The notes beneath the pieces were generated by a model. The model searched no databases. It saw only the letters and a program-made list of their open reading frames with translations, and was not told the origin of the DNA. A stretch of 64,000 nucleotides of DNA from Cyanobacteria bacterium FACHB-471 (GTDB taxonomy: Bacteria > Cyanobacteriota > Cyanobacteriia > Elainellales > Elainellaceae), in assembly GCA_014695345.1 (NCBI GenBank), contig JACJOC010000058.1:124001-188000 (forward strand), read 5' to 3'. Made by a program: the position numbers and the translations under genes. This document shows positions 1-64,000 of the stretch, one piece after another (position 1 is the first letter of the stretch; every line of letters starts with the position of its first letter).

Positions 1-2
1 AG

Positions 3-815
3 GGAGACTGGGCAGATACCGTTCGGCAAGTAGTTCCGACCCTATTTTCCGGCGTAATCATCGCTTTGCTGATTGCCGACTTATGGAAAAACAAATCTAA
101 GTTAGAACTAGTTTGGAAAGCCTATTTCCAAAGCGGCATCTTAACCTACTTTCGTGCAGCGGCAATTATTGTAATTACACTTGGGACGTATTCGATCGCC
201 GATTACTTTGCACCACCCTTTATGCGTTGGGGCTGGGCAAACCTGGTGTTTGGGCAACCAGGAAATATTATTTTCCAGCCGTTTAATTTGTTCAGTTCTG
301 CTGTTACTGAAATCAGCGATCTAACTGCTCCAATTAGTAACTTAGTGGGGGCAATCGCCCTACAGTTCGCCTCAGCTTTGACTTTAAATCTCCAATCTTT
401 AGGAACGCAAATTACCGAAAACCAGGCAACTACTGGCTTTAACTATAGCTCACTCTTTATTATTGGATTTTGGTTATTGTTGCTTCTAGGAATTCCCTTC
501 TGGGCAAAGCTAGAAGAGCTAATCTTCCGTCAAGGTGCCAATACCTGGAAGCAAATTCTGATTCGCTCCACCCAATTTGGCTTGGTTCATTTGTTAGCTG
601 GAATTCCGATTTTAGGTGGGTTTGTGCTAATCGTACCGGGTTTTTTATTTGCCTGTCGCTATAAGTATGTCCACGATCGCCAGCTACGCAAAACCGCCGA
701 TCCACTTCAAGCACGAGAGGCGGGCGTGATGGCTAGCACTGCCGACCACGCCGTATACAATGCGATTTTGGTTAGCTTCGTTGCCAGTTTGTTTTTGCAG
801 CAGTCTCTCGGCTGA
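3..815 (+). CDS. CPBP-family intramembrane metalloprotease (5' partial)
   Basis: The reading frame is open to the left edge of the window. The first start-like codon inside is a TTG at 66, in the middle of a hydrophobic segment, so the true start lies upstream. The protein is strongly hydrophobic with several membrane segments. Its C-terminal part carries the three CPBP (CAAX protease / bacteriocin-processing, ABI) motifs in order: EExxFR about 148 codons after the TTG, FGLVH about codon 171 and HxxYN about codon 227. In this family these Glu and His residues bind the catalytic metal inside the membrane. The substrate is unknown; cyanobacteria carry many paralogues. Confidence is good for the family and none for a specific role. 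Confidence 0.75.
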   Translation, partial: GDWADTVRQVVPTLFSGVIIALLIADLWKNKSKLELVWKAYFQSGILTYFRAAAIIVITLGTYSIADYFAPPFMRWGWANLVFGQPGNIIFQPFNLFSSAVTEISDLTAPISNLVGAIALQFASALTLNLQSLGTQITENQATTGFNYSSLFIIGFWLLLLLGIPFWAKLEELIFRQGANTWKQILIRSTQFGLVHLLAGIPILGGFVLIVPGFLFACRYKYVHDRQLRKTADPLQAREAGVMASTADHAVYNAILVSFVASLFLQQSLG

Positions 816-826
816 TTCCTAAAACC

Positions 827-1634
827 ATGCCTTACCTGAAGCACATCACCATTTTTCCAATCAAATCGCTGGATGGTCTGGAGGTGACACAGGCAACTTT
901 CTTGAAGGGAGGAGCGATCGCCCACGACCGTGAGTTTGCGATCGTCGATCAGCATGGAGAATTTGTTAACGGCAAGCACACCGACAAAATTCATCGATTG
1001 AGATCAGTGTTTGATCTGCCTGCCAGAATGGTGACAATGACCAATCAAGACAGCCGCCCAGTCCCAGAAATTTCATCTGGACGACGAGCGACAGGCACTC
1101 TCAGCTTGGTTAAGTGACTTCTTTGGCTACACGGTTGAGCTAAAACAAGACCTTCACATGGGTTTCCCCGATGATCCCGATGCTAGCGGCCCGACAGTGG
1201 TGAGTACTGCGACATTAGAGGCGATCACCTCCTGGTTTCCCGAACTGAGTCTAGAAGAAGTGCGTCGTCGGTTTCGTACCAACCTCGAAATCGATGATGT
1301 TCCAGCATTTTGGGAAGACCAACTGTTTGGCGAGGCAGGACAGCTTGTGCCGTTTCAGATTGGTGATGTGGTGCTAAACGGGAGCAATCCTTGTCAGCGC
1401 TGTGTGGTGCCTACGCGAGACTCGTTGAAGGGCGATCGCTACCCCAACTTTCAAAAGACTTTTATCACTAAACGCCAGGGAACTTTGCCTGAATGGGCTG
1501 TTCCTCAGCGCTTCAATCACTTCTTTAAGCTAACTGTAAACACGCAGGTTGCAGCATCGGAAGCAGGCAAAACCATCAAACTTGGCGATGAAGTCAAGCT
1601 TTCCTCCACTTTCTCATTGCCAGGTTCTATCTAG
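827..1634 (+). pseudogene. MOSC domain protein (YcbX-like), frameshifted
   Basis: Two adjacent frames encode the halves of one MOSC (Mo-cofactor sulfurase C-terminal) protein. Codons from ATG 827 give the N-terminal beta-barrel part (YLKHITIFPIKSLDG). A second frame, open through about 1071-1634, continues with FHLDDERQALSAWL and then the MOSC core, including GSNPCQRCVVPTRD with the conserved Cys. The frames meet at an AAATTT run (about 1067-1073), and a single extra base there explains the break. Restored, the product is about 269 residues, normal for the family, which handles Mo-cofactor or N-hydroxylated substrates. It could be a true recent pseudogene or a sequencing indel. The gene starts 11 bp after the CPBP gene. 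Confidence 0.82.
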
Positions 1635-1646
1635 TAGCGCCTAGAG

Positions 1647-1678
1647 GCTCTGCCTCCTCACTTTTCACGAGGCAGAGC
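1647..1678. terminator. Hairpin between convergent genes
   Basis: A perfect 10-bp inverted repeat (GCTCTGCCTC / GAGGCAGAGC) with a 12-nt loop lies between the converging MOSC gene and prs. It has no strong T-run, so it is a plausible bidirectional terminator rather than a textbook one. Confidence 0.5.
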
Positions 1679-1754
1679 TTCGGTATAAGCATCCCCAGGT
1701 AAAACCCGGGGACGAGATCAGCAGTGAGAAGCTTGAGGTGGGAGCAGCCTAGCT

Positions 1755-2747
1755 TTAGCGGAACATGCTGCTTACAGAGCTATCTTCGTGAATCCGCCAG
1801 ATGGTTTCACCCAGCAGATTTGCCACAGATAGGACAGTAAGCTGCTTAAAGCGATTTTCTTCAGGGACAGGAATTGTATTGGTTACAATCACTTCCTCAA
1901 AGACTCCGCTCGACAATCGCTCAACCGCAGGAGGCGAAAACACGGCATGAGTCGCACAGGCATAAACCTGACGTGCGCCTTGTGCTCGTAGGAGCCTAGC
2001 TCCTTCACTGATTGTTCCGCCTGTGTCGATCATGTCATCGACCAAAACAGCCGTTTTCCCAGCGACATCGCCGATTAGATTCATTACTTCGGCAACGTTG
2101 TGAGCCTGACGACGCTTGTCAATAATTGCCAGAGGGGCATCATTCAGCTTTTTGGCAAAAGCTCTGGCCCGAGCGACTCCACCTACGTCTGGGGAGACGA
2201 CAACCAAATCAGGAAGCTGCTTGCTTGCCAAATAGTCCAGCAGCACGGGTGAACCGTATACGTGATCAAAAGGAATGTCAAAATAGCCCTGAATCTGAGC
2301 GGAGTGCAGATCCATTGCTAGAATGCGTCCTGCGCCTGCTTGAGTAATCAGGTTGGCAACCAGTTTTGCTGTGATCGATTCTCGTCCAGCGGTTTTGCGA
2401 TCGGCTCTAGCGTAGCCATAGTAAGGAATAACTGCTGTTATTTGCCGGGCTGATGCCCGCCGACAGGCATCCACCATAATCAGCAGTTCCATTAAGTGGT
2501 CGTTTACCGGACAGCAGGTTGGCTGCATCAGGTAAACATCACAGCCACGAATGGATTCTTGAATTTGGACGTAGAGTTCTCCATCCGCAAATCGCTTGCG
2601 AACCATCGGACCCAAATCCATGCCGAGGTAACGAGCTACCTCTTGGGCTAAGGGCACATTAGCGGAACCCGAAAAAAGCCTCAGACGGCTATTGTCCGCG
2701 ACGGGAGGTAGAGGAGGCTGAAGGGTCAGAGTTGCAGAGCGGATCAC
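1755..2747 (-). CDS. prs: Ribose-phosphate pyrophosphokinase (PRPP synthetase)
   Basis: Cytoplasmic enzyme that transfers pyrophosphate from ATP to ribose 5-phosphate to give PRPP, the precursor of purines, pyrimidines, NAD, His and Trp. The 330-residue length is normal for class I enzymes. Visible motifs are the catalytic flexible loop YARADRKT (about 112-119), the metal and ribose-phosphate region DLHSAQIQGYFD (about 146-157), and the PRPP-binding loop VDDMIDTGGT (about 236-245). About 20 residues before RLRLFSGSAN look like a poorly conserved N-terminal extension, common in cyanobacteria. It is a single gene convergent with the MOSC gene. Confidence 0.97.
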   Translation of the reverse strand: MIRSATLTLQPPLPPVADNSRLRLFSGSANVPLAQEVARYLGMDLGPMVRKRFADGELYVQIQESIRGCDVYLMQPTCCPVNDHLMELLIMVDACRRASARQITAVIPYYGYARADRKTAGRESITAKLVANLITQAGAGRILAMDLHSAQIQGYFDIPFDHVYGSPVLLDYLASKQLPDLVVVSPDVGGVARARAFAKKLNDAPLAIIDKRRQAHNVAEVMNLIGDVAGKTAVLVDDMIDTGGTISEGARLLRAQGARQVYACATHAVFSPPAVERLSSGVFEEVIVTNTIPVPEENRFKQLTVLSVANLLGETIWRIHEDSSVSSMFR

Positions 2748-2822
2748 AACAAATCCTCAAGTCTAATCACCGCAATCTTATCATTTCGAGTCAAAAACAT
2801 GTTCTGCTGCAATTCTAGACCG

Positions 2823-2865
2823 GGTTGTAGGAGTTAAATTTTAACAGGGTATAACTTCTACGACC
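2823..2865 (+). other. RNA-type stem-loop upstream of a small ORF
   Basis: Arms at 2823-2836 and 2852-2865 can form a 14-bp stem in plus-strand RNA. Twelve pairs are Watson-Crick and two are G-U; in minus-strand RNA those two become mismatches. This favours a structure in a plus-strand transcript, about 60 bp before the small ORF at 2931. Its function is unknown. Confidence 0.35.
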
Positions 2866-2930
2866 TATTTGCCTCAGCAACAATGCAGGATTGTTGATAG
2901 TTTTTAACTCCAAGAAGGCGATCGCAATGG

Positions 2931-3179
2931 GTGTACAAAAAATCGACAAACGCACTCCCGCTGGCACTTGATCAAGTTCTGGCTGATCAAATTTTGGGAG
3001 TAAAGCTACCTGATCAATTTCTCAAGCATATTTCTAAACTTAACTACAAATCTGCAATACGTTCCAGAGAAACTATTGCGTACGACAAGCTCATTGATAG
3101 TACAAATAATAGCGTTGAAGATCAGCGAAAAGACTTAAAAACATTGACGAGATGGATACGATTTCCTGCGGCAGATTAA
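2931..3179 (+). CDS. Hypothetical 82-residue protein
   Basis: Open frame starting with GTG. A purine-rich AAGAAGG lies 13 bp upstream. An ATG 4 bp before it, better spaced from that site, opens another frame that stops after 14 codons. The product is soluble, lysine-rich and without a recognisable domain. It could be a real small gene, a decayed gene whose start is out of frame, or chance. No homology recognised. Confidence 0.3.
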   Translation: MYKKSTNALPLALDQVLADQILGVKLPDQFLKHISKLNYKSAIRSRETIAYDKLIDSTNNSVEDQRKDLKTLTRWIRFPAAD

Positions 3180-3229
3180 GTAGCTTCACTCTTGACTGAG
3201 ATTGATCTGTACAAATGGAAAATTTCCTT

Positions 3230-3262
3230 AAAAAAGCACCACACCTGTATAGGATGTAGTGC
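3230..3262 (-). terminator. Rho-independent terminator of psb30
   Basis: Read on the minus strand, this is a 12-bp stem with two G-U pairs and a 3-nt loop, followed directly by six T. The wobble pairs become mismatches on the other strand, so it acts for minus-strand transcription, about 115 bp after the psb30 stop. Confidence 0.7.
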
Positions 3263-3377
3263 CTCTAAGATTGCGAATTGTTAAACCGCGATCGCCCTAC
3301 GCCACGCTTTTTCCTGAAGTGGTGGAGGGACTTTAATCCTTGTAGCTGGTGCTGACTTCTTTTGAAAGCCGAGTGAT

Positions 3378-3509
3378 CTAGAGGTCGCCGCCCCGGAATG
3401 CCAGAAGAAAAATCACAACAGGTCCAGAGATCATAATCATTGCTACCAGCGTGAGCTGTACGATTGCTTCCCAGTTAACGCCATTAAAAACGCTAGTCAG
3501 AGCCTCCAT
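3378..3509 (-). CDS. psb30: Photosystem II protein Psb30 (Ycf12)
   Basis: A 43-residue ORF starting at ATG 3509 and stopping with TAG at 3378. The order is a short N-terminal part (MEALTSVFNGVNWEAI), one hydrophobic helix (about 16-38, VQLTLVAMIMISGPVVIFLL), and the terminal AFRGGDL. Length and pattern match Psb30/Ycf12, a single-span thylakoid subunit at the periphery of the photosystem II core near cytochrome b559 and PsbJ. A GGAG lies upstream of the ATG. It is monocistronic and followed by its own terminator. Confidence 0.88.
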   Translation of the reverse strand: MEALTSVFNGVNWEAIVQLTLVAMIMISGPVVIFLLAFRGGDL

Positions 3510-3710
3510 TGATCCTCCCAAGTAAACCTAATAAGTTTATTTTCTAAACTGAAAACACAACCGATATTCTACCCGTTCTGCGTCCTCATATTTTAAGGAA
3601 CTTTACAAAATTCCAAAAAGCTTGAGGTTGTTTCAATGGAGAAGCGAGTCCGTCAGGTAACAAAAATCGTTAAGCTCAGGAAGTGAACGATTTTTGGTCT
3701 AGTTAAAACT

Positions 3711-4061
3711 ATGGCAACCTGGCGTTGTGTGCAGCAGTGCGGAGCCTGCTGTAATCTTGATCCGAGCGATCGCCCCGGCTTGGAGCTATATCTCTCACCC
3801 GTTGAGCTAGAGCTATATCTCAGCATGGTCGGGGAAGAAGGATGGTGTGTCAACTTTGACCATACCACTCGAAAGTGCAACATTTATGACGATCGCCCCC
3901 GCTTTTGTCGGGTTGAGCCGGAGATTTTTCAGGATATGTACGGGATTGAGTCGGAAGAACTGAGCGATTTTGCAATTGACTGCTGTCGTGAGCAGATTGA
4001 AGGAGTGTATGGCGATCGCAGTCTAGAGATGCTGCGATTTGACCAGGAAGTTGGAATTTAA
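3711..4061 (+). CDS. YkgJ-family cysteine cluster protein
   Basis: A 116-residue soluble protein with the CxxxCGACC cluster near the N-terminus (CVQQCGACC, residues 6-14) and later Cys in WCVNF, KCNIYDDRPRFC and DCC. This is the Fe/Zn-binding cysteine pattern of the YkgJ (UPF0153) family, whose biochemical role is unsettled. Divergent from psb30 with about 200 bp between them. Confidence 0.85.
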   Translation: MATWRCVQQCGACCNLDPSDRPGLELYLSPVELELYLSMVGEEGWCVNFDHTTRKCNIYDDRPRFCRVEPEIFQDMYGIESEELSDFAIDCCREQIEGVYGDRSLEMLRFDQEVGI

Positions 4062-4258
4062 GCAAGTTTCGGGGAAATTTTACACCTCATTTACACCCTA
4101 TTAAGAGCGAACTGCTGTTCGCCCTAGTTATGCCCTAGTCACGCTCTAATCAGAATTGGGGTTAATGATTTTGTAAGCTTTAGCGGTAGGGGTTGATTTT
4201 TCAGGCAGGGTCAGGAATAAAATGAAAGGAATATGAAAAATCTCCAGAGCGATCGCCC

Positions 4259-4693
4259 GTGAAACTTTCTTCTCCTGCGCCTGGCTTGTTGATTTCTGAA
4301 TTGGAGCCAGCCGAGCGGCTGCCGAACCCTCCCCTTAATCTCCCTAAAGATCTGATTGAGAATAACCTAGAAAATTCTCAAGCCTCCATTCCATCTAAGC
4401 AACTGTCCCGTCGTCAGGAAATTGAGATTTTCTTTTCGACCTTCTTTACGATTTTTGTAGCGGAGTTAGGAGACAAAACTCAGTTAACGACGTTGCTAAT
4501 GAGCGCAGAGTCTAATTCTCCCTGGGTTGTTTTTATGGGCTCGGGAGCAGCTTTGATTTCCACGAGTTTGCTAGGCGTACTGCTGGGTCGATGGCTGTCA
4601 TCGCGAGTTTCGCCCAAGGTGCTGGAAACGGCAACGGGCACCATTTTGCTGCTCGTTTCGGTGTTACTGCTGTGGGATGTAATTAGCGCTTGA
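4259..4693 (+). CDS. TMEM165/GDT1 family half-size cation exporter, subunit 1 (Hmx1-like)
   Basis: A 144-residue protein starting at GTG 4259; the nearby upstream ATGs run quickly into stops. A hydrophilic leader of about 50 residues precedes three membrane helices and the GDT1 signature ELGDKTQL (Glu about 69). Canonical GDT1 proteins have two such three-helix repeats. Here the second repeat is the next gene, 7 bp downstream, as in the paired hemi-manganese exchangers described in Anabaena. The inferred role is export of Mn2+ (or Ca2+) from the cytoplasm to the thylakoid lumen or periplasm, which matters for photosystem II supply and Mn tolerance. Confidence 0.85.
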   Translation: MKLSSPAPGLLISELEPAERLPNPPLNLPKDLIENNLENSQASIPSKQLSRRQEIEIFFSTFFTIFVAELGDKTQLTTLLMSAESNSPWVVFMGSGAALISTSLLGVLLGRWLSSRVSPKVLETATGTILLLVSVLLLWDVISA

Positions 4694-4700
4694 TAGGATT

Positions 4701-4997
4701 ATGGACTGGAATTTACTTGGACTCAGCTTTGCGACTGTTTTCTTATCAGAGCTTGGAGACAAAAGCCAACTAGCGGCGATCGCCCTCAGCGGCAATTCTA
4801 AATCTCTGCGGGCTGTCTTCTTAGGAGCAGCATCGGCACTCTTGTTGGCTAGCTTTTTGGGCGTAATGCTTGGGGAAGGAGTTTCCCAAATCTTGCCAAC
4901 TCGTTGGGTTAAGGCGATCGCAGCGATTGGGTTTGCAGTTATGGCAATTCGCCTGCTCTGGTTTGAGGCAGATTCAACCCAATCTGAAGAGGCTTAA
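4701..4997 (+). CDS. TMEM165/GDT1 family half-size cation exporter, subunit 2 (Hmx2-like)
   Basis: A 98-residue partner of the preceding gene: three membrane helices with ELGDKSQL near the start (Glu 17) and the SxSALLLASFLGVMLG helix typical of the second half. Both half-proteins must pair to give the six-helix exporter, since the two ELGDK motifs together form the cation site. The 7-bp spacing and shared downstream terminator show an operon. Confidence 0.87.
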   Translation: MDWNLLGLSFATVFLSELGDKSQLAAIALSGNSKSLRAVFLGAASALLLASFLGVMLGEGVSQILPTRWVKAIAAIGFAVMAIRLLWFEADSTQSEEA

Positions 4998-5012
4998 AAA
5001 TCGGGTTGTGCT

Positions 5013-5055
5013 AAAACGACAAAACAGGAGGCTTGTCCTCCTGTTTTGTCGTTTT
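5013..5055 (+). terminator. Rho-independent terminator of the GDT1 pair
   Basis: A perfect 19-bp stem (arms 5013-5031 and 5037-5055) with a 5-nt loop, ending in TTTT, 16 bp after the stop of the second GDT1 gene. Confidence 0.85.
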
Positions 5056-5069
5056 ACTCCTTTCCCACT

Positions 5070-5120
5070 AAAAGATCAGGGATGCACCCCCACGACGCGG
5101 GGGTGCATCCCTGATCTTTT
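5070..5120. repeat. Long perfect hairpin with GC-rich apex
   Basis: A 22-bp perfect stem (5070-5091 and 5099-5120) around a 7-nt loop. The arms are A/T-rich at the base and end in GCACCCCC / GGGGGTGC at the tip. It lies between converging genes and could terminate in both directions. Its tip resembles the elements at 19.9, 23.1 and 46.1 kb, but its flanks do not clearly match theirs. Confidence 0.75.
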
Positions 5121-5158
5121 AATACCTAATCTTTGGCTGGGAAGGAAGTAACTAAATT

Positions 5159-5659
5159 TTATGCTGGGTTGCGATAGAGGGAGGTGAGCAGCGTTCCAGC
5201 CGCAGCCAGCTTGGTCAGTTCGAGAGTCCAATAGCCCCAGTGCATTTGATCCATTGCTGCAGGAATTGCCGCAGCAGGCTCAAACAAATTGAGTTGAAGC
5301 CCTAAGGTGCTCATAGTTGGCGCTAGTGCGTAGGTATAAGCAAGAGCGATCGCGAGCAGCAAACCGGACAGGATCAGCGTCAGGCGGCGATTGCGGCTTG
5401 AGTCAGCTTGGACGTTGTAAAGTACCAGGACACCCGTTAGTACCAGGGCAGCGCACAGTAGCTCTATTCGGTTAAAGACCCAGAAAATGGAGTAACCAGC
5501 CGATGCAAAGCTAGACTGAGTCATCATGCCACCCGCGTACATTCCTGGCATGATCACCAAATCTAGAATTAGGCTGCTACTTAACCAAAAAGCCAGGGTA
5601 AAAACAGCGATCGCTTGCCATTTAGGTTGCTTGAATTTGGTGATAGAGACAGCAGTCAT
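5159..5659 (-). CDS. Four-helix membrane protein (DUF4149-like)
   Basis: A 166-residue protein with four predicted membrane helices (about 16-37, 58-80, 93-113, 143-160). The spacing and the early FWLSSSLILDLVIMPG segment recall DUF4149/TMEM205-like proteins, with moderate confidence. No catalytic motif is visible. It converges on the GDT1 operon, with two strong hairpins between. Confidence 0.6.
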   Translation of the reverse strand: MTAVSITKFKQPKWQAIAVFTLAFWLSSSLILDLVIMPGMYAGGMMTQSSFASAGYSIFWVFNRIELLCAALVLTGVLVLYNVQADSSRNRRLTLILSGLLLAIALAYTYALAPTMSTLGLQLNLFEPAAAIPAAMDQMHWGYWTLELTKLAAAGTLLTSLYRNPA

Positions 5660-5831
5660 AGACCTTCCTTAGAGTTCTGGCTTCTCTTTCAGACTAGCGA
5701 AGATCTCTAGTAAAAATCGTGAACTATCGTTGCTAGAAAACATAAATTATCATTTCAAACTGTCTCGTTAGTTCACTGTCTTGTTAGCCTGCTGTCTCGT
5801 TAGTTCAACATTTTGTCAATCCGTTATCTCA

Positions 5832-5969
5832 TTAGCCTTTGGTTCTGCGGATATGATCCATAATTTGCTGTTTACGCTGATCAGTCAGACGAACAGTAGG
5901 TTTAATAAAGTCGCCTGTGCTACGAGCAAGATGCTCCATCACTCGTTTCTTACGATCGGTTGATGCCAT
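5832..5969 (-). CDS. Small conserved-type basic protein, 45 residues
   Basis: Starts at ATG 5969 and stops with TAA at 5832. The product has two related halves, each with an RKK/RKQ...(V/I)M(E/D)H motif: DRKKRVMEHLARSTGD and QRKQQIMDHIRRTKG. I have an impression of such short duplicated proteins in other cyanobacteria but know no function. The internal duplication supports it being real rather than chance. Confidence 0.6.
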   Translation of the reverse strand: MASTDRKKRVMEHLARSTGDFIKPTVRLTDQRKQQIMDHIRRTKG

Positions 5970-6058
5970 GAGAAAAATACCAGTGAGTTGTTTTAGATTG
6001 ACGGAAATAGAACTTAATCAGTACCGGATTTGAGCAGGAGTTTGGCAATTCCAAATCT

Positions 6059-6667
6059 CTACTGAACAACGACCTGACTGCCGTGACCGCGTGGGTCGTC
6101 AACGACTGCTTTCGGCATAGCAACGGTGTTAACTTCAGAAGTTCGCCCCGTCGCTTTGGCATGGGGCAGCGGCACTCCTGCAATCAGCGCGTCCAGGTTA
6201 TCGGTCATGATCGTGTGCGGCTGTTCGCCAATGGTGCTGGCGATCGCCTCCCCAGCATTATCCAAAAAGACAAAGTGGGGAATGCCGTCTACCCGATAGT
6301 GCAGCATTTCGGGGAGCCATTTGCTGTTGTCTACGTTGAGCATCACGAAATTAACGCGATCTCCATACTGCTGCTCAATTTCAGCAATATCAGGAGCCAT
6401 TGCCTGACAGCTTGTACACCAGTTCGCGTAGAACTCCATTAGCGTTGGTTTGCCGCTGGTTAAAGCAACTTCCAGTGGGGTAGATTGCTCTGCCAGGGCT
6501 TCGAGTGTTCCGGTCGGCGTTTCAGACCGCAAACCAAAGAATAACGCTGAACTTAGCACCACTGCCACCAGCACAATCAGCAAATTTCTGATGCGGGCAG
6601 CAAAAGCAGAGGTAGCCTGAAACGAGGCTTCATTGGAAGAATCAGATGAATTTCCAGTCATAGGCAT
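6059..6667 (-). CDS. txlA: Thylakoid thioredoxin-like protein TxlA (HCF164-like)
   Basis: A 202-residue thioredoxin with an N-terminal membrane anchor (about 26-46), a thioredoxin fold with active site WCTSC (83-87) and the cis-Pro loop GIPHFVF. TxlA/HCF164 proteins sit in the thylakoid membrane with the domain in the lumen, passing reducing power from the cytoplasmic side via CcdA for cytochrome and photosystem assembly. The C-terminal tail after about 165 is proline- and valine-rich and poorly conserved, as in other cyanobacterial members. Met3 is an equally possible start. Confidence 0.88.
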   Translation of the reverse strand: MPMTGNSSDSSNEASFQATSAFAARIRNLLIVLVAVVLSSALFFGLRSETPTGTLEALAEQSTPLEVALTSGKPTLMEFYANWCTSCQAMAPDIAEIEQQYGDRVNFVMLNVDNSKWLPEMLHYRVDGIPHFVFLDNAGEAIASTIGEQPHTIMTDNLDALIAGVPLPHAKATGRTSEVNTVAMPKAVVDDPRGHGSQVVVQ

Positions 6668-6846
6668 TTGGGTTCTTGTACAGCTGGTAGGTAATCAGTA
6701 ATAGGTGGGAAAGCTGTTTTTCCTGCCTACATACCACCTACCTACCCTTTCTACACAGCTTTTTTCTGCAACTTCTACAATCTAGGAGAATGTATCTAGC
6801 TTGCACTGATTTTAGTGTAACCGAACTTAACAAAAGGCTCTGGACT

Positions 6847-7251
6847 GTGAAAAAACGCGTGACGCTTACCTTTCCAAAACGCTCTGTTCACATGCCCGTG
6901 ACCTATCGGTTGGCAAAAGATTTTAACGTTGCTGCAAATATTATTCGAGCGCAGGTAGCACCCAATCAGATTGGGACCCTTGTTGTAGAGCTATCCGGCG
7001 ATATCGATCAATTAGATGCTGCGATGGACTGGATGCGATCGCAGGATATTGGCATCTCTCTAGCGAGCCGAGAAATTTTGATTGATGAAGAGGTCTGTGT
7101 TCACTGCGGTTTGTGTACTGGCATCTGCCCTACAGAAGCGCTCAGCCTTGATCCCCAAACTTTTCGGCTTAACTTTACGCGATCGCGCTGTATCGTCTGT
7201 GAACAGTGTGTTCCGACCTGTCCAGTTCAGGCAATTTCTACTAATCTATAG
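6847..7251 (+). CDS. NIL domain plus 2[4Fe-4S] ferredoxin
   Basis: I prefer GTG 6847, giving 134 residues that begin MKKRVTLTFP; frame codons back to 6790 look unconserved. Residues 1-75 form a NIL domain (TYRLAKDFNVAANII...), a ligand-sensing fold seen next to methionine ABC transporters. Residues 76-134 are a bacterial-type ferredoxin with two CxxCxxCxxxCP clusters (Cys 84, 87, 90, 94 and 115, 118, 121, 125). The fusion is widespread in cyanobacteria. A role in sulfur or homocysteine metabolism has been proposed for NIL-ferredoxins, but it cannot be seen here. Confidence 0.88.
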   Translation: MKKRVTLTFPKRSVHMPVTYRLAKDFNVAANIIRAQVAPNQIGTLVVELSGDIDQLDAAMDWMRSQDIGISLASREILIDEEVCVHCGLCTGICPTEALSLDPQTFRLNFTRSRCIVCEQCVPTCPVQAISTNL

Positions 7252-7302
7252 GTAATATGACTTATTGCGATCGCGTACTCCTTACTCCGTAGTCAGCAAC
7301 TA

Positions 7303-7746
7303 ATGACCTATAACGCGAAGCCAACTGCGAAGAAATTCCTTCCCTGGTTGTCTCTTAGTCTTTTGCTAGCTGCTTACAGCACTTTTAGCTGGTATGTTTA
7401 CCATCTCACGATTACCTGGGTGGTCTGGGTTTGTGTTATTGGGTTTGCTGTACTGCAAGCGCTATTGCTAACGACTTTCGCTCAAGGGTTTAAGGCAATG
7501 GTTGGCAGATGGTTAAGCTCTGATACGGGCTATTTCACTACTGTCCTCAGTCTTGCTTTTTTGGCCACAACTGTTCTGGTTTGGGCTCATGTCTTTGGCT
7601 ATATCATTACCGTTATTGCAGCCGAAGTTTTAGCTCGATTAGATTTGCAAAACCGTGGCTTTAGTCGAGCGCAATCCCTATTCATCTTGACCCTGGTTTC
7701 CCTAACTGGACTAGTAATCGGTTGGGTTGTAAGTTACTCGCTATGA
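7303..7746 (+). CDS. Hypothetical four-helix membrane protein
   Basis: A 147-residue protein with four predicted membrane helices (about 13-32, 36-58, 78-107, 124-146) and short loops. No family recognised. It starts at ATG 7303, 51 bp after the NIL-ferredoxin, and is followed by a hairpin. Confidence 0.65.
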   Translation: MTYNAKPTAKKFLPWLSLSLLLAAYSTFSWYVYHLTITWVVWVCVIGFAVLQALLLTTFAQGFKAMVGRWLSSDTGYFTTVLSLAFLATTVLVWAHVFGYIITVIAAEVLARLDLQNRGFSRAQSLFILTLVSLTGLVIGWVVSYSL

Positions 7747-7760
7747 TTTGCCACAAAAAA

Positions 7761-7780
7761 AGCAGCCTTGGAGGGCTGCT
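7761..7780. terminator. Bidirectional rho-independent terminator
   Basis: A 7-bp stem AGCAGCC / GGCTGCT with a 6-nt loop. On the minus strand it is followed by seven T, so it serves the minus-strand gene at 7889 best, and it may also end the plus-strand membrane gene. Confidence 0.65.
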
Positions 7781-7888
7781 GTTGTATGTACTTGGTACAT
7801 GAGGAGCTATTAATCTCTAGATTAGAGCTAACCGCATTTCAAGAGAGCCAAGTTACCGTTTTTGATACGTCCTTTATGGCAGTAGAGC

Positions 7889-8425
7889 TTACGCTTTTTT
7901 CTTGTTCTTCTTGCTCTTTTTTTCGGACTTCTTGGAATCGGTTTGGCTGATAGCCCCAATCACGTTTTTGGCGGTGCCTAAAGCACTTTCAACCGTCATC
8001 TCAGCGGGAGAGGCGATCGCCAGCGATCGCTGAAGTATTTCTTGGGCTACCTCTTTGAGCGAGTCCACTACATCAGCTAAGGTTGGTCTAATCTCGCCAA
8101 GCGAACTCTTTACTGCCTCAGCCGTGTCTCTGACAGTCGGCTTTACCGCCTGAACGCCATCTTGCACCTTTGATGTTGCGCCCTCGATCGCACCTTTGGA
8201 ATGTTCAAGATGCTGACCAGCACCCTTAGAATCACTCGTTCCATTCTTTGCTTGAGAAGTTTTCTGAACTAATCGGTCAACAGTAGCCGCCACGATTTCA
8301 GCCGCGATCGCTGATGCAGCAACGGCACCAGCCTGCCGCAAGCTAGCTCCTAAAGTTCCTTTTTCACCACCGCTGTCCTTTTGTTTAGTCAGCTTCTGCT
8401 TATCTTTTAACTTTTTCTTAGCCAT
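7889..8425 (-). CDS. Hypothetical lysine-rich, helical protein
   Basis: A 178-residue protein with very basic ends (MAKKKLKDKQKL... and ...KKSEKKSKKNKKK). Between them lies an alanine-rich helical segment (about 27-50) and amphipathic stretches with repeated V-x-x-S/T-V-x patterns. No domain recognised; the charged tails suggest nucleic-acid or membrane-surface binding, which is only inference. It is divergent from the next gene, which also carries long amphipathic segments. Confidence 0.6.
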   Translation of the reverse strand: MAKKKLKDKQKLTKQKDSGGEKGTLGASLRQAGAVAASAIAAEIVAATVDRLVQKTSQAKNGTSDSKGAGQHLEHSKGAIEGATSKVQDGVQAVKPTVRDTAEAVKSSLGEIRPTLADVVDSLKEVAQEILQRSLAIASPAEMTVESALGTAKNVIGAISQTDSKKSEKKSKKNKKKA

Positions 8426-8626
8426 TATTCAAACTTAAACTCATACTTTCTTCGTTAAGTCTTACAATCTAACTTATCTTTTTGAGGTCGGGCTCTACAC
8501 TAAGGTGCCTATCACAAGGTTGAACTTTCTGCTTTGAGATAGAGCTGCTAAAGACCGTATTCAGCTCAGACTTATCTCCTTCTAGCTAGATGGCTTTTCG
8601 CCACCTGAGCGCTAAGCTGGGCAGTA

Positions 8627-10309
8627 ATGAACCGAGGCTGTAGTGCTGTGTTTGTGCTCTCAGGAAAATTGTTGAGTTCATTTTGTTGGCTGTTGCTTCA
8701 AAGCCAACCCATTAATCCTATTTACTCTACTGCTCCTCCGATTTGGGCACAGTTGTTCACGGTGTTAGTGATCGGATTGCTCACAGCTTTTGCATTCCAG
8801 CTCCTGTTAACAGTTTTAGGAATTGCTCTGGGAATTTCTGTGCTGAGAGTTGGTTGGTCTGAGGACGATCGCGAGGATGATCGCTCCTCCAATTCTTCTG
8901 CAATAGGGTTGTTAGCGGGTTTTGGAGTTTTTCTAACCGTCAATACTGTATTATTTGCAGCCTGTTTTTTAGCTACAAAGTTTGGGCAGGTTAGTGACCC
9001 CATTGCCGGGGCGATCGCAGGCATCGTGATCTGGTCAGCCTACTTCCTATTAATGTTATGGCTTAGCTCCACTGCGGTAAGTTCATTAGTTGGAGTGGTT
9101 TTAGATGCGCTAACGGGTGGCTTTCGACGCATTGTTTCAGCGATCGCCAATGCGCTAGCAGGCAACAAAGCAGAACCCATCACCGAAGAGCAGATGTTGA
9201 GCAGCATTCGAGAAGAGATGCAAGCTGCTCTCGACACCGTGAATCTGCGTCAAATGATCGAAGAACAATTACAGACGATTCCTCTACCATCGGTTCAAGT
9301 GGGTTCATCGTCGCACCTATCCCGGTCTATTTCAGCAGCTAACGATGCAGCACCCAGTTCGCTCAACCTGACTACTACAGAACTTTGGCAGCAGATCACA
9401 ACCTACTTACAAGATGCCAGTTCCAAAAGCTTGACTCCCAAGCGAGTTGAGCGCAAGCTCCAAAACATGCTGCAAGCTGGCACAGCTAACGGACTAGCTG
9501 GCAATCCTGCCCTTGATCTGGACGCTCTCGCCCAAGTCCTCGATCAGCGAGAGGACCTGAGTGACAAGCGAAAGCAACGTATCTTGGATCAATTGGAGCA
9601 AACATGGCAACAGTTCTTGCAGGAATCATCGATCGCTGAAATGACTGAACCTGAAATCGCTGATTCTGAATCAGACACGAGCGCAGCACCTTCGTCAGAG
9701 GAGCGATCGCCCACTACAACAAAACTGCTTCAATCGGCTTTGGATACTACCGTTGATCAGGTTTTGACCCACCTACCCAAACTTTTACAGCAGTCAGACC
9801 TGTCGCTGCCCAAAGAGGTTGGACTCGCTCCCATGATTCTATCGATCGCGCTTGCCAAGGTAAAGGATTCCGTTGATGGCAATGCTGTAGTTGATACTGT
9901 AGTCGATAATTTGCCTTCCCTAAATGTACCTTCCTCAAAAGACACTGACTCAAACGACACTAACTTTAAGCAAGCACTTGAAGGACTACTCGCTTCATCC
10001 ATTAGCCTGCCAAATTTAAATCAATCTTTAATTACACAGGCTACTCAGCTGCGGGAAAAGGCAATGCAGCCGATTGATTCAATTCAGCAGTCGGCACAAG
10101 AGCGCATTGATACTGTCAAGCACCAGACTCAACAGCAGTTTGAGATGACTCGAAAAGCAGCAGCAACCGCAGCATGGTGGCTCTTTTTGACAGCGTCTAC
10201 AGGCGCAGTTTCGGCCGCTTTTGCAGGTGCGTGGGCAGCTGGATTTGATCCTGTAGAATTTTTCTCTTCATATGTTTCCTCATCGGCAGCAATTCTAAAT
10301 GGGTTGTGA
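8627..10309 (+). CDS. Hypothetical large membrane protein
   Basis: A 560-residue protein. The N-terminal third has about four membrane helices (about 12-27, 43-75, 91-117, 125-160). The middle (about 185-490) is a soluble, helical, Gln/Ser/Asp-rich region with acidic patches. Near the C-terminus a helix AATAAWWLFLTASTGAVSAA... (about 510-540) re-enters the membrane after a coiled stretch. No catalytic motif seen. A later start, at a GTG or TTG within the first 40 codons, is possible because the first residues look unconserved. Confidence 0.65.
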   Translation: MNRGCSAVFVLSGKLLSSFCWLLLQSQPINPIYSTAPPIWAQLFTVLVIGLLTAFAFQLLLTVLGIALGISVLRVGWSEDDREDDRSSNSSAIGLLAGFGVFLTVNTVLFAACFLATKFGQVSDPIAGAIAGIVIWSAYFLLMLWLSSTAVSSLVGVVLDALTGGFRRIVSAIANALAGNKAEPITEEQMLSSIREEMQAALDTVNLRQMIEEQLQTIPLPSVQVGSSSHLSRSISAANDAAPSSLNLTTTELWQQITTYLQDASSKSLTPKRVERKLQNMLQAGTANGLAGNPALDLDALAQVLDQREDLSDKRKQRILDQLEQTWQQFLQESSIAEMTEPEIADSESDTSAAPSSEERSPTTTKLLQSALDTTVDQVLTHLPKLLQQSDLSLPKEVGLAPMILSIALAKVKDSVDGNAVVDTVVDNLPSLNVPSSKDTDSNDTNFKQALEGLLASSISLPNLNQSLITQATQLREKAMQPIDSIQQSAQERIDTVKHQTQQQFEMTRKAAATAAWWLFLTASTGAVSAAFAGAWAAGFDPVEFFSSYVSSSAAILNGL

Positions 10310-10626
10310 AAGCATCGATCTGTGACCCTCTTAAGGGGATTGTGAAGAGCCGCTGACCGTAGTAAAAATAGACACATTTTTTATCAGATTTTTTCAAGCT
10401 GAGCGGATAGAATTTGGATGTTTGATGGCGATCGCGCCGCCCCATATCTCTGATATGAATTCCGTAGGGCGTGGCAATGCCATGTCCCTACAGACGGGAT
10501 TGAGATCCGTGAGTCATACCCATATTCAGCAACGCTTTAGATTGGCTCATTAGTCATTAACTTTGGTTGGACGGTTTTAGAAGGTCGATAACGCTTCACT
10601 AATTCACTAAAGAGGAGATTTTAGGA
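10310..10626. other. Intergenic with dispersed hairpin repeat and lipase leader
   Basis: No gene seen. It contains a GTAGGG...CCCTAC inverted repeat at 10464-10491, a type of dispersed hairpin common in cyanobacterial intergenic DNA. A good ribosome-binding site (AAGAGGAG, about 10609-10617) serves the lipase that follows. Confidence 0.5.
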
Positions 10627-11385
10627 ATGGACTATGCTGAGGCACTCAAGTGTGCACTTCTTTCGCAAGAAGTCTACAAAAATTTTTCCCAGCTTCGCTT
10701 TAGTGGATTTCCTGACATCACGCCAGATTTAATCGACCAAGCAGATACTGATACCCAGTTTGCAATGCTGTCAGACGCTACGAATGAATCTGTTTATGTC
10801 ACTTTTCGCGGCAGTGAAAAGCGGCTGGATTGGGAAACAAACCTGGACTTTGAGCAAGAAGTTGTTGAATTTCGACAGGAAGTAATTGAAGGGGAGATTG
10901 TTCAGGAACGAGAACAAGTCTACCCCTACAAAGGCGCTAGCCAGTCTGGGGCAAAAATGCATCGAGGATTCTCAGAAGCTTATTTATCTGTACGAGGACA
11001 AATTCATCGCTACTTAAAAGATCGAAGTACTGTCACTCACTGTACTGTTACAGGGCATAGTCTGGGCGGTGCGCTGGCGACTCTCTGTGCAGTGGATATT
11101 CAATACAATTTTCCAAATGTAGCGATCGCCATTTACACGTTTGGTACTCCCAGAGTGGGTAACGACGGCTTTAGAGAATCTTTTAATCGTCGCGTCCCTA
11201 ATAGCTCCCGATTTATCTATGGAATGGACATGGTGCCTGCCCTTCCAAGAACCTGGCAAGGTTATCGGCACGTTGATACAGAGTACAGACTGGGTCCCCG
11301 CTTTAACCTCAACTTTCTCTCTCGCCGCTTTAAGGATCACGATATTCAGAACTATGTGAATGTGCTAAAAGAGCAGGCGCGATAA
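10627..11385 (+). CDS. Class 3 lipase family protein
   Basis: A 252-residue alpha/beta hydrolase of the lipase_3 family, which cleaves ester bonds of acylglycerols or galactolipids. The nucleophile elbow is GHSLGG (Ser145). Upstream lies the family block TFRGSE (about 59-64), and later FGTPRVG and the Asp in GMDMVPALP. The catalytic His is probably YRHVD or a His near the C-terminus. There is no signal peptide, so action inside the cell, perhaps on thylakoid lipids, is inferred. A strong ribosome-binding site supports the start. Confidence 0.9.
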   Translation: MDYAEALKCALLSQEVYKNFSQLRFSGFPDITPDLIDQADTDTQFAMLSDATNESVYVTFRGSEKRLDWETNLDFEQEVVEFRQEVIEGEIVQEREQVYPYKGASQSGAKMHRGFSEAYLSVRGQIHRYLKDRSTVTHCTVTGHSLGGALATLCAVDIQYNFPNVAIAIYTFGTPRVGNDGFRESFNRRVPNSSRFIYGMDMVPALPRTWQGYRHVDTEYRLGPRFNLNFLSRRFKDHDIQNYVNVLKEQAR

Positions 11386-11401
11386 TACGTTAGTGGGAAG
11401 T

Positions 11402-14400
11402 TTAGTGAGAAGTGAGTAATTGAGCGATCGCCTCAACTAATACTGCGGGTTCAATCGGTTTGGATAAGTGAGCCTGATAGCCTGCAGTTAGCGCTCGATT
11501 ACGATCTTCTTCGCTAGCATAGGCTGTCAAGGCGATTGCCGGGATGAGTCCACCTTGATTGGGGGGTAGCTGTCTAACTTGCCGTAACAGGCTGTAGCCG
11601 TCTTCCTCCGGCATCCCGATATCACTCATGAGTAGATCGGGCTGAAATTGCGGTAATGCAACCAGTGCTTCCCTTGTAGAAGTGACGGTGAGGGCGATCG
11701 CACCGGCTTCTTCTATGACAAAAGAAAAGAACTCACGAGTATCCGGATCATCATCGACAATTAAGATCTTTTTGTCTACAAGCATTGAAGAATGAGAAGT
11801 AGGATTGGAGTCCAACTCATCTTCCCTTTCTATCTCGTTTGCTAAAAGCGGCAGTTTTACGGTAAAAGTTGCCCCTTGTCCCTCGCCCATACTTTCTGCA
11901 TAGACACTGCCGCCGTGTAGCTCCACCAGTTGCCGCACAATGGCTAACCCCAATCCCAAACCACCATAGCTGCGGGTAATTGAGGCATCTGCCTGACGAA
12001 AGTGATCAAAGATGTAAGGTAAGAAGTCAGGCGTAATTCCTTTGCCCGTATCGCTGACTCGGATCTGGGCTTCAGAGCCAATCGCTTCTAGCCAAATATG
12101 AACGTGACCTCCAGTTGGCGTGAACTTAATTGCATTGGACAAGAGGTTCCAAACAATCTGCTGTAGGCGATTTGGGTCACCTGCCACCAGTCCCACTAAT
12201 GGACTAAAGAAAAACTGAATGTGAATTGATTTTGCTTCTGCTGCCAGACGCATTGTCTCGATTGCTGCTTCGATGCAGGTGACTAAATTCACAGGACAAA
12301 CATTGAGGCTAAACTTACCTTGAAGAATGCGCGAAATGTCGAGCAGGTCTTCGATCAGTTGAGTTTGTAGTCTGGCGTTGCGCTCAATGGTTTCCAAGGC
12401 ACAGGTAGTTGTAGCTTCGTTAAACTGACGCGATCGCAACAGTTTTGCCCAACCTAGAATGGCATTGAGAGGCGATCGCAACTCATGAGAAAGCACTGCC
12501 AAAAACTCATCTTTAACCCGATTTGCCTCCTGTGCCTGCTGATAAAGTTTGGAATTGTCCAACGCTAAGGCCGCGCGGTGAGCCAATTCCTCTGCCAAAG
12601 CAATATCAGCTTGAGTGTAGTGCCGACCTGACACAGCCGTAAAGCAAAACGTCAGCACCCCCAACCTCTGGTTATGAACCGTCAGCGGCACAGCCATGAC
12701 TGAACAAGGCTGATAGTCTTGCATAAATTGGAGATGTTCAGGATTGAGTGCAATCGCCTGCAACCACTCATCAGAAACATAGGGAATAAAAGTTGTATCA
12801 CCACTCAAAAGTACTTTAACGACTGGATGATACTCCGACTTATTAGGTGGAATGTACTGTCGAATCTGCTCAAACCACGTCTGTTTCTCCGGATCAACAT
12901 GATGACAAGCAACTCGCTGAATCTGATTGTCTGCCGTGACTACATCAAAAAAGCAACAGTCTGCCAAGAAGGGAACTGCCGAACGAGCAATACTGGTGAG
13001 CGTGGTTTGATAGTCTAAAGAAGTGGCTAATACTGAACTAGATTCAGCCAAAAAGCGCTGCCCTGCTTCGACTTGCTTAATCTCTTCAATATCAGTTGCA
13101 GTGCCAAACCAATAGAGAATGTCTCCCTGGTCATTCTTCAGTGGCACGACACGGGCTAAATGCCACCGGTAAGTCTGGTCAAACCGCTTCAGGCGACACT
13201 CTACTTCATAAGCTTCTCCAGCCTGAATTGCTTCCGTCCGGGTTGCTAGGGTTGATTCAAAATCGTCTGGGTGAATGACTTCGCGCCATAGACCCACACC
13301 CAGTTCTAAAGCTGCACCTGTGTATTCTTTCCAGCGATCATTGAAAAACTCAATCCTCCCATCTGGCTCATTAATCCACATTAACTGAGATACAGCATTT
13401 GCCAAAGTGCGATAGCGATTTTCGCTCTCACGCAGTTTTGCTTCTGCCTGCAAACGCTCGGCTTCGTTACGCTTGCGATCGCTGATATCAGTTGTACTGC
13501 CAACAATACGAGTTGGTTGCCCGTCCGCGTTTCGAGAAACCACTAACCCCTGATCCTGCACATAAACATACTGGTTGTTTTTATGGCGAATCCGACACTC
13601 GATCGCGTAACGATCGCCTTTTGCGACTGCTGCGGCAAATTCTGCAGTAGCACGGGGCAGATCTTCTGGGTGGATTTGCGCTGACCACCACTCACTGGTA
13701 AGTTCAACTTCCTCTGGAGAGTAGCCCAGAATGTGTATCAGCCCATTGCTTCGCTCAACCGTGCCCCGCTCAAAATCCCAATCGTAAACCAGACAATTGA
13801 CAGCAGTTGTTGCTAGTTCAAAGCGTTGATTCGCTAACCGGAGTTCTGCCTCAATTTGCTTAAGGTGAGTGATATCGATTGCGCTGACACCCACTCCTAA
13901 AAGTTGACCATCGGGCAGGCAAACAGGATAGTAGTCAACCAGGCTATGACGAAGCAGCCCAGGAGGGTTAGTCTCACCGTTGATCTCCTGATTGAGCAAA
14001 GGTTCTCGGCTTTGCATCACCTGCTGTAGAACAGGGGTGAATATGGGTGCCCAACCCGGAAGAACTTCTTCTACAGTACGTCCTAAATGTTCACGAACAG
14101 GAATGCCATTCATTGCAGCGAGAGCTTCGTTGATGTGAACATAGCGCAAATTCTGGTCCAAAAAGGCGATCGCTACAGGTGAACTATTTAACAGTGCAGT
14201 GAGTAAGGCTTCACTTTCGCGCAGGGCATTTTCTGCCTGTTTTCGCTCAGTGATATCTTCGGTGATACCCATCACTGAACCAATTGACCCGTCGGGCGCA
14301 GGTTCAGGAATAATCCTCGACTGATAATACTTTCCCTCAAAATCGAACTCTACTTGCGTCACCTGACGAGTGGCGATCGCCTCATTACACTTTGACTCAA

Positions 14401-14668
14401 AGCGATCGCAAATCTCAGCAGGCAGCCCAACTTCACGCCCTGTTTTGCCCAAAAAATCTTGCCAGGGTATACCCGTAATGCGCTCTACGACAGGACTGAT
14501 AAAAATGTGGCGTAAGTTGCAGTCAAGCCGGAAAACCACATCTGGCAAATTTTCTACAAGGGTATGAAACTCCTGCTTATAGCGGTCTAACTCTTTCTGC
14601 AAACGTATGCATTCTTCTTTGTAATTTCTGAAATCTTTCCTAGAAAGATCAATCGCTTCAGAAGTCAT
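11402..14668 (-). CDS. Hybrid histidine kinase: PAS x4, GAF, HisKA, HATPase, receiver
   Basis: A 1088-residue cytoplasmic hybrid sensor without membrane helices. After a short coiled coil come four PAS/PAC modules (about 35-150, 150-275, 280-400, 415-535), each ending in ITEDITERK-like linkers. Next are a GAF domain (about 545-700), HisKA with phospho-acceptor SHELRSPLNAILGW (about 722), an HATPase with N, G1 (DTGKGI) and G2 (GGLGLGLAI) boxes (about 825-935), and a C-terminal receiver with VDDD and SDIGMPEEDG (about 970-1085). The receiver suggests a phosphorelay whose partner is not nearby. The PAS and GAF ligands are unknown. Transcribed away from the SDR gene. Confidence 0.95.
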   Translation of the reverse strand: MTSEAIDLSRKDFRNYKEECIRLQKELDRYKQEFHTLVENLPDVVFRLDCNLRHIFISPVVERITGIPWQDFLGKTGREVGLPAEICDRFESKCNEAIATRQVTQVEFDFEGKYYQSRIIPEPAPDGSIGSVMGITEDITERKQAENALRESEALLTALLNSSPVAIAFLDQNLRYVHINEALAAMNGIPVREHLGRTVEEVLPGWAPIFTPVLQQVMQSREPLLNQEINGETNPPGLLRHSLVDYYPVCLPDGQLLGVGVSAIDITHLKQIEAELRLANQRFELATTAVNCLVYDWDFERGTVERSNGLIHILGYSPEEVELTSEWWSAQIHPEDLPRATAEFAAAVAKGDRYAIECRIRHKNNQYVYVQDQGLVVSRNADGQPTRIVGSTTDISDRKRNEAERLQAEAKLRESENRYRTLANAVSQLMWINEPDGRIEFFNDRWKEYTGAALELGVGLWREVIHPDDFESTLATRTEAIQAGEAYEVECRLKRFDQTYRWHLARVVPLKNDQGDILYWFGTATDIEEIKQVEAGQRFLAESSSVLATSLDYQTTLTSIARSAVPFLADCCFFDVVTADNQIQRVACHHVDPEKQTWFEQIRQYIPPNKSEYHPVVKVLLSGDTTFIPYVSDEWLQAIALNPEHLQFMQDYQPCSVMAVPLTVHNQRLGVLTFCFTAVSGRHYTQADIALAEELAHRAALALDNSKLYQQAQEANRVKDEFLAVLSHELRSPLNAILGWAKLLRSRQFNEATTTCALETIERNARLQTQLIEDLLDISRILQGKFSLNVCPVNLVTCIEAAIETMRLAAEAKSIHIQFFFSPLVGLVAGDPNRLQQIVWNLLSNAIKFTPTGGHVHIWLEAIGSEAQIRVSDTGKGITPDFLPYIFDHFRQADASITRSYGGLGLGLAIVRQLVELHGGSVYAESMGEGQGATFTVKLPLLANEIEREDELDSNPTSHSSMLVDKKILIVDDDPDTREFFSFVIEEAGAIALTVTSTREALVALPQFQPDLLMSDIGMPEEDGYSLLRQVRQLPPNQGGLIPAIALTAYASEEDRNRALTAGYQAHLSKPIEPAVLVEAIAQLLTSH

Positions 14669-15099
14669 AAGCTATGTTTTTCCTCTAAAGCAAATCTAGG
14701 GCATTGCTAAGTGGAGATAGTTGAAACATGGGGGCATCTTATCTGCACTTGAATACATTCTTAGATTAGGAAATACCGATCTACTCAAAATCTTGGACAT
14801 GCAGTCTGCACCTCGTCCTATAGTAACGAGAATATGCCAATTGGTATAGATTCTAATGTATCAAAGGAATGATATCTATTACTAGACGATATCAATGCAG
14901 AGGTTTGCAGATCTTGACTTCCTTAGAGGGCTAAAGATTTAAGGAATTTAGTAGAAGAGAAGTGTTGGGATGGACTCTTTTTGGCGATCGCCCCAGCCAG
15001 TAACTCCTAGACCTACCCAGAGATAGGTTCACGATCAAAAGTTCAGCGCTTAGGGTACAGGAGAAACGGTTCTAGAGTCTGTCTAAATGGAGAAAAATT
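14669..15099. other. Divergent intergenic region
   Basis: About 430 bp between the divergent kinase and SDR genes. It should hold both promoters. I see no small gene or strong hairpin; a GGAG ribosome-binding site precedes the SDR start. Confidence 0.4.
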
Positions 15100-15882
15100 A
15101 TGCAACTCGCCGAAAAAGTAGCGCTAATCACTGGAGCGGGTTCTGGAATTGCCAAAGCGACTTCTTTATTGTTTGCTGCTGAAGGAGCAAAAGTAGCGGC
15201 ACTGGGCCACAGTGAGGATGAATTAAAGCAGACTGTAGAAGAAATTCAGGCAAAGGGTGGCGAGGCAATTCCAGTAATTGCAGATATTTCTCAGCCAGAT
15301 CAGATGCAGCAGGCGATCCAGAAAATTGAGCAACAGTGGGGAAGACTTGATGTCGTATTTGCCAACGCAGGAATTAACGGAGTCTGGGCATCCCTGGAAG
15401 AATTAACCCCTGAAGATTGGGATAAAACGCTGGACGTTAATCTTAAAGGTACTTTCTTAACCGTGAAATATGCCGTTCCTTTGCTCAAGCAGCGCGGCGG
15501 TTCTGTAGTCATCACCTCATCAGTGAATGGAACTCGAATCTTTAGCAACACGGGCGCAACAGCCTATTCTTGCTCCAAAGCGGCTCAGGTTGCTTTCACC
15601 AAAATGGTGGCTTTAGAACTGGCTAAACATAAAATTCGGGTGAATGTGATTTGTCCGGGGGCGATCGAAACGAACATTGATGAAAACACCGAGCGTCGGA
15701 ATCTGGAACATATTGCAGAACCAGTCGAGTTTCCTGAAGGCAAAATTCCGTTGACTGACGGCAAACCTGGCACCTCTGAGCAGGTTGCTCAACTAGTGAT
15801 GTTTTTAGCCTCGGATTTATCTAGTCACATTACAGGCACTGAAGTTTGGATCGATGGTGCGGAGTCCTTATTGAAGGCATAA
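15100..15882 (+). CDS. Short-chain dehydrogenase/reductase
   Basis: A 260-residue classical SDR. It has the dinucleotide-binding TGAGSGIA (about 11-18), the NAG motif in FANAGING, catalytic Tyr156 and Lys160 (YSCSK) with an upstream Ser in VITSSVNG, and the ICPGAIETNI loop. NAD(P)H-dependent oxidation or reduction of an alcohol or ketone is expected; the substrate is unknown. It heads a co-directional run with an aldo/keto reductase and a GH31 enzyme, so a sugar or sugar alcohol is a fair but unproven guess. Confidence 0.92.
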   Translation: MQLAEKVALITGAGSGIAKATSLLFAAEGAKVAALGHSEDELKQTVEEIQAKGGEAIPVIADISQPDQMQQAIQKIEQQWGRLDVVFANAGINGVWASLEELTPEDWDKTLDVNLKGTFLTVKYAVPLLKQRGGSVVITSSVNGTRIFSNTGATAYSCSKAAQVAFTKMVALELAKHKIRVNVICPGAIETNIDENTERRNLEHIAEPVEFPEGKIPLTDGKPGTSEQVAQLVMFLASDLSSHITGTEVWIDGAESLLKA

Positions 15883-15957
15883 AAGTTGAAGGTATAAAAG
15901 CAGTGCGATTTAGTTTGTAAGTACCGCAACAAGCTTAGATTGCAACAGGCTTGGAGT

Positions 15958-15988
15958 GTTGGGTTACGCTTTGCTTCACCCAACCTAC
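15958..15988. repeat. Dispersed GTTGGGTT...CACCCAAC repeat
   Basis: A 31-bp copy of a dispersed inverted repeat (ends GTTGGGT and ACCCAAC) that recurs near 31.5, 32.1 and 55.3 kb. It lies in the gap between the SDR and aldo/keto reductase genes. Confidence 0.75.
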
Positions 15989-16017
15989 AGTAACTTAACT
16001 CTAGCAGGAGAAAACAG

Positions 16018-16989
16018 GTGGAATATCGGCATCTAGGCAAGCACGGCATCCGGGTTTCGGAGGTGTGCTTGGGATCTTGGCTGACATATGGCTCGGCAAC
16101 GGAAGAAGATGTAGCGCGATCGTGCATCGAGCGGGCTTATGATTTGGGCATCAATTTTTTTGATACGGCAAATGTTTACGCTAGAGGAGAAGCCGAAAAG
16201 GTCGTTGGCAAAGTGTTGGGGCAATACCCACGTCACTCTTATGTGCTGGCAACGAAGGTTTACTTTCCGATGGGTAATGGTCCTAACGATCGCGGACTAT
16301 CACGCAAACACATTTTAGAGCAGTGTGATGCCAGCTTAAAGCGACTGGGAGTAGAATACATCGATCTCTATCAGGCTCACCGCTATGACACATCTGTGCC
16401 TTTAGCGGAGACACTGATAGCGTTTGATCACTTAGTGAAGCAAGGCAAGATTTTGTATTATGGTGTGTCAGAATGGAGTGCTGGTCAAATCGCTCATGCC
16501 ACTGATTTAACACGATTAGCAGGGCTCAGTCCGATCGCCTCTAACCAACCTCAATACAACATGCTTCAGCGGCAAATTGAGAAAGCAGTGATGCCGCTTT
16601 GTGGACGCGAGGGAATTGGCATCATTAACTTCTCACCTTTGGCGCAAGGCTTACTCACAGGCAAATATAAGCCAGGGCAACCGCTGCCAGAAGGTTCACG
16701 GGCAAGTGACCCGAAGCAAAATGCATTCCTCAATCGGGGAGAACTAGATCAGCAGCTTCTCACTCAGGTTCAAAAACTGGTGCCCTTATCAGAACAAGAG
16801 GGAATGAGTTTATCTCAGTTGGCTTTAGCCTGGTGTTTGAGGAACCCAGAGTTGAGCAGTGTAATCATCGGAGCAAGCAAGCCCTCCCAGGTTGAGGAAA
16901 ATGTAGGCGCAGTCGGCAAAAAGCTGTCAGCAGAAACTTTGGAAGCGATCGCCCAAATCATTAAAGATACTCATCTCACCGATGACTAA
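16018..16989 (+). CDS. Aldo/keto reductase (AKR6/Kv-beta-like)
   Basis: A 323-residue TIM-barrel NADPH-dependent reductase that converts aldehydes or ketones to alcohols. It starts at GTG 16018 after AGGAG at good spacing. Visible are the Asp and Tyr of the tetrad in DTANVY, the Lys in LATKVYFP and the His in YQAHRYD, plus the C-terminal cofactor segment VIIGASKPSQVEEN. The YRHLGKHGIRVSEVCLG start and overall layout match the Kv-beta-like/YghZ-like subgroup. The substrate is unknown. Confidence 0.92.
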   Translation: MEYRHLGKHGIRVSEVCLGSWLTYGSATEEDVARSCIERAYDLGINFFDTANVYARGEAEKVVGKVLGQYPRHSYVLATKVYFPMGNGPNDRGLSRKHILEQCDASLKRLGVEYIDLYQAHRYDTSVPLAETLIAFDHLVKQGKILYYGVSEWSAGQIAHATDLTRLAGLSPIASNQPQYNMLQRQIEKAVMPLCGREGIGIINFSPLAQGLLTGKYKPGQPLPEGSRASDPKQNAFLNRGELDQQLLTQVQKLVPLSEQEGMSLSQLALAWCLRNPELSSVIIGASKPSQVEENVGAVGKKLSAETLEAIAQIIKDTHLTDD

Positions 16990-17090
16990 AACCTGAGTGC
17001 GACTTCTCAAAGAAATCGCAGATCTTACCTCTCAATCCAGTGCCGTTTTTACTGAAGCTAACTCGCTAGACGCAATTTAGGAGAATTGGA

Positions 17091-19427
17091 ATGCCAGAGA
17101 TTTGGGGCAAAATGCCCATTAAAGAACAGCCCTGGTCAACTGTTGGAGGCGTGCAGGGAGTTGAGCAATTTGAGCGAGGTGTAGAGCTAGACTGCGGCAA
17201 TGCTCGGGTCATTATTAGCATCCTTGCGGCAAATTTGGTACGGGTGCAAATGGCTCCTAATAATGAGTTTTCACCCAGGCGATCGTGGGCTACACCCGTA
17301 GCAGATGAAGAATGGAATCAGGTGCCGTTTGAGCTACAGGAAACTCCAGAGTCTCTGGAACTAAAAACAGAGAAAATTCGCGTCACAATTGAACGCCATC
17401 CAGTTCAAATTACCTGTTTTGACTCGTCAGGACGAGCTTTTGCTCAGGATGCAGAACCGGGCATGGCCTGGCGACAAGGGGCGATCGCCAACTGGAAGCA
17501 AATTGCAGAAGATGAACACTTTTATGGTTTTGGTGAACGGACAGGACTGCTAGATAAACGGAGCGATCGCCTCACCAACTGGACAACCGATTCACTCGAC
17601 TACACCGCACTCACCGATGAAATGTATCAGGCAATTCCATTTTTTATGGCATTGCGACCCCAGTTAGGCTACGGCATCTTTTTCAACACCACTTTCTGGA
17701 GCCAGTTTGACATTGGCGCTGAACAATATGGAGTTTGGAAGATGCAGAGCCAGAGCAAAGACCTGGACTATTACATCATCTATGGACCTGAACCGGCTCA
17801 GATTCTACAAACTTACACTCAACTGACTGGACGAATGCCAATGCCGCCTCGGTGGTCATTGGGCTATCACCAGTGCCGCTGGAGCTACGACTCCGAAGAA
17901 GAGGTACGTCAGCTTGCTCAAGGGTTCCGCGATCGCCAAATTCCTTGTGATGTGATTCACCTGGATATTGATTACATGCGTGGTTACCGCGTGTTTACCT
18001 GGAGCCCTAAGCGCTTCCCCGACCCCAAAACGATGGTAAAAGATTTATCTCAGGATGGGTTTAAGTTCGTCACAATCGTCGACCCAGGTGTAAAAGAGGA
18101 AACGGAAGCCGACTACTTGCCGTTTGAGGAAGGTTTAGAACATGACTACTTTGTGAGAACGGCTGAGGGCAAAATTTTTCACGGTTATGTCTGGCCCGGT
18201 CGCGCTGTTTTTCCAGACTTCTTGCGACCTGACGTGCGCGAATGGTGGGGCAACCTGCAAAAGGAGCTGACAGATGTCGGTATTGCAGGGGTCTGGAATG
18301 ACATGAACGAACCCGCTATGAACGATCGCCCCTTTGGAGATCCGGGTAAGAAAATGTGGTTTCCGCTTGACGCTCCTCAAGGACCTGCTGACGAGCAAAC
18401 TACTCATGCAGAAGCACACAACCTGTATGGGCAAATGATGGCGCGGGCCTGCGCTGAGGGATTGGAGCGACTACGTCCGAATGCGCGATCGTTTGTGTTG
18501 ACCCGATCTGGCTACGCAGGCGTGCAGCGCTGGTCTGCTGTGTGGACAGGCGATAACCAGTCACTTTGGGAATATCTGGAGATGTCATTGCCAGCGCTCT
18601 GCAACTTGGGGCTATCTGGTGTAGCGTTTGTCGGGGAAGACATTGGTGGCTTTGCAGGCAACGCAACGGCGGAGCTATTCGCCCGTTGGATGCAGGTAGG
18701 AATGCTTTATCCGATGATGCGGGCGCACTCCACGACTGCCAGCGCTCGTCATGAACCCTGGGTGTTTGGCGACCGCGTCGAAAAAATTTGCCGAGAATAC
18801 ATCGAACTGCGCTATCGGCTGCTGCCCTACCTTTACACTCTATTCTGGGAAGCTGCCAGCACAGGCGCACCTATTTTGCGTCCACTGCTTTATCATTTTC
18901 CTAACGATCCCAAAACCTATAACCTCTATGATCAGGTATTGCTAGGGCCGTCACTAATGGCTGCACCCGTTTATAGACCTGGCGTTGAGGAGCGACTTGT
19001 ATACCTGCCTGAAGGCGAGTGGTACGACTGGTGGAGCGGAGAAACGTACCAAGGTGCAAACCACATTCTGGCTCAAGCACCCCTAGAAACAATGCCGCTA
19101 TTTGTTCGGGCAGGCGCAATTATTCCTTTGGCACCCGTGATGCAGTACACGGACGAACGCCCAATGGATGAACTGCGGCTACGAATCTATCCCGGTGAAG
19201 GAGAATGGACGCTCTACGAAGATGACGGTCACTCATTTGAGTACCGCACCGGAGCTTGGGCAACCACAACCCATCGAGTACACAGCGACGGACCACAAAC
19301 AATCGTCGAAATCAGGGCCCGTCAAGGAGAATGGCAACCGCGATCGCGCCAGGTGATTGTAGAAGTCGTCGGCAAAGGAGAACAACAGTTTGAGGATGAT
19401 GGAAGCGATCGCCGCCTTACCTTCTAA
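17091..19427 (+). CDS. Glycoside hydrolase family 31 alpha-glucosidase
   Basis: A 778-residue GH31 enzyme that releases alpha-linked glucose (or related sugars) from the non-reducing end. An AGGAGA precedes the ATG. Layout: an N-terminal beta-sandwich (to about 250), then a TIM barrel with CDVIHLDIDYM (about 285), the nucleophile Asp404 in VWNDMNEP and the acid/base Asp488 in WTGDNQS, then a C-terminal beta-sandwich. There is no signal peptide, so it is probably cytoplasmic, acting on maltodextrins or glucosylglycerol-type compounds. It is third in a co-directional set after SDR and aldo/keto reductase. Confidence 0.95.
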   Translation: MPEIWGKMPIKEQPWSTVGGVQGVEQFERGVELDCGNARVIISILAANLVRVQMAPNNEFSPRRSWATPVADEEWNQVPFELQETPESLELKTEKIRVTIERHPVQITCFDSSGRAFAQDAEPGMAWRQGAIANWKQIAEDEHFYGFGERTGLLDKRSDRLTNWTTDSLDYTALTDEMYQAIPFFMALRPQLGYGIFFNTTFWSQFDIGAEQYGVWKMQSQSKDLDYYIIYGPEPAQILQTYTQLTGRMPMPPRWSLGYHQCRWSYDSEEEVRQLAQGFRDRQIPCDVIHLDIDYMRGYRVFTWSPKRFPDPKTMVKDLSQDGFKFVTIVDPGVKEETEADYLPFEEGLEHDYFVRTAEGKIFHGYVWPGRAVFPDFLRPDVREWWGNLQKELTDVGIAGVWNDMNEPAMNDRPFGDPGKKMWFPLDAPQGPADEQTTHAEAHNLYGQMMARACAEGLERLRPNARSFVLTRSGYAGVQRWSAVWTGDNQSLWEYLEMSLPALCNLGLSGVAFVGEDIGGFAGNATAELFARWMQVGMLYPMMRAHSTTASARHEPWVFGDRVEKICREYIELRYRLLPYLYTLFWEAASTGAPILRPLLYHFPNDPKTYNLYDQVLLGPSLMAAPVYRPGVEERLVYLPEGEWYDWWSGETYQGANHILAQAPLETMPLFVRAGAIIPLAPVMQYTDERPMDELRLRIYPGEGEWTLYEDDGHSFEYRTGAWATTTHRVHSDGPQTIVEIRARQGEWQPRSRQVIVEVVGKGEQQFEDDGSDRRLTF

Positions 19428-19446
19428 CACCTAATACTTTGAATTG

Positions 19447-19514
19447 AAGGGGAAAGGGAGAGAAAGGGCAAGTGCCGTTGGCTGGCTTTCATTCCTTTCC
19501 CTTTTCCTTTTTTC
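19447..19514 (+). terminator. Purine/pyrimidine hairpin after GH31
   Basis: An AAGGGGAAAGGGAGAGAAAG tract faces a complementary TTCC-rich tract ending in six T. Pairing is imperfect, so this is a possible terminator only. Confidence 0.35.
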
Positions 19515-19529
19515 GGAGCACTAAAGTTT

Positions 19530-19712
19530 CTAACGATGTGAAGCCTCATTATTTTTATCCAAAACAAACTTGCGTCTTTGTGAAGGATCGAGTGAATTGT
19601 ACTCACCATAAAAGTTGGAAAACTCCCAAAACTTCTGGATAGCACGTAGAATTACGTTCTTTTGACGCGGTTGTTCAAATGATCGAAACTCAGTCTTAAT
19701 TACAGATCTCAT
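19530..19712 (-). CDS. Hypothetical small protein, 60 residues
   Basis: The ATG at 19712 is preceded at proper distance by AGGAGAA, a near-ideal ribosome-binding site. The product is basic and aromatic-rich (IQKFWEFSNFYGEY), soluble, with no cysteine and no known domain. A real small gene is likely, function unknown. A plausible promoter region lies in the 400 bp to its right. Confidence 0.5.
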   Translation of the reverse strand: MRSVIKTEFRSFEQPRQKNVILRAIQKFWEFSNFYGEYNSLDPSQRRKFVLDKNNEASHR

Positions 19713-19897
19713 TGCTTTTCTCCTGGCTTTTTAGTTAACAATTCAAGTCTAGACATCAACTCAAAAGTGTTCAATCTAGCAAATCAATAGCTTCTATGAA
19801 TAACGTTCATACGGTTAGCAAATCAGCAAAATTCACAAACGAGAAAGCCACAAATAGTATTTTTACAAGCAACTAATAACTAATAAGAACTTGCTCA

Positions 19898-19996
19898 TAC
19901 CAATTCTCTTTAAGGCTGCATATTTTGGAGCGTGCCCCGCGTACGCGGGGCACGCTCCAAAATATGCAGCTTATGTAGAAACGGTATCAAGGCTAT
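19898..19996. repeat. Palindromic element with conserved ends (copy 1)
   Basis: The core at 19915-19970 is a perfect 56-bp palindrome with no loop (GCTGCATATT...AATATGCAGC, centre GCGTACGC). Its flanks, ATACCAATTCT on the left and AGAAACGGTAT on the right, form imperfect terminal inverted repeats and match the flanks of the 23.1 kb copy and, more weakly, the 46.1 kb copy. No ORF inside. It is about 100 bp and MITE-like in form. Confidence 0.7.
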
Positions 19997-20145
19997 GTTA
20001 TTCAAATTAGAAATTGCGATCTACTAAATTGTGTCGCTCCTATCCTGATTTGAACAGGTTCAATTTCAAAGAACAGTAATAGTACAGTTTCTAAAAATTC
20101 TAAGAATTGGAGCTATAAAGGAAAGGACACCCCGTAAAGGTTGAA

Positions 20146-20319
20146 ATGCCCTTGATCCACTCGCGCGACAAACTAGATTCTGCAAGCTGCTACTCTGAAC
20201 GCAAGCAAGCAGAGACAAAGCTACAAGAGCAAGAGCAATTTCTGCGGCAGATGATTGACAGCACATCCCCAACCCCTAATCCCCAATCCCCGATTCTGCT
20301 ACAGACCTTTAATTGGTAA
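20146..20319 (+). pseudogene. Remnant of a PAS sensor kinase linker
   Basis: An ATG-started 57-residue frame contains ERKQAETKLQEQEQFLRQMI, the typical coiled linker between PAS domains of cyanobacterial hybrid kinases (compare TERKQAENALRES in the 11.4 kb kinase). Right after it, at 20267-20295, comes a C-rich repeat (CCCCAACCCCTAATCCCC...) coding PNPQSP, then a stop. This looks like a kinase fragment left by deletion and capped by a simple repeat. No function expected. Confidence 0.55.
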
Positions 20320-20352
20320 GCTATCTTAACGGTGTTTGTAGCGATCTAGACT

Positions 20353-21591
20353 ATGGCGACTATTAACGACAACTATCTCAAGCTGAAAGCAGGCTACCTG
20401 TTTCCAGAAATTGCACGGCGGGTTAATGCTTTTGCAGAAGCTAATCCTGATGCCAAAATCATTCGTTTGGGAATTGGTGATGTAACGGAACCGTTGCCCC
20501 CAGCCTGTCGCGATGCCATGATCAAAGCGGTCGAGGACATGGGCGATCGCCAGAGCTTTCGAGGTTACGGGCCAGAGCAAGGCTATGCCTGGTTGCGCGA
20601 AAAGATTGCTGCACAAGATTTTCAGTCACGAGGCTGTGAAATTGATGCCTCAGAAATTTTTATTTCCGATGGCTCTAAGTGTGACTGTGGCAATATCCTC
20701 GACATTTTTGGCAATAACAACTCAATTGCAGTGACTGACCCAGTTTATCCGGTGTATGTCGATACGAATGTCATGGCAGGGCACACCGGAGAGGTCAATG
20801 AGGCAGGGGAATATGGCGGTCTGGTCTATTTGCCGATCACGGCTGAAAACAACTTTACCGCACAGATTCCAACCGAAAAGGTAGATCTGATTTACCTCTG
20901 TTTTCCAAACAATCCGACGGGGGCGATCGCCAGCAAAACTCACCTTCAGGCATGGGTAGATTACGCTAGAGCTAACGGTTCTATCATTTTCTTTGACGCA
21001 GCCTACGAAGCCTTTATCTCTGATCCTGATGTTCCTCACTCCATCTACGAAATTGAGGGAGCGAGGGAATGTGCGATCGAATTTCGCTCATTCTCCAAAA
21101 ATGCAGGCTTTACCGGAACTCGCTGCGCTTTCACCGTGGTTCCCAAAGCTCTGACCGCAAAAGCCGCCGATGGCTCAGATGTAGATCTGTGGAAGCTATG
21201 GAATCGTCGCCAGTCCACTAAATTTAATGGTGTATCTTATATCGTGCAGCGAGGAGCCGAGGCAGTCTACTCAGACGAAGGGCAAGCTCAAACCAAAGCA
21301 CTGGTGAGCTTCTACATGGAAAATGCTCGAATCATTCGAGAGCAACTCACCGCAGCCGGAATCCAAGTGTATGGTGGTGTTAGCGCGCCCTACGTGTGGG
21401 TTAAAACTCCTAACGATCTCACTAGCTGGGAGTTTTTTGATAAGCTCCTGCACACTGTAAACGTTGTGGGCACTCCTGGTTCAGGCTTTGGTGCGGCAGG
21501 AGAAGGCTACTTCCGCATTTCAGCCTTCAACAGTCGAGAAAACGTAGAGGAAGCAATGGCACGAATCACCGAGAAATTCAAGCTGTCATAG
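20353..21591 (+). CDS. dapL: LL-diaminopimelate aminotransferase
   Basis: PLP enzyme that converts tetrahydrodipicolinate directly to LL-diaminopimelate, for lysine and peptidoglycan synthesis. This is the route used by cyanobacteria and plants. The 412 residues match the family. Motifs are [13 protein letters not shown] near the start, [18 protein letters not shown], and the Schiff-base lysine in [12 protein letters not shown] (Lys249). Single gene in the plus direction. Confidence 0.97.
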
Positions 21592-21632
21592 GGTTCGTCC
21601 AACATAAGTCTGGACCCTTGTAGTTCTACCGA

Positions 21633-22247
21633 TTAGGGAGATCTCAAGAACAGGGCAATTAACTCTTGTGATGGTGCCTGATTACCACGCGCCATCAAGT
21701 TCTTGCCCTGAAGTGCCGCTGCTACACGGGCAACATTGGCACCATGATGGTAAGCACACTGGAGCATCTCATCTGTGATGCCCAGTGGCTCCATATTAGG
21801 TCCACCGCTTCTGCCATGAGCGCCCCAGTGGCTTCCAGCAACGCCTGAGCCAGGAGTGGTTTTGGGCAACGGCACTAAAATCATTCCTGCCCCTGCCATC
21901 GCGGCTAGCAGTCCCAGTTGAGCAATTTCCACTCCTGCCCCGGCATTGCCATAGCCACCACCAACAGAAAACACACCGCCAACCTTGCCAACCAGGTCAT
22001 CGGTTAGCCAAAGAACTTCGATCGTGTTTTCGATAAACTGTTTCACCCTTGCATCTGCGGAACGATGGCGCAGAGGTGTTCCTAGCAATAGCGCATCACA
22101 AACACGAACTTCTTCTCTCGTTGCTTCTGTTGCTTCACGTAGAGTGACCGTCGTTGCTTCTACCGATCGCGCACCATCGGCAACTGCCTCAGCCATTTTT
22201 TGGGTGTTTCCCAATGTTGATGTGTAAACGACCAAAACGCTGGTCAT
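21633..22247 (-). CDS. WrbA-like flavodoxin-fold NAD(P)H:quinone reductase
   Basis: About 204 residues from Met at 22247 (an in-frame ATG three codons earlier, at 22256, is also possible). The start MTSVLVVYTSTLGNTQKMA is the FMN phosphate loop of flavodoxins, followed by LLLGTPLRHRS and the VFSVGGGYGNAG and SHWGAHGR segments seen in WrbA proteins. It should reduce quinones by two electrons and limit radical formation. It directly follows the isochorismatase-type gene, so the two are co-transcribed. Confidence 0.82.
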   Translation of the reverse strand: MTSVLVVYTSTLGNTQKMAEAVADGARSVEATTVTLREATEATREEVRVCDALLLGTPLRHRSADARVKQFIENTIEVLWLTDDLVGKVGGVFSVGGGYGNAGAGVEIAQLGLLAAMAGAGMILVPLPKTTPGSGVAGSHWGAHGRSGGPNMEPLGITDEMLQCAYHHGANVARVAAALQGKNLMARGNQAPSQELIALFLRSP

Positions 22248-22258
22248 AGCATCCATCC

Positions 22259-22855
22259 CTACACCTCGACTAGTTTGGCAAGAATTTCTTGGTACATAAT
22301 AGTTTGAATCGTTTGCCCTACCCCTTCTGACCAGGAATTGGCAAGTTCTGCCATCACTTGATTAGTTGAGGTCAGTGTGACACCATGCTTTTCCATGCGT
22401 CTCAAGGCAGTTTCATCAGCTAGCGTTGTGGGTGAGCCGCCTGCATCTACCACAACCTGTACTTCAAACCCATCTTCGATTGCACTGATGACCGGATAAA
22501 CAATACACACATCATTTGTTAAACCCGCCATAATCAGCTTTTTTTTGCCTGTGGCTACGACCGCGTTTTTGTATTCGTCGTATTCCCAGCAGTCTACCAC
22601 TCCAGGACGTTTAATTCGCTGGTTGTAGGCTTCAGGCGCGATTTCCTGTAAATCGTCGAGCAACAATCCCTGAAAATGATCTTCCATGCTGCTTGTTAAC
22701 ACCAGTGGCATCCCACTTTCAACTGCTGTACGTGCTAAAGCACGAGTGTTCTGCACAATTTCTTCACGAGGCAAGTTGCGAGCAAGTTTAAGGGTACCCT
22801 GCTGATGGTCAATCAACAGCATTGCCGCCTTCTCAACGGTGAACTTGTTCTTCAT
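22259..22855 (-). CDS. Isochorismatase-family cysteine hydrolase (YcaC-like)
   Basis: A 198-residue member of the cysteine hydrolase family. Visible triad residues are the Asp in MLLIDHQQGTL (about 16), a Lys that is probably in RIKRPGVVDCWE, and the nucleophile Cys in AGLTNDVCIVYP. Substrates across the family include isochorismate, nicotinamide and ureido compounds, so none can be assigned. It is first gene of a two-gene unit with the WrbA-like reductase, a pairing that suggests a small detoxification function. Confidence 0.88.
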   Translation of the reverse strand: MKNKFTVEKAAMLLIDHQQGTLKLARNLPREEIVQNTRALARTAVESGMPLVLTSSMEDHFQGLLLDDLQEIAPEAYNQRIKRPGVVDCWEYDEYKNAVVATGKKKLIMAGLTNDVCIVYPVISAIEDGFEVQVVVDAGGSPTTLADETALRRMEKHGVTLTSTNQVMAELANSWSEGVGQTIQTIMYQEILAKLVEV

Positions 22856-23051
22856 TTGATTCTCCTAAGATTAGATATGCTGGCGGGTTCTCACAAAGCA
22901 GAGACTGTGCAGAATGTCTTTGAGCTGAACACGATTTACAGCTTAGCGATCTGCTTTTTTGCTGTCGCTAATCTTTAGAACCGAATGAGCCTAGCAATAC
23001 AGCTAGTCTTTAAATCAACAGAAGTTAAGGGACACTCCTAGACTTCGTTGG
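22856..23051. promoter_or_regulatory. Upstream region of the isochorismatase/WrbA unit
   Basis: It should hold the minus-strand promoter; a TAGGAGAAT ribosome-binding site directly precedes the isochorismatase ATG. No gene seen; bounded on the right by a palindromic element. Confidence 0.4.
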
Positions 23052-23153
23052 GTGTTAATGCCGTTTCTATAAAAACGGGCTACAGATAGAGAAGCACCCG
23101 CGTCGCAGGGTGCTTCTCTATCTGTAGCCCGAATTCTTGGAGTTGGTGTTAAT
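23052..23153. repeat. Palindromic element with conserved ends (copy 2)
   Basis: The core has a perfect 24-bp stem (23076-23099 and 23108-23131) with an 8-nt loop, tip GCACCC / GGGTGC. Flanks are ATGCCGTTTCTAT on the left and CTTGGAGTTGGTGTTAA on the right. Read on the minus strand, both flanks and part of the stem (GGGCTACAGAT) align with the 46.1 kb copy. The outer ends also match the 19.9 kb copy. Confidence 0.75.
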
Positions 23154-23172
23154 TCCACATACACATCAAGCC

Positions 23173-23940
23173 TTACAGAGACGTTGCTCTGGCGCGAGTT
23201 TTCTTCGCTTCATAAAACTGAGAAGCGCCATACCCTAACGTATAAATCAGTCCAGCATTACTGGATGCGCCTACCGCAGCACCGACAAGCGGAATCAGTT
23301 CGACAATACCCAGCCCAACTTTGAGGGCACTGGAACCACCCAGAGACAAGCCGAAAATACCTAGCACTTCGCCCCGTCGAGTTGGGTCGTTTAGCGGAAA
23401 GTCGTAGGCAGCGGCAATACGATACACCATCTCAGCCTGAAGCGTAGTGACTGCGGCGATGTCAACGGCAAATAGGGTTAGCGCTAAAGGTGGAATAAAG
23501 TTTGTCAGTAAGCCAATGCCACCTGCTTTCATAGCAGTGTCTACCATGATGCGGTGAGCAAGCTGCTCTGAAGTTTCTGAAGGATATTGCTGGCGCAGTT
23601 GATCTACTTCTTTCTGCGCTTGCTCTATGTCAACCTGTCCTAAGGCAGTCATGAGCAGATTAATTCCTGGCACTTTGGAGGCGTACTTGGTGAACGGATG
23701 CTCTGCAATGGGGGCGACCATGTGTCCCACAGTGGTGGTGCCTTGTTCAACGAACTGTTGAGCTACAGGCATGACCACGTCTCCAACAACGGTGGTAGCG
23801 CCAGCAACGCCGTCCGTTGCAAATTTGACGGCATCGGAAGTTGCTTTGGCAGCTGAAGCTCCGATGGTCATCGCGGTGGCGATCGCATCCTTAAAGGGGT
23901 CTTGCTGTGAATTCTTATCCTGGTTTGTCATCTCTCTCAA
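23173..23940 (-). CDS. EcsC/DUF697-like membrane-associated protein
   Basis: A 255-residue protein. A Val/Thr/Ala-rich amphipathic N-terminal part (about 15-90) is followed by hydrophobic glycine-rich segments (GGIGLLTNFIPPLALTLFAV, about 149-175, and VELIPLVGAAVG, about 222-240). Between them lies LQAEMVYRIAAAYDFPLNDP, a pattern seen in EcsC and DUF697 proteins. Function unknown; membrane association likely. Confidence 0.6.
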   Translation of the reverse strand: MREMTNQDKNSQQDPFKDAIATAMTIGASAAKATSDAVKFATDGVAGATTVVGDVVMPVAQQFVEQGTTTVGHMVAPIAEHPFTKYASKVPGINLLMTALGQVDIEQAQKEVDQLRQQYPSETSEQLAHRIMVDTAMKAGGIGLLTNFIPPLALTLFAVDIAAVTTLQAEMVYRIAAAYDFPLNDPTRRGEVLGIFGLSLGGSSALKVGLGIVELIPLVGAAVGASSNAGLIYTLGYGASQFYEAKKTRARATSL

Positions 23941-24141
23941 TATAGATTTAGCTTAATTAAAACTCAAAATCTCTAGGTAGAAGCGATGCCCTACGCTATT
24001 TCAATCCTAAAGTCTTGGATTGCATTGAGTTCATATTATCCCAATGCTTTGTGAAGCTACATGTAACAAAGGGAGTAGTCCGAATGGCGTTTTACAACTT
24101 GCTAATTAAGAAAAGACTTGGCACAAACGTTCTGTTCGAAC

Positions 24142-24258
24142 TTACTTAGACTCTGCAATTTGAGCTTCTGTAGTCGTTAACTTGCGAGTCATTAAATAAC
24201 GTTTTTGATCCGTGAATCCCAGCTTACGATAGACAGCTTGGGCGTTGGTATTAGCATG
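24142..24258 (-). pseudogene. GNAT acetyltransferase, 3' remnant
   Basis: Only the last 38 or so codons survive: HANTNAQAVYRKLGF (the acetyl-CoA-binding alpha-4 end typical of GNATs), then KRYLMTRKLTTTEAQ and a TAA. The frame is interrupted by a TGA at 24259-24261 right where the conserved segment should continue. The 5' part, including the start, is missing at the same point where the CHAT gene loses its own 5' end. Confidence 0.75.
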
Positions 24259-24668
24259 TCACTGCACAAGCAAACTCAAGGTTTCGTGCAACTGGAATAG
24301 GCGGAAATGTAGAAATTTTCGCCAACGGAACGGTACGTGGAACGGGTACTGGAACCACTATCAACACTCAAGGCACAATCACTGAGGGACGCGTCACCAA
24401 CATAGCCGATGGGGGCAGCGTCACCGTTCAACATGACGGAGGACCTAATAATGTTCCGTTTATTGTCGGTGATGCTAGCGAAAATGGTACAGCCGGAGCA
24501 ATCAATACAGGTGAAGTAACCCTCACCAATGAAACCTTTGCAACCGTCGGAACAGAAACTCGCGGAGCAAGAAACGAAGTTTCTGTCACCTTTGCAAACA
24601 CGGCTCCTACACTCCCGCAGGCATCGCAAATTCCTCAGATTGAACTTGGTCAGCCTATTTCATTTACA
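24255..24668 (+). other. Open upstream frame of the CHAT gene (5'-truncated)
   Basis: The CHAT reading frame stays open back to a TAG at 24252-24254 but holds no ATG or GTG. The translation is Gly/Thr/Asn-rich (GTVRGTGTGTTINTQGT and similar), like the beta-solenoid of filamentous haemagglutinin-type surface proteins, then moves into an Ig/cadherin-like segment. This is real protein sequence whose beginning has been lost. Confidence 0.65.
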
Positions 24669-27600
24669 TTGGCAGAGCTAAATCTGATTGCGAGTGACGC
24701 GAATGCGGATAGTACAACAATACAGATTGTAGCGATCGCCTCCGGCAGACTCACTCGCAATGGAGTTGTGCTGCGTCCAGGAGATACCGTTAGCCCCAAT
24801 GACGTTTTAGTTTACACCCCGCCTGCTGAAACCTTGGGAGACTTAGATGCGTTTAGTGTGAGGGCAAGCGATCGCCTTTCTTTCTCAACGCCAGTAGTCG
24901 TTAACTTCAATGTGGTTGAGTCAGTTCATCTTCCTCCAAACGTTGAACCATCTTCCCCTAGAACCGATCTGCCCGCTCCTCCAGACGCATTCCCACTAGA
25001 ACAACTTCCGCTCAACTTACAGGTTGCTACAGATCGGTTAGTGGGTGAACCCTTAGCGCAATCCCCACAGCTAACGCCACTCATCATTCTGGATGTGGTT
25101 CTGCCTGAGCCGCCACTCCTCTTTCTACCACCCAGACCATTCCTGCAAGGCATCCTCTTGAATGGAACTTCAGGAAGTGGCAGTAGCGCGGGAGTACATT
25201 CAGGGATATCAAATAACTTTACCTCTGAAGTTCCTCCTCCTTCCTTTATAACGTCAGGTGGACCAGATCCAACCAATCCTGCACAGCCGATTGAACCTAG
25301 AATACCTAACACTCCGAATCTGGCTAATCCTGAAGAACCAGTTGATCTTGATACATCTAATCCTGATCTTTCACCCGACTTTGAGCCATCAGTAGATGAG
25401 TCTATTGCTGTTGCTCCTACTGGTGGGGAGCCGTCCACATCTACATCATCTGCCAATGGAGATTCAATTAGCTCATTGTCTAATCCAAACTCTAATCAAA
25501 GTCCTGATCAAGTTGTTACATCATCCGATCGCTCAATTGAGCAACGGATGCAGAATTGTCAATCGCAAGCAGAACGAATCCAAGCAACGGGTGCAGCCGA
25601 TCGCACAGAAGGACTGTACGAACTCTTGATTGACTGCTACGAGCAAAATTTAGCGATCGCCCAAGCCGCTGAGAACTTTGAGTGGCAGGCTTATTCATTG
25701 AACAATTTAGCCATCTCTCACTTTGTCGTTGGTAACTATCAGCAGGCAATAGACTATCACCAACAGCAGTTACAGCTTGCTCAGGAAGCAGGCGACCAAA
25801 CTCAAGTTGGCATTGCTTTATCCGGCATTGGTGCGGCTTATGGAGCCTTAGGAGACTACCCAACTGCGATTGATTACTACACGCAAGGATTGGAAAAAAT
25901 CTCGGTTACAGTTGCACCCCAATGGCGATCGCTCACTTTGCGAAACTTAGGAAATGCTTATCTGATGCAAAAGGACTATGAACAAGCGATCGAGTATCAG
26001 AACGCGAGTTTAATCCTCTCTCAGTCGGTTGGCGATCGCTATGGTGAGATGCAAACATTAGGAAATTTGGGCAATGCTTACACCGGCACAAGGGAATTTG
26101 ATCGGGCCATTACCTACCACCAACAGAGCATTGCTTTAGCGCGAGAATTAACCAATCGCTTGCAGGAAGCCCAAGCCTTATTGAATTTGGGAACGACTCA
26201 CTCCTATCGCCACGACTACATCCAGGCAGTCACTCACCATGAACAAAGCCTAATCATCATGCGCGAACTGAGAGCACGACTGGGAGAAGGTATTGCCCTG
26301 ACTAACTTGGGGGATGCTTTGTTTAATCTCGATCGCTTACCTGAAGCAGAACAAGCCCTATTTGCAGGGATAGAAGTGTGGGAGTCGTTGCGGGCAGGGT
26401 TAGGCAACAATGATGCCTTGAAAGTATCAATCTTTGAAACGCAATCAGCAACCTACCGCAACCTCCAGGAAGTGTTAGCCGATCAGGATAAAGCTGCGAT
26501 CGCCCTGGAAGTCTCAGAACGAGGACGGGCAAGGGCATTTGTGGAACTCATTGCTAGAGATGCAGCAGGTGTTGATCAGGAGCAATTCGCTGTAGAACCT
26601 CCTAACTTAAGCCAGTTGCGTCAAACCGCAATCGACCAAAACGCCACGCTAGTCGAATACAGCATTATCCGAGAACAGGCAGTAGATACCCCTCATGGCG
26701 CATCTGAGCAATCCCTGAACGAACCCCAGGAGTCGGAGTTATTCATCTGGGTAATTGCGCCAACGGGAGAGGTGACGTTTCGACGGGTTGATTTGCGATC
26801 GCTACCCAGTTTATCCAATGCTTCTCTCGCAGAATTGGCAAACGTGGCCCGACAAGGCATTCGAGGTGAAGGAGTCGCCCGTGATTCCAGCACCCATGAA
26901 TCTAGAACAGGAGACAATGCTGCGCTCACCCCCGGAGACTTGGTGCGACGGTTGGGCGAACCGTCTAGTTGGCAACCTTATCAAGTTACAGCAGTTGACT
27001 TAGATGCAGGTACCGTCACCCTCAGCCATCCTGAAATCACCTTGCCTGCCCCCGTTGCTCTGGCAGAAGTGTATCCCGTCGAATCGCAGCGTCCTCAGGT
27101 TCGTCGCTCTCAACATCGTCGCTTACAGCAGCTTCATCAAATTCTGATTGAGCCAATTGCTGACTTGTTGCCTAACGACCCCAACGAACGAGTGATTTTT
27201 GTGCCACAAGAGTACCTGTTTTTGGTTCCCTTCGCCGCACTACAAGCCCCAGATGGACAATATTTGATTGAACAACACACCTTGCTTACGACATCAGCCG
27301 TTCAGGCACTAGAGTTGAGTCAACAGCGTCCTGCCAGTGCAGCCCAAACAGCCGTTGTGGTTGGCAATCCTGCTCCCATGCCCGGTTCCCTGGCCCCTTT
27401 GCCCTATGCTGAAGCTGAAGCTGAGGCGATCGCCCAACTACTCAACACCACTGCAATCACGGGCACCGATGCAACTGAAACTGCGATTAGACAACGCTTA
27501 TCAGATGCTCAAATCATTCACTTTGCTACTCACGGATTGTTTAACGAAACTCATCCTTTGCAGGGGGCGATCGCCCTTACTCCTTCCACTGCTGAAGAAG

Positions 27601-27938
27601 ATGGATTTCTTACCGCCGCTGAAATTCTAGATCTGTCGCTGAATGCAGAATTGGTTGTCCTAAGTGCCTGCAATACAGGAAGAGGCAAAATTACAGGAGA
27701 CGGAGTGGTTGGACTGTCGCGATCGTTGATTGCTGCGGGTGCCCCTAGCGTCATGGTTTCCCTGTGGCAAGTTCCCGATGATGCCACGTCACAACTGATG
27801 GTCAATTTCTACCGCTATCGACAACAGTTCGATGATGCCCAAGCATTACGACAATCCATGCTCAGCGCAATGCAGACCTATCCTAATCCCCGCGATTGGG
27901 CTGCGTTTACTCTGGTTGGTTCTACACCCCAACGCTAG
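24669..27938 (+). CDS. CHAT-domain protease with TPR repeats, 5'-truncated
   Basis: The first possible start is a TTG at 24669, but the coding frame clearly began further upstream. From that TTG (1089 codons) the order is: Ig/cadherin-like region (to about 90), Pro/Ser/Asn-rich linker (about 90-290), TPR repeats (about 330-580), a helical linker (SERGRARAFVELIA), and a C-terminal CHAT caspase-like domain (about 800-1089). Catalytic His955 (HFATHG) and Cys1001 (LSACNTG) are present. Full-length relatives have a signal peptide and haemagglutinin-like N-terminus and are probably exported. The protease is intact but the 5' end is cut, so expression is doubtful. Confidence 0.85.
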   Translation: MAELNLIASDANADSTTIQIVAIASGRLTRNGVVLRPGDTVSPNDVLVYTPPAETLGDLDAFSVRASDRLSFSTPVVVNFNVVESVHLPPNVEPSSPRTDLPAPPDAFPLEQLPLNLQVATDRLVGEPLAQSPQLTPLIILDVVLPEPPLLFLPPRPFLQGILLNGTSGSGSSAGVHSGISNNFTSEVPPPSFITSGGPDPTNPAQPIEPRIPNTPNLANPEEPVDLDTSNPDLSPDFEPSVDESIAVAPTGGEPSTSTSSANGDSISSLSNPNSNQSPDQVVTSSDRSIEQRMQNCQSQAERIQATGAADRTEGLYELLIDCYEQNLAIAQAAENFEWQAYSLNNLAISHFVVGNYQQAIDYHQQQLQLAQEAGDQTQVGIALSGIGAAYGALGDYPTAIDYYTQGLEKISVTVAPQWRSLTLRNLGNAYLMQKDYEQAIEYQNASLILSQSVGDRYGEMQTLGNLGNAYTGTREFDRAITYHQQSIALARELTNRLQEAQALLNLGTTHSYRHDYIQAVTHHEQSLIIMRELRARLGEGIALTNLGDALFNLDRLPEAEQALFAGIEVWESLRAGLGNNDALKVSIFETQSATYRNLQEVLADQDKAAIALEVSERGRARAFVELIARDAAGVDQEQFAVEPPNLSQLRQTAIDQNATLVEYSIIREQAVDTPHGASEQSLNEPQESELFIWVIAPTGEVTFRRVDLRSLPSLSNASLAELANVARQGIRGEGVARDSSTHESRTGDNAALTPGDLVRRLGEPSSWQPYQVTAVDLDAGTVTLSHPEITLPAPVALAEVYPVESQRPQVRRSQHRRLQQLHQILIEPIADLLPNDPNERVIFVPQEYLFLVPFAALQAPDGQYLIEQHTLLTTSAVQALELSQQRPASAAQTAVVVGNPAPMPGSLAPLPYAEAEAEAIAQLLNTTAITGTDATETAIRQRLSDAQIIHFATHGLFNETHPLQGAIALTPSTAEEDGFLTAAEILDLSLNAELVVLSACNTGRGKITGDGVVGLSRSLIAAGAPSVMVSLWQVPDDATSQLMVNFYRYRQQFDDAQALRQSMLSAMQTYPNPRDWAAFTLVGSTPQR

Positions 27939-27943
27939 AGAAA

Positions 27944-27961
27944 CCTGTCAGTTTAGACAGG
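27944..27961 (+). terminator. Short hairpin after the CHAT gene
   Basis: CCTGTC / GACAGG arms with a 6-nt loop, 5 bp after the CHAT stop. Weak, without a T-run. Confidence 0.35.
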
Positions 27962-28113
27962 GGAGAATGATGAAGAGGACTAGCTTTGATCAAAAGAATT
28001 GTCTTCCCTGACCTTATGTTTAGACTTAAAACTTCCGTAGCTAGAGATACAAAACACCTCGTTTGTCAACCTCTACTCTGAATGTGTTATCTAAACCAGT
28101 AAGAAGCAAGCCA

Positions 28114-29394
28114 ATGAACAATCATTACTCTGTCATCATTGTAGGAGGTGGTCAGGCAGGTTTATCCATGAGCTATTGCCTGAAAGAGAGAAACATCGAT
28201 CACATTGTTTTTGAGAAAAATCAGATTGGTTACTCATGGCGTTCAAAGCGTTGGGATTCTTTCTGTTTAGTGACTCCTAATTGGCAGTGCAAGCTACCTG
28301 GATATTCTTATCCGGGTGCAGATTTAAATGGTTTTATGAAAAAGGATGAGATCGTTCAATATATTGAGAAATATGCTGCATCGTTTAATCCGCCCGTGAA
28401 AGAAGGCGTTGAGGTATTAAAAGTAAGAAAAGATACTCAAGGAAAATTTGAGGTAGTAACTTCGATTGGAGAATTTACAGCCGATCAAGTTGTGATTGCG
28501 TCCGGCAGCTATCATTCTCCCAAAATACCGCGAATTGCTGAACGGTTTCCCCGACACATTGTGCAGTTGCATTCATCTGAATATAAGAATCCTCAATCTC
28601 TGTCTGACAAAGCAGTGTTAGTTGTGGGAACAGGACAGTCGGGCTGCCAGATTGCAGAAGATCTACACCTTGCTGGGAAAAAGGTACATTTGTGTGTGGG
28701 CAGTGCGCCGCGATCGCCCCGTCGATACCGCGGAAAGGATGTGGTAGATTGGCTTGACCAGATGGGCTACTATGACCTATCGATCAGCGAACATCCGCAA
28801 AAAGACAAAGTGAGAGCCAAAGCCAATCACTATGTCACTGGACGCGACGGTGGGCGGGAGATTGACTTGCGTCAGTTTGCCGTTGAGGGAATGCAGCTTC
28901 ATGGCAGGCTGAAAGAGATCAGCGACGGTAAGCTCAAATTTGACTCTGATCTAAAGCAAAACCTGGATCAAGCAGATGCGGTTGCCGAGAGTATCAAGAA
29001 AACCATTGATAACTTTATCCAAAAGAATCAGATTCAAGCGCCTACAGAACCCGCTTACAAACCAGTCTGGAAGCCAGAAGAGGAAGCTGCAATTCTAGAC
29101 TGTGAGCAAGCGGATATTGGTACGGTGATCTGGAGTACTGGATATCAGTCAGATTTTGGCTGGGTGGAGATTCCGGTATTTGACGGAAAGGGCTATCCGG
29201 GACACGATCGCGGCGTAACTGACGTATGGGGTTTATACTTCCTGGGGCTTCCCTGGCTATACACTTGGGGGTCAGGAAGATTTTCGGGAATTGCACGAGA
29301 TGCCGTTTACCTGGCTGATTACATCACCGCAAAGAAGAAAGTTTCCTACTCCAATGCTTGGAGTGTTGTCAATGAGTTCCTAATTGGCTCTTAG
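28114..29394 (+). CDS. Flavin-dependent monooxygenase (MSMEG_0569-like)
   Basis: About 426 residues from ATG 28114 (an in-frame TTG at 28063 is less likely). An N-terminal FAD Rossmann motif GGGQAGLSMSYCL is followed by SWRSKRWDSFCLVTPNWQCKLPG and a second dinucleotide motif VVGTGQSGCQIAEDLH (NADPH). The WSTGYQSDFGW segment near the end is typical of flavin-containing monooxygenases. The pattern best recalls the MSMEG_0569 subfamily, usually found in a nitrilase-linked gene cluster. None of those partners is nearby, so the assignment of a subfamily is tentative and the substrate unknown. Confidence 0.75.
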   Translation: MNNHYSVIIVGGGQAGLSMSYCLKERNIDHIVFEKNQIGYSWRSKRWDSFCLVTPNWQCKLPGYSYPGADLNGFMKKDEIVQYIEKYAASFNPPVKEGVEVLKVRKDTQGKFEVVTSIGEFTADQVVIASGSYHSPKIPRIAERFPRHIVQLHSSEYKNPQSLSDKAVLVVGTGQSGCQIAEDLHLAGKKVHLCVGSAPRSPRRYRGKDVVDWLDQMGYYDLSISEHPQKDKVRAKANHYVTGRDGGREIDLRQFAVEGMQLHGRLKEISDGKLKFDSDLKQNLDQADAVAESIKKTIDNFIQKNQIQAPTEPAYKPVWKPEEEAAILDCEQADIGTVIWSTGYQSDFGWVEIPVFDGKGYPGHDRGVTDVWGLYFLGLPWLYTWGSGRFSGIARDAVYLADYITAKKKVSYSNAWSVVNEFLIGS

Positions 29395-29429
29395 CTTTTA
29401 GTTGGCCGATAGTTGGCAGAGATTCCGCT

Positions 29430-31373
29430 TTACCCACCCACATGAATTGAGGGACGTCGCTCAGGATCTTTCTCCGCCTTACGCAGCACTTCGCGAGTCA
29501 CAACTGCAATGTCACCTTCTCCGAACAGAATGAAGCGCAACAGGTATTGAATTGGGTTTCCCTCTACCCAACCAAAATAGGCATGAGGAAGTTCGCCAGT
29601 TTGGTCACGGGTATGGAGTAAGATGGCAGCGATCGCATTCGGCACAGCAGCACTTTCAGCCCTCAGAATGCGGTAATTTCCGACGGTAGTGCCTTTCACT
29701 CGAACAATATCGGCAAACTCCGATGCATCAACAATTTGAACCTCTAGAAAGAGGACAGGATCTTCTAACGGAATATGATTATCCTCTCGGACTTCCTTTT
29801 CTTTCTGGTGGTATTCTTCGACATCTCCAACATTAAACCGATTCGCGATCAGCCGTATTGTCTGTTGGCTTGCGTCAGCGATAAAACGACGAGCCGTTTC
29901 ATCCATTTCAACTTGCTCTACCCGTAGCTCAGTCGATCGCCATACCCGCGAAACCAGAGAGGTCAGCACGATCGCTCCAATGAAAAAGCCAGCAATTCTG
30001 ATCCCTTCAGGTCTTTCGATAATATTGACAATAGTGGTGTAGATAAATACTAAAGTGATGGCACCAAAAGCGAATCTTGCTCGTTGGGTTCCGTGGCGAC
30101 GAGAGGATAGCGTAACTGCGACTGCCGCAGAAGTCATTAACACCAACACGCCTGTAGCATAAGCTCCTCCCTGGGCTTCTACATTCGCTTTAAAGAGAAT
30201 AGTTACAGCAAAGGCAATAATGGTATAGACCAGAACGAGCGGGCGAGTGACTCGCGTCCAGTTCGGTGCCATGCCATAGCGCGGTAAGTAGCGCGGCACG
30301 ATGTTTAACAATCCTGCCATTGCAGATGCGCCTGCAAACCACAAAATGGCGATCGTACTCAAATCGTAGATTGTGCCAAAGCCATTGCCTAGATAACGGT
30401 GAGCAATGTAAGCCAGAGCGCGACCACTGGCATCGCCTCCCGGTTCAAACTCTGCTGCTGGAATTAGCAGTGTCGTCACCAAGCTGCTGCTCAGCAAGAA
30501 GAAACTCATAATTAATGCTGCTGTAGTCAGCAACTTCCGCGTATTGCGAATGCGCCCAATTGGATAATCCTCCCTATCGCTGCTATTTCCCTTAACCAGA
30601 GGCATTACAACGACTCCCGTTTCAAACCCTGACAAACCCAGCGCCAGTTTTGGGAAAAGCAGAACTGCCACACCTAACATTGCTAAAGGATTGCTATGAC
30701 TGGCAAACAAAGCTCGTTGCCAATCCCCAATTACAGTAGGTTGCTGAACAATTTGAGACACCCCAACCCCAATGGTGATCAGGTTTAAAAGCAGGTAAGC
30801 ACCCACCAAAAAAACTGCTAGACCGATCGCCTCCTGAAATCCCCTGAGAAATACGGCTCCCAGTAGGGTAATGAGTACGAGGGTAATGGCGATCGCCTGC
30901 CCGTGCAAAAAGTGCGGGGCTAGAGGATTCTCAATAATATGAGCTGTAGCATCCGCTGCTGAAAGCGTAATAGTAATAATGAAATCAGTTGCCACAAAAC
31001 CCAGTAGGCAAAGCACAAAAAACTTACCCTGCCACCAGGGAAGCAGATGCTCTAGCATTGCAATTGAACCCTCGCCATGAGGGCTTTTGGCTGCAATCCG
31101 TCGATAGATAGGTAAGGCTCCAAACAGCGTTAGCAGCACCAGGATTAAGGTTGCCAATGGGGAAAGAGCGCCTGCCGCTAAAGCCGCAATTCCAGGTTGG
31201 TAGCCTAGAGTTGAGAAGTAATCAACTCCCGTAAGGCACATGACCTGCCACCAAACATGTTTCTGATGGGTTTGCTCTTTGGGGTAAGGGCCCTCTATAG
31301 TTTGCTTATCTTCCTCAAGCAACCAGCACATCATTCTGCGGTAGTACTTATTTGAGCTAACTGCGCGAACCAT
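29430..31373 (-). CDS. APC-superfamily amino acid permease
   Basis: A large permease of about 647 residues. ATG 31373 has GAGGTG at suitable distance; a GTG at 31424 would add 17 residues. About 12 hydrophobic helices span roughly residues 45-480, beginning [24 protein letters not shown], a glycine-rich first helix typical of APC transporters. A soluble C-terminal region of about 160 residues ([12 protein letters not shown]...) follows. Secondary uptake or exchange of amino acids, polyamines or K+ is possible; the substrate cannot be read from sequence. Confidence 0.85.
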
Positions 31374-31476
31374 AACCCCTGCACCTCGCTGGATTAAACC
31401 TGTATTCAGAACAAGCTTTATCACTGTAAATGGTCTAATCCACGTTTTTACAACTCAGTTAGCAGCGGAACCTGAT

Positions 31477-31619
31477 CTGCACAACTCGCGGACATTAGAA
31501 CGGTTAGTAGCGCGTTAAGCTAGAAAGTTGGGTTCCACTGCACTTCACCCAACCTACCCAACCTGCACAAATTGTGGATATTAGAACGGTAGGTTGGGTA
31601 GAGCAGAGCGGAACCCAAC
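31477..31619. repeat. Direct repeats and GTTGGGTT-type inverted repeat
   Basis: Two 29-bp direct repeats, 31477-31505 and 31563-31591 (CTGCACAA...GGA.ATTAGAACGGT), 86 bp apart. A GTTGGGTTCC...CACCCAACCTACCC block at about 31528 pairs with GGTTGGGTAGAGCAGAGCGG...CCCAAC at about 31591-31619, another copy of the dispersed inverted-repeat family. Confidence 0.65.
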
Positions 31620-31724
31620 GCTTCAGACTTGCCACACTACGAGTCCCATAACTAGAAAAAAGCCGCGACTTTCCTCCAATCGTTCCCAAATTTTGGCTTG
31701 AGCATCCAACATTAGACCTTGATC

Positions 31725-31916
31725 ATGACGAAAAGGGGTTCTGTCGTGCCAAAAAGAGGTTCTGTCATCCCCAAAAGAGGTTCTGTCGCACCGAAAAGAG
31801 GTTCTGTCGTTCTGGAGAAGAGTTTTGTCACCCTGGAAAGAGGTTTTGTCACGCCGGAAAGAGATTCTGTCGTTCTGGAAAAAGGTTTTGTCGTCCTGGG
31901 AAAAGATTTCGTCGTG
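31725..31916 (+). repeat. 21-bp tandem minisatellite with open heptapeptide frame
   Basis: About nine degenerate units with a 21-bp period (unit like GTCGTGCCAAAAAGAGGTTCT). Because 21 is a multiple of 3, a frame stays open: ATG 31725 to a stop at 31941-31943 gives a 72-residue heptapeptide-repeat product (PKRGSVV drifting to LEKGFVV). No ribosome-binding site precedes the ATG. It is more likely non-coding or a chance ORF than a protein gene, though a short repeat protein cannot be excluded. Confidence 0.7.
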
Positions 31917-31943
31917 TTTTTTGAATTAAACCTTCCCTGCTAG

Positions 31944-32124
31944 GGCAATAACTCGACTGTTGACGTGAAGCCCTTCTATTTCCAGCCTGGATCTTTCTCT
32001 TTCACAAAGAAGCGGTTCGGGTTAATTAGCTGACACATCTTTTGATGTAGATGAGGTGGAACGACGTGAAGCCTAATACTTGTGTAGATTCTGTTGGGTT
32101 CCGCTTTGCTTCACCCAACCTACG
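31944..32124. repeat. Intergenic with dispersed repeat copy (32046-32124)
   Basis: The 79-bp stretch 32046-32124 aligns without gaps to 55295-55373 (differences mostly in the first half). It ends TTCTGTTGGGTTCCGCTTTG...CACCCAACCTACG. Left and right halves are imperfectly self-complementary. No gene seen. Confidence 0.7.
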
Positions 32125-32154
32125 GGGTGTTATTAGGTTTCAGAGTTTCATAAG

Positions 32155-32188
32155 ACAAAGAGGTTAGGGATATCCCTAACCTCTTTGT
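32155..32188 (-). terminator. 34-bp perfect palindrome downstream of bcsA
   Basis: Perfect palindrome of 34 bp (ACAAAGAGGTTAGGGA, TA, then the complement), 48 bp after the bcsA stop. The likely role is terminating the cellulose operon; the T-run is short. Confidence 0.6.
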
Positions 32189-32236
32189 TCCATAAATCAA
32201 GTTTTGAGCGGATGAGGTTCTAAACAGAACGCTGTT

Positions 32237-34813
32237 TCACCTCAGCGTTTTGAGAAGCTGTTTGATTTTGATTCCCTGTTGGCGATCGAGATTCTTGGGA
32301 AACCGTAACTCGATCACCGTGGGGCTAGTTGTAGAGGCTGCACTGTAAGGCGTATCTACCATCCGTCCTGGCAACTCAATCGTCTCAACTTGAGCAATCA
32401 GCCGTTTAGGGAGTGGGTCAGTGGAATATTGGCTGACTAACAGTCCTATTGCTGGCTTGTTGTGCCTCATCTCATCCAGGTTGTGAATTGTCTTTTCAGT
32501 CAACTCCAGACGCAGCGTGCGGGTATTGATCTCGGTTGCTGTGGCAGGGTGAAATTGCCCTTCCCAATAGATTTGCACAGCTGCGCTCACCTGTTTTCGC
32601 ACCGTCACTCTGGGGTCTGGTTTGGGATCTTGGAATACCCGGAAGAGTCCCGTGATCAAAAACCTGAGCGAGCCCAACGGGTTGTCCAAGTTCTGGCGTT
32701 CTTGGGAGTACCACTGGTTAACGTCCGAGTAGAGAACCAACACCAGTGCGTCAAACTGGATTGGAGTCGGATTAACAAAGTCTACCGCTACGATGATCTG
32801 ATTATCATTTTGCGGCGTTACCCGAATGATTTGCCCGTTTAGAAATGCTCGTGCGCCAAAGTCGCCCACCAGTTCTAGCTCAATCTGATCGGGCAGGTTG
32901 GGCCAATTTTCTAGCAGAATGCGGCAACCCGTCTCACTCGCATCCAGGGTTTTACCTGTCCAGGTCTGGTCTTGACTATAGATGATGGCTGTAAGCTGGC
33001 GATCGAGACGGTGAGCGCGGCGCAACTGAGGCTGCTCAAAGGCAACGAGAATTGCGGCAATCAACAGCAGCAGGTTAAACACACTCCAGGCGGCATTGAT
33101 GATTACAGCTTCCTGGTTTTCGGGTCGCAAGATTAACCAGAAGGGCACCGTCATCAGGGAAACCAGCAGCAGAATGGAAACAATCACAGGCACCTGGGCA
33201 GAACTCCAGTCAAAGCTGCGTTTGTTGACCATCGTACCTTTGGCGGTCACGTTGAATTTGCCCAACTTGGGGTTGAGCAACGCCATGAAGGTAACCAGAC
33301 CATCTTGAAATGCCATTGCATATTCAAAGATCTCGTTCCAGAAGGAAAAGCGTACAGTTTTGTAGGTGATGTAGTTGGCGTTCATCGCCAACACGATATG
33401 CGGCAGGGCGTAGGCTAGTGTTTCTGTACCTAAACCGCGAATCAGGTCAACGCCCAGCAGCAGGTAGAGGATGGGGGCGATCGCATACATCAACCGAGGA
33501 AACCCGAAGAAGAAGTGAGAAGTCGCCGAGAAGTAGCACAATCGCTGCGCCAAACTGAGTTTGAGTTTGGGGTTAAACAGCGGGTTCTCTAGCCGCAAAA
33601 TCTGTGCCATGCCTCGCGCCCAGCGGACCTGCTGCCCCACGTAAGCAGAAAACCGCTCTGGAGCCAGACCTGCCACCATGATCTTGTCGTAGTAAACCGA
33701 CTTGTAGCCTTTGGAGTGCAATCGCAGGGAAGTATGGCAGTCTTCAGTCACGGTCTCCACGGCAATGCCGCCAACTTCCTGCACATAATCTTTGCGGAAA
33801 ACGGCTGCGGAACCGCAGAAAAAGGCAGCATTCCAGAAGTCATTTCCCTTTTGCAGGACTTTGTAGAACAGCTCATTGTTAACCGGGACTCTGCCCTGCG
33901 TTAGCAGGTTGCGCTCAAACGGGTCGGGGTTATAAAACCAGTGAGGAGTTTGCACCAGCGCCACTTTAGCGTCATAAAAGAAGCCAACGGTGTGCAGCAA
34001 AAACTGGCGAGTGGGAATGTGATCGCAATCCAGGATCAGAACTAGTTCACCCGTCGTGTGCTGCATTGCCGTGTTGATGTTTCCAGCTTTGGCGTGATCG
34101 TTGTTGTCACGTATCAGCATCATGCAGCCCAGTTCGTTGCAGATCTGGCGAAGCTGTTCTCGCCGCTCAGGAAATTTGCGCCCGTCATCTAGCACGTACA
34201 CCCGCTTCTTCTCGGGTGGATAGTCGATCGCCATCGCTGCCAGGGCTGTTTTTCGCACAATTTCTACATCCTCGTTGTAAGTGGGAATGTAGATATCAAC
34301 GCTAAACCACTGGTCTTTGGGATAAGCAGCAAGGTCTACGGGCTGGCGGTCTTTGAGTTTGAGCGTTTGAAAGTAGGCGAGCAGGAGGGTGGCGATCGCA
34401 TACAGTTCTGCCCCAAACAGCAGAATACTCAGCGTTCCATTCACCCAGCTGTCTAGATTCAGCGTGTAGCTGGTGCGGTAATAGAGATAGCGAAAGGTGG
34501 TGACAATGCTCAGCCAGACCAAAAATAAGTGTAAGTATTCACTCGTCTGCTGTTGGGTTTGCCGCTGCTCTAGCCGCACCATAAACCAGCCGATCAGCAT
34601 CAGTAAGATCGCCACGATGGTTTGTTGCCAGATCGTGAGTGGTGCAATAATCAGCGGCACTGACAGCACCAGCACCAAAAACACCAGCACCATCAGCAGA
34701 GAGCGACCCAACCCACCAAAGAGAACCCCAAGCCAATCTGGTAAGCGGCTGAGCAACCACAGGATTCCGGTCGGACGCGGGCTGCCCTGATGCTCATGAG
34801 AAGAACTGGTCAT
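32237..34813 (-). CDS. bcsA: Cellulose synthase catalytic subunit BcsA (GT2-PilZ)
   Basis: Inner-membrane processive glycosyltransferase that builds beta-1,4-glucan from UDP-glucose and threads it across the membrane. The 858 residues hold N-terminal helices, then the GT2 domain with DDG (209-211), DCD (262-264), FFCGSAAVFRK, TED (356-358) and QQVRW (394-398). Further helices carry the gating loop FNVTAKG (about 520-526). A C-terminal PilZ domain has RRAHR (598-602) and DASETG (624-629), the c-di-GMP-binding motif, so activation by c-di-GMP is expected. It overlaps bcsB by 4 bp (ATGA), so the two are translationally coupled. Last gene of the operon. Confidence 0.96.
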   Translation of the reverse strand: MTSSSHEHQGSPRPTGILWLLSRLPDWLGVLFGGLGRSLLMVLVFLVLVLSVPLIIAPLTIWQQTIVAILLMLIGWFMVRLEQRQTQQQTSEYLHLFLVWLSIVTTFRYLYYRTSYTLNLDSWVNGTLSILLFGAELYAIATLLLAYFQTLKLKDRQPVDLAAYPKDQWFSVDIYIPTYNEDVEIVRKTALAAMAIDYPPEKKRVYVLDDGRKFPERREQLRQICNELGCMMLIRDNNDHAKAGNINTAMQHTTGELVLILDCDHIPTRQFLLHTVGFFYDAKVALVQTPHWFYNPDPFERNLLTQGRVPVNNELFYKVLQKGNDFWNAAFFCGSAAVFRKDYVQEVGGIAVETVTEDCHTSLRLHSKGYKSVYYDKIMVAGLAPERFSAYVGQQVRWARGMAQILRLENPLFNPKLKLSLAQRLCYFSATSHFFFGFPRLMYAIAPILYLLLGVDLIRGLGTETLAYALPHIVLAMNANYITYKTVRFSFWNEIFEYAMAFQDGLVTFMALLNPKLGKFNVTAKGTMVNKRSFDWSSAQVPVIVSILLLVSLMTVPFWLILRPENQEAVIINAAWSVFNLLLLIAAILVAFEQPQLRRAHRLDRQLTAIIYSQDQTWTGKTLDASETGCRILLENWPNLPDQIELELVGDFGARAFLNGQIIRVTPQNDNQIIVAVDFVNPTPIQFDALVLVLYSDVNQWYSQERQNLDNPLGSLRFLITGLFRVFQDPKPDPRVTVRKQVSAAVQIYWEGQFHPATATEINTRTLRLELTEKTIHNLDEMRHNKPAIGLLVSQYSTDPLPKRLIAQVETIELPGRMVDTPYSAASTTSPTVIELRFPKNLDRQQGIKIKQLLKTLR

Positions 34814-37323
34814 CTTGCACCTCCACTGGCAATGCGGTTGATATAAAGTTGAGAAATGCCGTATAGCATCAGCGCAGCTACTACGATGCCAGTGGGCAGA
34901 AGAAACCAGTTGTCTTGCAAGAAGCGAGTGGCCCGACCCAGCAGGTTAGTTTGCTCGATTCGCCGCTGGTTGGTCTGCTGAAGAAACTCCAAGTTATAGC
35001 CTGTCGCATCGTAGGGAGAAGGATTCGGTTGATTAGCTGCCACTAGCACCGTGTCTCCCTGGAATTGGAAGAACAGCGGATCATTGGCAAACATTTCCTG
35101 TACCCGATCCAAGCCCTGGTTTGACTGGGCGGTGAGAGCCAATAAGATACGCTCAGCATTCCAGGGAGAAATCACGGACTTGATTACGCCTTCCTCATCA
35201 GATAAAGTTTGCAACTGGTTATTGTTGCGCTGACGAGAAAAGAATTCGCCTAACTTCAGCCCCCCAGAATTTGCCGCAAAGGCTTCGGGAATGGGGAAGC
35301 GATCGCGGATGCCAATTCCCACCAGGTTCTTTTGCTCTCGTACCTCTGCTGGAACGCTGTTTGCCTGATAAACGTTTAGCTTCACCGAGTCAGCGCGGCT
35401 GACTCGTCCCAGGCGTTCGCTCAGCTTCAGCAGCGTCATCACTTCGTAATCGTTGGGTGCGTCGGGCAGCACGACTGCCGTGCTGGAGAGATCTTGAGGT
35501 GCAGCGAGCGGAAAGCCCGTTTGCAACAGCCGCAGGTCGGGCAACTGCACCGCATTCTGCCGATTCAGGTCAAAGCTAGTATCACCATGAACGGTACCCC
35601 AAAGCTGCTGATCCTGACTTTGACCACATTCCTCCGTGACCCGTGGCCGCAGAACAAACAACACTTCAATTTGAGAGTTGGGCTGAATCAGGCTCTCTGG
35701 CAAATTCACATTGAGAGATTCGCGTCCCCCTTCTTCTGAAGCGAGTCGCTTGCCACCAACCGTCACGCCATCAATCCGAACTTCGATCGCTGAAGTGCGA
35801 GGATTGACCTGAGGACTGTAGCTGTAGCGCAGCGTCATCGTGTTGCCGCGCATAAACTGGTCATCAGGCAACGCCCAAAAGTTAAACCGAATCGGTGGCG
35901 CATTAGAGCCATGCACAGTCGTGTCTTTGAACGGTTCGCCATCCGTACCGCGCAAACTGCTAAGGGTAAAGGTGTCTTCGGTGGGCAGGTAGCGATCCCA
36001 CTGACGCGGAGGGGGAGATGAAACTTCGTCGATATTAGTAACGATTAGCGCCTGACCTGAGCCTAGCGGCTGTCCGTCAGACTGCACAAGAAACTGTACG
36101 GCTTTGGCAACCCCGGCAGCATCGTTGCCTGTAGCCACTAAAACTGGAACGCCGTTATCTTCCAGCGTGGTCATCATCAGCACACCTACATCCCCCGGCA
36201 GGGTGCTGCGGTTGCCGTCTAAAAGCTGGTTGCCCTGAAACTGGAAGGGCAGCGATAGGTTTTTGAGCACAGGCTGTTCGGTGGGAGTGCCGATGAGAAT
36301 CAGGCGATCGCCCCCCTGCACCTGATCCAAATCTGTCACCATACGCGTGTCAACTGGGCGAAAGTCGGCATAGCGACCAGCAGAAGCCTGAAACCGAGCG
36401 GCAGAGGTAAGCCAGGATTCACTTAGTTCTTTAGGACGCAGGTAAACCAGGCGATCGCGATCGAGTCCTAAATCGTCAATAAAAGGATAGGGATAGCGGT
36501 TAAAGTCGAGGGCGACTGCCTGCGGTTCAAACTCAAACAGCAATTTCGAGTCGGGCAGCACCTCCGTCCACAGCATCGGGTCAGTTGGGTCGGTGCATTC
36601 CTCTGAATTCTGTTGCTGAGTGGCGATCGAAATCTCATTCCTGTCCTGCAACAGCGACGTGGGAATGTTAAACAAAACCTGTCCGACCTGAGAGTTGGGT
36701 CGATTCAGCGCAACACTGCCAATGCTCGTATCATTCACCCGCACCGTCATGCTCGACTGGGTGGGCAACAGCGCCGGGGAATGCTGAAACCGAATCAGTG
36801 CCTTAGCTGACTTCACCCCCCAACCCCTCGGACGAGTAAAGCCCAGCCGCGTTTCTGGATAAATTCCTTCTAGCCGCAAGCGATTTCCCACCACCGGACT
36901 GCGGTTAAAGGACAGCATATATTCATAGGTGGTTGCAGGCGTGGCTGGCTCCTCAGGAGATTCTGCTACAGGCGCAGCGGGTGCAGGCTGACGAGCCGCA
37001 GGCGCAGGCGCAGGACGAGGGGAAGTGTTGGAGGGTTGCGATCGCCCTCCACTACTAGCAGGTGGCGCACTCGGCGGGGCAGGGCGAGGACGATAAACCG
37101 GAGCCTGACGCGGCGCTTCGGGCAAGACAAACTCCCGAATTACCTGCTCTTCCTGTTGCTGAATTGGGCGATCGGTCTGAGCTTGAGCCAGAGTGGTTAG
37201 TCCCAACAGAGTACTCAAACAACTCAAACAGAAAAGCAAAATGAGGGAACGCCGCCACAGGCGAAATCGGCTAGAAACGCGGCGAAGTGGAAAGGAGGGA
37301 GGAGAGTGACGAGATGGACGCAT
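34810..37323 (-). CDS. bcsB: Cellulose synthase periplasmic subunit BcsB
   Basis: Periplasmic, membrane-anchored partner that guides the emerging glucan and completes the active synthase with BcsA. The 837 residues start with a signal anchor (about 25-48). A Pro/Ala-rich linker (about 70-130) follows, then alternating carbohydrate-binding and flavodoxin-like modules (GVKSAKALIRFQHSP...; VSRADSVKLNVY...), and a C-terminal membrane helix WFLLPTGIVVAALMLYGISQLY (about 805-826). It sits directly before bcsA with a 4-bp overlap. The linker is unusually long and low-complexity compared with enterobacterial BcsB. Confidence 0.92.
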   Translation of the reverse strand: MRPSRHSPPSFPLRRVSSRFRLWRRSLILLFCLSCLSTLLGLTTLAQAQTDRPIQQQEEQVIREFVLPEAPRQAPVYRPRPAPPSAPPASSGGRSQPSNTSPRPAPAPAARQPAPAAPVAESPEEPATPATTYEYMLSFNRSPVVGNRLRLEGIYPETRLGFTRPRGWGVKSAKALIRFQHSPALLPTQSSMTVRVNDTSIGSVALNRPNSQVGQVLFNIPTSLLQDRNEISIATQQQNSEECTDPTDPMLWTEVLPDSKLLFEFEPQAVALDFNRYPYPFIDDLGLDRDRLVYLRPKELSESWLTSAARFQASAGRYADFRPVDTRMVTDLDQVQGGDRLILIGTPTEQPVLKNLSLPFQFQGNQLLDGNRSTLPGDVGVLMMTTLEDNGVPVLVATGNDAAGVAKAVQFLVQSDGQPLGSGQALIVTNIDEVSSPPPRQWDRYLPTEDTFTLSSLRGTDGEPFKDTTVHGSNAPPIRFNFWALPDDQFMRGNTMTLRYSYSPQVNPRTSAIEVRIDGVTVGGKRLASEEGGRESLNVNLPESLIQPNSQIEVLFVLRPRVTEECGQSQDQQLWGTVHGDTSFDLNRQNAVQLPDLRLLQTGFPLAAPQDLSSTAVVLPDAPNDYEVMTLLKLSERLGRVSRADSVKLNVYQANSVPAEVREQKNLVGIGIRDRFPIPEAFAANSGGLKLGEFFSRQRNNNQLQTLSDEEGVIKSVISPWNAERILLALTAQSNQGLDRVQEMFANDPLFFQFQGDTVLVAANQPNPSPYDATGYNLEFLQQTNQRRIEQTNLLGRATRFLQDNWFLLPTGIVVAALMLYGISQLYINRIASGGAR

Positions 37324-37329
37324 AGGAAG

Positions 37330-37458
37330 TAGGGGTGGGGGTTAGGAGTTAGGAATTAGGGGTTAGAGAGTGTAGGAGGGTTAGAGAGTGGGGAGTGTAG
37401 GGAACTGAGGAGGGTTAGAATCTGCATCCCTAGCCCCTAGCCCCCAGCCACCTAGCCC
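37330..37458. repeat. Degenerate TTAGGGG-like simple repeat
   Basis: About 130 bp between the TPR gene and bcsB consists of drifting GGGTTAGGAGTTAGG / CCCTAGCCCCTAG units, with G-rich then C-rich halves on the plus strand. The same C-rich repeat appears at 20267 and 63644. It interrupts an otherwise tight operon and may form a weak hairpin. Confidence 0.65.
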
Positions 37459-39768
37459 CTAATACCGCTCCCAAGGGGGCTGAAATCCTCGCTGTTGGAG
37501 GAAGCCTTCCTCTAAAAGCTGCATTTGCTGATTCAGGTTTTCGTCTGTAATCCCTTGAGCAAGTTGTTGAACCTGAATTTGTTCGAGCCGCTGGAGCGCT
37601 TCCAGTCGTCTGCCCTGCACAGCGGTTAGGGCAATTAAGGAAGTTTGGGCGACCGGATCGTCAGGGCGGATGCTCAACACCTGGTTGTAAAGCTGGGCGG
37701 CGGAGTCGTACTGCCGCTGCTGGAACCGAATGCCTCCCAAGGCAGAAAGCGCATCGGTGTTGTTGGGTTCCTGGCTGAGAATGGTTTCGTAGGATTCGCT
37801 AGCCAGATCCAGATCGCCTAGCTGTTGCGCCAGTTCTCCCTGAACAAAGTAGGCGCTGAGGTTGGTGCGATCGCGGGCAATCAGTTCTGCGACTCTTGCC
37901 CGTGCCAGAACAGGGTCACGCTGAGCTATCACCTGCGCCAGCCGGAGTTGAATTGGAATGTTATTGGGATCAGCCTCTAGCAGCGTCAGGTAAAGCGCCT
38001 CTCGCTGAGCGTTGGCGGGCAACACGCTGACCAGGTTATACAGTTCTGGTGGTGTGTCGGTAGCGGGACGCTCTTGCAGCCAGCGACTCAGCACCGCCTG
38101 TGCTTCCGCTTCAGAGATCAGCCGTCCCTGATAGGCAAGGCTGGCGCGTCCAAGTTGGAGGGTGAGATTTTGTGGATCGCGCGCGATCAGCTGGTCGTAG
38201 AAAGCGATCGCCTCATTCACTCGTCCCTGCGCTTGCCGAATGCCTGCCAGACCTTGCAGTGCGCCATTCAACACGCCCTCATCTGCCGGATTGCTGGCAA
38301 CGATTGATTCATAGCGCTGTGCGGCCGAATCCAGGTTGCCTTCACGTCGATCGATTTCTGCTAAAAGCAGGTTCGGAGACTGGTCTGCGGAACCGACGGC
38401 TGCACTGTAAGCATTTAGCGCCGTTCTTGCCCCAGCGTAATCATTCCGCTGAATCAAGATTTGGGCGACGCGGAAGTTAAGCAGCGGTTCATTCACACCT
38501 GCCGACAGCAGCGATTGATAAATCGGCAACAGTTCAGGATCGGGGGAATCGATTCTCAGCAGCGATCGCGCAATCACCTGTTGCTGGAAGCGATCGCTGG
38601 GCAGGGGTTGCAATTCTGCCTGAAGTCGCTGCCGTAGATCGGCTCTAGAAATTTGTCCAAGCTGGCTCTGCAACACCAACTGCTGCGTCAGCAACCCCTT
38701 GTCATCAGGGAACTGCGGAGTCAACTGCTGGTAAAGCTGAAGCGCGTATGCCTGTTCACTCGACACGCCGCTCAGCACGTCTGCCGCCTCACGTACCAGA
38801 GCCGGAGAAGCACTGGTCGTGGTGAGAACCTGACGATATAGCAAGGCAGATTCGGTGTAATAGGCAGTGTTGCCGCTGTAGCGCCCCATCACACTGAGGG
38901 CACGAGCTAGCGTCAGACGTGAATCACCCCGCCCGCGCAAGGGATCGATCGCTGCCTCTGCCTCGGTAAACTGCCGATTTGCTGCATACGCCGAAGCCAA
39001 CGCCGCTCGGAGCTGGATCGTATCTCGGTTAATCTGGGGCGACTGCCGCAGTTGCGGTTCCAGCACTTGAATTGCCTCTGCTGGATTGCCTGTTTCCTGA
39101 AGAGCCAACGCATAGGCGATCGCCGCATTCCCAGAAATCGACTGCCCACTAGCTCGGTAGCGGTTAAATAGCTCCAGCCCACGCCGATAATCGCCCGTGT
39201 AGGTGTAAACCTGCGCTGCACCCAGGACGGCATCCGGCGTGGGATTGTTTTGCAGCACAACTTCGTAGTCGGCGATCGCATCGGCAAATCTGCCCTGGTA
39301 GCTATACAGCAGCGCCCGCTGCGCTCTCGCCTGGTTATCGTTTGGGTCAATGGTCAGCAGCGTATTCAGCGCTTCAATGCCCCGGTTTTGCCACTCCGAA
39401 CGATAGCCACCCAGCAAGCCAATGGTATTGAGTGCCAATCGATTGTTGGGGTCGATGGTCAACACTTGCTCGTAGGCTTGAAATGCCTCTGCATCCCGTC
39501 CGGCTCGACGGTAGGCGATCGCCAAACCCAACTGCGCCTCGACCGATTGGGGATTTTGCCGCACCGCCTGCTGAAATGCTGTAATTGCCTGATCGACCAA
39601 TCCCTGACTCAGCAGCGTGTAGGCTCTGCGAATGGCAGAACTCACCGCCTGAGCTTGAGCAGCAGAAGGGGCGATCGCCAGCGCTAACAGCGGGGTCGCA
39701 CTCAGACATGCCAGCAGTAGCAGGCTAACCAGCCGATGACAGGATTTGGATAAAGCAAACTTTTTCAT
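37459..39768 (-). CDS. Periplasmic TPR protein, BcsC N-terminal-like
   Basis: A 769-residue protein with a signal peptide (LVSLLLLACLSATPLLALA..., cleaved after about residue 40) and then some 18-20 TPR helix pairs covering nearly the whole length (YRRAGRDAEAFQAYEQVLTI and so on). It has no C-terminal barrel. In canonical cellulose operons BcsC has an N-terminal periplasmic TPR superhelix joined to an outer-membrane barrel. Here only the TPR half is present, and a separate porin-like gene starts the operon 2 bp upstream. The inferred role is a periplasmic scaffold leading cellulose to the outer membrane. Confidence 0.85.
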   Translation of the reverse strand: MKKFALSKSCHRLVSLLLLACLSATPLLALAIAPSAAQAQAVSSAIRRAYTLLSQGLVDQAITAFQQAVRQNPQSVEAQLGLAIAYRRAGRDAEAFQAYEQVLTIDPNNRLALNTIGLLGGYRSEWQNRGIEALNTLLTIDPNDNQARAQRALLYSYQGRFADAIADYEVVLQNNPTPDAVLGAAQVYTYTGDYRRGLELFNRYRASGQSISGNAAIAYALALQETGNPAEAIQVLEPQLRQSPQINRDTIQLRAALASAYAANRQFTEAEAAIDPLRGRGDSRLTLARALSVMGRYSGNTAYYTESALLYRQVLTTTSASPALVREAADVLSGVSSEQAYALQLYQQLTPQFPDDKGLLTQQLVLQSQLGQISRADLRQRLQAELQPLPSDRFQQQVIARSLLRIDSPDPELLPIYQSLLSAGVNEPLLNFRVAQILIQRNDYAGARTALNAYSAAVGSADQSPNLLLAEIDRREGNLDSAAQRYESIVASNPADEGVLNGALQGLAGIRQAQGRVNEAIAFYDQLIARDPQNLTLQLGRASLAYQGRLISEAEAQAVLSRWLQERPATDTPPELYNLVSVLPANAQREALYLTLLEADPNNIPIQLRLAQVIAQRDPVLARARVAELIARDRTNLSAYFVQGELAQQLGDLDLASESYETILSQEPNNTDALSALGGIRFQQRQYDSAAQLYNQVLSIRPDDPVAQTSLIALTAVQGRRLEALQRLEQIQVQQLAQGITDENLNQQMQLLEEGFLQQRGFQPPWERY

Positions 39769-39770
39769 GG

Positions 39771-41687
39771 CTACAAGCTGCCCCTGGGTGTAACGTCAAA
39801 TTCAGTCCGAATGCGGAATCCAGCGATCGTCTCAGAGAAACCATCGATCTGCTGGAGGGTGAAACCCAGTCGCAGATTAGGCAGCACGCTGAAGTCATAA
39901 AACAGCTCTGCCACATCAGGAATGTCGCGATCAGAACGGCTCCGCAGTGACTCGTTAGACAAACCGCGACCGTAGGCTAGCCCCAGGCGATCGTTTGGCA
40001 TAAACAAGTCCAGAAATGTCACGCCACCGCTGTAGGTATCGCCACTCGCATCCAGGTCACGGTTCTCGTAACGTCCGTAACGAGCAAAAATTCCCATATT
40101 TAGCTCAGGGACAAAGATTTCAGCGTTGACTCCGTAAGACTCCTCGCGGTCAGACTCGCGCAGCCCAAACTCGCCATCGCCCCGGTCAACGTCAAAAATC
40201 TCGTTAAATCCGCTGTCATTCCCAGCATCGCTGCCTGTGGCATAGGTGCCTCGGATAATCGCATTTCCTAACCAGAAGGCAACTTCTCCAGCAAATCCGT
40301 CCAGGTCAAAGTCACCCATGTTACGGGACGATGAAAACACAGCAGCTCTAGCTTCGATGTTGTCGGTCAGACTCCAATTGACGAGTGCCGCAGGGCGAGA
40401 ACCAATGCCCGTCGCGGTCAACGCTGGGTTCGTTTGAAACACCGGGTTAAAGAACTGACTTGCCCCATCTTTGGCAAAACTGTTGCGATCAAAGTAGGAG
40501 GTCAGGTCAAGTTGTCCAATCACAAACCGCAGGTTGGGTACATCTTCCAGCGATGCCGCCAGATACAGTTCGTTGATGCTCAGCCCGCCATCTGGCGAAT
40601 CGGTCAGCGCATCCCCTTCCGTCAAGTCGAGCGTCGCGCCTGCCTGGAGGTTTGGTGTAATCGGATAAACTGCCCGCAGTCGCGCCCGCGCCGAAGATTC
40701 ACTATCCTGAAAAATGTAAACACCTTGCAGGGTAATCGAGGGTGGTGTGAGTGCCGTACTGCGAAGTAAAGAACTTTCTCCTGAAGCCTGTGAGGTGAGC
40801 GATTCACCTGGAGGCGTTAGCTGAGCCGCTTCACTGGCAACGGGTGCAGTCGTTGGAAGCGTAGGGCTAGCAGCGACGCTGGGCAAAACTTGGTTGATTT
40901 GCGCTGCTTCAAAAGCAGAAATTGCAGCCGTATTGCTAGATTGGTCAGGCGTAAAGAGCCTACTTCCTACATCGGTTGTGGCAATGGCGGTTGAGGCAAT
41001 GGTGGTTGGAGTAGCAACAGTTGGGGTAGTGGCAGTTGAGGGAACGGGAGCGATCGCCCCTGGCATAACCGATGTGGGCTCAACCCCCGTCTCTGCTGAT
41101 ACAGGTGGCACCATCCCAGGTGTGGGAACGGGAATGGCGATCGCCGATTCATTTCCCGTCGATTCAGTCGCAGTTTCAGTTGCAGTTTCATTCGCCGATT
41201 CAGGGGACGCTGTAGCACCCGTCATCTGCGCGATTAACTCATCTTCAGTTTGGTAGTCAGATTGAGGATCAGATTGGGAAGGTGTGGGAGATCTCCAGGC
41301 AGGCACCGTGACCGCAGCTATAGGAGCTGGAGCGGGTGGTGCAGTACCTGCTAAATTTGAGTCATTTTCGTCAGCAAATCGGTTTAGCGTCTCGTCTGTC
41401 GGCAGTGCGGCAATGTGAGAATCACTTTCTGCTGATTCGGCTACGCCTTTAGCCTCTGCAATGACCACTGCTGTTTCAGAATCAACCAATGAATCATGAT
41501 CAGTTGCAGAATCAGAGCTTGACTCATCCAGAATTGCATCAGGGATGGGAGCGGCATTTGCTTTTCCTAAAGAAAAAGTTGAACCTGTGAGAAAACCGAA
41601 TTCAAAGCAAACAAAATAGGCACCGGAAAACAATAAAAAGTTGAGGAGGACAGACTTAAAAAGTCCGACTTTCATTGGGGTCTTCAC
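39771..41687 (-). CDS. Outer-membrane porin-like beta-barrel in the cellulose operon
   Basis: 638 residues. It has an N-terminal signal segment (about 8-45) and a long low-complexity Ala/Thr/Ser/Pro/Glu-rich linker (about 45-315). A C-terminal region (about 315-638) is built of alternating hydrophobic and aromatic strands (ITLQGVYIFQDSESSARARL, AVFSSSRNMGDFDLDG, YGVNAEIFVPELNMG...) as in carbohydrate porins. It is first gene of the operon and 2 bp before the TPR gene. I infer that it supplies the outer-membrane pore that BcsC normally carries in one chain. A passive porin is the alternative. Confidence 0.8.
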   Translation of the reverse strand: MKTPMKVGLFKSVLLNFLLFSGAYFVCFEFGFLTGSTFSLGKANAAPIPDAILDESSSDSATDHDSLVDSETAVVIAEAKGVAESAESDSHIAALPTDETLNRFADENDSNLAGTAPPAPAPIAAVTVPAWRSPTPSQSDPQSDYQTEDELIAQMTGATASPESANETATETATESTGNESAIAIPVPTPGMVPPVSAETGVEPTSVMPGAIAPVPSTATTPTVATPTTIASTAIATTDVGSRLFTPDQSSNTAAISAFEAAQINQVLPSVAASPTLPTTAPVASEAAQLTPPGESLTSQASGESSLLRSTALTPPSITLQGVYIFQDSESSARARLRAVYPITPNLQAGATLDLTEGDALTDSPDGGLSINELYLAASLEDVPNLRFVIGQLDLTSYFDRNSFAKDGASQFFNPVFQTNPALTATGIGSRPAALVNWSLTDNIEARAAVFSSSRNMGDFDLDGFAGEVAFWLGNAIIRGTYATGSDAGNDSGFNEIFDVDRGDGEFGLRESDREESYGVNAEIFVPELNMGIFARYGRYENRDLDASGDTYSGGVTFLDLFMPNDRLGLAYGRGLSNESLRSRSDRDIPDVAELFYDFSVLPNLRLGFTLQQIDGFSETIAGFRIRTEFDVTPRGSL

Positions 41688-42010
41688 TCCTAAAGATCGT
41701 GTGAAAACAGACCCACTCAGAGGTAGGCTAGCTGTTTAATCTGCTGTGCAGTTTGATGGTTAAGGCTTAGTCTGTGGCTTACACAGGAAGGTCGAGGCTA
41801 GTGTGGAGATGCGTGGAGATGCTGCCAGTACCCTGTGTGATTTGGCAATTCTGTGCCAAACTTCTGTCTCTCTTGCCAAGGATTAATCTTCCATCAATAC
41901 TTACGCAAATACCCTGTGTAATCCGGTTAATTTTGTGCCAAACTTCGGCTAGTTTGCTGAGGTCTTAATCAGCATTATTTGCTTGCACAAATCTAATCTG
42001 GCGATCGCTT
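41688..42010. promoter_or_regulatory. Divergent promoter region of the cellulose locus
   Basis: It separates the minus-strand cellulose operon from the plus-strand lipoprotein. Two imperfect 36-bp direct repeats (41829-41864 and 41910-41945; TACCCTGTGT...TGTGCCAAACTTC) lie 81 bp apart. The first also contains the inverted repeat TTGGCA-N6-TGCCAA. This is a candidate operator; no regulator can be assigned. Confidence 0.5.
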
Positions 42011-42790
42011 ATGTTCCTGAATCAAACTAATCCTACAATTTCCCACCAAATTCAAGCTGTTTTGAGGATTCAACAGCGAATTGTGTGTTTAACCGTAGTG
42101 CTGCTAGCAGTACTTCTAACGACTGGATGTGCTCAACCCATCAGTCGGTTTAGCCGATCATCTGAACCGGCCGCCCCACAGCTAGAGGTTGAGCGGATAG
42201 ACCCATTTGGGCAACCGGGAGGATACAGGGTAACAGGCAGCACAAATCTACCTGACCAGACACAAATCACAATTTCTGCGATTCGCTATCTGCAAACCTC
42301 AGGTCAATTGATCGCTAATTCTGGCTCCTCTTACTCGGTGTTAGCCCGACAATTTGCGCCTGTTGAACAGGGAAGCTGGGAAGCCAACCTTACACTCTGG
42401 CAAGTCGCCCCAAACGGCAAGTTTCAAGAGGTTTGGCAGCTAGATCAGGGCAATTTAGGAGTGCAGGTTCAGCCCGACCCAAACGTGACTTTCTTAGTGA
42501 CGCTTGATCCGACAAATCAACCTGCAACCTTACAAGACCAGTTAGAGAGCCAGGGTGAAACTTTGACAGGGAGTTTAGTGCAATTCAATGCAGATGGAGA
42601 GCTATATCTTCAGGCGAGCAAGACCCTAATTGTTGCGTTGCCCACTGGTGGTACAACTCCTCCAGTCAGTCAGACAGATGATGAAGCGAATTCAACGTCA
42701 TCGAGCTTAGAAGCCACTAGTGCCAGTCCACCAGCACTTAGCCCAACTCAAACAGATGCTCCGATCTCATCCGACGCTTTTCTACGTTAA
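42011..42790 (+). CDS. Hypothetical lipoprotein
   Basis: A 259-residue protein with a long N-terminal signal and a lipobox LLTTGC (Cys about 40), so it should be a lipoprotein of the inner or outer membrane. The mature part is beta-rich (YRVTGSTNLPDQTQITISAI...) up to about 215, then a Ser/Thr/Pro tail. No known domain recognised. It is divergent from the cellulose operon and may share its control; a link to cellulose export is inference only. Confidence 0.75.
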   Translation: MFLNQTNPTISHQIQAVLRIQQRIVCLTVVLLAVLLTTGCAQPISRFSRSSEPAAPQLEVERIDPFGQPGGYRVTGSTNLPDQTQITISAIRYLQTSGQLIANSGSSYSVLARQFAPVEQGSWEANLTLWQVAPNGKFQEVWQLDQGNLGVQVQPDPNVTFLVTLDPTNQPATLQDQLESQGETLTGSLVQFNADGELYLQASKTLIVALPTGGTTPPVSQTDDEANSTSSSLEATSASPPALSPTQTDAPISSDAFLR

Positions 42791-42933
42791 CTCCATCACC
42801 ACCACGCGGGCACCTTGCCCGCTAATTGTCATTTATCACTTATCACTTGTTACTTGTTAGAAACCAGTAGCCGATGACAAATGACTAACAGGCGAAGCAT
42901 CTAAACAGTTGCTTCGCCCGACCATTATTAACA

Positions 42934-43695
42934 CTAAGCAGCTCCAGATTTGTAAGACACCGTAACAGGTGAAAGTGAGTTAGCTGGAATTGCGCCAACC
43001 GTTTGCAGCTCTTCGATTTGAGCCATTACTTGCTTGAGGTGGTCAATCAACTCATTCACCTGTTTTGGCTCTGCGGCATGAGTAGACTGAGGCACAGAGG
43101 CAACCCCTTGCTTCATAGCGGACGTGGGCTGAGCATAGTGAGTAAAAGTGGGTGCCGCAGAATGAGATGCCGCTTTGGAGGCTTGAGCATTTGCGTCAAA
43201 CCTGCCAGAAGCGATCGCCGTTTCTAAAGGCTCAGTCGGATCATCATCTTCCACCGTCCGAACTGGATGCCCTGAAGGAGCAGAAGCAACGGGTTGAGCA
43301 TTACCCTCTTCTACTTCATCTTGCAGAAAATACTGTAGCCCAGCAGCGTTTAAGCGCTTTTCAGAAAACTGGAGGGCTTCGATTTGAGCCTCTTTTTCCT
43401 GCAAATCACGCTGTAGAGAGGAAACCTGATCTTCGACTTCAGAAGACTTGCGCGAAGACTGGCTCCAACCCAATGCTGAGATGGTAGCAACACCCATTCC
43501 AAGACTCATCACCGTTGCAATGCCTAGGTAAGGAGCAGCCAAATCTTTGACTTCACCGGAGAACACGGGTTCGTCCTCAAGGTGAATATCCACTGGTTCG
43601 GAACCTAGTACGACCAATGGCAAAGTAGCGGCGGCAAAAACTGCACCTGACAGCATTACGGCTGGTAGCACGAAGCGTTGGAGTGGTGTAGTCAT
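42934..43695 (-). CDS. Hypothetical membrane protein with coiled coil
   Basis: 253 residues. Two N-terminal membrane helices (about 8-30 and 54-78), a coiled coil (about 82-115, SSLQRDLQEKEAQIEALQF), a disordered Ser/Ala/Pro-rich region, and a second short coil near the end (VNELIDHLKQVMAQIEELQ). No family recognised. It lies between the cellulose locus and the cellulase gene but on the opposite strand to the latter. Confidence 0.65.
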   Translation of the reverse strand: MTTPLQRFVLPAVMLSGAVFAAATLPLVVLGSEPVDIHLEDEPVFSGEVKDLAAPYLGIATVMSLGMGVATISALGWSQSSRKSSEVEDQVSSLQRDLQEKEAQIEALQFSEKRLNAAGLQYFLQDEVEEGNAQPVASAPSGHPVRTVEDDDPTEPLETAIASGRFDANAQASKAASHSAAPTFTHYAQPTSAMKQGVASVPQSTHAAEPKQVNELIDHLKQVMAQIEELQTVGAIPANSLSPVTVSYKSGAA

Positions 43696-44370
43696 AATCT
43701 AATTCCTACTAAACAGAGGGGGGAATCGTTTTTCAATTTGGCGGCAGCGATACTCGATTGAAGTATTACTGCGGAACAACAGAATTACTGAAGTTTTGTT
43801 GCCTTTCCATCCAAGTTAAACGTAATCTCCGTAAACAACCGTATAGACCTAGTAAAGTCCGACGCAGTCCTGTAAAGTCAAAATGAACTTTCCTAACAAT
43901 AAGATTGCGATCGCTGAAACCTATTTCACAAACTTTTTTCTCTTCCAAAAAACTTTTCACATTCAGTTAAAGGAACAGTAAAATCAGCCTTCTAGCAGCC
44001 ATTTCAGAGTGTTTTAGTACGCTTAAGTACTTAGCCTTAAATACCTTTCAAAAGAGAAATATCCAGCTTCAGAAATTTAGCTATTTCGGTACAATTACTG
44101 TTAAAGCCGTGCCTATCTGTATCACCCTTCAAATGCAGCAACTCGGAATCTAGCAATCCTGCTTATATGTCTGAGATGTAGAGGTCTAAGATATAGAGGA
44201 AGTGGCACTTTTTGGGCGATCGCCCGTCTTGCTACATAAACTTGCAGAACCTACATTTGCCAAGTTCAACAAAACTCGCTTAATAAGATAGATAGCTTCA
44301 TTCGCGCTTACTTTTGGGTGCAGCTCCAGATCGATCGACCCATTCCTAAAAGATAAGAGCAGCACTCGCC
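43696..44370. other. Intergenic, 675 bp
   Basis: No convincing gene. Around 43847-43880 two CCTAGTAAAGTC / CCTGTAAAGTC sequences lie about 22 bp apart. These may be binding sites for the coiled-coil protein gene or the cellulase, otherwise unassigned. Confidence 0.4.
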
Positions 44371-46044
44371 ATGATTCCCCCAATTCATCGCTCAACCCCA
44401 AATCGTAGCCGAAGATGGACACCCTTAGCCCAACAGATCTGGCTAGGACTTCTATCAATGGTGCTGTGGATGGGGCTATCGCTAAACTTCCATGCTCCAA
44501 TGACCGTTACCGGAGCCACTACTCCAATCCAGCTACCTCTATCCACTCGTGGCGCTGAAATTGTGGATACCAGAGGACAAGCCGTTCTACTGAGAGGGGT
44601 TAACTGGTTTGGCATCGAGACTGAGATGCAGGCTCCTCACGGGCTATGGCTGAGAGACTACAAAGAGATGCTGGCGCAGATCCGCAGCCTTGGTTATAAC
44701 ACCATTCGCTTACCCTACTCCGTCCAGTCACTTCGGGCAGACAGCATTGCTGGTGTAGATTTCAGCATCGGCAGCAACCGTGAGCTAGAAGGCAAAACAC
44801 CTCTAGAAGTGATGGATCTGGTAATTCAAGAAGCTGAGCGTCAGGGGTTATTAATCTTGCTGGATAGCCATCGTCTCAACAATCAAAGAATTCCAGAACT
44901 GTGGTACGGCGACGGCTTCACAGAAGCTGATTGGATTGACACCTGGACAATGCTCGCTAGACGCTACCGGAATCAGCACAACGTGATTGGGGCTGACCTG
45001 AAAAATGAACCGTATGGTCGCGCCAGTTGGGGAACAGGCGATCGCGACACTGATTGGCGCTTAGCCGCCGAACGAGCTGGAAATGCCATTCTGGAAGTCA
45101 ATCCCGATTGGCTAATTGTTGTTGAAGGGGTACAAAACAATGTCCCCGGACAACGACTTGCCGACCACTGGCAGGGCGGCAACCTGGAAGGCGTAAAAAA
45201 TTATCCTGTCCGTCTGTCTGCCCCACGCAAACTGGTTTACTCACCCCATGAATACGGTGCTGGGGTATTCAATCAGCCCTGGTTTTCAGAACCTAACTTT
45301 CCGGATAACCTCTACACTCGCTGGGAAACAGGCTTTCATTACATCGCCACCCAGGGTATTGCTCCTATCTTGGTGGGAGAATTTGGCGGACGGCAAATAG
45401 ACGCAGAATCTAAAGAGGGCATTTGGCAGCGGCAGTTCGTAGACTACCTCAATGACAATAGCCTCAGCTTTACCTACTGGAGTTGGAACCCCAACAGTAC
45501 TGACACAGGCGGCATTCTACAAGATGACTGGCAAACAGTTGAGACTCCAAAACAAGAACTATTGAATCAGCTTTTGGAGACTGCGACCTCAACTTCTGGT
45601 CTAGAGCCTTCTCCTGACTTGCCTGCTGGCGATCGCCCCTCCTCCCCTCCATCCTCTTTTAACTCATCTTCTAGGTCCGCTTCTCCCCGAAGCTCCTCTA
45701 ATCCTACGTCCAGCCCTGCTATTGCTAGTGCAGCAGGCAATCTAACTGCCAACTCCCTCATTCAATCGGATTGGGAAACTGGTTTTTGTGTAAGTTTCCG
45801 AGTCACAAATCGAGGCAACACCAGCGCCAACAACTGGCGATTATTGTTTGAGATGAAAGATGCCGCCATTACTCAAAGCTGGAATGGCTCTTTTAGTCCC
45901 ACTGGTTCAGCCTACGAGGTCATTCCCCCGGATTGGGCAACGACAATTCAGCCTGACCAGTCTGTAGACTTGGGGTTTTGTGCTAACAAATTGGGCGATG
46001 ACTATCTGCCGCGGCGGACCAGAATCATTGAGCGCACCAACTGA
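44371..46044 (+). CDS. Secreted endoglucanase, GH5 plus CBM2
   Basis: 557 residues. A twin-Arg-containing, long signal (about 14-49) precedes a GH5 barrel (about 55-390) with the acid/base Glu213 (KNEP) and nucleophile Glu337 (VGEFGG). A Ser/Pro-rich linker (about 400-448) leads to a C-terminal CBM2 cellulose-binding domain (about 449-550; FCVSFRVTNRGNTSANNW). It should cut beta-1,4-glucan outside the cytoplasm. Cellulases in synthase loci commonly trim or release the nascent chain; here a GH5 enzyme stands in for the usual GH8 BcsZ, and a secretion or processing role is inferred. Confidence 0.92.
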   Translation: MIPPIHRSTPNRSRRWTPLAQQIWLGLLSMVLWMGLSLNFHAPMTVTGATTPIQLPLSTRGAEIVDTRGQAVLLRGVNWFGIETEMQAPHGLWLRDYKEMLAQIRSLGYNTIRLPYSVQSLRADSIAGVDFSIGSNRELEGKTPLEVMDLVIQEAERQGLLILLDSHRLNNQRIPELWYGDGFTEADWIDTWTMLARRYRNQHNVIGADLKNEPYGRASWGTGDRDTDWRLAAERAGNAILEVNPDWLIVVEGVQNNVPGQRLADHWQGGNLEGVKNYPVRLSAPRKLVYSPHEYGAGVFNQPWFSEPNFPDNLYTRWETGFHYIATQGIAPILVGEFGGRQIDAESKEGIWQRQFVDYLNDNSLSFTYWSWNPNSTDTGGILQDDWQTVETPKQELLNQLLETATSTSGLEPSPDLPAGDRPSSPPSSFNSSSRSASPRSSSNPTSSPAIASAAGNLTANSLIQSDWETGFCVSFRVTNRGNTSANNWRLLFEMKDAAITQSWNGSFSPTGSAYEVIPPDWATTIQPDQSVDLGFCANKLGDDYLPRRTRIIERTN

Positions 46045-46104
46045 TAGAGAACAAGCCCTGCACCAAGCCGAAATCTTGTAGGAATGAACCCATAAATTTG
46101 GGTT
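46045..46104. other. Short spacer before palindromic element
   Basis: No gene; contains the GGGTTACACC start of the palindromic element. Confidence 0.3.
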
Positions 46105-46200
46105 ACACCAACTCCAAAAATTAGGGTTACAGATGGAAGGGCATCCCGCCGGGCGGGATGCCCTTCCATCTGTAACCTCTTTTCAAAGAGATGTTATTAG
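46105..46200. repeat. Palindromic element with conserved ends (copy 3)
   Basis: A perfect 26-bp stem (46125-46150 and 46152-46177) around one base, tip GCATCCCGCC G GGCGGGATGC. The left flank ACACCAACTCCAA and right flank AAAGAGATGTTATTAG align with the minus strand of the 23.1 kb copy over about 100 bp, with stem differences that keep pairing. It lies 80 bp after the cellulase stop and may also terminate transcription. Confidence 0.75.
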
Positions 46201-46605
46201 CTTTTGTTTTAAGAATGCAATATCTTCCGTAAGAAGGATGGGAGAATTTTTTTACACTTCCCCCAATTTTGTTCTGAACCCCTGTGGCACTTTATAACAA
46301 TAGTTATAGAGCAAACTTTGGCTCTATCCTTTACCTTAAGAACAATGCCAAAATTTCTGCTCAATTATATGTACGCTACTTTACATAGGCAATTAGGTTG
46401 TGAGGTTAACAGTGCGAAATTGCAGATGACAAATTGCTTTAATAGAAAACCTTCCGAAAGATAGATGCGTTCAAAAATGAGAGGTGAAGTGTAAAAGGTA
46501 ATGCTTTAATTATTTCTCAGCCGCTTTATATCGATTAATCAGAATCAGTTAATTAGACCTTCAAGTTCAGTTCACCCTAATAGTAGATTTAGTTGGAGCC
46601 TATTT
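46201..46605. other. Intergenic upstream of glgX
   Basis: About 400 bp of A/T-rich DNA with no gene seen. A small hairpin GAGCAAACTTTGGCTC lies at about 46307. It should hold the glgX promoter; a GGAG ribosome-binding site precedes the ATG. Confidence 0.4.
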
Positions 46606-48735
46606 ATGCACGTAGCGGTTTGGCCAGGTGATGTCTATCCTCTGGGCGCATATTGGGATGAAAAAGGCACAAACTTCGCCCTCTTTTCAGAAAATGCGAC
46701 GGGCGTTGAGCTATGCCTATTCGATAAAGATGGCGAAGAAACACGAGTCTCTCTTACCGAAGTTAGTAACTTCGTTTGGCACTGTTATTTACCTGGGATT
46801 GGCCCAGGTCAACGCTACGGATATCGAGTACATGGCCCTCACGCACCTAGTGAAGGACATCGCTTTAACCCCAACAAACTGTTGATCGACCCTTATGCAA
46901 AAGCAATTGATGGTGAAGTAGGAAGTGGCCCAGAACTGTTCGGCTATGACTGGAACAGCCCTGACGAAGACTTATCATTCTCAGAACTAGACAGTGCCTC
47001 TCTGATGCCTAAGTCAGTAGTGGTGAATGAAATCTTTGACTGGGAAGGAGACAGGCTACTAAGAACCCCCTGGCACGAAACTATCATCTATGAAATGCAT
47101 GTTAAGGGTTTCACAAAGTTACATGCTGATATTCCAGAAGAGTTGCGAGGCACCTACGCCGGACTAGCGCATCCGCTGGCGATCGAGCATCTTCAGCGGT
47201 TGGGGGTTACTGCAGTCGAGCTGATGCCGATTCATCACTTTCTCTCTCGTCCAGGTCACCTGGTTGATAAGGAACTGCGAAACTATTGGGGCTACGATTC
47301 GATTAACTATTTCGCCCCTTACTCCGGCTACAGTTCTAGCGGTGTGCTAGGAGAGCAGGTGATTGAGTTCAAGGAAATGGTTAAAGCGCTGCATCGAGCC
47401 GGAATTGAAGTGATTTTAGATGTGGTGTATAACCACACGGGAGAAGGCAACCATTTAGGTCCAACTCTATCTTTGCGAGGCGTTGACAACGTCAACTATT
47501 ACCGTTTGGTTGAGGGTGATGCTCGCTACTATATGGACTTTACTGGGTGCGGCAACTCACTTTATATGCGTCACCCGCAGGTGTTAAAGCTGATTATGGA
47601 TAGCTTGCGCTACTGGGTTGCAGAGATGCACGTGGACGGTTTCCGGTTTGACCTGGCTTCTGCTCTAGCACGTGAGTTGTATGAGGTAAACAGCCTTTCA
47701 GCCTTTTTTGATTTAATTCATCAAGACCCGGTTTTGGCGGGAGTAAAACTGATTGCAGAACCCTGGGATGTAGGGACAGGCGGCTATCAGGTTGGCAACT
47801 TTCCGGTGAACTGGTCAGAGTGGAATGGCAAGTATCGAGATACCGTGCGTGATTTTTGGCGAAGTGAAGAAAGTACGCTGGGTGAGTTTGCCTATCGTTT
47901 AACAGGTAGCCCTGATTTATATTTCCAGATGAATGGACGGCAGCCTAATGCCAGCATTAATTTTGTCACGGCTCACGATGGTTTTACGCTGAATGATTTA
48001 GTCAGCTATAACGATAAACACAATGAGGAAAACGGGGAAGAAAGCCGGGACGGTGAGAGCCACAATCGCTCTTGGAACTGCGGTGTAGAGGGCGAAACGG
48101 ATGACCCAGAAGTGCTGGATCTGCGAGAACGCCAGCGACGAAATTTTCTCGTTACATTGATGCTGTCACAGGGCATTCCCATGTTGCTAAGTGGGGATGA
48201 ACTGGGACGCACTCAACGAGGAAATAATAATGCTTACTGTCAGGATAATGAAATTTCCTGGCTGAACTGGGACCTACAGGAATCAAACGAAGACCTGCTG
48301 AACTTTTGCCGGGAGCTGGTTTATTTTCGGCGACAACACCCCGTTTTTCGTCGGCGCAAGTGGTTTCAAGGGCAAGCGATTCACGGAACGGGCGTGACAG
48401 ATATTAGCTGGCATAACCCTGATGGGGGTGAGATGACGCAAGAGCAATGGGATATTGGCTATGCTAAGTCAGTTGCTGTTTTTCTCAATGGACATCGAAT
48501 TCCTAGTCCTGGCCGTCAGGGTCAAAGGGTTAGCGACGACAGTTTCTTGTTATTCTTTAATGCCCATTATGAAACGCTTGAGTTTAGCTTGCCTGCCAAT
48601 TTTCAGAATGATCAGTGGACGGTAGACATTGACACAAAAGAGCCTCGCTTTGTGCAAGAGCAGCGGATCTTTACAGGTGAACAAACGGTGCCTGTTGTGG
48701 CGCGATCGATCGCGGTATTACGACGCTTGGAATAA
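46606..48735 (+). CDS. glgX: Glycogen debranching enzyme GlgX (isoamylase type)
   Basis: Hydrolyses alpha-1,6 branches of glycogen, working with glycogen phosphorylase in storage breakdown. The 709 residues consist of an N-terminal CBM48 domain (about 10-110), a GH13 barrel with [10 protein letters not shown], nucleophile Asp349 (GFRFDLAS), acid Glu385 (LIAEPWD) and Asp458 (TAHDGF), then a C-terminal beta domain. It follows the cellulase gene in the same direction but with 560 bp between, so they are separate units. Confidence 0.96.
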
Positions 48736-48961
48736 GCGATCGCAAACTAGCTAGTTGCTGCAAGATTCAGGAACCTATTCTGCTTCCATAGCAGTCCTAA
48801 ATCAGTTGTAAGATGATCGGGTTGTGAGAAGCGTACTCCTGGAGGATGCATTTCTCACAACCTATTCTAGGGTGTCTATAGATTCAGGATTACTATGAAA
48901 GCAATCAAGATCTGTGACTAGCTATTACCAATCTGTCACTTACTTTATAAAGTAACTCTCT

Positions 48962-50071
48962 ATGCGTTTTGTTCAATGTTTTTGTCTCTCCACGGCAGCA
49001 CTATGGCTTTCTTTTGCTAACCCATTGCCATTAGAAAGCCCGTTTGCCATTTCTTTGGCTACAGCACAGACCGCTTCCACCCCTGCAAGCCGGACCCAAG
49101 CCGATCGCCTCTTTGAACAAGGCACTCAGCAATATGAAGCGGGACAGTTTCAAGCTGCTATAGCATCTCTAGAGCAAGCCGTTGCTGTTTATCAAAGCCT
49201 CGGCGCTCGCGCTGAGGAAGGAGCGACCCTCAACACCATCGGGTTGATTTACGGCAACTTAGGGGAGTACGCCCAAGCGCTGAACTATTACCAGCAGGCA
49301 CTAAGCGCTGCCGAAGAAGTAGGAGGAGTGATTGAACAAAGCATTACCCTCAACAATCTTGGATTAGTCTCCAGCAACTTAGGAGAGCATACGCAAGCGC
49401 TGAACTATTACCAGCAGGCACTAAGCATTACCAGGGAGGTGGGCGATCGCACCGGAGAAGGCATCACGCTCAACAATATCGGACTGGCGCACAGTAACTT
49501 GGAAGAATATGCACAAGCGCTGAACCATTATCAGCAGGCGTTAAGCATTACCAGGGAGGTGGGCGATCGCGCGGGTGAAAGCATCACCCTCAACAACATT
49601 GGACTGGCTCACGATCGATTAGGAGAGTATGCACAAGCATTAAGTGATTACCAGCAGGCGTTAAGCATTACCAGGCAAGTAGGCGATCGCGTTAACGAAG
49701 GAACGATCCTTAACAACATTGGACTAACTTACCGCAACGCAGGACAGTATCAGAGCGCGCTGGACCATTATCAGCAGGCGTTAAGCATCATCAGAGAAGT
49801 AGGCGATCGCACGATGGAAGGAATGAACCTCGCTAGCATTGCTCACCTATTTGTACTGCAAAATCAAGTGGAGCCAGCCATCGACCATTATCAGCAGTCC
49901 GTCACAGTTCGAGAAGCAATTCGAGCTGATTTACAAAATTTTCCCCCAGCACAGCAGCAAGCTTTTGTAGAACGGATTGCTAGAGACTACAGAGCCTTTG
50001 CCGACTTGCTCCACCAGGAAGGACGAGCGGCAGAAGCCCAGGAAGTTTTGCAACTACTAGAAGCACAATAG
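48962..50071 (+). CDS. Exported TPR protein, CHAT-less
   Basis: A 369-residue protein with a signal peptide (about 1-36) and then seven or so TPR units of 40 residues. Units 3-6 are nearly identical at DNA level with a 120-bp period (blocks ...TATTACCAGCAGGCACTAAGC at about 49285, 49405, 49525, 49645 and 49765). The C-terminal block IRADLQNFPPAQQQAFVERI...EAQEVLQLLEAQ matches the hinge found right before the CHAT domain in many cyanobacterial TPR-CHAT proteins, but a TAG ends it there. It could be a natural short form or a C-terminal truncation. Confidence 0.82.
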   Translation: MRFVQCFCLSTAALWLSFANPLPLESPFAISLATAQTASTPASRTQADRLFEQGTQQYEAGQFQAAIASLEQAVAVYQSLGARAEEGATLNTIGLIYGNLGEYAQALNYYQQALSAAEEVGGVIEQSITLNNLGLVSSNLGEHTQALNYYQQALSITREVGDRTGEGITLNNIGLAHSNLEEYAQALNHYQQALSITREVGDRAGESITLNNIGLAHDRLGEYAQALSDYQQALSITRQVGDRVNEGTILNNIGLTYRNAGQYQSALDHYQQALSIIREVGDRTMEGMNLASIAHLFVLQNQVEPAIDHYQQSVTVREAIRADLQNFPPAQQQAFVERIARDYRAFADLLHQEGRAAEAQEVLQLLEAQ

Positions 50072-50124
50072 CAGTAGAGCAAATGACAGGAACGTAAAAT
50101 GCTTTAGTATTGCTAACTTTGAAT

Positions 50125-50165
50125 ATAGACTTGAGTGGAAGTGCTGTGCTTCCACTCAAGTCTAT
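50125..50165. terminator. Strong hairpin between TPR gene and kinase
   Basis: A perfect 17-bp stem (50125-50141 and 50149-50165), 7-nt loop, between two converging genes; a plausible bidirectional terminator. Confidence 0.6.
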
Positions 50166-50201
50166 GCTTAGATTAAGCAACGCTAAACATGGGTATTAAG
50201 G

Positions 50202-52910
50202 TTAGCGATATGGAAGCAAATTATGCCTGGCTGACGCAACCTCATTAAAAATCCACTCTAGCTCCAGATATTTTTCTAGTAGAGCTAGCAGTTTTTCCAG
50301 GCTAACAGGTTTGGTCAACAGGGCATCAGAGCCTCGCTTCAGGACAGTATTTTTGGTAATGGTAAAGTTGCTGGCTGTCACAATGATCACAGGAATATTC
50401 TGGGTTTCCAGATCCTCTCTTAGACTTTGAACCACTGTTATTCCAGTATGGACAGGCATATATAGATCCAGCAGCAGCAAGTCAGGCTTGGTATGGGAAA
50501 TGATGGATAGTGCCTCAGCTCCATCTTTTGCTAAAAGTAACTCAAACCCAAGCGGTTTCAGCATATTTAGCAATACCAAGCGGTTTGTCTCATCATCGTC
50601 TGCGATCAAGAGCTTGCGACGGGTTCCTTTGTAGCCAATGATTTGATTGACATTATTTGGGAAATCACCTCTGGAGTTCTCTTGCGTTGGAGTGACCATA
50701 TTTTGATCTACTTGGGAAACGGTGTTTATTGTTGCAACAGTGCCTTCGGTCGATGGTGGAGTTACTGGCATTGCAACTGTACGCATCAATGGAAGCTTTA
50801 GATTAAATTCAAACACCGAGCCTTGGCCCAGCTCACTTTGGACACGAAGATCTCCGCCCATTAGTTCGACGAGTTCCTTGCTAATTGACAGTCCTAATCC
50901 CGTTCCCGCCGTTCGCTGCCGAAGGTCTCCAACCTGTTCAAATGGCTCGAAGATTCTTTCAAGGTGATCTGGACTGATTCCTACTCCTGTGTCAATGACT
51001 GCAAACTGAACAGTAGCAGTTTCAACATCGGTCGCGAGATTTTCTGGGTCGAGCCTGCTAACTCGCAGCTTTACAGAACCTTGATTTGTAAACTTGACGG
51101 CATTTCCCAATAGGTTGAGTAAAACTTGTTGCAGTCGTTTTTGATCGGCATAGACTTGAGTTGGTAAATTTCCGTGTTCTTCAAGATTAATCGGCAAATT
51201 CTTCTCAACTGCATTGCCGCGAATGATGTGAATGACATCTTGAAGAAAATTAGAAAAGTTAAACTCACTTGGCTCCAGTGTTAGAGTTTGAGATTCAATT
51301 TTGGAGAAACCGAGAATGTCATCAATTAATCCTAGAAGATGAAAACCACTATATGAAATAGCTTCTAAGCCTTGAATTTGACCTTCTCTCGCATCCGGAT
51401 TAAAGCTACGTGATTGCTCTAAATCCCGCTTGATGATTTGTGCGTATCCTAAAATACCGTTTAACGGAGTACGAAGCTCATGACTCATTTTTGTCAGAAA
51501 TAAGCTCTTGGCTTCATTTGCCACCTCAGCTTTATCTTTCGCTATTGCCAGTTGTTGATTTGACTCTGCAAGCTCAAGGGTACGGTCTTCTACCCGTTGT
51601 TCTAGCGTCTCAAATGCGAACTTGAGTTGGTTTGACATGCTGTCAAAGGATGTTGCCAATTCTCCAACTTCGTCTGAGCGTTCAATATCGACTGTTTGTT
51701 CCCAGTCTCCATTGGCAATATCTTTCGCGGCCCGGTTAAGACGCAAGATAGGTTGTGTGATTCCACGCGCTGTGATGTAGCTGACCAGGACAGCAACACC
51801 CAAAGCAAAAAAGCAGAGGAGAATCGTGAGTCTGGTGTTAGCGTTAATTTGTGCCATGAAATCAGCCTCAGGCACCGCTACAACGATTAACCAGTCTAGT
51901 CCGTATTGATCTTGCCAGGGTCTCACCATCACAAACTGGCGATCGCCTTCTACCTCGGCAATGAGTCGCTCACTTTCCTCAATCTGATTCAAATCACCGA
52001 AGTTTTCCAGCAGAGCCGTTCCGATCGATTGAATGCCCTGGTCAGGAGTCGTGTCCAGTTGCAACCGTTCCCCGGATTCATTTACCAGGGTATAAGGTTG
52101 CTCCAAGTTAGAACTAGCGACCAGAGAGCCATCACGCTCCAGAATGAAAATTGATCCTGACTGTGTAATGTCAATCTCGTTCAGAAACTCGCTGATATCA
52201 GACAGCAGCAGATCTACTCCCAAAACACCTACCAGCTCACTACCTGAAGTGAAAACAGGAACACTCGCAGCAATGGAGATAAATTCAGGATAGTCTTCCC
52301 AAAGATAAATTTCGCTCCAAACTGAGGTACGGGCAGCAACAGGGTCTTGATACCAGGGATAATCGCGTGGATCGTATTCACCAGGAGGCAGAATTTCTTC
52401 GATTTCAGTGGGGTTACCCTCGTCATCGGTTTCATAAGTGTAAAGTGCCCCTTCGGTTGAGTCACTAATGACTTCGATGTTATATCCATCTGTGTAAAGA
52501 CCCGCCCCGATAAAGTTCCCTTCGACTCCACCAAAGTTGATGTAGCGGACGTTAAACACGTCTAGTTGCCGCCAAAACAACCGTCCTGTACCGATCGGGT
52601 CATCAAGGTTAATTTGCCCAACAGCGATCGCATCCAGGTTTGTTCCATTGATTTTGTGGGGAATGCTGAGGTATCCGTCCAGGTGAGTAGAAACGCGATC
52701 GCTAACCTCATCCTGTAACTGACCCACCAAGTTATTAACCGATGCTCGTCCATTAAGGAACGACAGGTAACCTACTGCACTGACGGCTAGAAAAAGCTGT
52801 ACGACAAAAGGAACAGTCAAAATGACTTGTAGCGATGAGCGACTAGAACGCTTCAAATCAGCTTGATATGTCTTCTTTTTGGGGCTATGTCTCGCTATCT
52901 TCTGTAACAT
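50202..52910 (-). CDS. Hybrid histidine kinase: Cache, HAMP, HisKA, HATPase, receiver
   Basis: 902 residues. A membrane helix (about 30-52), a periplasmic dCache sensor (about 55-355), a second helix (about 360-382) and HAMP (to about 435) precede a coiled coil. HisKA has SHELRTPLNGILGYAQ (His about 486), then HATPase boxes DTGVGIS and GTGLGLSI (about 575-700). The C-terminal receiver carries DDDETN and LLDLYMPV (about 760-880). Extracellular small molecules sensed by the Cache domain should drive a phosphorelay; partner and output are not nearby. Confidence 0.94.
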   Translation of the reverse strand: MLQKIARHSPKKKTYQADLKRSSRSSLQVILTVPFVVQLFLAVSAVGYLSFLNGRASVNNLVGQLQDEVSDRVSTHLDGYLSIPHKINGTNLDAIAVGQINLDDPIGTGRLFWRQLDVFNVRYINFGGVEGNFIGAGLYTDGYNIEVISDSTEGALYTYETDDEGNPTEIEEILPPGEYDPRDYPWYQDPVAARTSVWSEIYLWEDYPEFISIAASVPVFTSGSELVGVLGVDLLLSDISEFLNEIDITQSGSIFILERDGSLVASSNLEQPYTLVNESGERLQLDTTPDQGIQSIGTALLENFGDLNQIEESERLIAEVEGDRQFVMVRPWQDQYGLDWLIVVAVPEADFMAQINANTRLTILLCFFALGVAVLVSYITARGITQPILRLNRAAKDIANGDWEQTVDIERSDEVGELATSFDSMSNQLKFAFETLEQRVEDRTLELAESNQQLAIAKDKAEVANEAKSLFLTKMSHELRTPLNGILGYAQIIKRDLEQSRSFNPDAREGQIQGLEAISYSGFHLLGLIDDILGFSKIESQTLTLEPSEFNFSNFLQDVIHIIRGNAVEKNLPINLEEHGNLPTQVYADQKRLQQVLLNLLGNAVKFTNQGSVKLRVSRLDPENLATDVETATVQFAVIDTGVGISPDHLERIFEPFEQVGDLRQRTAGTGLGLSISKELVELMGGDLRVQSELGQGSVFEFNLKLPLMRTVAMPVTPPSTEGTVATINTVSQVDQNMVTPTQENSRGDFPNNVNQIIGYKGTRRKLLIADDDETNRLVLLNMLKPLGFELLLAKDGAEALSIISHTKPDLLLLDLYMPVHTGITVVQSLREDLETQNIPVIIVTASNFTITKNTVLKRGSDALLTKPVSLEKLLALLEKYLELEWIFNEVASARHNLLPYR

Positions 52911-53671
52911 GAATCAACTCTGAAAAACTACAGGTGGATAACTATCGGAAGTCATCTCGCAAAACTAAACAGCACTCATTTCCAAGCGCAACGAGTACCT
53001 TTTTCCAAAGTCTTTAAACGAGATAAGTTGGCTCTTGCACCACAATTTCAGTTCTGCTCATCAAGGGGGAATGATGATTTATCTATGACGATAATCTACC
53101 GATATAAAAGGTAGAAATAGATTGGTGATGCACTATTTTCGTTTCCCTCAAATATCGACTTTGCTGATGCTCAAATCGAGGGAACTTTTGCCTCACTAAA
53201 ATTGAGATAGTAGCGACAACACAAAGTTGCAGCGATCAACAAGCGATCGCTTGAAGGACTATTTTGCAACCCACTGACGTAAACTACGGCAGCTTTATTC
53301 ACATCCACAATTTGACAGGTAATGCAACCCTCATTCAACGAGCTAGATGGCTCTCGGCAAATGCATACCGCAAAAGTGTTAAGTGAGATACAATCCTGTG
53401 ATTGCTGTAAAGACTTTACGACCTTTGTTTAAAAATTCAAAGGTTCATCACTTTCAGCATAACTTAGTTGAACAATTAGGTTAAGGTCAAGGTAGTTTTT
53501 GAATTCTTCACGGTTATCTGCATTTTTCCACAGCAGATTTACTAATTTTCAAGCTGACTATGCTTTACTGAGTGGCTTCTCAAAACACTGTAAATCTTCA
53601 GGTAGTTTGCTGATTCATCGAGATTTAGCCTTAATCATAAAAACTCATGAGTTTTTAACTCAACACGAACA
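52911..53671. other. Intergenic, 760 bp
   Basis: No supported gene. A stop-free minus-strand stretch (about 53171-53430) has no plausible start and no recognised similarity. A HIP1 site lies at 53244. It may be decayed coding DNA like the Uma2 remnant that follows. Confidence 0.35.
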
Positions 53672-53874
53672 CTACCGTCTTGCACTTAAGATCTGTGCTG
53701 CGGTCAGATGTAATTCGGGAAAATGAGGGGAAACAATTCGATCACTGCCCTGGTAGATCTGTTCTTCATACAGCCCGTCTACCCATTCCAGTACAGTCAC
53801 TATTGTTAACATCGACCAGTTTATAGCGGCGGTCAGTGTCATCGCTATAGTTCAGGTAATCTTCTATCGTCATA
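53672..53874 (-). pseudogene. Uma2-family nuclease remnant with internal deletion
   Basis: Minus-strand DNA starts with MTIEDYLNYSDDTDRRYKLVD, the usual Uma2 (DUF820) N-terminus. It changes frame near 53810 and then gives VTVLEWVDGLYEEQIYQGSD followed by IVSPHFPELHLTAAQILSARR and a stop, the usual C-terminus. About 120 central residues, including the PD-(D/E)xK nuclease core, are missing. An intact family member is at 60.9-61.5 kb. Clearly a dead gene. Confidence 0.78.
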
Positions 53875-54260
53875 CCCGATCGGACTACAACGATTGCGAT
53901 CACCTCCTTTCCTCAAGCTGTGAATCAGCAGAATCGATTCTCAGGTTAAGAAACTGAGCTTTGCACCTCTCCTTCGACGACATTCTATAGCGGCCCTAGA
54001 TCATGGGAGACATAGGGAAGCCTCTCGAAATTTATTTCTCCATTCTTCGATTAGAGAAAAAGCTTTATTTATCAACTGTTTCAGCTTTTGGAAGAGGAGG
54101 CGCGATCGCGGCAACTGCTCCTTCCTCAAGAAAAAGTAAAGATTTGTTAAATTTCGTAACGATTTCGTGATACTTTGTAACAAGCAGAGAAAGCTGCACA
54201 GCTCAAGAGCTTCTCTGTTCTTTCCACTAATTGCAAATCCAGTAAGGTAGGTCTTTAAAG
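53875..54260. promoter_or_regulatory. Upstream region of the OCP gene
   Basis: About 390 bp with no gene; expected to carry the high-light-responsive OCP promoter. A GTAAGGTAGG sequence just before the ATG may serve ribosome binding. No specific regulator site recognised. Confidence 0.4.
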
Positions 54261-55220
54261 ATGCCATTTACTATTGATTCAGCGCGCAGTATTTTCCCAA
54301 ATACCTTGTCTGCTGATGCAGTACCCGCCACAATTGCTAGATTTAAGCAGCTTAGTGCCGAGGATCAACTGGCATGGACATGGTTTGCTTACCTCGAAAT
54401 GGGCAAAACAATTACTGTTGCTGCTCCGGGTGCTGCCAGTATGCAATTTGCAGAAGCAACCCTGAATCAAATTCGGCAAATGACTTTTGAAGAACAAACG
54501 CAGGTCATGTGTGACCTAGCAAACCAGGCTGATACCCCAATTTGCCGTGCCTATGGCATGTGGTCTCCAAACATCAAGCTAGGGTTTTGGTATCAGCTTG
54601 GTGTATGGATGGATCAAGGAATTGTGGCTCCAATTCCAGCGGGCTACCAGCTCTCTGCTAATGCTTCCGCAGTACTGCAAGCCGTGAGAGAACTCGACCA
54701 AGGTCAACAGATTACCGTCTTACGCAACGCTGTGATCGATATGGGATTTGACCCAAGCAAGCTAGACGATTACACCAGAGTATCTGAACCTGTTGTGGCT
54801 CCAAAGGAAAAGTCTGCCAGAACTCCAGTCAACATTGAAGGCGTGACCAATCCCACTGTGTTGAGCTACATGGATAATCTCAACGCTAATGACTTTAAAG
54901 CGCTGATTGAACTATTTGCTCCTGATGGCGCTCTGCAACCTCCTTTCCAAAGACCCATTGTCGGTAAAGATGCTGTTCTTCGATTCTTTAATGAGGAATG
55001 CCAGAACCTCAAACTCATCCCCGAACGAGGTGTGGCTGAACCCGCAGAAGACGGTTATACCCAGATAAAAGTGACAGGTAAGGTGCAAACTCCCTGGTTT
55101 GGTGCGGCTGTAGGCATGAACATGGCTTGGCGGTTCTTGCTCAATCCCGATGGCAAAATTTTCTTTGTGGCGATCGACTTATTAGCATCTCCTAAAGAAC
55201 TGTTGAATCTAGTCCGCTAG
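54261..55220 (+). CDS. ocp: Orange carotenoid protein (OCP1 type)
   Basis: Water-soluble photoreceptor that binds a ketocarotenoid. Under strong blue-green light it turns red, binds the phycobilisome and dissipates excess energy as heat. The 319 residues comprise an N-terminal all-helical domain (to about 165), a linker and a C-terminal NTF2-like domain (about 195-319). Seen are Tyr44, Trp110, Arg155 (salt bridge and phycobilisome contact), and Tyr203 and Trp290, which match the carotenoid H-bonding Tyr201 and Trp288 of Synechocystis with a two-residue offset. The sequence is very close to the OCP1 subgroup, the kind that uses FRP, encoded 312 bp downstream. Confidence 0.97.
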   Translation: MPFTIDSARSIFPNTLSADAVPATIARFKQLSAEDQLAWTWFAYLEMGKTITVAAPGAASMQFAEATLNQIRQMTFEEQTQVMCDLANQADTPICRAYGMWSPNIKLGFWYQLGVWMDQGIVAPIPAGYQLSANASAVLQAVRELDQGQQITVLRNAVIDMGFDPSKLDDYTRVSEPVVAPKEKSARTPVNIEGVTNPTVLSYMDNLNANDFKALIELFAPDGALQPPFQRPIVGKDAVLRFFNEECQNLKLIPERGVAEPAEDGYTQIKVTGKVQTPWFGAAVGMNMAWRFLLNPDGKIFFVAIDLLASPKELLNLVR

Positions 55221-55240
55221 GTTAAAACCAAGAAGTTTCG

Positions 55241-55270
55241 GGTAGGGGCGAACGGTCATTCGCCCCTACC
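55241..55270 (+). terminator. Hairpin after OCP
   Basis: A perfect 12-bp stem GGTAGGGGCGAA / TTCGCCCCTACC with a 6-nt loop, 20 bp after the OCP stop. It has no T-run and belongs to a common dispersed hairpin type (GTAGGGGCGAA). Confidence 0.6.
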
Positions 55271-55294
55271 GATTGCATGGACTAAAGTATCAAA

Positions 55295-55373
55295 TGTAGG
55301 TTGGGTGGAACAACGTGAAACCCAACGTTTGCCTAGATTCTGTTGGGTTCCGCTTTGCTTCACCCAACCCACG
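55295..55373. repeat. Dispersed repeat copy between OCP and FRP
   Basis: A 79-bp copy aligned without gaps to 32046-32124, ending GTTGGGTTCCGCTTTG...CACCCAACCCACG; halves are imperfectly self-complementary. Confidence 0.75.
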
Positions 55374-55532
55374 TTATATCAATGGTTTTTGGAGTTTTGT
55401 CAGGCAACCAGGCATCAGGATTTAAGGTAAGCGTAAAAAGGCTAGCTTCAATTTAGAAGTGAGTTTCCATAAACACATAAGAGTGCTTTTGCAAGCGGTA
55501 CTCCATCATAAAATTTTGATTTTTTAGGGTTA

Positions 55533-55865
55533 ATGATGCAAGTGAGTGATACCGACTGGTCTAAGACTGAAAAGGAAGTTGCTCAGGTGGCTTTCAAAAG
55601 AGCCTACGAGCGAGAAATTGATGCTTTGATAAAGGGAGTCCGAGAAAAAGCGAGTGCGATCGAAACCCAGGATGACATCTGGCATCTCCATGATTTTTTG
55701 AGTGCCAAAAGACATGAGATAGACGGCAAATATGATTACAGATACTCTGTTTTAATTTTTGTCTTCGCTACTTTAGTGAGAGAAGGCTTGCTGCATCTAG
55801 ACGAACTGGAAGGGTTAGGGGCAGATAAACTCACCAAAATTGCAGCGCTTACTCGCATGGGCTAG
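55533..55865 (+). CDS. frp: Fluorescence recovery protein (FRP)
   Basis: Small helical protein that binds photoactivated OCP, helps detach it from the phycobilisome and speeds its return to the orange form. The 110-residue length is right. The DIWHLHDFLSAKRHEIDGKY core contains Trp50, His53, Asp54 and Arg60 at the same numbers as in Synechocystis FRP. Its position after OCP supports the assignment. A hairpin and a dispersed repeat in the 312-bp gap suggest FRP has its own promoter rather than being co-transcribed. Confidence 0.95.
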   Translation: MMQVSDTDWSKTEKEVAQVAFKRAYEREIDALIKGVREKASAIETQDDIWHLHDFLSAKRHEIDGKYDYRYSVLIFVFATLVREGLLHLDELEGLGADKLTKIAALTRMG

Positions 55866-55928
55866 ATACCAACATCTGAAGGGCGATCGCCTACACTCGT
55901 ATGCAGACGTGTAGGGTCAGCATAGCGG

Positions 55929-58745
55929 ATGCAAAGGATTACTCAAACGCTGATTAAGTGGGTTCCTTCAGGAATTGGGGCGGGGGCAACGCTGCACTAT
56001 GCCTTAAACCAGGAATGGACACGGGCGATCGCCCTCTCCTTTATCACCGCATGTCTGTCACTCTGGGCTAAATTCAGCGGCAAGTTTATGGAAACGCTCG
56101 AAGAAGCGGCAGCTCAGCGAGGAGCTGACTCCGCCCAATGGGTGATTAGAACAGCCGATCAATTTGCCCTAACCTTACTGTCCAACTTCCAGAGCCGCTA
56201 CTATCAAAGCCTGATTTACGCCCTACGTGACTTTCGGACTCAAGGACTGAAAACCAAAGGTCCGTTTGCTCTAAATCTGGAGAAAGTGTTTGTACCCCTT
56301 CAACTTGCTCCAGAGACGACCGATAAGGTTTCTTCTGCCATGATCCCAGTTCGTCATGCGACAGAAAGCCTGGAAATTTGGGATTTTCTTGCCAAGCTAA
56401 CCGAACAATCCACCTTCAAGCGAATTGTTGTTCTGGGTCCGCCTGGTTCTGGCAAAAGCACACTGCTAGAGCATTTGACGCTCACCTATGCCCAAAAAGC
56501 GCAGACTCGCCAGCATCCGAGAGCTCCAGCGTTAATTCCCATTCTGCTTTATTTGCGAGACGTTCAAGAAGCCCTCTTCCTGGACAAAACTGGTGCAGAT
56601 TTGGTCGAAGTTCCACCCACACTGACAACACTGATTCAGCAGCAAAACGCCGTCCAGAAACTCAACCCACCTGCTGATTGGTTTGAGTCGAGACTGCGAC
56701 AGGGTAAGTGTTTAGTTTTACTCGACGGCTTGGATGAGGTCGCAGACAGCGCTCGGCGGCAGCAGGTGAGCCGCTGGGTTGACGAGCAGATGCTCAGCTA
56801 TCCCACCAATGCATTTATCGTTACTTCCCGTCCGTTTGGCTATCGCAGCGCTCCGCTTCGTCACATTGGGCTGGTGGCTGAAGTGCAGCCCTTTACGCTG
56901 AAGCAGGTTGAGCAATTTATCAACAACTGGTATTTGCAAAACGAGATCATGCGCCATCTGGGAAAGGACGACCCCGGTGTACGGCAGGTGGCACAACAGC
57001 AAGCAGGCGATCTGTTTAGCCGCATCAAACACAATCCGGCTCTAGCAGCGATGGCGCTGAATCCGCTGCTGCTGACAATGATTGCAACGGTTCACTGTTA
57101 TCAAGGCGCACTCCCAGGGCGACGGGTCGAACTCTATGCAGAAATCTGTGATGTGCTGCTGGGACGTAGACAAGACGCAAAAGGCATCGTTGAATCCTTG
57201 ACCGCTGCTCAGAAAAAACTGGTGCTGCAAGTTCTGGCGCTAAAGCGAATGCAGAAGAAAACTCGCGAATTTAAGAAAGTAACCGGATGTTTACTGATTC
57301 GCGAAAAGTTGGTGACGGTTGCAGGCTACGACGCAGATCCAGAGGACTTTTTAGAGCAAATTGAAAATATCAGTGGTTTGCTGGTGCGACGCCAGCCTGA
57401 TGTGTATGAGTTTGTCCACAAGAGTTTTCAGGAATATCTGGCCGCCGCTCAGATTAAGGAATCAAAGCAAGAGTTTTTGCTTACTCGCAACATTGATGAT
57501 CCCTGGTGGGATGAAACGATTCGCCTCTATGCCGCACAAGAGGATGCCAGTAACCTGATTTGGGCAGCGCTTGACCAGCCCAGCGTGGTTTCGTTAACGC
57601 TAGCTTATGACTGCCTGGAAGAAGGGTTAAGTGTGCAGCCAGATGTGCGGCGACAGCTAGAAGACACCTTAGAAAAAGGGCTGGAATCTGCGGATGCAGA
57701 AATCTTTAAGCTGGCAGCGGAAGTAAAACTATCGCGTCGGTTGAACAAGCTGCTGCGAATGGATGACCTGACTGAAATCGATACGGGCTACATCACCTGT
57801 GCCGAGTATCAGCTTTTTATTGATGAGAAGAATCAGTCGGGAGAAAGCTGCCAGCCCGACCACTGGCAAACGGCAAAGTTTTCACTTGGCAGAGCAATGA
57901 GTCCGATCACGGGTATTCGAGCTAGCGATGCAGAAGAGTTTTGTGAATGGCTGACGCAGCGCTCTAGCCCAATCGGGGATACCTTTTTGGAGGGCAGTTC
58001 TTCCGTATTTGTAGGGGAAGCCAGGTTTCGCTTACCCAAGCAAATTGAAGTGCAGGAGCATCCACTCCAAGCAAAACAAATTGGCTGCTGGTGTAACGCG
58101 GGCGATCGCCAACTCATCACCGGAATTGCCCCGATTCAGTGGCAACGCTGGTATAAGGCACTGGCAGAATTAGTGGAGAGCGATCGCTTCCTCATTGAAG
58201 AGTTGGATCGTGCCCTCAATCACCCTTCTGATAAAACGCTCCCTGCTTCTAGCCCACTCAATTTGCTACATCAGGCACTTGGCTTTACGGCGCATAGCAA
58301 CTTTGACCTTAACCTTGACCTGGAATTTGCCCGTTCTCGCATCATTGATTTTAAGTCTGACTTTAGTTTCCAACCAACGATTCCACTAGAGCAAGATTTG
58401 CTGGATTTGATCAAGTTAGTGGGCGATCGCACCCATAGCCTCAACTATGATTTCATAGCACAACGCGACTATGACTTAAGTCAATTTCGAGCTTATACCC
58501 TGCTCACTTCTGTGCTGTTTAAATTAATTTCAGAAGCTCACGACAAAGCAGCAAAAAGCCGAGGTTTGTTGCCTACTCAAAAACCCACCCGTCGCGAGTG
58601 TGAAGAACTGAGCCGTGAGTATCTAAGCAAAAGCAGCGAAGCATTTAATCTCTTCGCTTTCTTTGTGCTAATTGACCAACGCAGAGCCGGACAACTTCCT
58701 GCTTGGGAAAGCATTCGAATCGTAAAACAAAAAATTAACAGCTAA
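55929..58745 (+). CDS. NACHT NTPase with membrane N-terminus and FGE-like C-terminus
   Basis: A 938-residue STAND NTPase. Two hydrophobic segments near the N-terminus (about 13-50) are followed by a linker. The NACHT domain carries Walker A GPPGSGKS (about 171-178), Walker B LVLLDGLDEVAD (about 264) and VTSRP sensor 1, then helical winged regions ending in YEFVHKSFQEYLAA (about 495-508). From about 615 a formylglycine-generating-enzyme/SUMF-like domain can be seen (YITCAEYQLFID, ITGIRASDAEEFCEWL, RFRLPKQIEV), but it is degenerate. The last 200 residues are unassigned. STAND proteins of this type often sense phage or stress; here that is inference. The stop overlaps the channel gene stop by 3 bp. 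Confidence 0.85.
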   Translation: MQRITQTLIKWVPSGIGAGATLHYALNQEWTRAIALSFITACLSLWAKFSGKFMETLEEAAAQRGADSAQWVIRTADQFALTLLSNFQSRYYQSLIYALRDFRTQGLKTKGPFALNLEKVFVPLQLAPETTDKVSSAMIPVRHATESLEIWDFLAKLTEQSTFKRIVVLGPPGSGKSTLLEHLTLTYAQKAQTRQHPRAPALIPILLYLRDVQEALFLDKTGADLVEVPPTLTTLIQQQNAVQKLNPPADWFESRLRQGKCLVLLDGLDEVADSARRQQVSRWVDEQMLSYPTNAFIVTSRPFGYRSAPLRHIGLVAEVQPFTLKQVEQFINNWYLQNEIMRHLGKDDPGVRQVAQQQAGDLFSRIKHNPALAAMALNPLLLTMIATVHCYQGALPGRRVELYAEICDVLLGRRQDAKGIVESLTAAQKKLVLQVLALKRMQKKTREFKKVTGCLLIREKLVTVAGYDADPEDFLEQIENISGLLVRRQPDVYEFVHKSFQEYLAAAQIKESKQEFLLTRNIDDPWWDETIRLYAAQEDASNLIWAALDQPSVVSLTLAYDCLEEGLSVQPDVRRQLEDTLEKGLESADAEIFKLAAEVKLSRRLNKLLRMDDLTEIDTGYITCAEYQLFIDEKNQSGESCQPDHWQTAKFSLGRAMSPITGIRASDAEEFCEWLTQRSSPIGDTFLEGSSSVFVGEARFRLPKQIEVQEHPLQAKQIGCWCNAGDRQLITGIAPIQWQRWYKALAELVESDRFLIEELDRALNHPSDKTLPASSPLNLLHQALGFTAHSNFDLNLDLEFARSRIIDFKSDFSFQPTIPLEQDLLDLIKLVGDRTHSLNYDFIAQRDYDLSQFRAYTLLTSVLFKLISEAHDKAAKSRGLLPTQKPTRRECEELSREYLSKSSEAFNLFAFFVLIDQRRAGQLPAWESIRIVKQKINS

Positions 58746-59530
58746 ATCTTGCAAATGTTTCTTAACTCCGTACCGCAGATTTTACAGAACCGAGCATCCG
58801 TATCATGAGAGTCAAGCCCACATCCAGGGCAAAGAAACTCCATCTGTTTGGTCGTACTAAGCAGTTGTTTAATCAAATCACCTAACTGCCAGGGAATCAG
58901 AGCAATACCTGTCAAAATCATTAGTACGGTAAGCAGTCGTCCTACTTCAGAAATGGGTGTGACATCACCAAAGCCAACTGTTGTCATCGTTGCGACTGAG
59001 AAATAAAATGCATCCAAAAAAGTGGCAAAGTCTTCTGGATTAACCGGATGCTCAACTTGATAGATGATGCCAGAGTAGACAAAGATGATGGCAAAAAGCG
59101 TGAATAAAATTCGGGTGACAATAATGCTATCTTCACCGCTGATGTAGCCAAATTTGGTTCTTCCTTCAACGAACCTAATTAATCGTAAGATTCGGAACCA
59201 GCGAAAAATTCGAATGAATTTGATATCCACTCCAGGTATAAAAAATGGCAAAATTGCTAAAAGGTCAATGATGGAATAAAGGCTGAAAACATAACGAATC
59301 TTTTTCTCAGCACACCAAAACCGCAGCAAATATTCCACTGCAAAGACAATCAAAATTCCCGTATCAATCGCATCCAGGATTGAACGGACAGGAGCCGAAA
59401 TTGGGTAAGTTTCTGCAACAAAGATTGCCGAAGAAATTAGCACCAATCCAGTGATGACCAGGTTAACAACTCTTCCTGGAATGGTTTCAATATCTTCTAG
59501 GTAAAAGGCAATCGCTTGTCGTAACGACAT
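58742..59530 (-). CDS. Voltage-gated-type K+ channel with C-terminal zinc ribbon
   Basis: 262 residues, six membrane helices. S4 carries regularly spaced Arg (FIRIFRWFRILRLIRF, about 105-120). The pore loop has the K+ selectivity filter TVGFGD (about 186-191) between S5 and S6. After S6 a short C-terminal domain has two CxxC pairs (CPGCG...FCKICG, about 234-256), a zinc ribbon that may assist tetramer assembly or sensing. Likely an inner-membrane K+ channel; redox or zinc control is inference. It converges with the NACHT gene. Confidence 0.9.
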   Translation of the reverse strand: MSLRQAIAFYLEDIETIPGRVVNLVITGLVLISSAIFVAETYPISAPVRSILDAIDTGILIVFAVEYLLRFWCAEKKIRYVFSLYSIIDLLAILPFFIPGVDIKFIRIFRWFRILRLIRFVEGRTKFGYISGEDSIIVTRILFTLFAIIFVYSGIIYQVEHPVNPEDFATFLDAFYFSVATMTTVGFGDVTPISEVGRLLTVLMILTGIALIPWQLGDLIKQLLSTTKQMEFLCPGCGLDSHDTDARFCKICGTELRNICKI

Positions 59531-59556
59531 ATCTCAATTTCTATAGCTTCATCTTT

Positions 59557-59632
59557 GTAGGATGCGTTAGCGACAGCGTAACGCATTAATTCTTGAGGAT
59601 GGTGCGTTACGGCTTCGCCTAACACACCCTAC
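59557..59632. repeat. Dispersed GTAGG...CCCTAC inverted repeat
   Basis: About 76 bp with ends GTAGGATGCGTTAG and AACACACCCTAC and an internal GCGTTACGGCTTCGCC block, a type seen repeatedly between cyanobacterial genes. It reaches the stop codon of the O-methyltransferase. Confidence 0.65.
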
Positions 59633-60297
59633 TAGGGGCGCTTCAGGGCAAGGGTTAAGCCATCGGCGATCGCCACCATACTTAGGGTCACCCGCTGATC
59701 TTCATGCAGTTTCCGATTAAACGCACGAATGGCTTCAGTTCGCGTATCCTGCACCTGACCATCCGCCACCCGTCCCGACCACAACACGTTGTCAATTAAA
59801 ATTAGCCCCCCCGGACGCACAAGGTGCAACGCCCGCTCATAGTAGGTTTCGTAGTTGCTTTTATCGGCATCAATAAACGCAAAATCAAAGGTTTCTGCCT
59901 GCCCCTCAGCCAGAAGCTGATCCAGTGTTTCAACCGCTGGCGCAATTCGCAGGTCGATTTTGTCTGTGACTCCCGCCATTTCCCAATAGCGACGGGCGAT
60001 CGCCGTAAACTCCTCACTCACGTCACAAGCGACAACCTGCCCATTTTCCGGCAACGCCAGCGCTACAGACAATGCACTGTATCCCGTGAATACACCGACT
60101 TCCAACGTTTTTGTCGCTCCCATCAACTGCACCAGCAGCGACATAAATTGTCCTTGCTCTGGCGCAATCTGCATCTGACTCATCGGATGGCGGGCTGTTT
60201 CTTCTCGCAGCTTTAGCAAGATCTCCGGTTCTCGCAGCGAAACTGCGAGTAAATAGTCGTAGAGGCGATCGCCCAGATTCAGACTCTTATTAGTCAT
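59632..60297 (-). CDS. Class I SAM O-methyltransferase (CCoAOMT-like)
   Basis: About 221 residues from ATG 60297 (a start at 60339 would overlap the next gene more). The SAM-binding LEVGVFTGYSAL motif is followed by the metal-binding FIDADKSNY and LILIDNVLWSG blocks of the cation-dependent O-methyltransferase family. It should methylate a catechol-type hydroxyl; the substrate is unknown. Divergent from a small lipoprotein with 41 bp between starts. Confidence 0.92.
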   Translation of the reverse strand: MTNKSLNLGDRLYDYLLAVSLREPEILLKLREETARHPMSQMQIAPEQGQFMSLLVQLMGATKTLEVGVFTGYSALSVALALPENGQVVACDVSEEFTAIARRYWEMAGVTDKIDLRIAPAVETLDQLLAEGQAETFDFAFIDADKSNYETYYERALHLVRPGGLILIDNVLWSGRVADGQVQDTRTEAIRAFNRKLHEDQRVTLSMVAIADGLTLALKRP

Positions 60298-60338
60298 CGT
60301 TTTAGGTAAATCAGCGGTAAACTTTGGACGGTGAGGCA

Positions 60339-60779
60339 ATGGGAAAAGGCAAAATGTTGGCTATACGAGCAATCATAGCGATCGTGATGGTGGTGCTGCT
60401 CAGCGGTTGCGGCATCGGCGCAGGTCCAAATCAGACATTAGTGAAGCAGGCGATCGCCATTCAGGTAAGCCAAATCCAGCAAGCGTTAACTCAGCAGCTA
60501 TATTCCAGTTCCTCTCAACCACCTGAGTTTGAGGTCGATCGCGTTCATATTACCAAACGCCAGCCCCTCAAAATTCAAGATCTGGTGTCTTACCGAGTTC
60601 AGGGTACCTATGATCTAACTCTGAAGTTTCCCAACCACCGCGTAACCCAGCGAGAAAACCCATTTGAGGTGTATTTGCAACGCCAAGTCGAGGGTAAAAC
60701 CTGGCGTGTAGCTCAGCTTCAAGCAGGAGATGGGGAAAGGGGCGATCGATGGGTTACTCAACTGATTCTGACCGATTAA
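60339..60779 (+). CDS. Hypothetical small lipoprotein
   Basis: 146 residues from ATG 60339, preceded by GTGAGG. A signal peptide ends in lipobox LLSGC (Cys about 24), then a small alpha/beta domain (VKQAIAIQVSQIQQALTQQL...VSYRVQGTYDLTLKFP). A conserved-type cyanobacterial lipoprotein without assigned role. Confidence 0.78.
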   Translation: MGKGKMLAIRAIIAIVMVVLLSGCGIGAGPNQTLVKQAIAIQVSQIQQALTQQLYSSSSQPPEFEVDRVHITKRQPLKIQDLVSYRVQGTYDLTLKFPNHRVTQRENPFEVYLQRQVEGKTWRVAQLQAGDGERGDRWVTQLILTD

Positions 60780-60856
60780 TAGCTAACTCTTCAGGCTACG
60801 AGAGCCAAAACGGTAAACAGCTCGATGCCCAACCCGAATTACCTAGGCGTGGCAAT

Positions 60857-61483
60857 TTACCTGCCAGCCCTCAACACCTGCTCGGCGGTCAGCTTTAAAC
60901 CTGGAAAGGTTAAAGAGACGATGGTTTGACTGCCTCGAAACTGCTGAATTTCATACTCTCCATTGACTAGCGTACAGACAGAGAGAGTAGGTTGTTTGGG
61001 TTTTCCAATGTGTCGAGTCCCTCCTAACCCTGCATAGTCTGCAATCCAATATTCGGGAATTCCTAAAACTGCGTAATCCTCGACCTTACGGGCATAATCA
61101 TTTTGCCAGTTGCTACTTACAACTTCTGCTACAAATTCGATCGAACTACCCAACGTCAGGATCGACTGATCAAACCAAAGCGGTTCGTTGTTCAGTTCAT
61201 CTCGATTGACAACTGCAACATCAGGTCGAAATGCTGTCATGCCTGTGTTAGAAGGGCGTAATAGCCCTCGCTGGAGGACGAACCAGGGTAAGTTTGCTGT
61301 ATCGATTTGGACACAAAGCTTTGTTGTAATGAAGGCTGCGACTTCTTCATGCAAACCTGTTGGTTCCAAGTCGAAAACCTCTCCATCGATCAGTTCATAG
61401 CGGTTATCGTCACCATAATGGGCGAGAAACTCATCAAAGCTGAGTGGCTTCTGTTGTACTGGTTGGTCGATCGCGATGGACAT
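60857..61483 (-). CDS. Uma2-family endonuclease (DUF820)
   Basis: 208 residues with a PD-(D/E)xK-like core: PDVAVVNRDE, then EFVAEVVSSNWQNDYARKVEDYA holding the catalytic Glu and Lys. The FDEFLAHYGDDNRYELIDGE start and C-terminal FPGLKLTAEQVL are typical. The family is highly amplified in cyanobacteria; some copies are linked to mobile elements, but the biological role is unclear. A dead copy lies at 53.7 kb. Confidence 0.9.
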   Translation of the reverse strand: MSIAIDQPVQQKPLSFDEFLAHYGDDNRYELIDGEVFDLEPTGLHEEVAAFITTKLCVQIDTANLPWFVLQRGLLRPSNTGMTAFRPDVAVVNRDELNNEPLWFDQSILTLGSSIEFVAEVVSSNWQNDYARKVEDYAVLGIPEYWIADYAGLGGTRHIGKPKQPTLSVCTLVNGEYEIQQFRGSQTIVSLTFPGLKLTAEQVLRAGR

Positions 61484-61695
61484 AGGTCAACTTAGCCCAA
61501 TCAATGTCCTTAGTCTACCAAGCCAATCTAAGCGTAGTGTGGATATCTGCGATCGCTCATCCTTGTTCTATACAAACAATCGTTGCATTTCCGCTAGGTG
61601 AGTCCATACTGCCAACTTCTTGAGTACTGAAAATCTTGCTGTTGTGGATGCATTTTGTCTACAGACATTATTTAGACCTTCAAATACAAGATTCG
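61484..61695. other. Short intergenic
   Basis: About 210 bp, A/T-rich, no gene seen. Confidence 0.3.
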
Positions 61696-61959
61696 TCAGT
61701 CTGCTGTACTAGAACTATTAAGCTGTGTCGCAATCGTGACTTGTGGCATCGTCTCAATTAATGCTCTCAGCACTTTATTAACTGATTCCGGTGTTGTAAA
61801 AACTTTAGCAACGTCTTCGTCCAAAACTACAACCTTTAAGACTTGCTCTCCATCGCGAGCAGCAAAGCGATTGGGTTTTGCCTTCTTGTAATCAAAATAG
61901 TACTCAGTTAGAAGCTCATCATCAGAATTTTGAGACTCCTCAAAAGGCGTTTTGCTCAT
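61696..61959 (-). CDS. Small acidic protein, possible antitoxin partner
   Basis: 87 residues from ATG 61959, 10 bp after the stop of the HEPN-like gene. Features are ELLTEYYFDYKKAKPNRFAA, followed by VVVLDEDVAKVFTTPESVNKVLRALIE, the latter like a ribbon-helix-helix or dimerising antitoxin segment. I have an impression of similar small proteins in cyanobacterial toxin-antitoxin contexts but cannot name the family. Codon use is A/T-rich and the gene lacks HIP1 sites. Confidence 0.6.
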   Translation of the reverse strand: MSKTPFEESQNSDDELLTEYYFDYKKAKPNRFAARDGEQVLKVVVLDEDVAKVFTTPESVNKVLRALIETMPQVTIATQLNSSSTAD

Positions 61960-61969
61960 AATTCTAAAG

Positions 61970-62614
61970 TTACTTGATGTCAAGATCAGAATACAATCTA
62001 ATTAATAGTGATCTACCAAATTCAACAAGGTAATCACAATAGCTAAAAGTTGGAAAGATATTCAAAGAAAACCCTGTATGCTCAAGTAATTTGTGTTTTT
62101 TTAGATAGCTGAGAAAAGACGGCTCTATTGAGAAATAGTATGTGTTTCCAACCTCACTTACGAGCGATATTTCTTTCCCAGTCGATCTAAAAAGACTACC
62201 ATTAAGCCTGTTTCCAGTATGCACAAGCAGGTTGCGTAATCCTCCAATCTTGACTAACTCTTGCCAATCAGCAGAGTTAATCTCATATTTAGCTATTGTC
62301 AATAAAATCTTTCTTGACCTTCTAATACCTTTATCATGCTTAATATTCTCAGGTGCAGAGATATCTGTTTCGAAACTTTTACAAATATCTTCAAGTTGCT
62401 GCTCTACAAATGAATACCAAGTTATGACAAAACTTGAGAGGAGAAGGTCGGGAAGGTCGCGCTCCATCTCAATAAACTTATCTGTGTAATGGTCTTTGAG
62501 GAAGTAGTATTCCTCCTCTTCCATTTCTCGCGATATTTCTTCCTCATATACCTTTTCAATCTCATCTAAATGTTGGCTAAACGCTTCCTGGACTAGGTTT
62601 AGATACTTGGACAT
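61970..62614 (-). CDS. HEPN-like protein, possible RNase toxin
   Basis: About 214 residues from the Met in MSKYLNLVQEAF (ATG 62614). In-frame starts at 62668 and 62716 would add up to 34 unconserved-looking residues, and none has a clear ribosome-binding site. It is highly charged and helical (EKVYEEEISREMEEEEYY). The segment GGLRNLLVHTGNRL carries an Rx4-6H motif, the RNase active site of HEPN domains. Together with the small gene 10 bp downstream it may form a toxin-antitoxin pair. A/T-rich, no HIP1 site, so probably acquired. Confidence 0.55.
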   Translation of the reverse strand: MSKYLNLVQEAFSQHLDEIEKVYEEEISREMEEEEYYFLKDHYTDKFIEMERDLPDLLLSSFVITWYSFVEQQLEDICKSFETDISAPENIKHDKGIRRSRKILLTIAKYEINSADWQELVKIGGLRNLLVHTGNRLNGSLFRSTGKEISLVSEVGNTYYFSIEPSFLSYLKKHKLLEHTGFSLNIFPTFSYCDYLVEFGRSLLIRLYSDLDIK

Positions 62615-62809
62615 TTGATGAAATTTGTAGTTGGTCGTAAAAACTCTAATGTTGATTCCCATAGCCATATTTTTTTGGGCATTTTCGCCTGCTAATAAGC
62701 CTTTGCTACGCCTCAACAGGAGAATTAGCCATCACGAAGAGCTTATACAGATGCAGTGAACCACGTCTGTACACAATTCAAAGCAAGATATATCAAACTC
62801 CAACTAAAA

Positions 62810-63280
62810 CTAACTTAAACGTGCTGTACATTCCAAAATGAGTTTTTGATTTTCTAGAGAATAGGGCTGAATTTCTAGGGCTTTACGAAATGCCCAGATT
62901 GCCTCGCTATATTCTCCTAGTGCGGCGTAACAGAGTCCCATCCCGTGCAGTGCGCCGAAGTGAACTGAGTTAAGTTCAACTGCCTGCTGACAGTCCGCTA
63001 AAGACTTGCGATATTGCTGCTGAACGTAGTACAAAACTGCCCGACGATTCCAGGCTTCGGCAAAGTCTGGTTGAGCCTGAATAATTTCGGTTAATAAAGC
63101 CTCTGCTTGCTCCATTAACCCTGCTTCCATTAATGCCTGACTGCGACCCAGCAGTTCCAGCCCATAGACTCCCTTTTGTTGGAACCAGAGTTGCCAAAGC
63201 TCCTGAGTTGCCTGCTGGCGAACTGGCTCATCTGGATTTTTCAGATCTTGCAATAGCGAGTTAACCCAAGCTTCATCCAT
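62810..63280 (-). CDS. TPR protein
   Basis: 156 soluble residues with about three TPR units (ALMEAGLMEQAEALLTEIIQ, AVLYYVQQQYRKSLADCQQA, GLCYAALGEYSEAIWAFRKA) after a short helical N-terminus. Probably a protein-protein scaffold; role unknown. It is divergent from the CobW gene with 150 bp between. Confidence 0.85.
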   Translation of the reverse strand: MDEAWVNSLLQDLKNPDEPVRQQATQELWQLWFQQKGVYGLELLGRSQALMEAGLMEQAEALLTEIIQAQPDFAEAWNRRAVLYYVQQQYRKSLADCQQAVELNSVHFGALHGMGLCYAALGEYSEAIWAFRKALEIQPYSLENQKLILECTARLS

Positions 63281-63430
63281 GAATTCGTATTCCTGCTGTG
63301 GACATTCTCAAAGCGATGTAAAAGCGATCGCGCAAAAAGGGGAACTGCCTCGCCCCTCTCTCCATTGTGTAATCCCCTCCGAGATTCTGCGACAATGGGG
63401 AGCGTTCTCTGCATCGCTGGATTTTCTCGC

Positions 63431-64000
63431 ATGGCTGCAAAAATTCCCGTCACGATCATTACTGGATTCCTTGGCAGCGGCAAGACCACGCTGATTCGGC
63501 ACCTGCTGCAAAACAATCAGGGTCGCCGCATCGCGGTTCTGGTCAACGAATTTGGCGAACTCGGCATCGACGGCGATATCCTCCGCGCCTGCCCCTGCCC
63601 CGAACCTACCGAAGCTGCTGAAAACGAGACAGCAGCAAATCTTCCCCCCAACCCCCAATCCCCTAACATCATCGAACTCACCAACGGCTGTCTCTGCTGC
63701 ACTGTCCAGGAAGAATTTTTACCGACGATGTTGGAATTGCTGAAACGGCGAGATAGCCTGGACTGTATTCTGATCGAAACGTCCGGTTTAGCGCTGCCTA
63801 AGCCACTCGTCAAAGCCTTCCGTTGGCAGGAAATTCGCAATGCTGCCACAGTGGATGGAGTCGTCACAGTGGTCGATTGTGAAGCAGTGGCAAACGGAAC
63901 GCTGGCGCATGACCTGGAGGCACTCGTTGCCCAGCGTCAAGCAGACGAAAGCCTGGATCATGAAACGCCCTTGCAGGAACTATTTGAAGACCAGCTTGCC
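63431..64000 (+). CDS. CobW-family GTP-binding metallochaperone (3' partial)
   Basis: Starts at ATG 63431 and runs off the window; 190 codons are visible. P-loop GFLGSGKTT (about 11-19), the metal-binding motif GCLCC (about 83-87) and the IETSGLALP switch motif identify the COG0523/CobW family. The family delivers Zn or Co, including cobalamin-linked members; which metal cannot be told. An unusual insert (NLPPNPQSPN, about 69-78) is coded by a C-rich simple repeat at 63644-63667. A cobalamin-linked role (cobW) is possible. Confidence 0.9.
   Translation, partial: MAAKIPVTIITGFLGSGKTTLIRHLLQNNQGRRIAVLVNEFGELGIDGDILRACPCPEPTEAAENETAANLPPNPQSPNIIELTNGCLCCTVQEEFLPTMLELLKRRDSLDCILIETSGLALPKPLVKAFRWQEIRNAATVDGVVTVVDCEAVANGTLAHDLEALVAQRQADESLDHETPLQELFEDQLA

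Follow-up and report, generated by a model that had tools for sequence, protein, structure and literature searches.

The window analysed here, a stretch of 64,000 nucleotides from the genome of Cyanobacteria bacterium FACHB-471, carries a four-gene bcs operon on its minus strand. In the order of transcription, the operon encodes a barrel protein, a TPR protein, BcsB and BcsA (Table 1). The stop codon of the barrel gene lies 2 bp before the ATG of the TPR gene, while bcsB and bcsA overlap by 4 bp. An earlier note on this DNA had described this order, its single strand and the 2-bp gap, and we located the reading frames just so. The annotated start of the barrel gene is a GTG at 41687, which we consider doubtful; an in-frame ATG at 41675, preceded by AGGAG, is the likelier start.

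Table 1 Features of the bcs operon and its surroundings (window coordinates).
Feature	Position	Strand	Evidence
bcsA, cellulose synthase with PilZ domain	32237..34813	-	TIGR03030 above cut-off; PilZ match
bcsB	34810..37323	-	PF03170, 326 bits, 5.2e-97
TPR protein, predicted periplasmic solenoid of ~20 helical pairs	37459..39768	-	Pfam TPRs; AF2 model
Almost unvarying C-terminal tail EGFLQQRGFQPPWERY of the TPR protein, candidate site for docking the barrel	37462..37509	-	Conservation; pattern count
Barrel gene: signal peptide, disordered linker and OprB-type 16-strand barrel	39771..41687	-	Pfam OprB above cut-off; AF2 model; OprB structural match
Loop L3 with invariant motif TSYFDRNSFAKD, presumed pore constriction	40401..40505	-	Alignment, AF2 strands, conservation 0.91
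Disordered N-terminal linker, residues 46-312, where ordinary cyanobacterial porins have an SLH domain	40752..41552	-	Composition; six SLH paralogues
Short conserved linker motif YQTEDELIAQMTGA, candidate docking peptide	41214..41255	-	Motif search in 94 homologues
Divergent lipoprotein gene, likely additional subunit	42011..42790	+	Invariant lipobox cysteine; same 12/292 genomes as barrel, TPR, BcsB
Conserved membrane/coiled-coil protein, frequent operon neighbour	42934..43695	-	51/80 loci with enough flank
GH5-CBM2 cellulase, frequent operon neighbour	44371..46044	+	Pfam; 24/62 loci with enough flank

BcsA scored 713.6 bits against the CelA model TIGR03030 (NCBIfam cut-off, 699.1) and contains a PilZ domain (Pfam). 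A BcsA with a CelA core and a PilZ domain, and a BcsB encoded beside bcsA, are features by which a Bcs operon is recognised; a further one, BcsZ, a member of family GH8, is missing from the window copy. The gap between the TPR gene and bcsB (37324-37458), which is the site of bcsZ in relatives, is pyrimidine-rich and contains repeated CTAACCC-like units. An Rfam search of positions 30000-47000 returned zero matches at the gathering score, and a Pfam search with the conserved membrane/coiled-coil protein found no family.

The barrel protein matched the OprB family of Pfam (PF04966) with 34.8 bits (gathering score, 22.9), and OprB matched 48 of 57 homologues of the barrel at E-values up to 1, whereas the barrel family of BcsC, BCSC_C (PF05420), matched none of the 57. 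Porins of the OprB family usually serve in sugar uptake. The AF2 model of the barrel has 16 strands (mean pLDDT, 84.7), and its top structural match is OprB of Pseudomonas putida (Z 25.2, rmsd 3.0, 298 residues aligned; next match, Z 21.7). Structures of BcsC, PgaA and AlgE are missing from the 50 structural matches listed, an absence that is itself uninformative, and no real match emerged when the barrel profile was searched against PDB sequences. The genome encodes six other OprB proteins, all of them with an SLH domain; no SLH domain was found by Pfam in the bcs barrel, and the two bcs barrels of this genome are its weakest OprB matches. When aligned with hhalign, the profile of the bcs barrels matched the SLH porins of the genome with a probability of 97% (E 5e-11); the BcsC barrel of E. 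coli reached 0.4% and a reversed control 0.2%. We conclude that the barrel most likely derives from a recruited porin and is not a BcsC barrel that became detached. The earlier description of the barrel as resembling a carbohydrate porin is thus borne out by the Pfam family, the best structural match and the profile match to SLH porins. The name "split BcsC", on the other hand, has to be abandoned, the barrel being a diverged member of the OprB type and having no detectable sequence similarity to the BcsC barrel.

One loop of the barrel, L3 (residues 395-429), stands out by a mean column identity of 0.91, compared with 0.54-0.73 in the other loops; judging by its position, we take it to be the constriction loop of the porin. 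The barrel is preceded by a linker of 267 residues, 79% of which are A/P/E/S/T/Q/G/N/D/K, in keeping with the disordered segment of about 270 residues reported before. Its length is highly variable, the invariant barrel motif beginning anywhere from residue 173 to residue 1020 across the homologues. Slightly more than half of 94 homologues carry a short linker motif, roughly E-D/N/S-x-L/F-I-x-Q, with a mean score of 18.6, whereas shuffled linkers score about 10 (kinship among the 94 being ignored). We regard this motif as a lead, a candidate docking peptide.

The N-terminus of the TPR protein looks like a Sec signal and has no lipobox. In the AF2 model of the protein (mean pLDDT, 88.8), about 20 helical pairs form a solenoid, and a fold search with this model returned generic TPR proteins only. 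Structure prediction of both proteins, which the earlier note had proposed, yielded a 16-strand barrel and a solenoid of BcsC-like dimensions, distributed over two chains. The final 16 residues of the TPR protein form the most conserved window of the entire chain: the strict tail pattern is present in 92 of the 94 TPR proteins from barrel-bearing loci, and the other two have near variants.

Three second-copy operons (L035, L037 and L039) consist of TPR, bcsB and bcsA genes without a barrel gene. Of these, L037 and L039, which belong to one genus, have a degraded tail, and L035 has an intact one. The degradation fits a role of the tail as a contact of the barrel, although it comes from one lineage only. 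Since barrel-less operons exist and L035 keeps the tail, barrel and TPR protein are not strictly tied to each other within one operon. The separation of their genes may also allow one barrel to be shared in trans by two operons of a genome.

About 100 cyanobacterial loci repeat the order barrel - TPR - (GH8) - bcsB - bcsA, and in most cases a GH8 bcsZ separates the TPR gene from bcsB. This answers the question, raised by the earlier note, of whether the four-gene order is present across cyanobacteria. A scan covering 84,980 species gave 185 loci, of which the best 80 were kept; all are cyanobacterial by title and share this order, and the genera include Nostoc, Calothrix, Scytonema, Moorena, Symploca, Oculatella and relatives of Leptolyngbya. 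No reading frame fusing TPR and barrel occurs in these best 80 of 185 loci, and the two are separate in all loci examined. Barrel and TPR genes share a strand in all 94 distinct single-copy pairs, most commonly with a 4-bp overlap. At two loci (L116 and L151), unlike the others, about 1.5-1.6 kb separates the barrel gene from the TPR gene, possibly an insertion. Within the family of the host, BcsB was found in 30 of 36 genomes, and most of the operons fetched there keep the order.

The barrel, the TPR protein, full-length BcsB and the upstream lipoprotein are found in the identical 12 of 292 cyanobacterial genomes, a co-occurrence spanning seven families and inflated by the relatedness of the 12; four further genomes of the 292 have weak or partial BcsB matches only. 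The conserved gene order is far beyond chance, since about 100 loci repeat it and barrel, TPR protein and BcsB share the same 12 genomes. All 14 barrels of these 12 genomes adjoin bcs genes or are severed from them by a contig end. Two apparent exceptions, G040 and G152, in which barrel and bcsB are on different contigs, were dismissed, as contig ends cut the operon itself. One bcsB-bcsA pair (L051, on contig C91 of G013) has no TPR or barrel match adjacent, while the lipoprotein gene is still upstream. The earlier note had named two observations that would speak against its reading, namely the barrel as an ordinary porin in unrelated contexts and a fused BcsC elsewhere in the genome. Neither was encountered: no barrel was found away from bcs genes in the 12 genomes, and a search of this genome with PF05420 gave no match. 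Among 194 cyanobacterial genomes, PF05420 produced two marginal matches (G135 and G225).

BcsB is encoded twice in this genome. The other copy belongs to L032, a locus on contig C28 with the order barrel - TPR - GH8 - bcsB - bcsA, in which the GH8 gene is located at L032:12003-13364. An in-operon GH8 gene is present in 74 of the 86 distinct operons that could be scored. The gene for bcsZ is lost from the window copy and kept by the sister operon; because L032 retains GH8, the loss concerns the window copy and not the whole system. The GH5-CBM2 gene reported near the operon is present, but the suggestion that it takes the place of a GH8 BcsZ does not hold for the system as a whole. GH5 and GH8 genes occur together at 18 loci, and with so many GH5-flanked operons also having GH8, GH5 is no stand-in for BcsZ. 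The genome also contains two more CelA-like synthases, which score below the TIGR03030 cut-off and may be of Xcs type (C73:409891-411846 and C67:149670-151607; L174 and L175).

The lipoprotein encoded divergently from the operon has no match among solved structures and belongs to no Pfam family. With its family occurring, among the 292 genomes, in exactly the 12 that have the barrel, it is probably an unrecognised subunit of the system. One copy of the family (L178:7507-8304, in G030) is distant from any bcs operon. Elsewhere, a weakly BcsB-like protein adjoins an MshEN-containing GT2 glycosyltransferase (L168:7013-11291), with a similar layout at L169:3562-7878 and L170:7303-11563, and at L045:8573-13111 an MshEN-GT2 gene is beside a reading frame without a Pfam match. 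These gene pairs possibly represent a different polysaccharide synthase system.

From the gene content, order, linkage, predicted fold classes and conservation described above, we infer an export line for cellulose. We put the probability at roughly 70% that the operon is a cyanobacterial Bcs synthesis and secretion system in which BcsC has been replaced by a porin-derived barrel and a free TPR scaffold. By family membership, BcsA would synthesise cellulose under the control of c-di-GMP and BcsB would take up the chain in the periplasm. By analogy with BcsC, the TPR solenoid most likely binds BcsB with its N-terminal end and conveys the chain to the outer membrane. There, the 16-strand barrel, the putative exit pore, is most likely docked by the conserved C-terminal tail of the solenoid. 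The lipoprotein, as a likely extra subunit, may help at the outer membrane. The barrel most likely descends from a cyanobacterial SLH/OprB porin that lost its SLH domain, gained a disordered N-terminal linker and would have retained the constriction loop, now nearly invariant.

The family of the barrel also suggests a different function, namely that it acts as a porin taking up the cello-oligosaccharides set free by GH5 and GH8, with cellulose leaving through another channel, for example of TolC type. Besides its membership of OprB, this would account for the cellulases inside and beside the operon, and for cellulose synthases of other cyanobacterial types an exit through TolC has been modelled (PMC12430437). 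However, the barrel accompanies BcsB and the TPR solenoid in 12 of 12 genomes, usually with overlapping genes, and is conserved between loci about as strongly as the synthase (63.5%, compared with 64.8% for BcsA). Moreover, the operon encodes no other exporter, and no HlyD match was seen by Pfam among the operon genes of the window. We therefore consider uptake unlikely as the function of the barrel.

Two other readings keep the barrel in the cellulose pathway but differ on its origin or its role. The barrel might be a true, strongly diverged BcsC barrel split from its TPR part, its likeness to OprB reflecting nothing but a shared 16-strand architecture; strand number, approximate TPR length and operon partners are indeed all as in BcsC. 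The profile comparison (97% for OprB porins against 0.4% for BcsC) and the Pfam matches (48 of 57 homologues for OprB, none of the 57 for BCSC_C) argue against it, as does the position of the barrel gene before the TPR gene, opposite to the order in the fused protein, making such a descent very improbable. Alternatively, the product might be a periplasmic layer of the cell wall with the barrel as a structural component, as the cellulose of Synechococcus PCC 7002 sits between peptidoglycan and outer membrane (PMC12430437). That layer, however, has been assigned to a CesA of PCR type (PMC12430437), whereas the BcsA of the window is of PilZ type, and the barrel has no SLH domain for attachment, so that we give this explanation hardly any credence.

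The proposed replacement of BcsC by a porin-derived barrel and a free TPR scaffold can be set against known systems. In E. coli BcsC, a 16-strand barrel follows 19 TPRs, the first of which binds BcsB (PMC11379886). The E. coli system (bcsA-bcsB-bcsZ-bcsC) shares with the cyanobacterial one BcsA, BcsB, usually a GH8 BcsZ, a long TPR solenoid and a barrel of 16 strands, with the genes arranged in mirror image; in cyanobacteria, however, solenoid and barrel are two proteins in opposite order, and the barrel is of OprB rather than BCSC_C type. With the SLH-OprB (SomA-type) porins of cyanobacteria, the bcs barrel has in common the barrel family and a YFD-NS loop motif, but it has a linker instead of the SLH domain and coiled coil, and is found only with bcs genes. 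In the alginate exporter of Pseudomonas, repeat scaffold and outer-membrane porin are likewise separate proteins, AlgK being of Sel1 type and AlgE an Alginate_exp barrel (PMC4594306); Pfam reported no Alginate_exp or Sel1 match for the bcs barrel, and neither is among the best 25 of 32 families matching the TPR protein. The XcsAB-TolC model of Thermosynechococcus also concerns a cyanobacterial cellulose synthase, and the two further CelA-like synthases of this genome are a point in common; here, however, BcsB is present, and TPR solenoid and porin would play the parts that the model gives to HlyD and TolC.

A phylum-wide survey found BcsC_C to be absent from cyanobacteria and BcsB to be present in very few of them, and concluded that other components may be involved (PMC4594306), and a 2025 review describes cyanobacterial operons as typically without bcsB and presents XcsAB-TolC as an unproven model (PMC12430437). 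We found no description of a cyanobacterial barrel-TPR-bcsB-bcsA operon in the mainly open-access papers searched; others may mention it. The earlier note had called the arrangement an independent way to build the BcsC line. Our computational results support a porin barrel working with a separate TPR protein, but not the idea that this barrel is a piece of BcsC. On balance, we think that filamentous cyanobacteria independently evolved an equivalent of BcsC from an uptake porin of the OprB family, a free TPR scaffold docking through its tail and a dedicated lipoprotein subunit.

How cellulose crosses the outer membrane of cyanobacteria is unsettled, and the operon provides named, testable candidates for the exit. 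These candidates span many genera (Nostoc, Calothrix, Scytonema, Moorena and relatives of Leptolyngbya), some of which are probably tractable. If the proposed reading is true, a sugar porin would have been recruited for the export of a polymer, and the system would represent a natural two-piece BcsC, of which barrel and solenoid could be studied separately or swapped.
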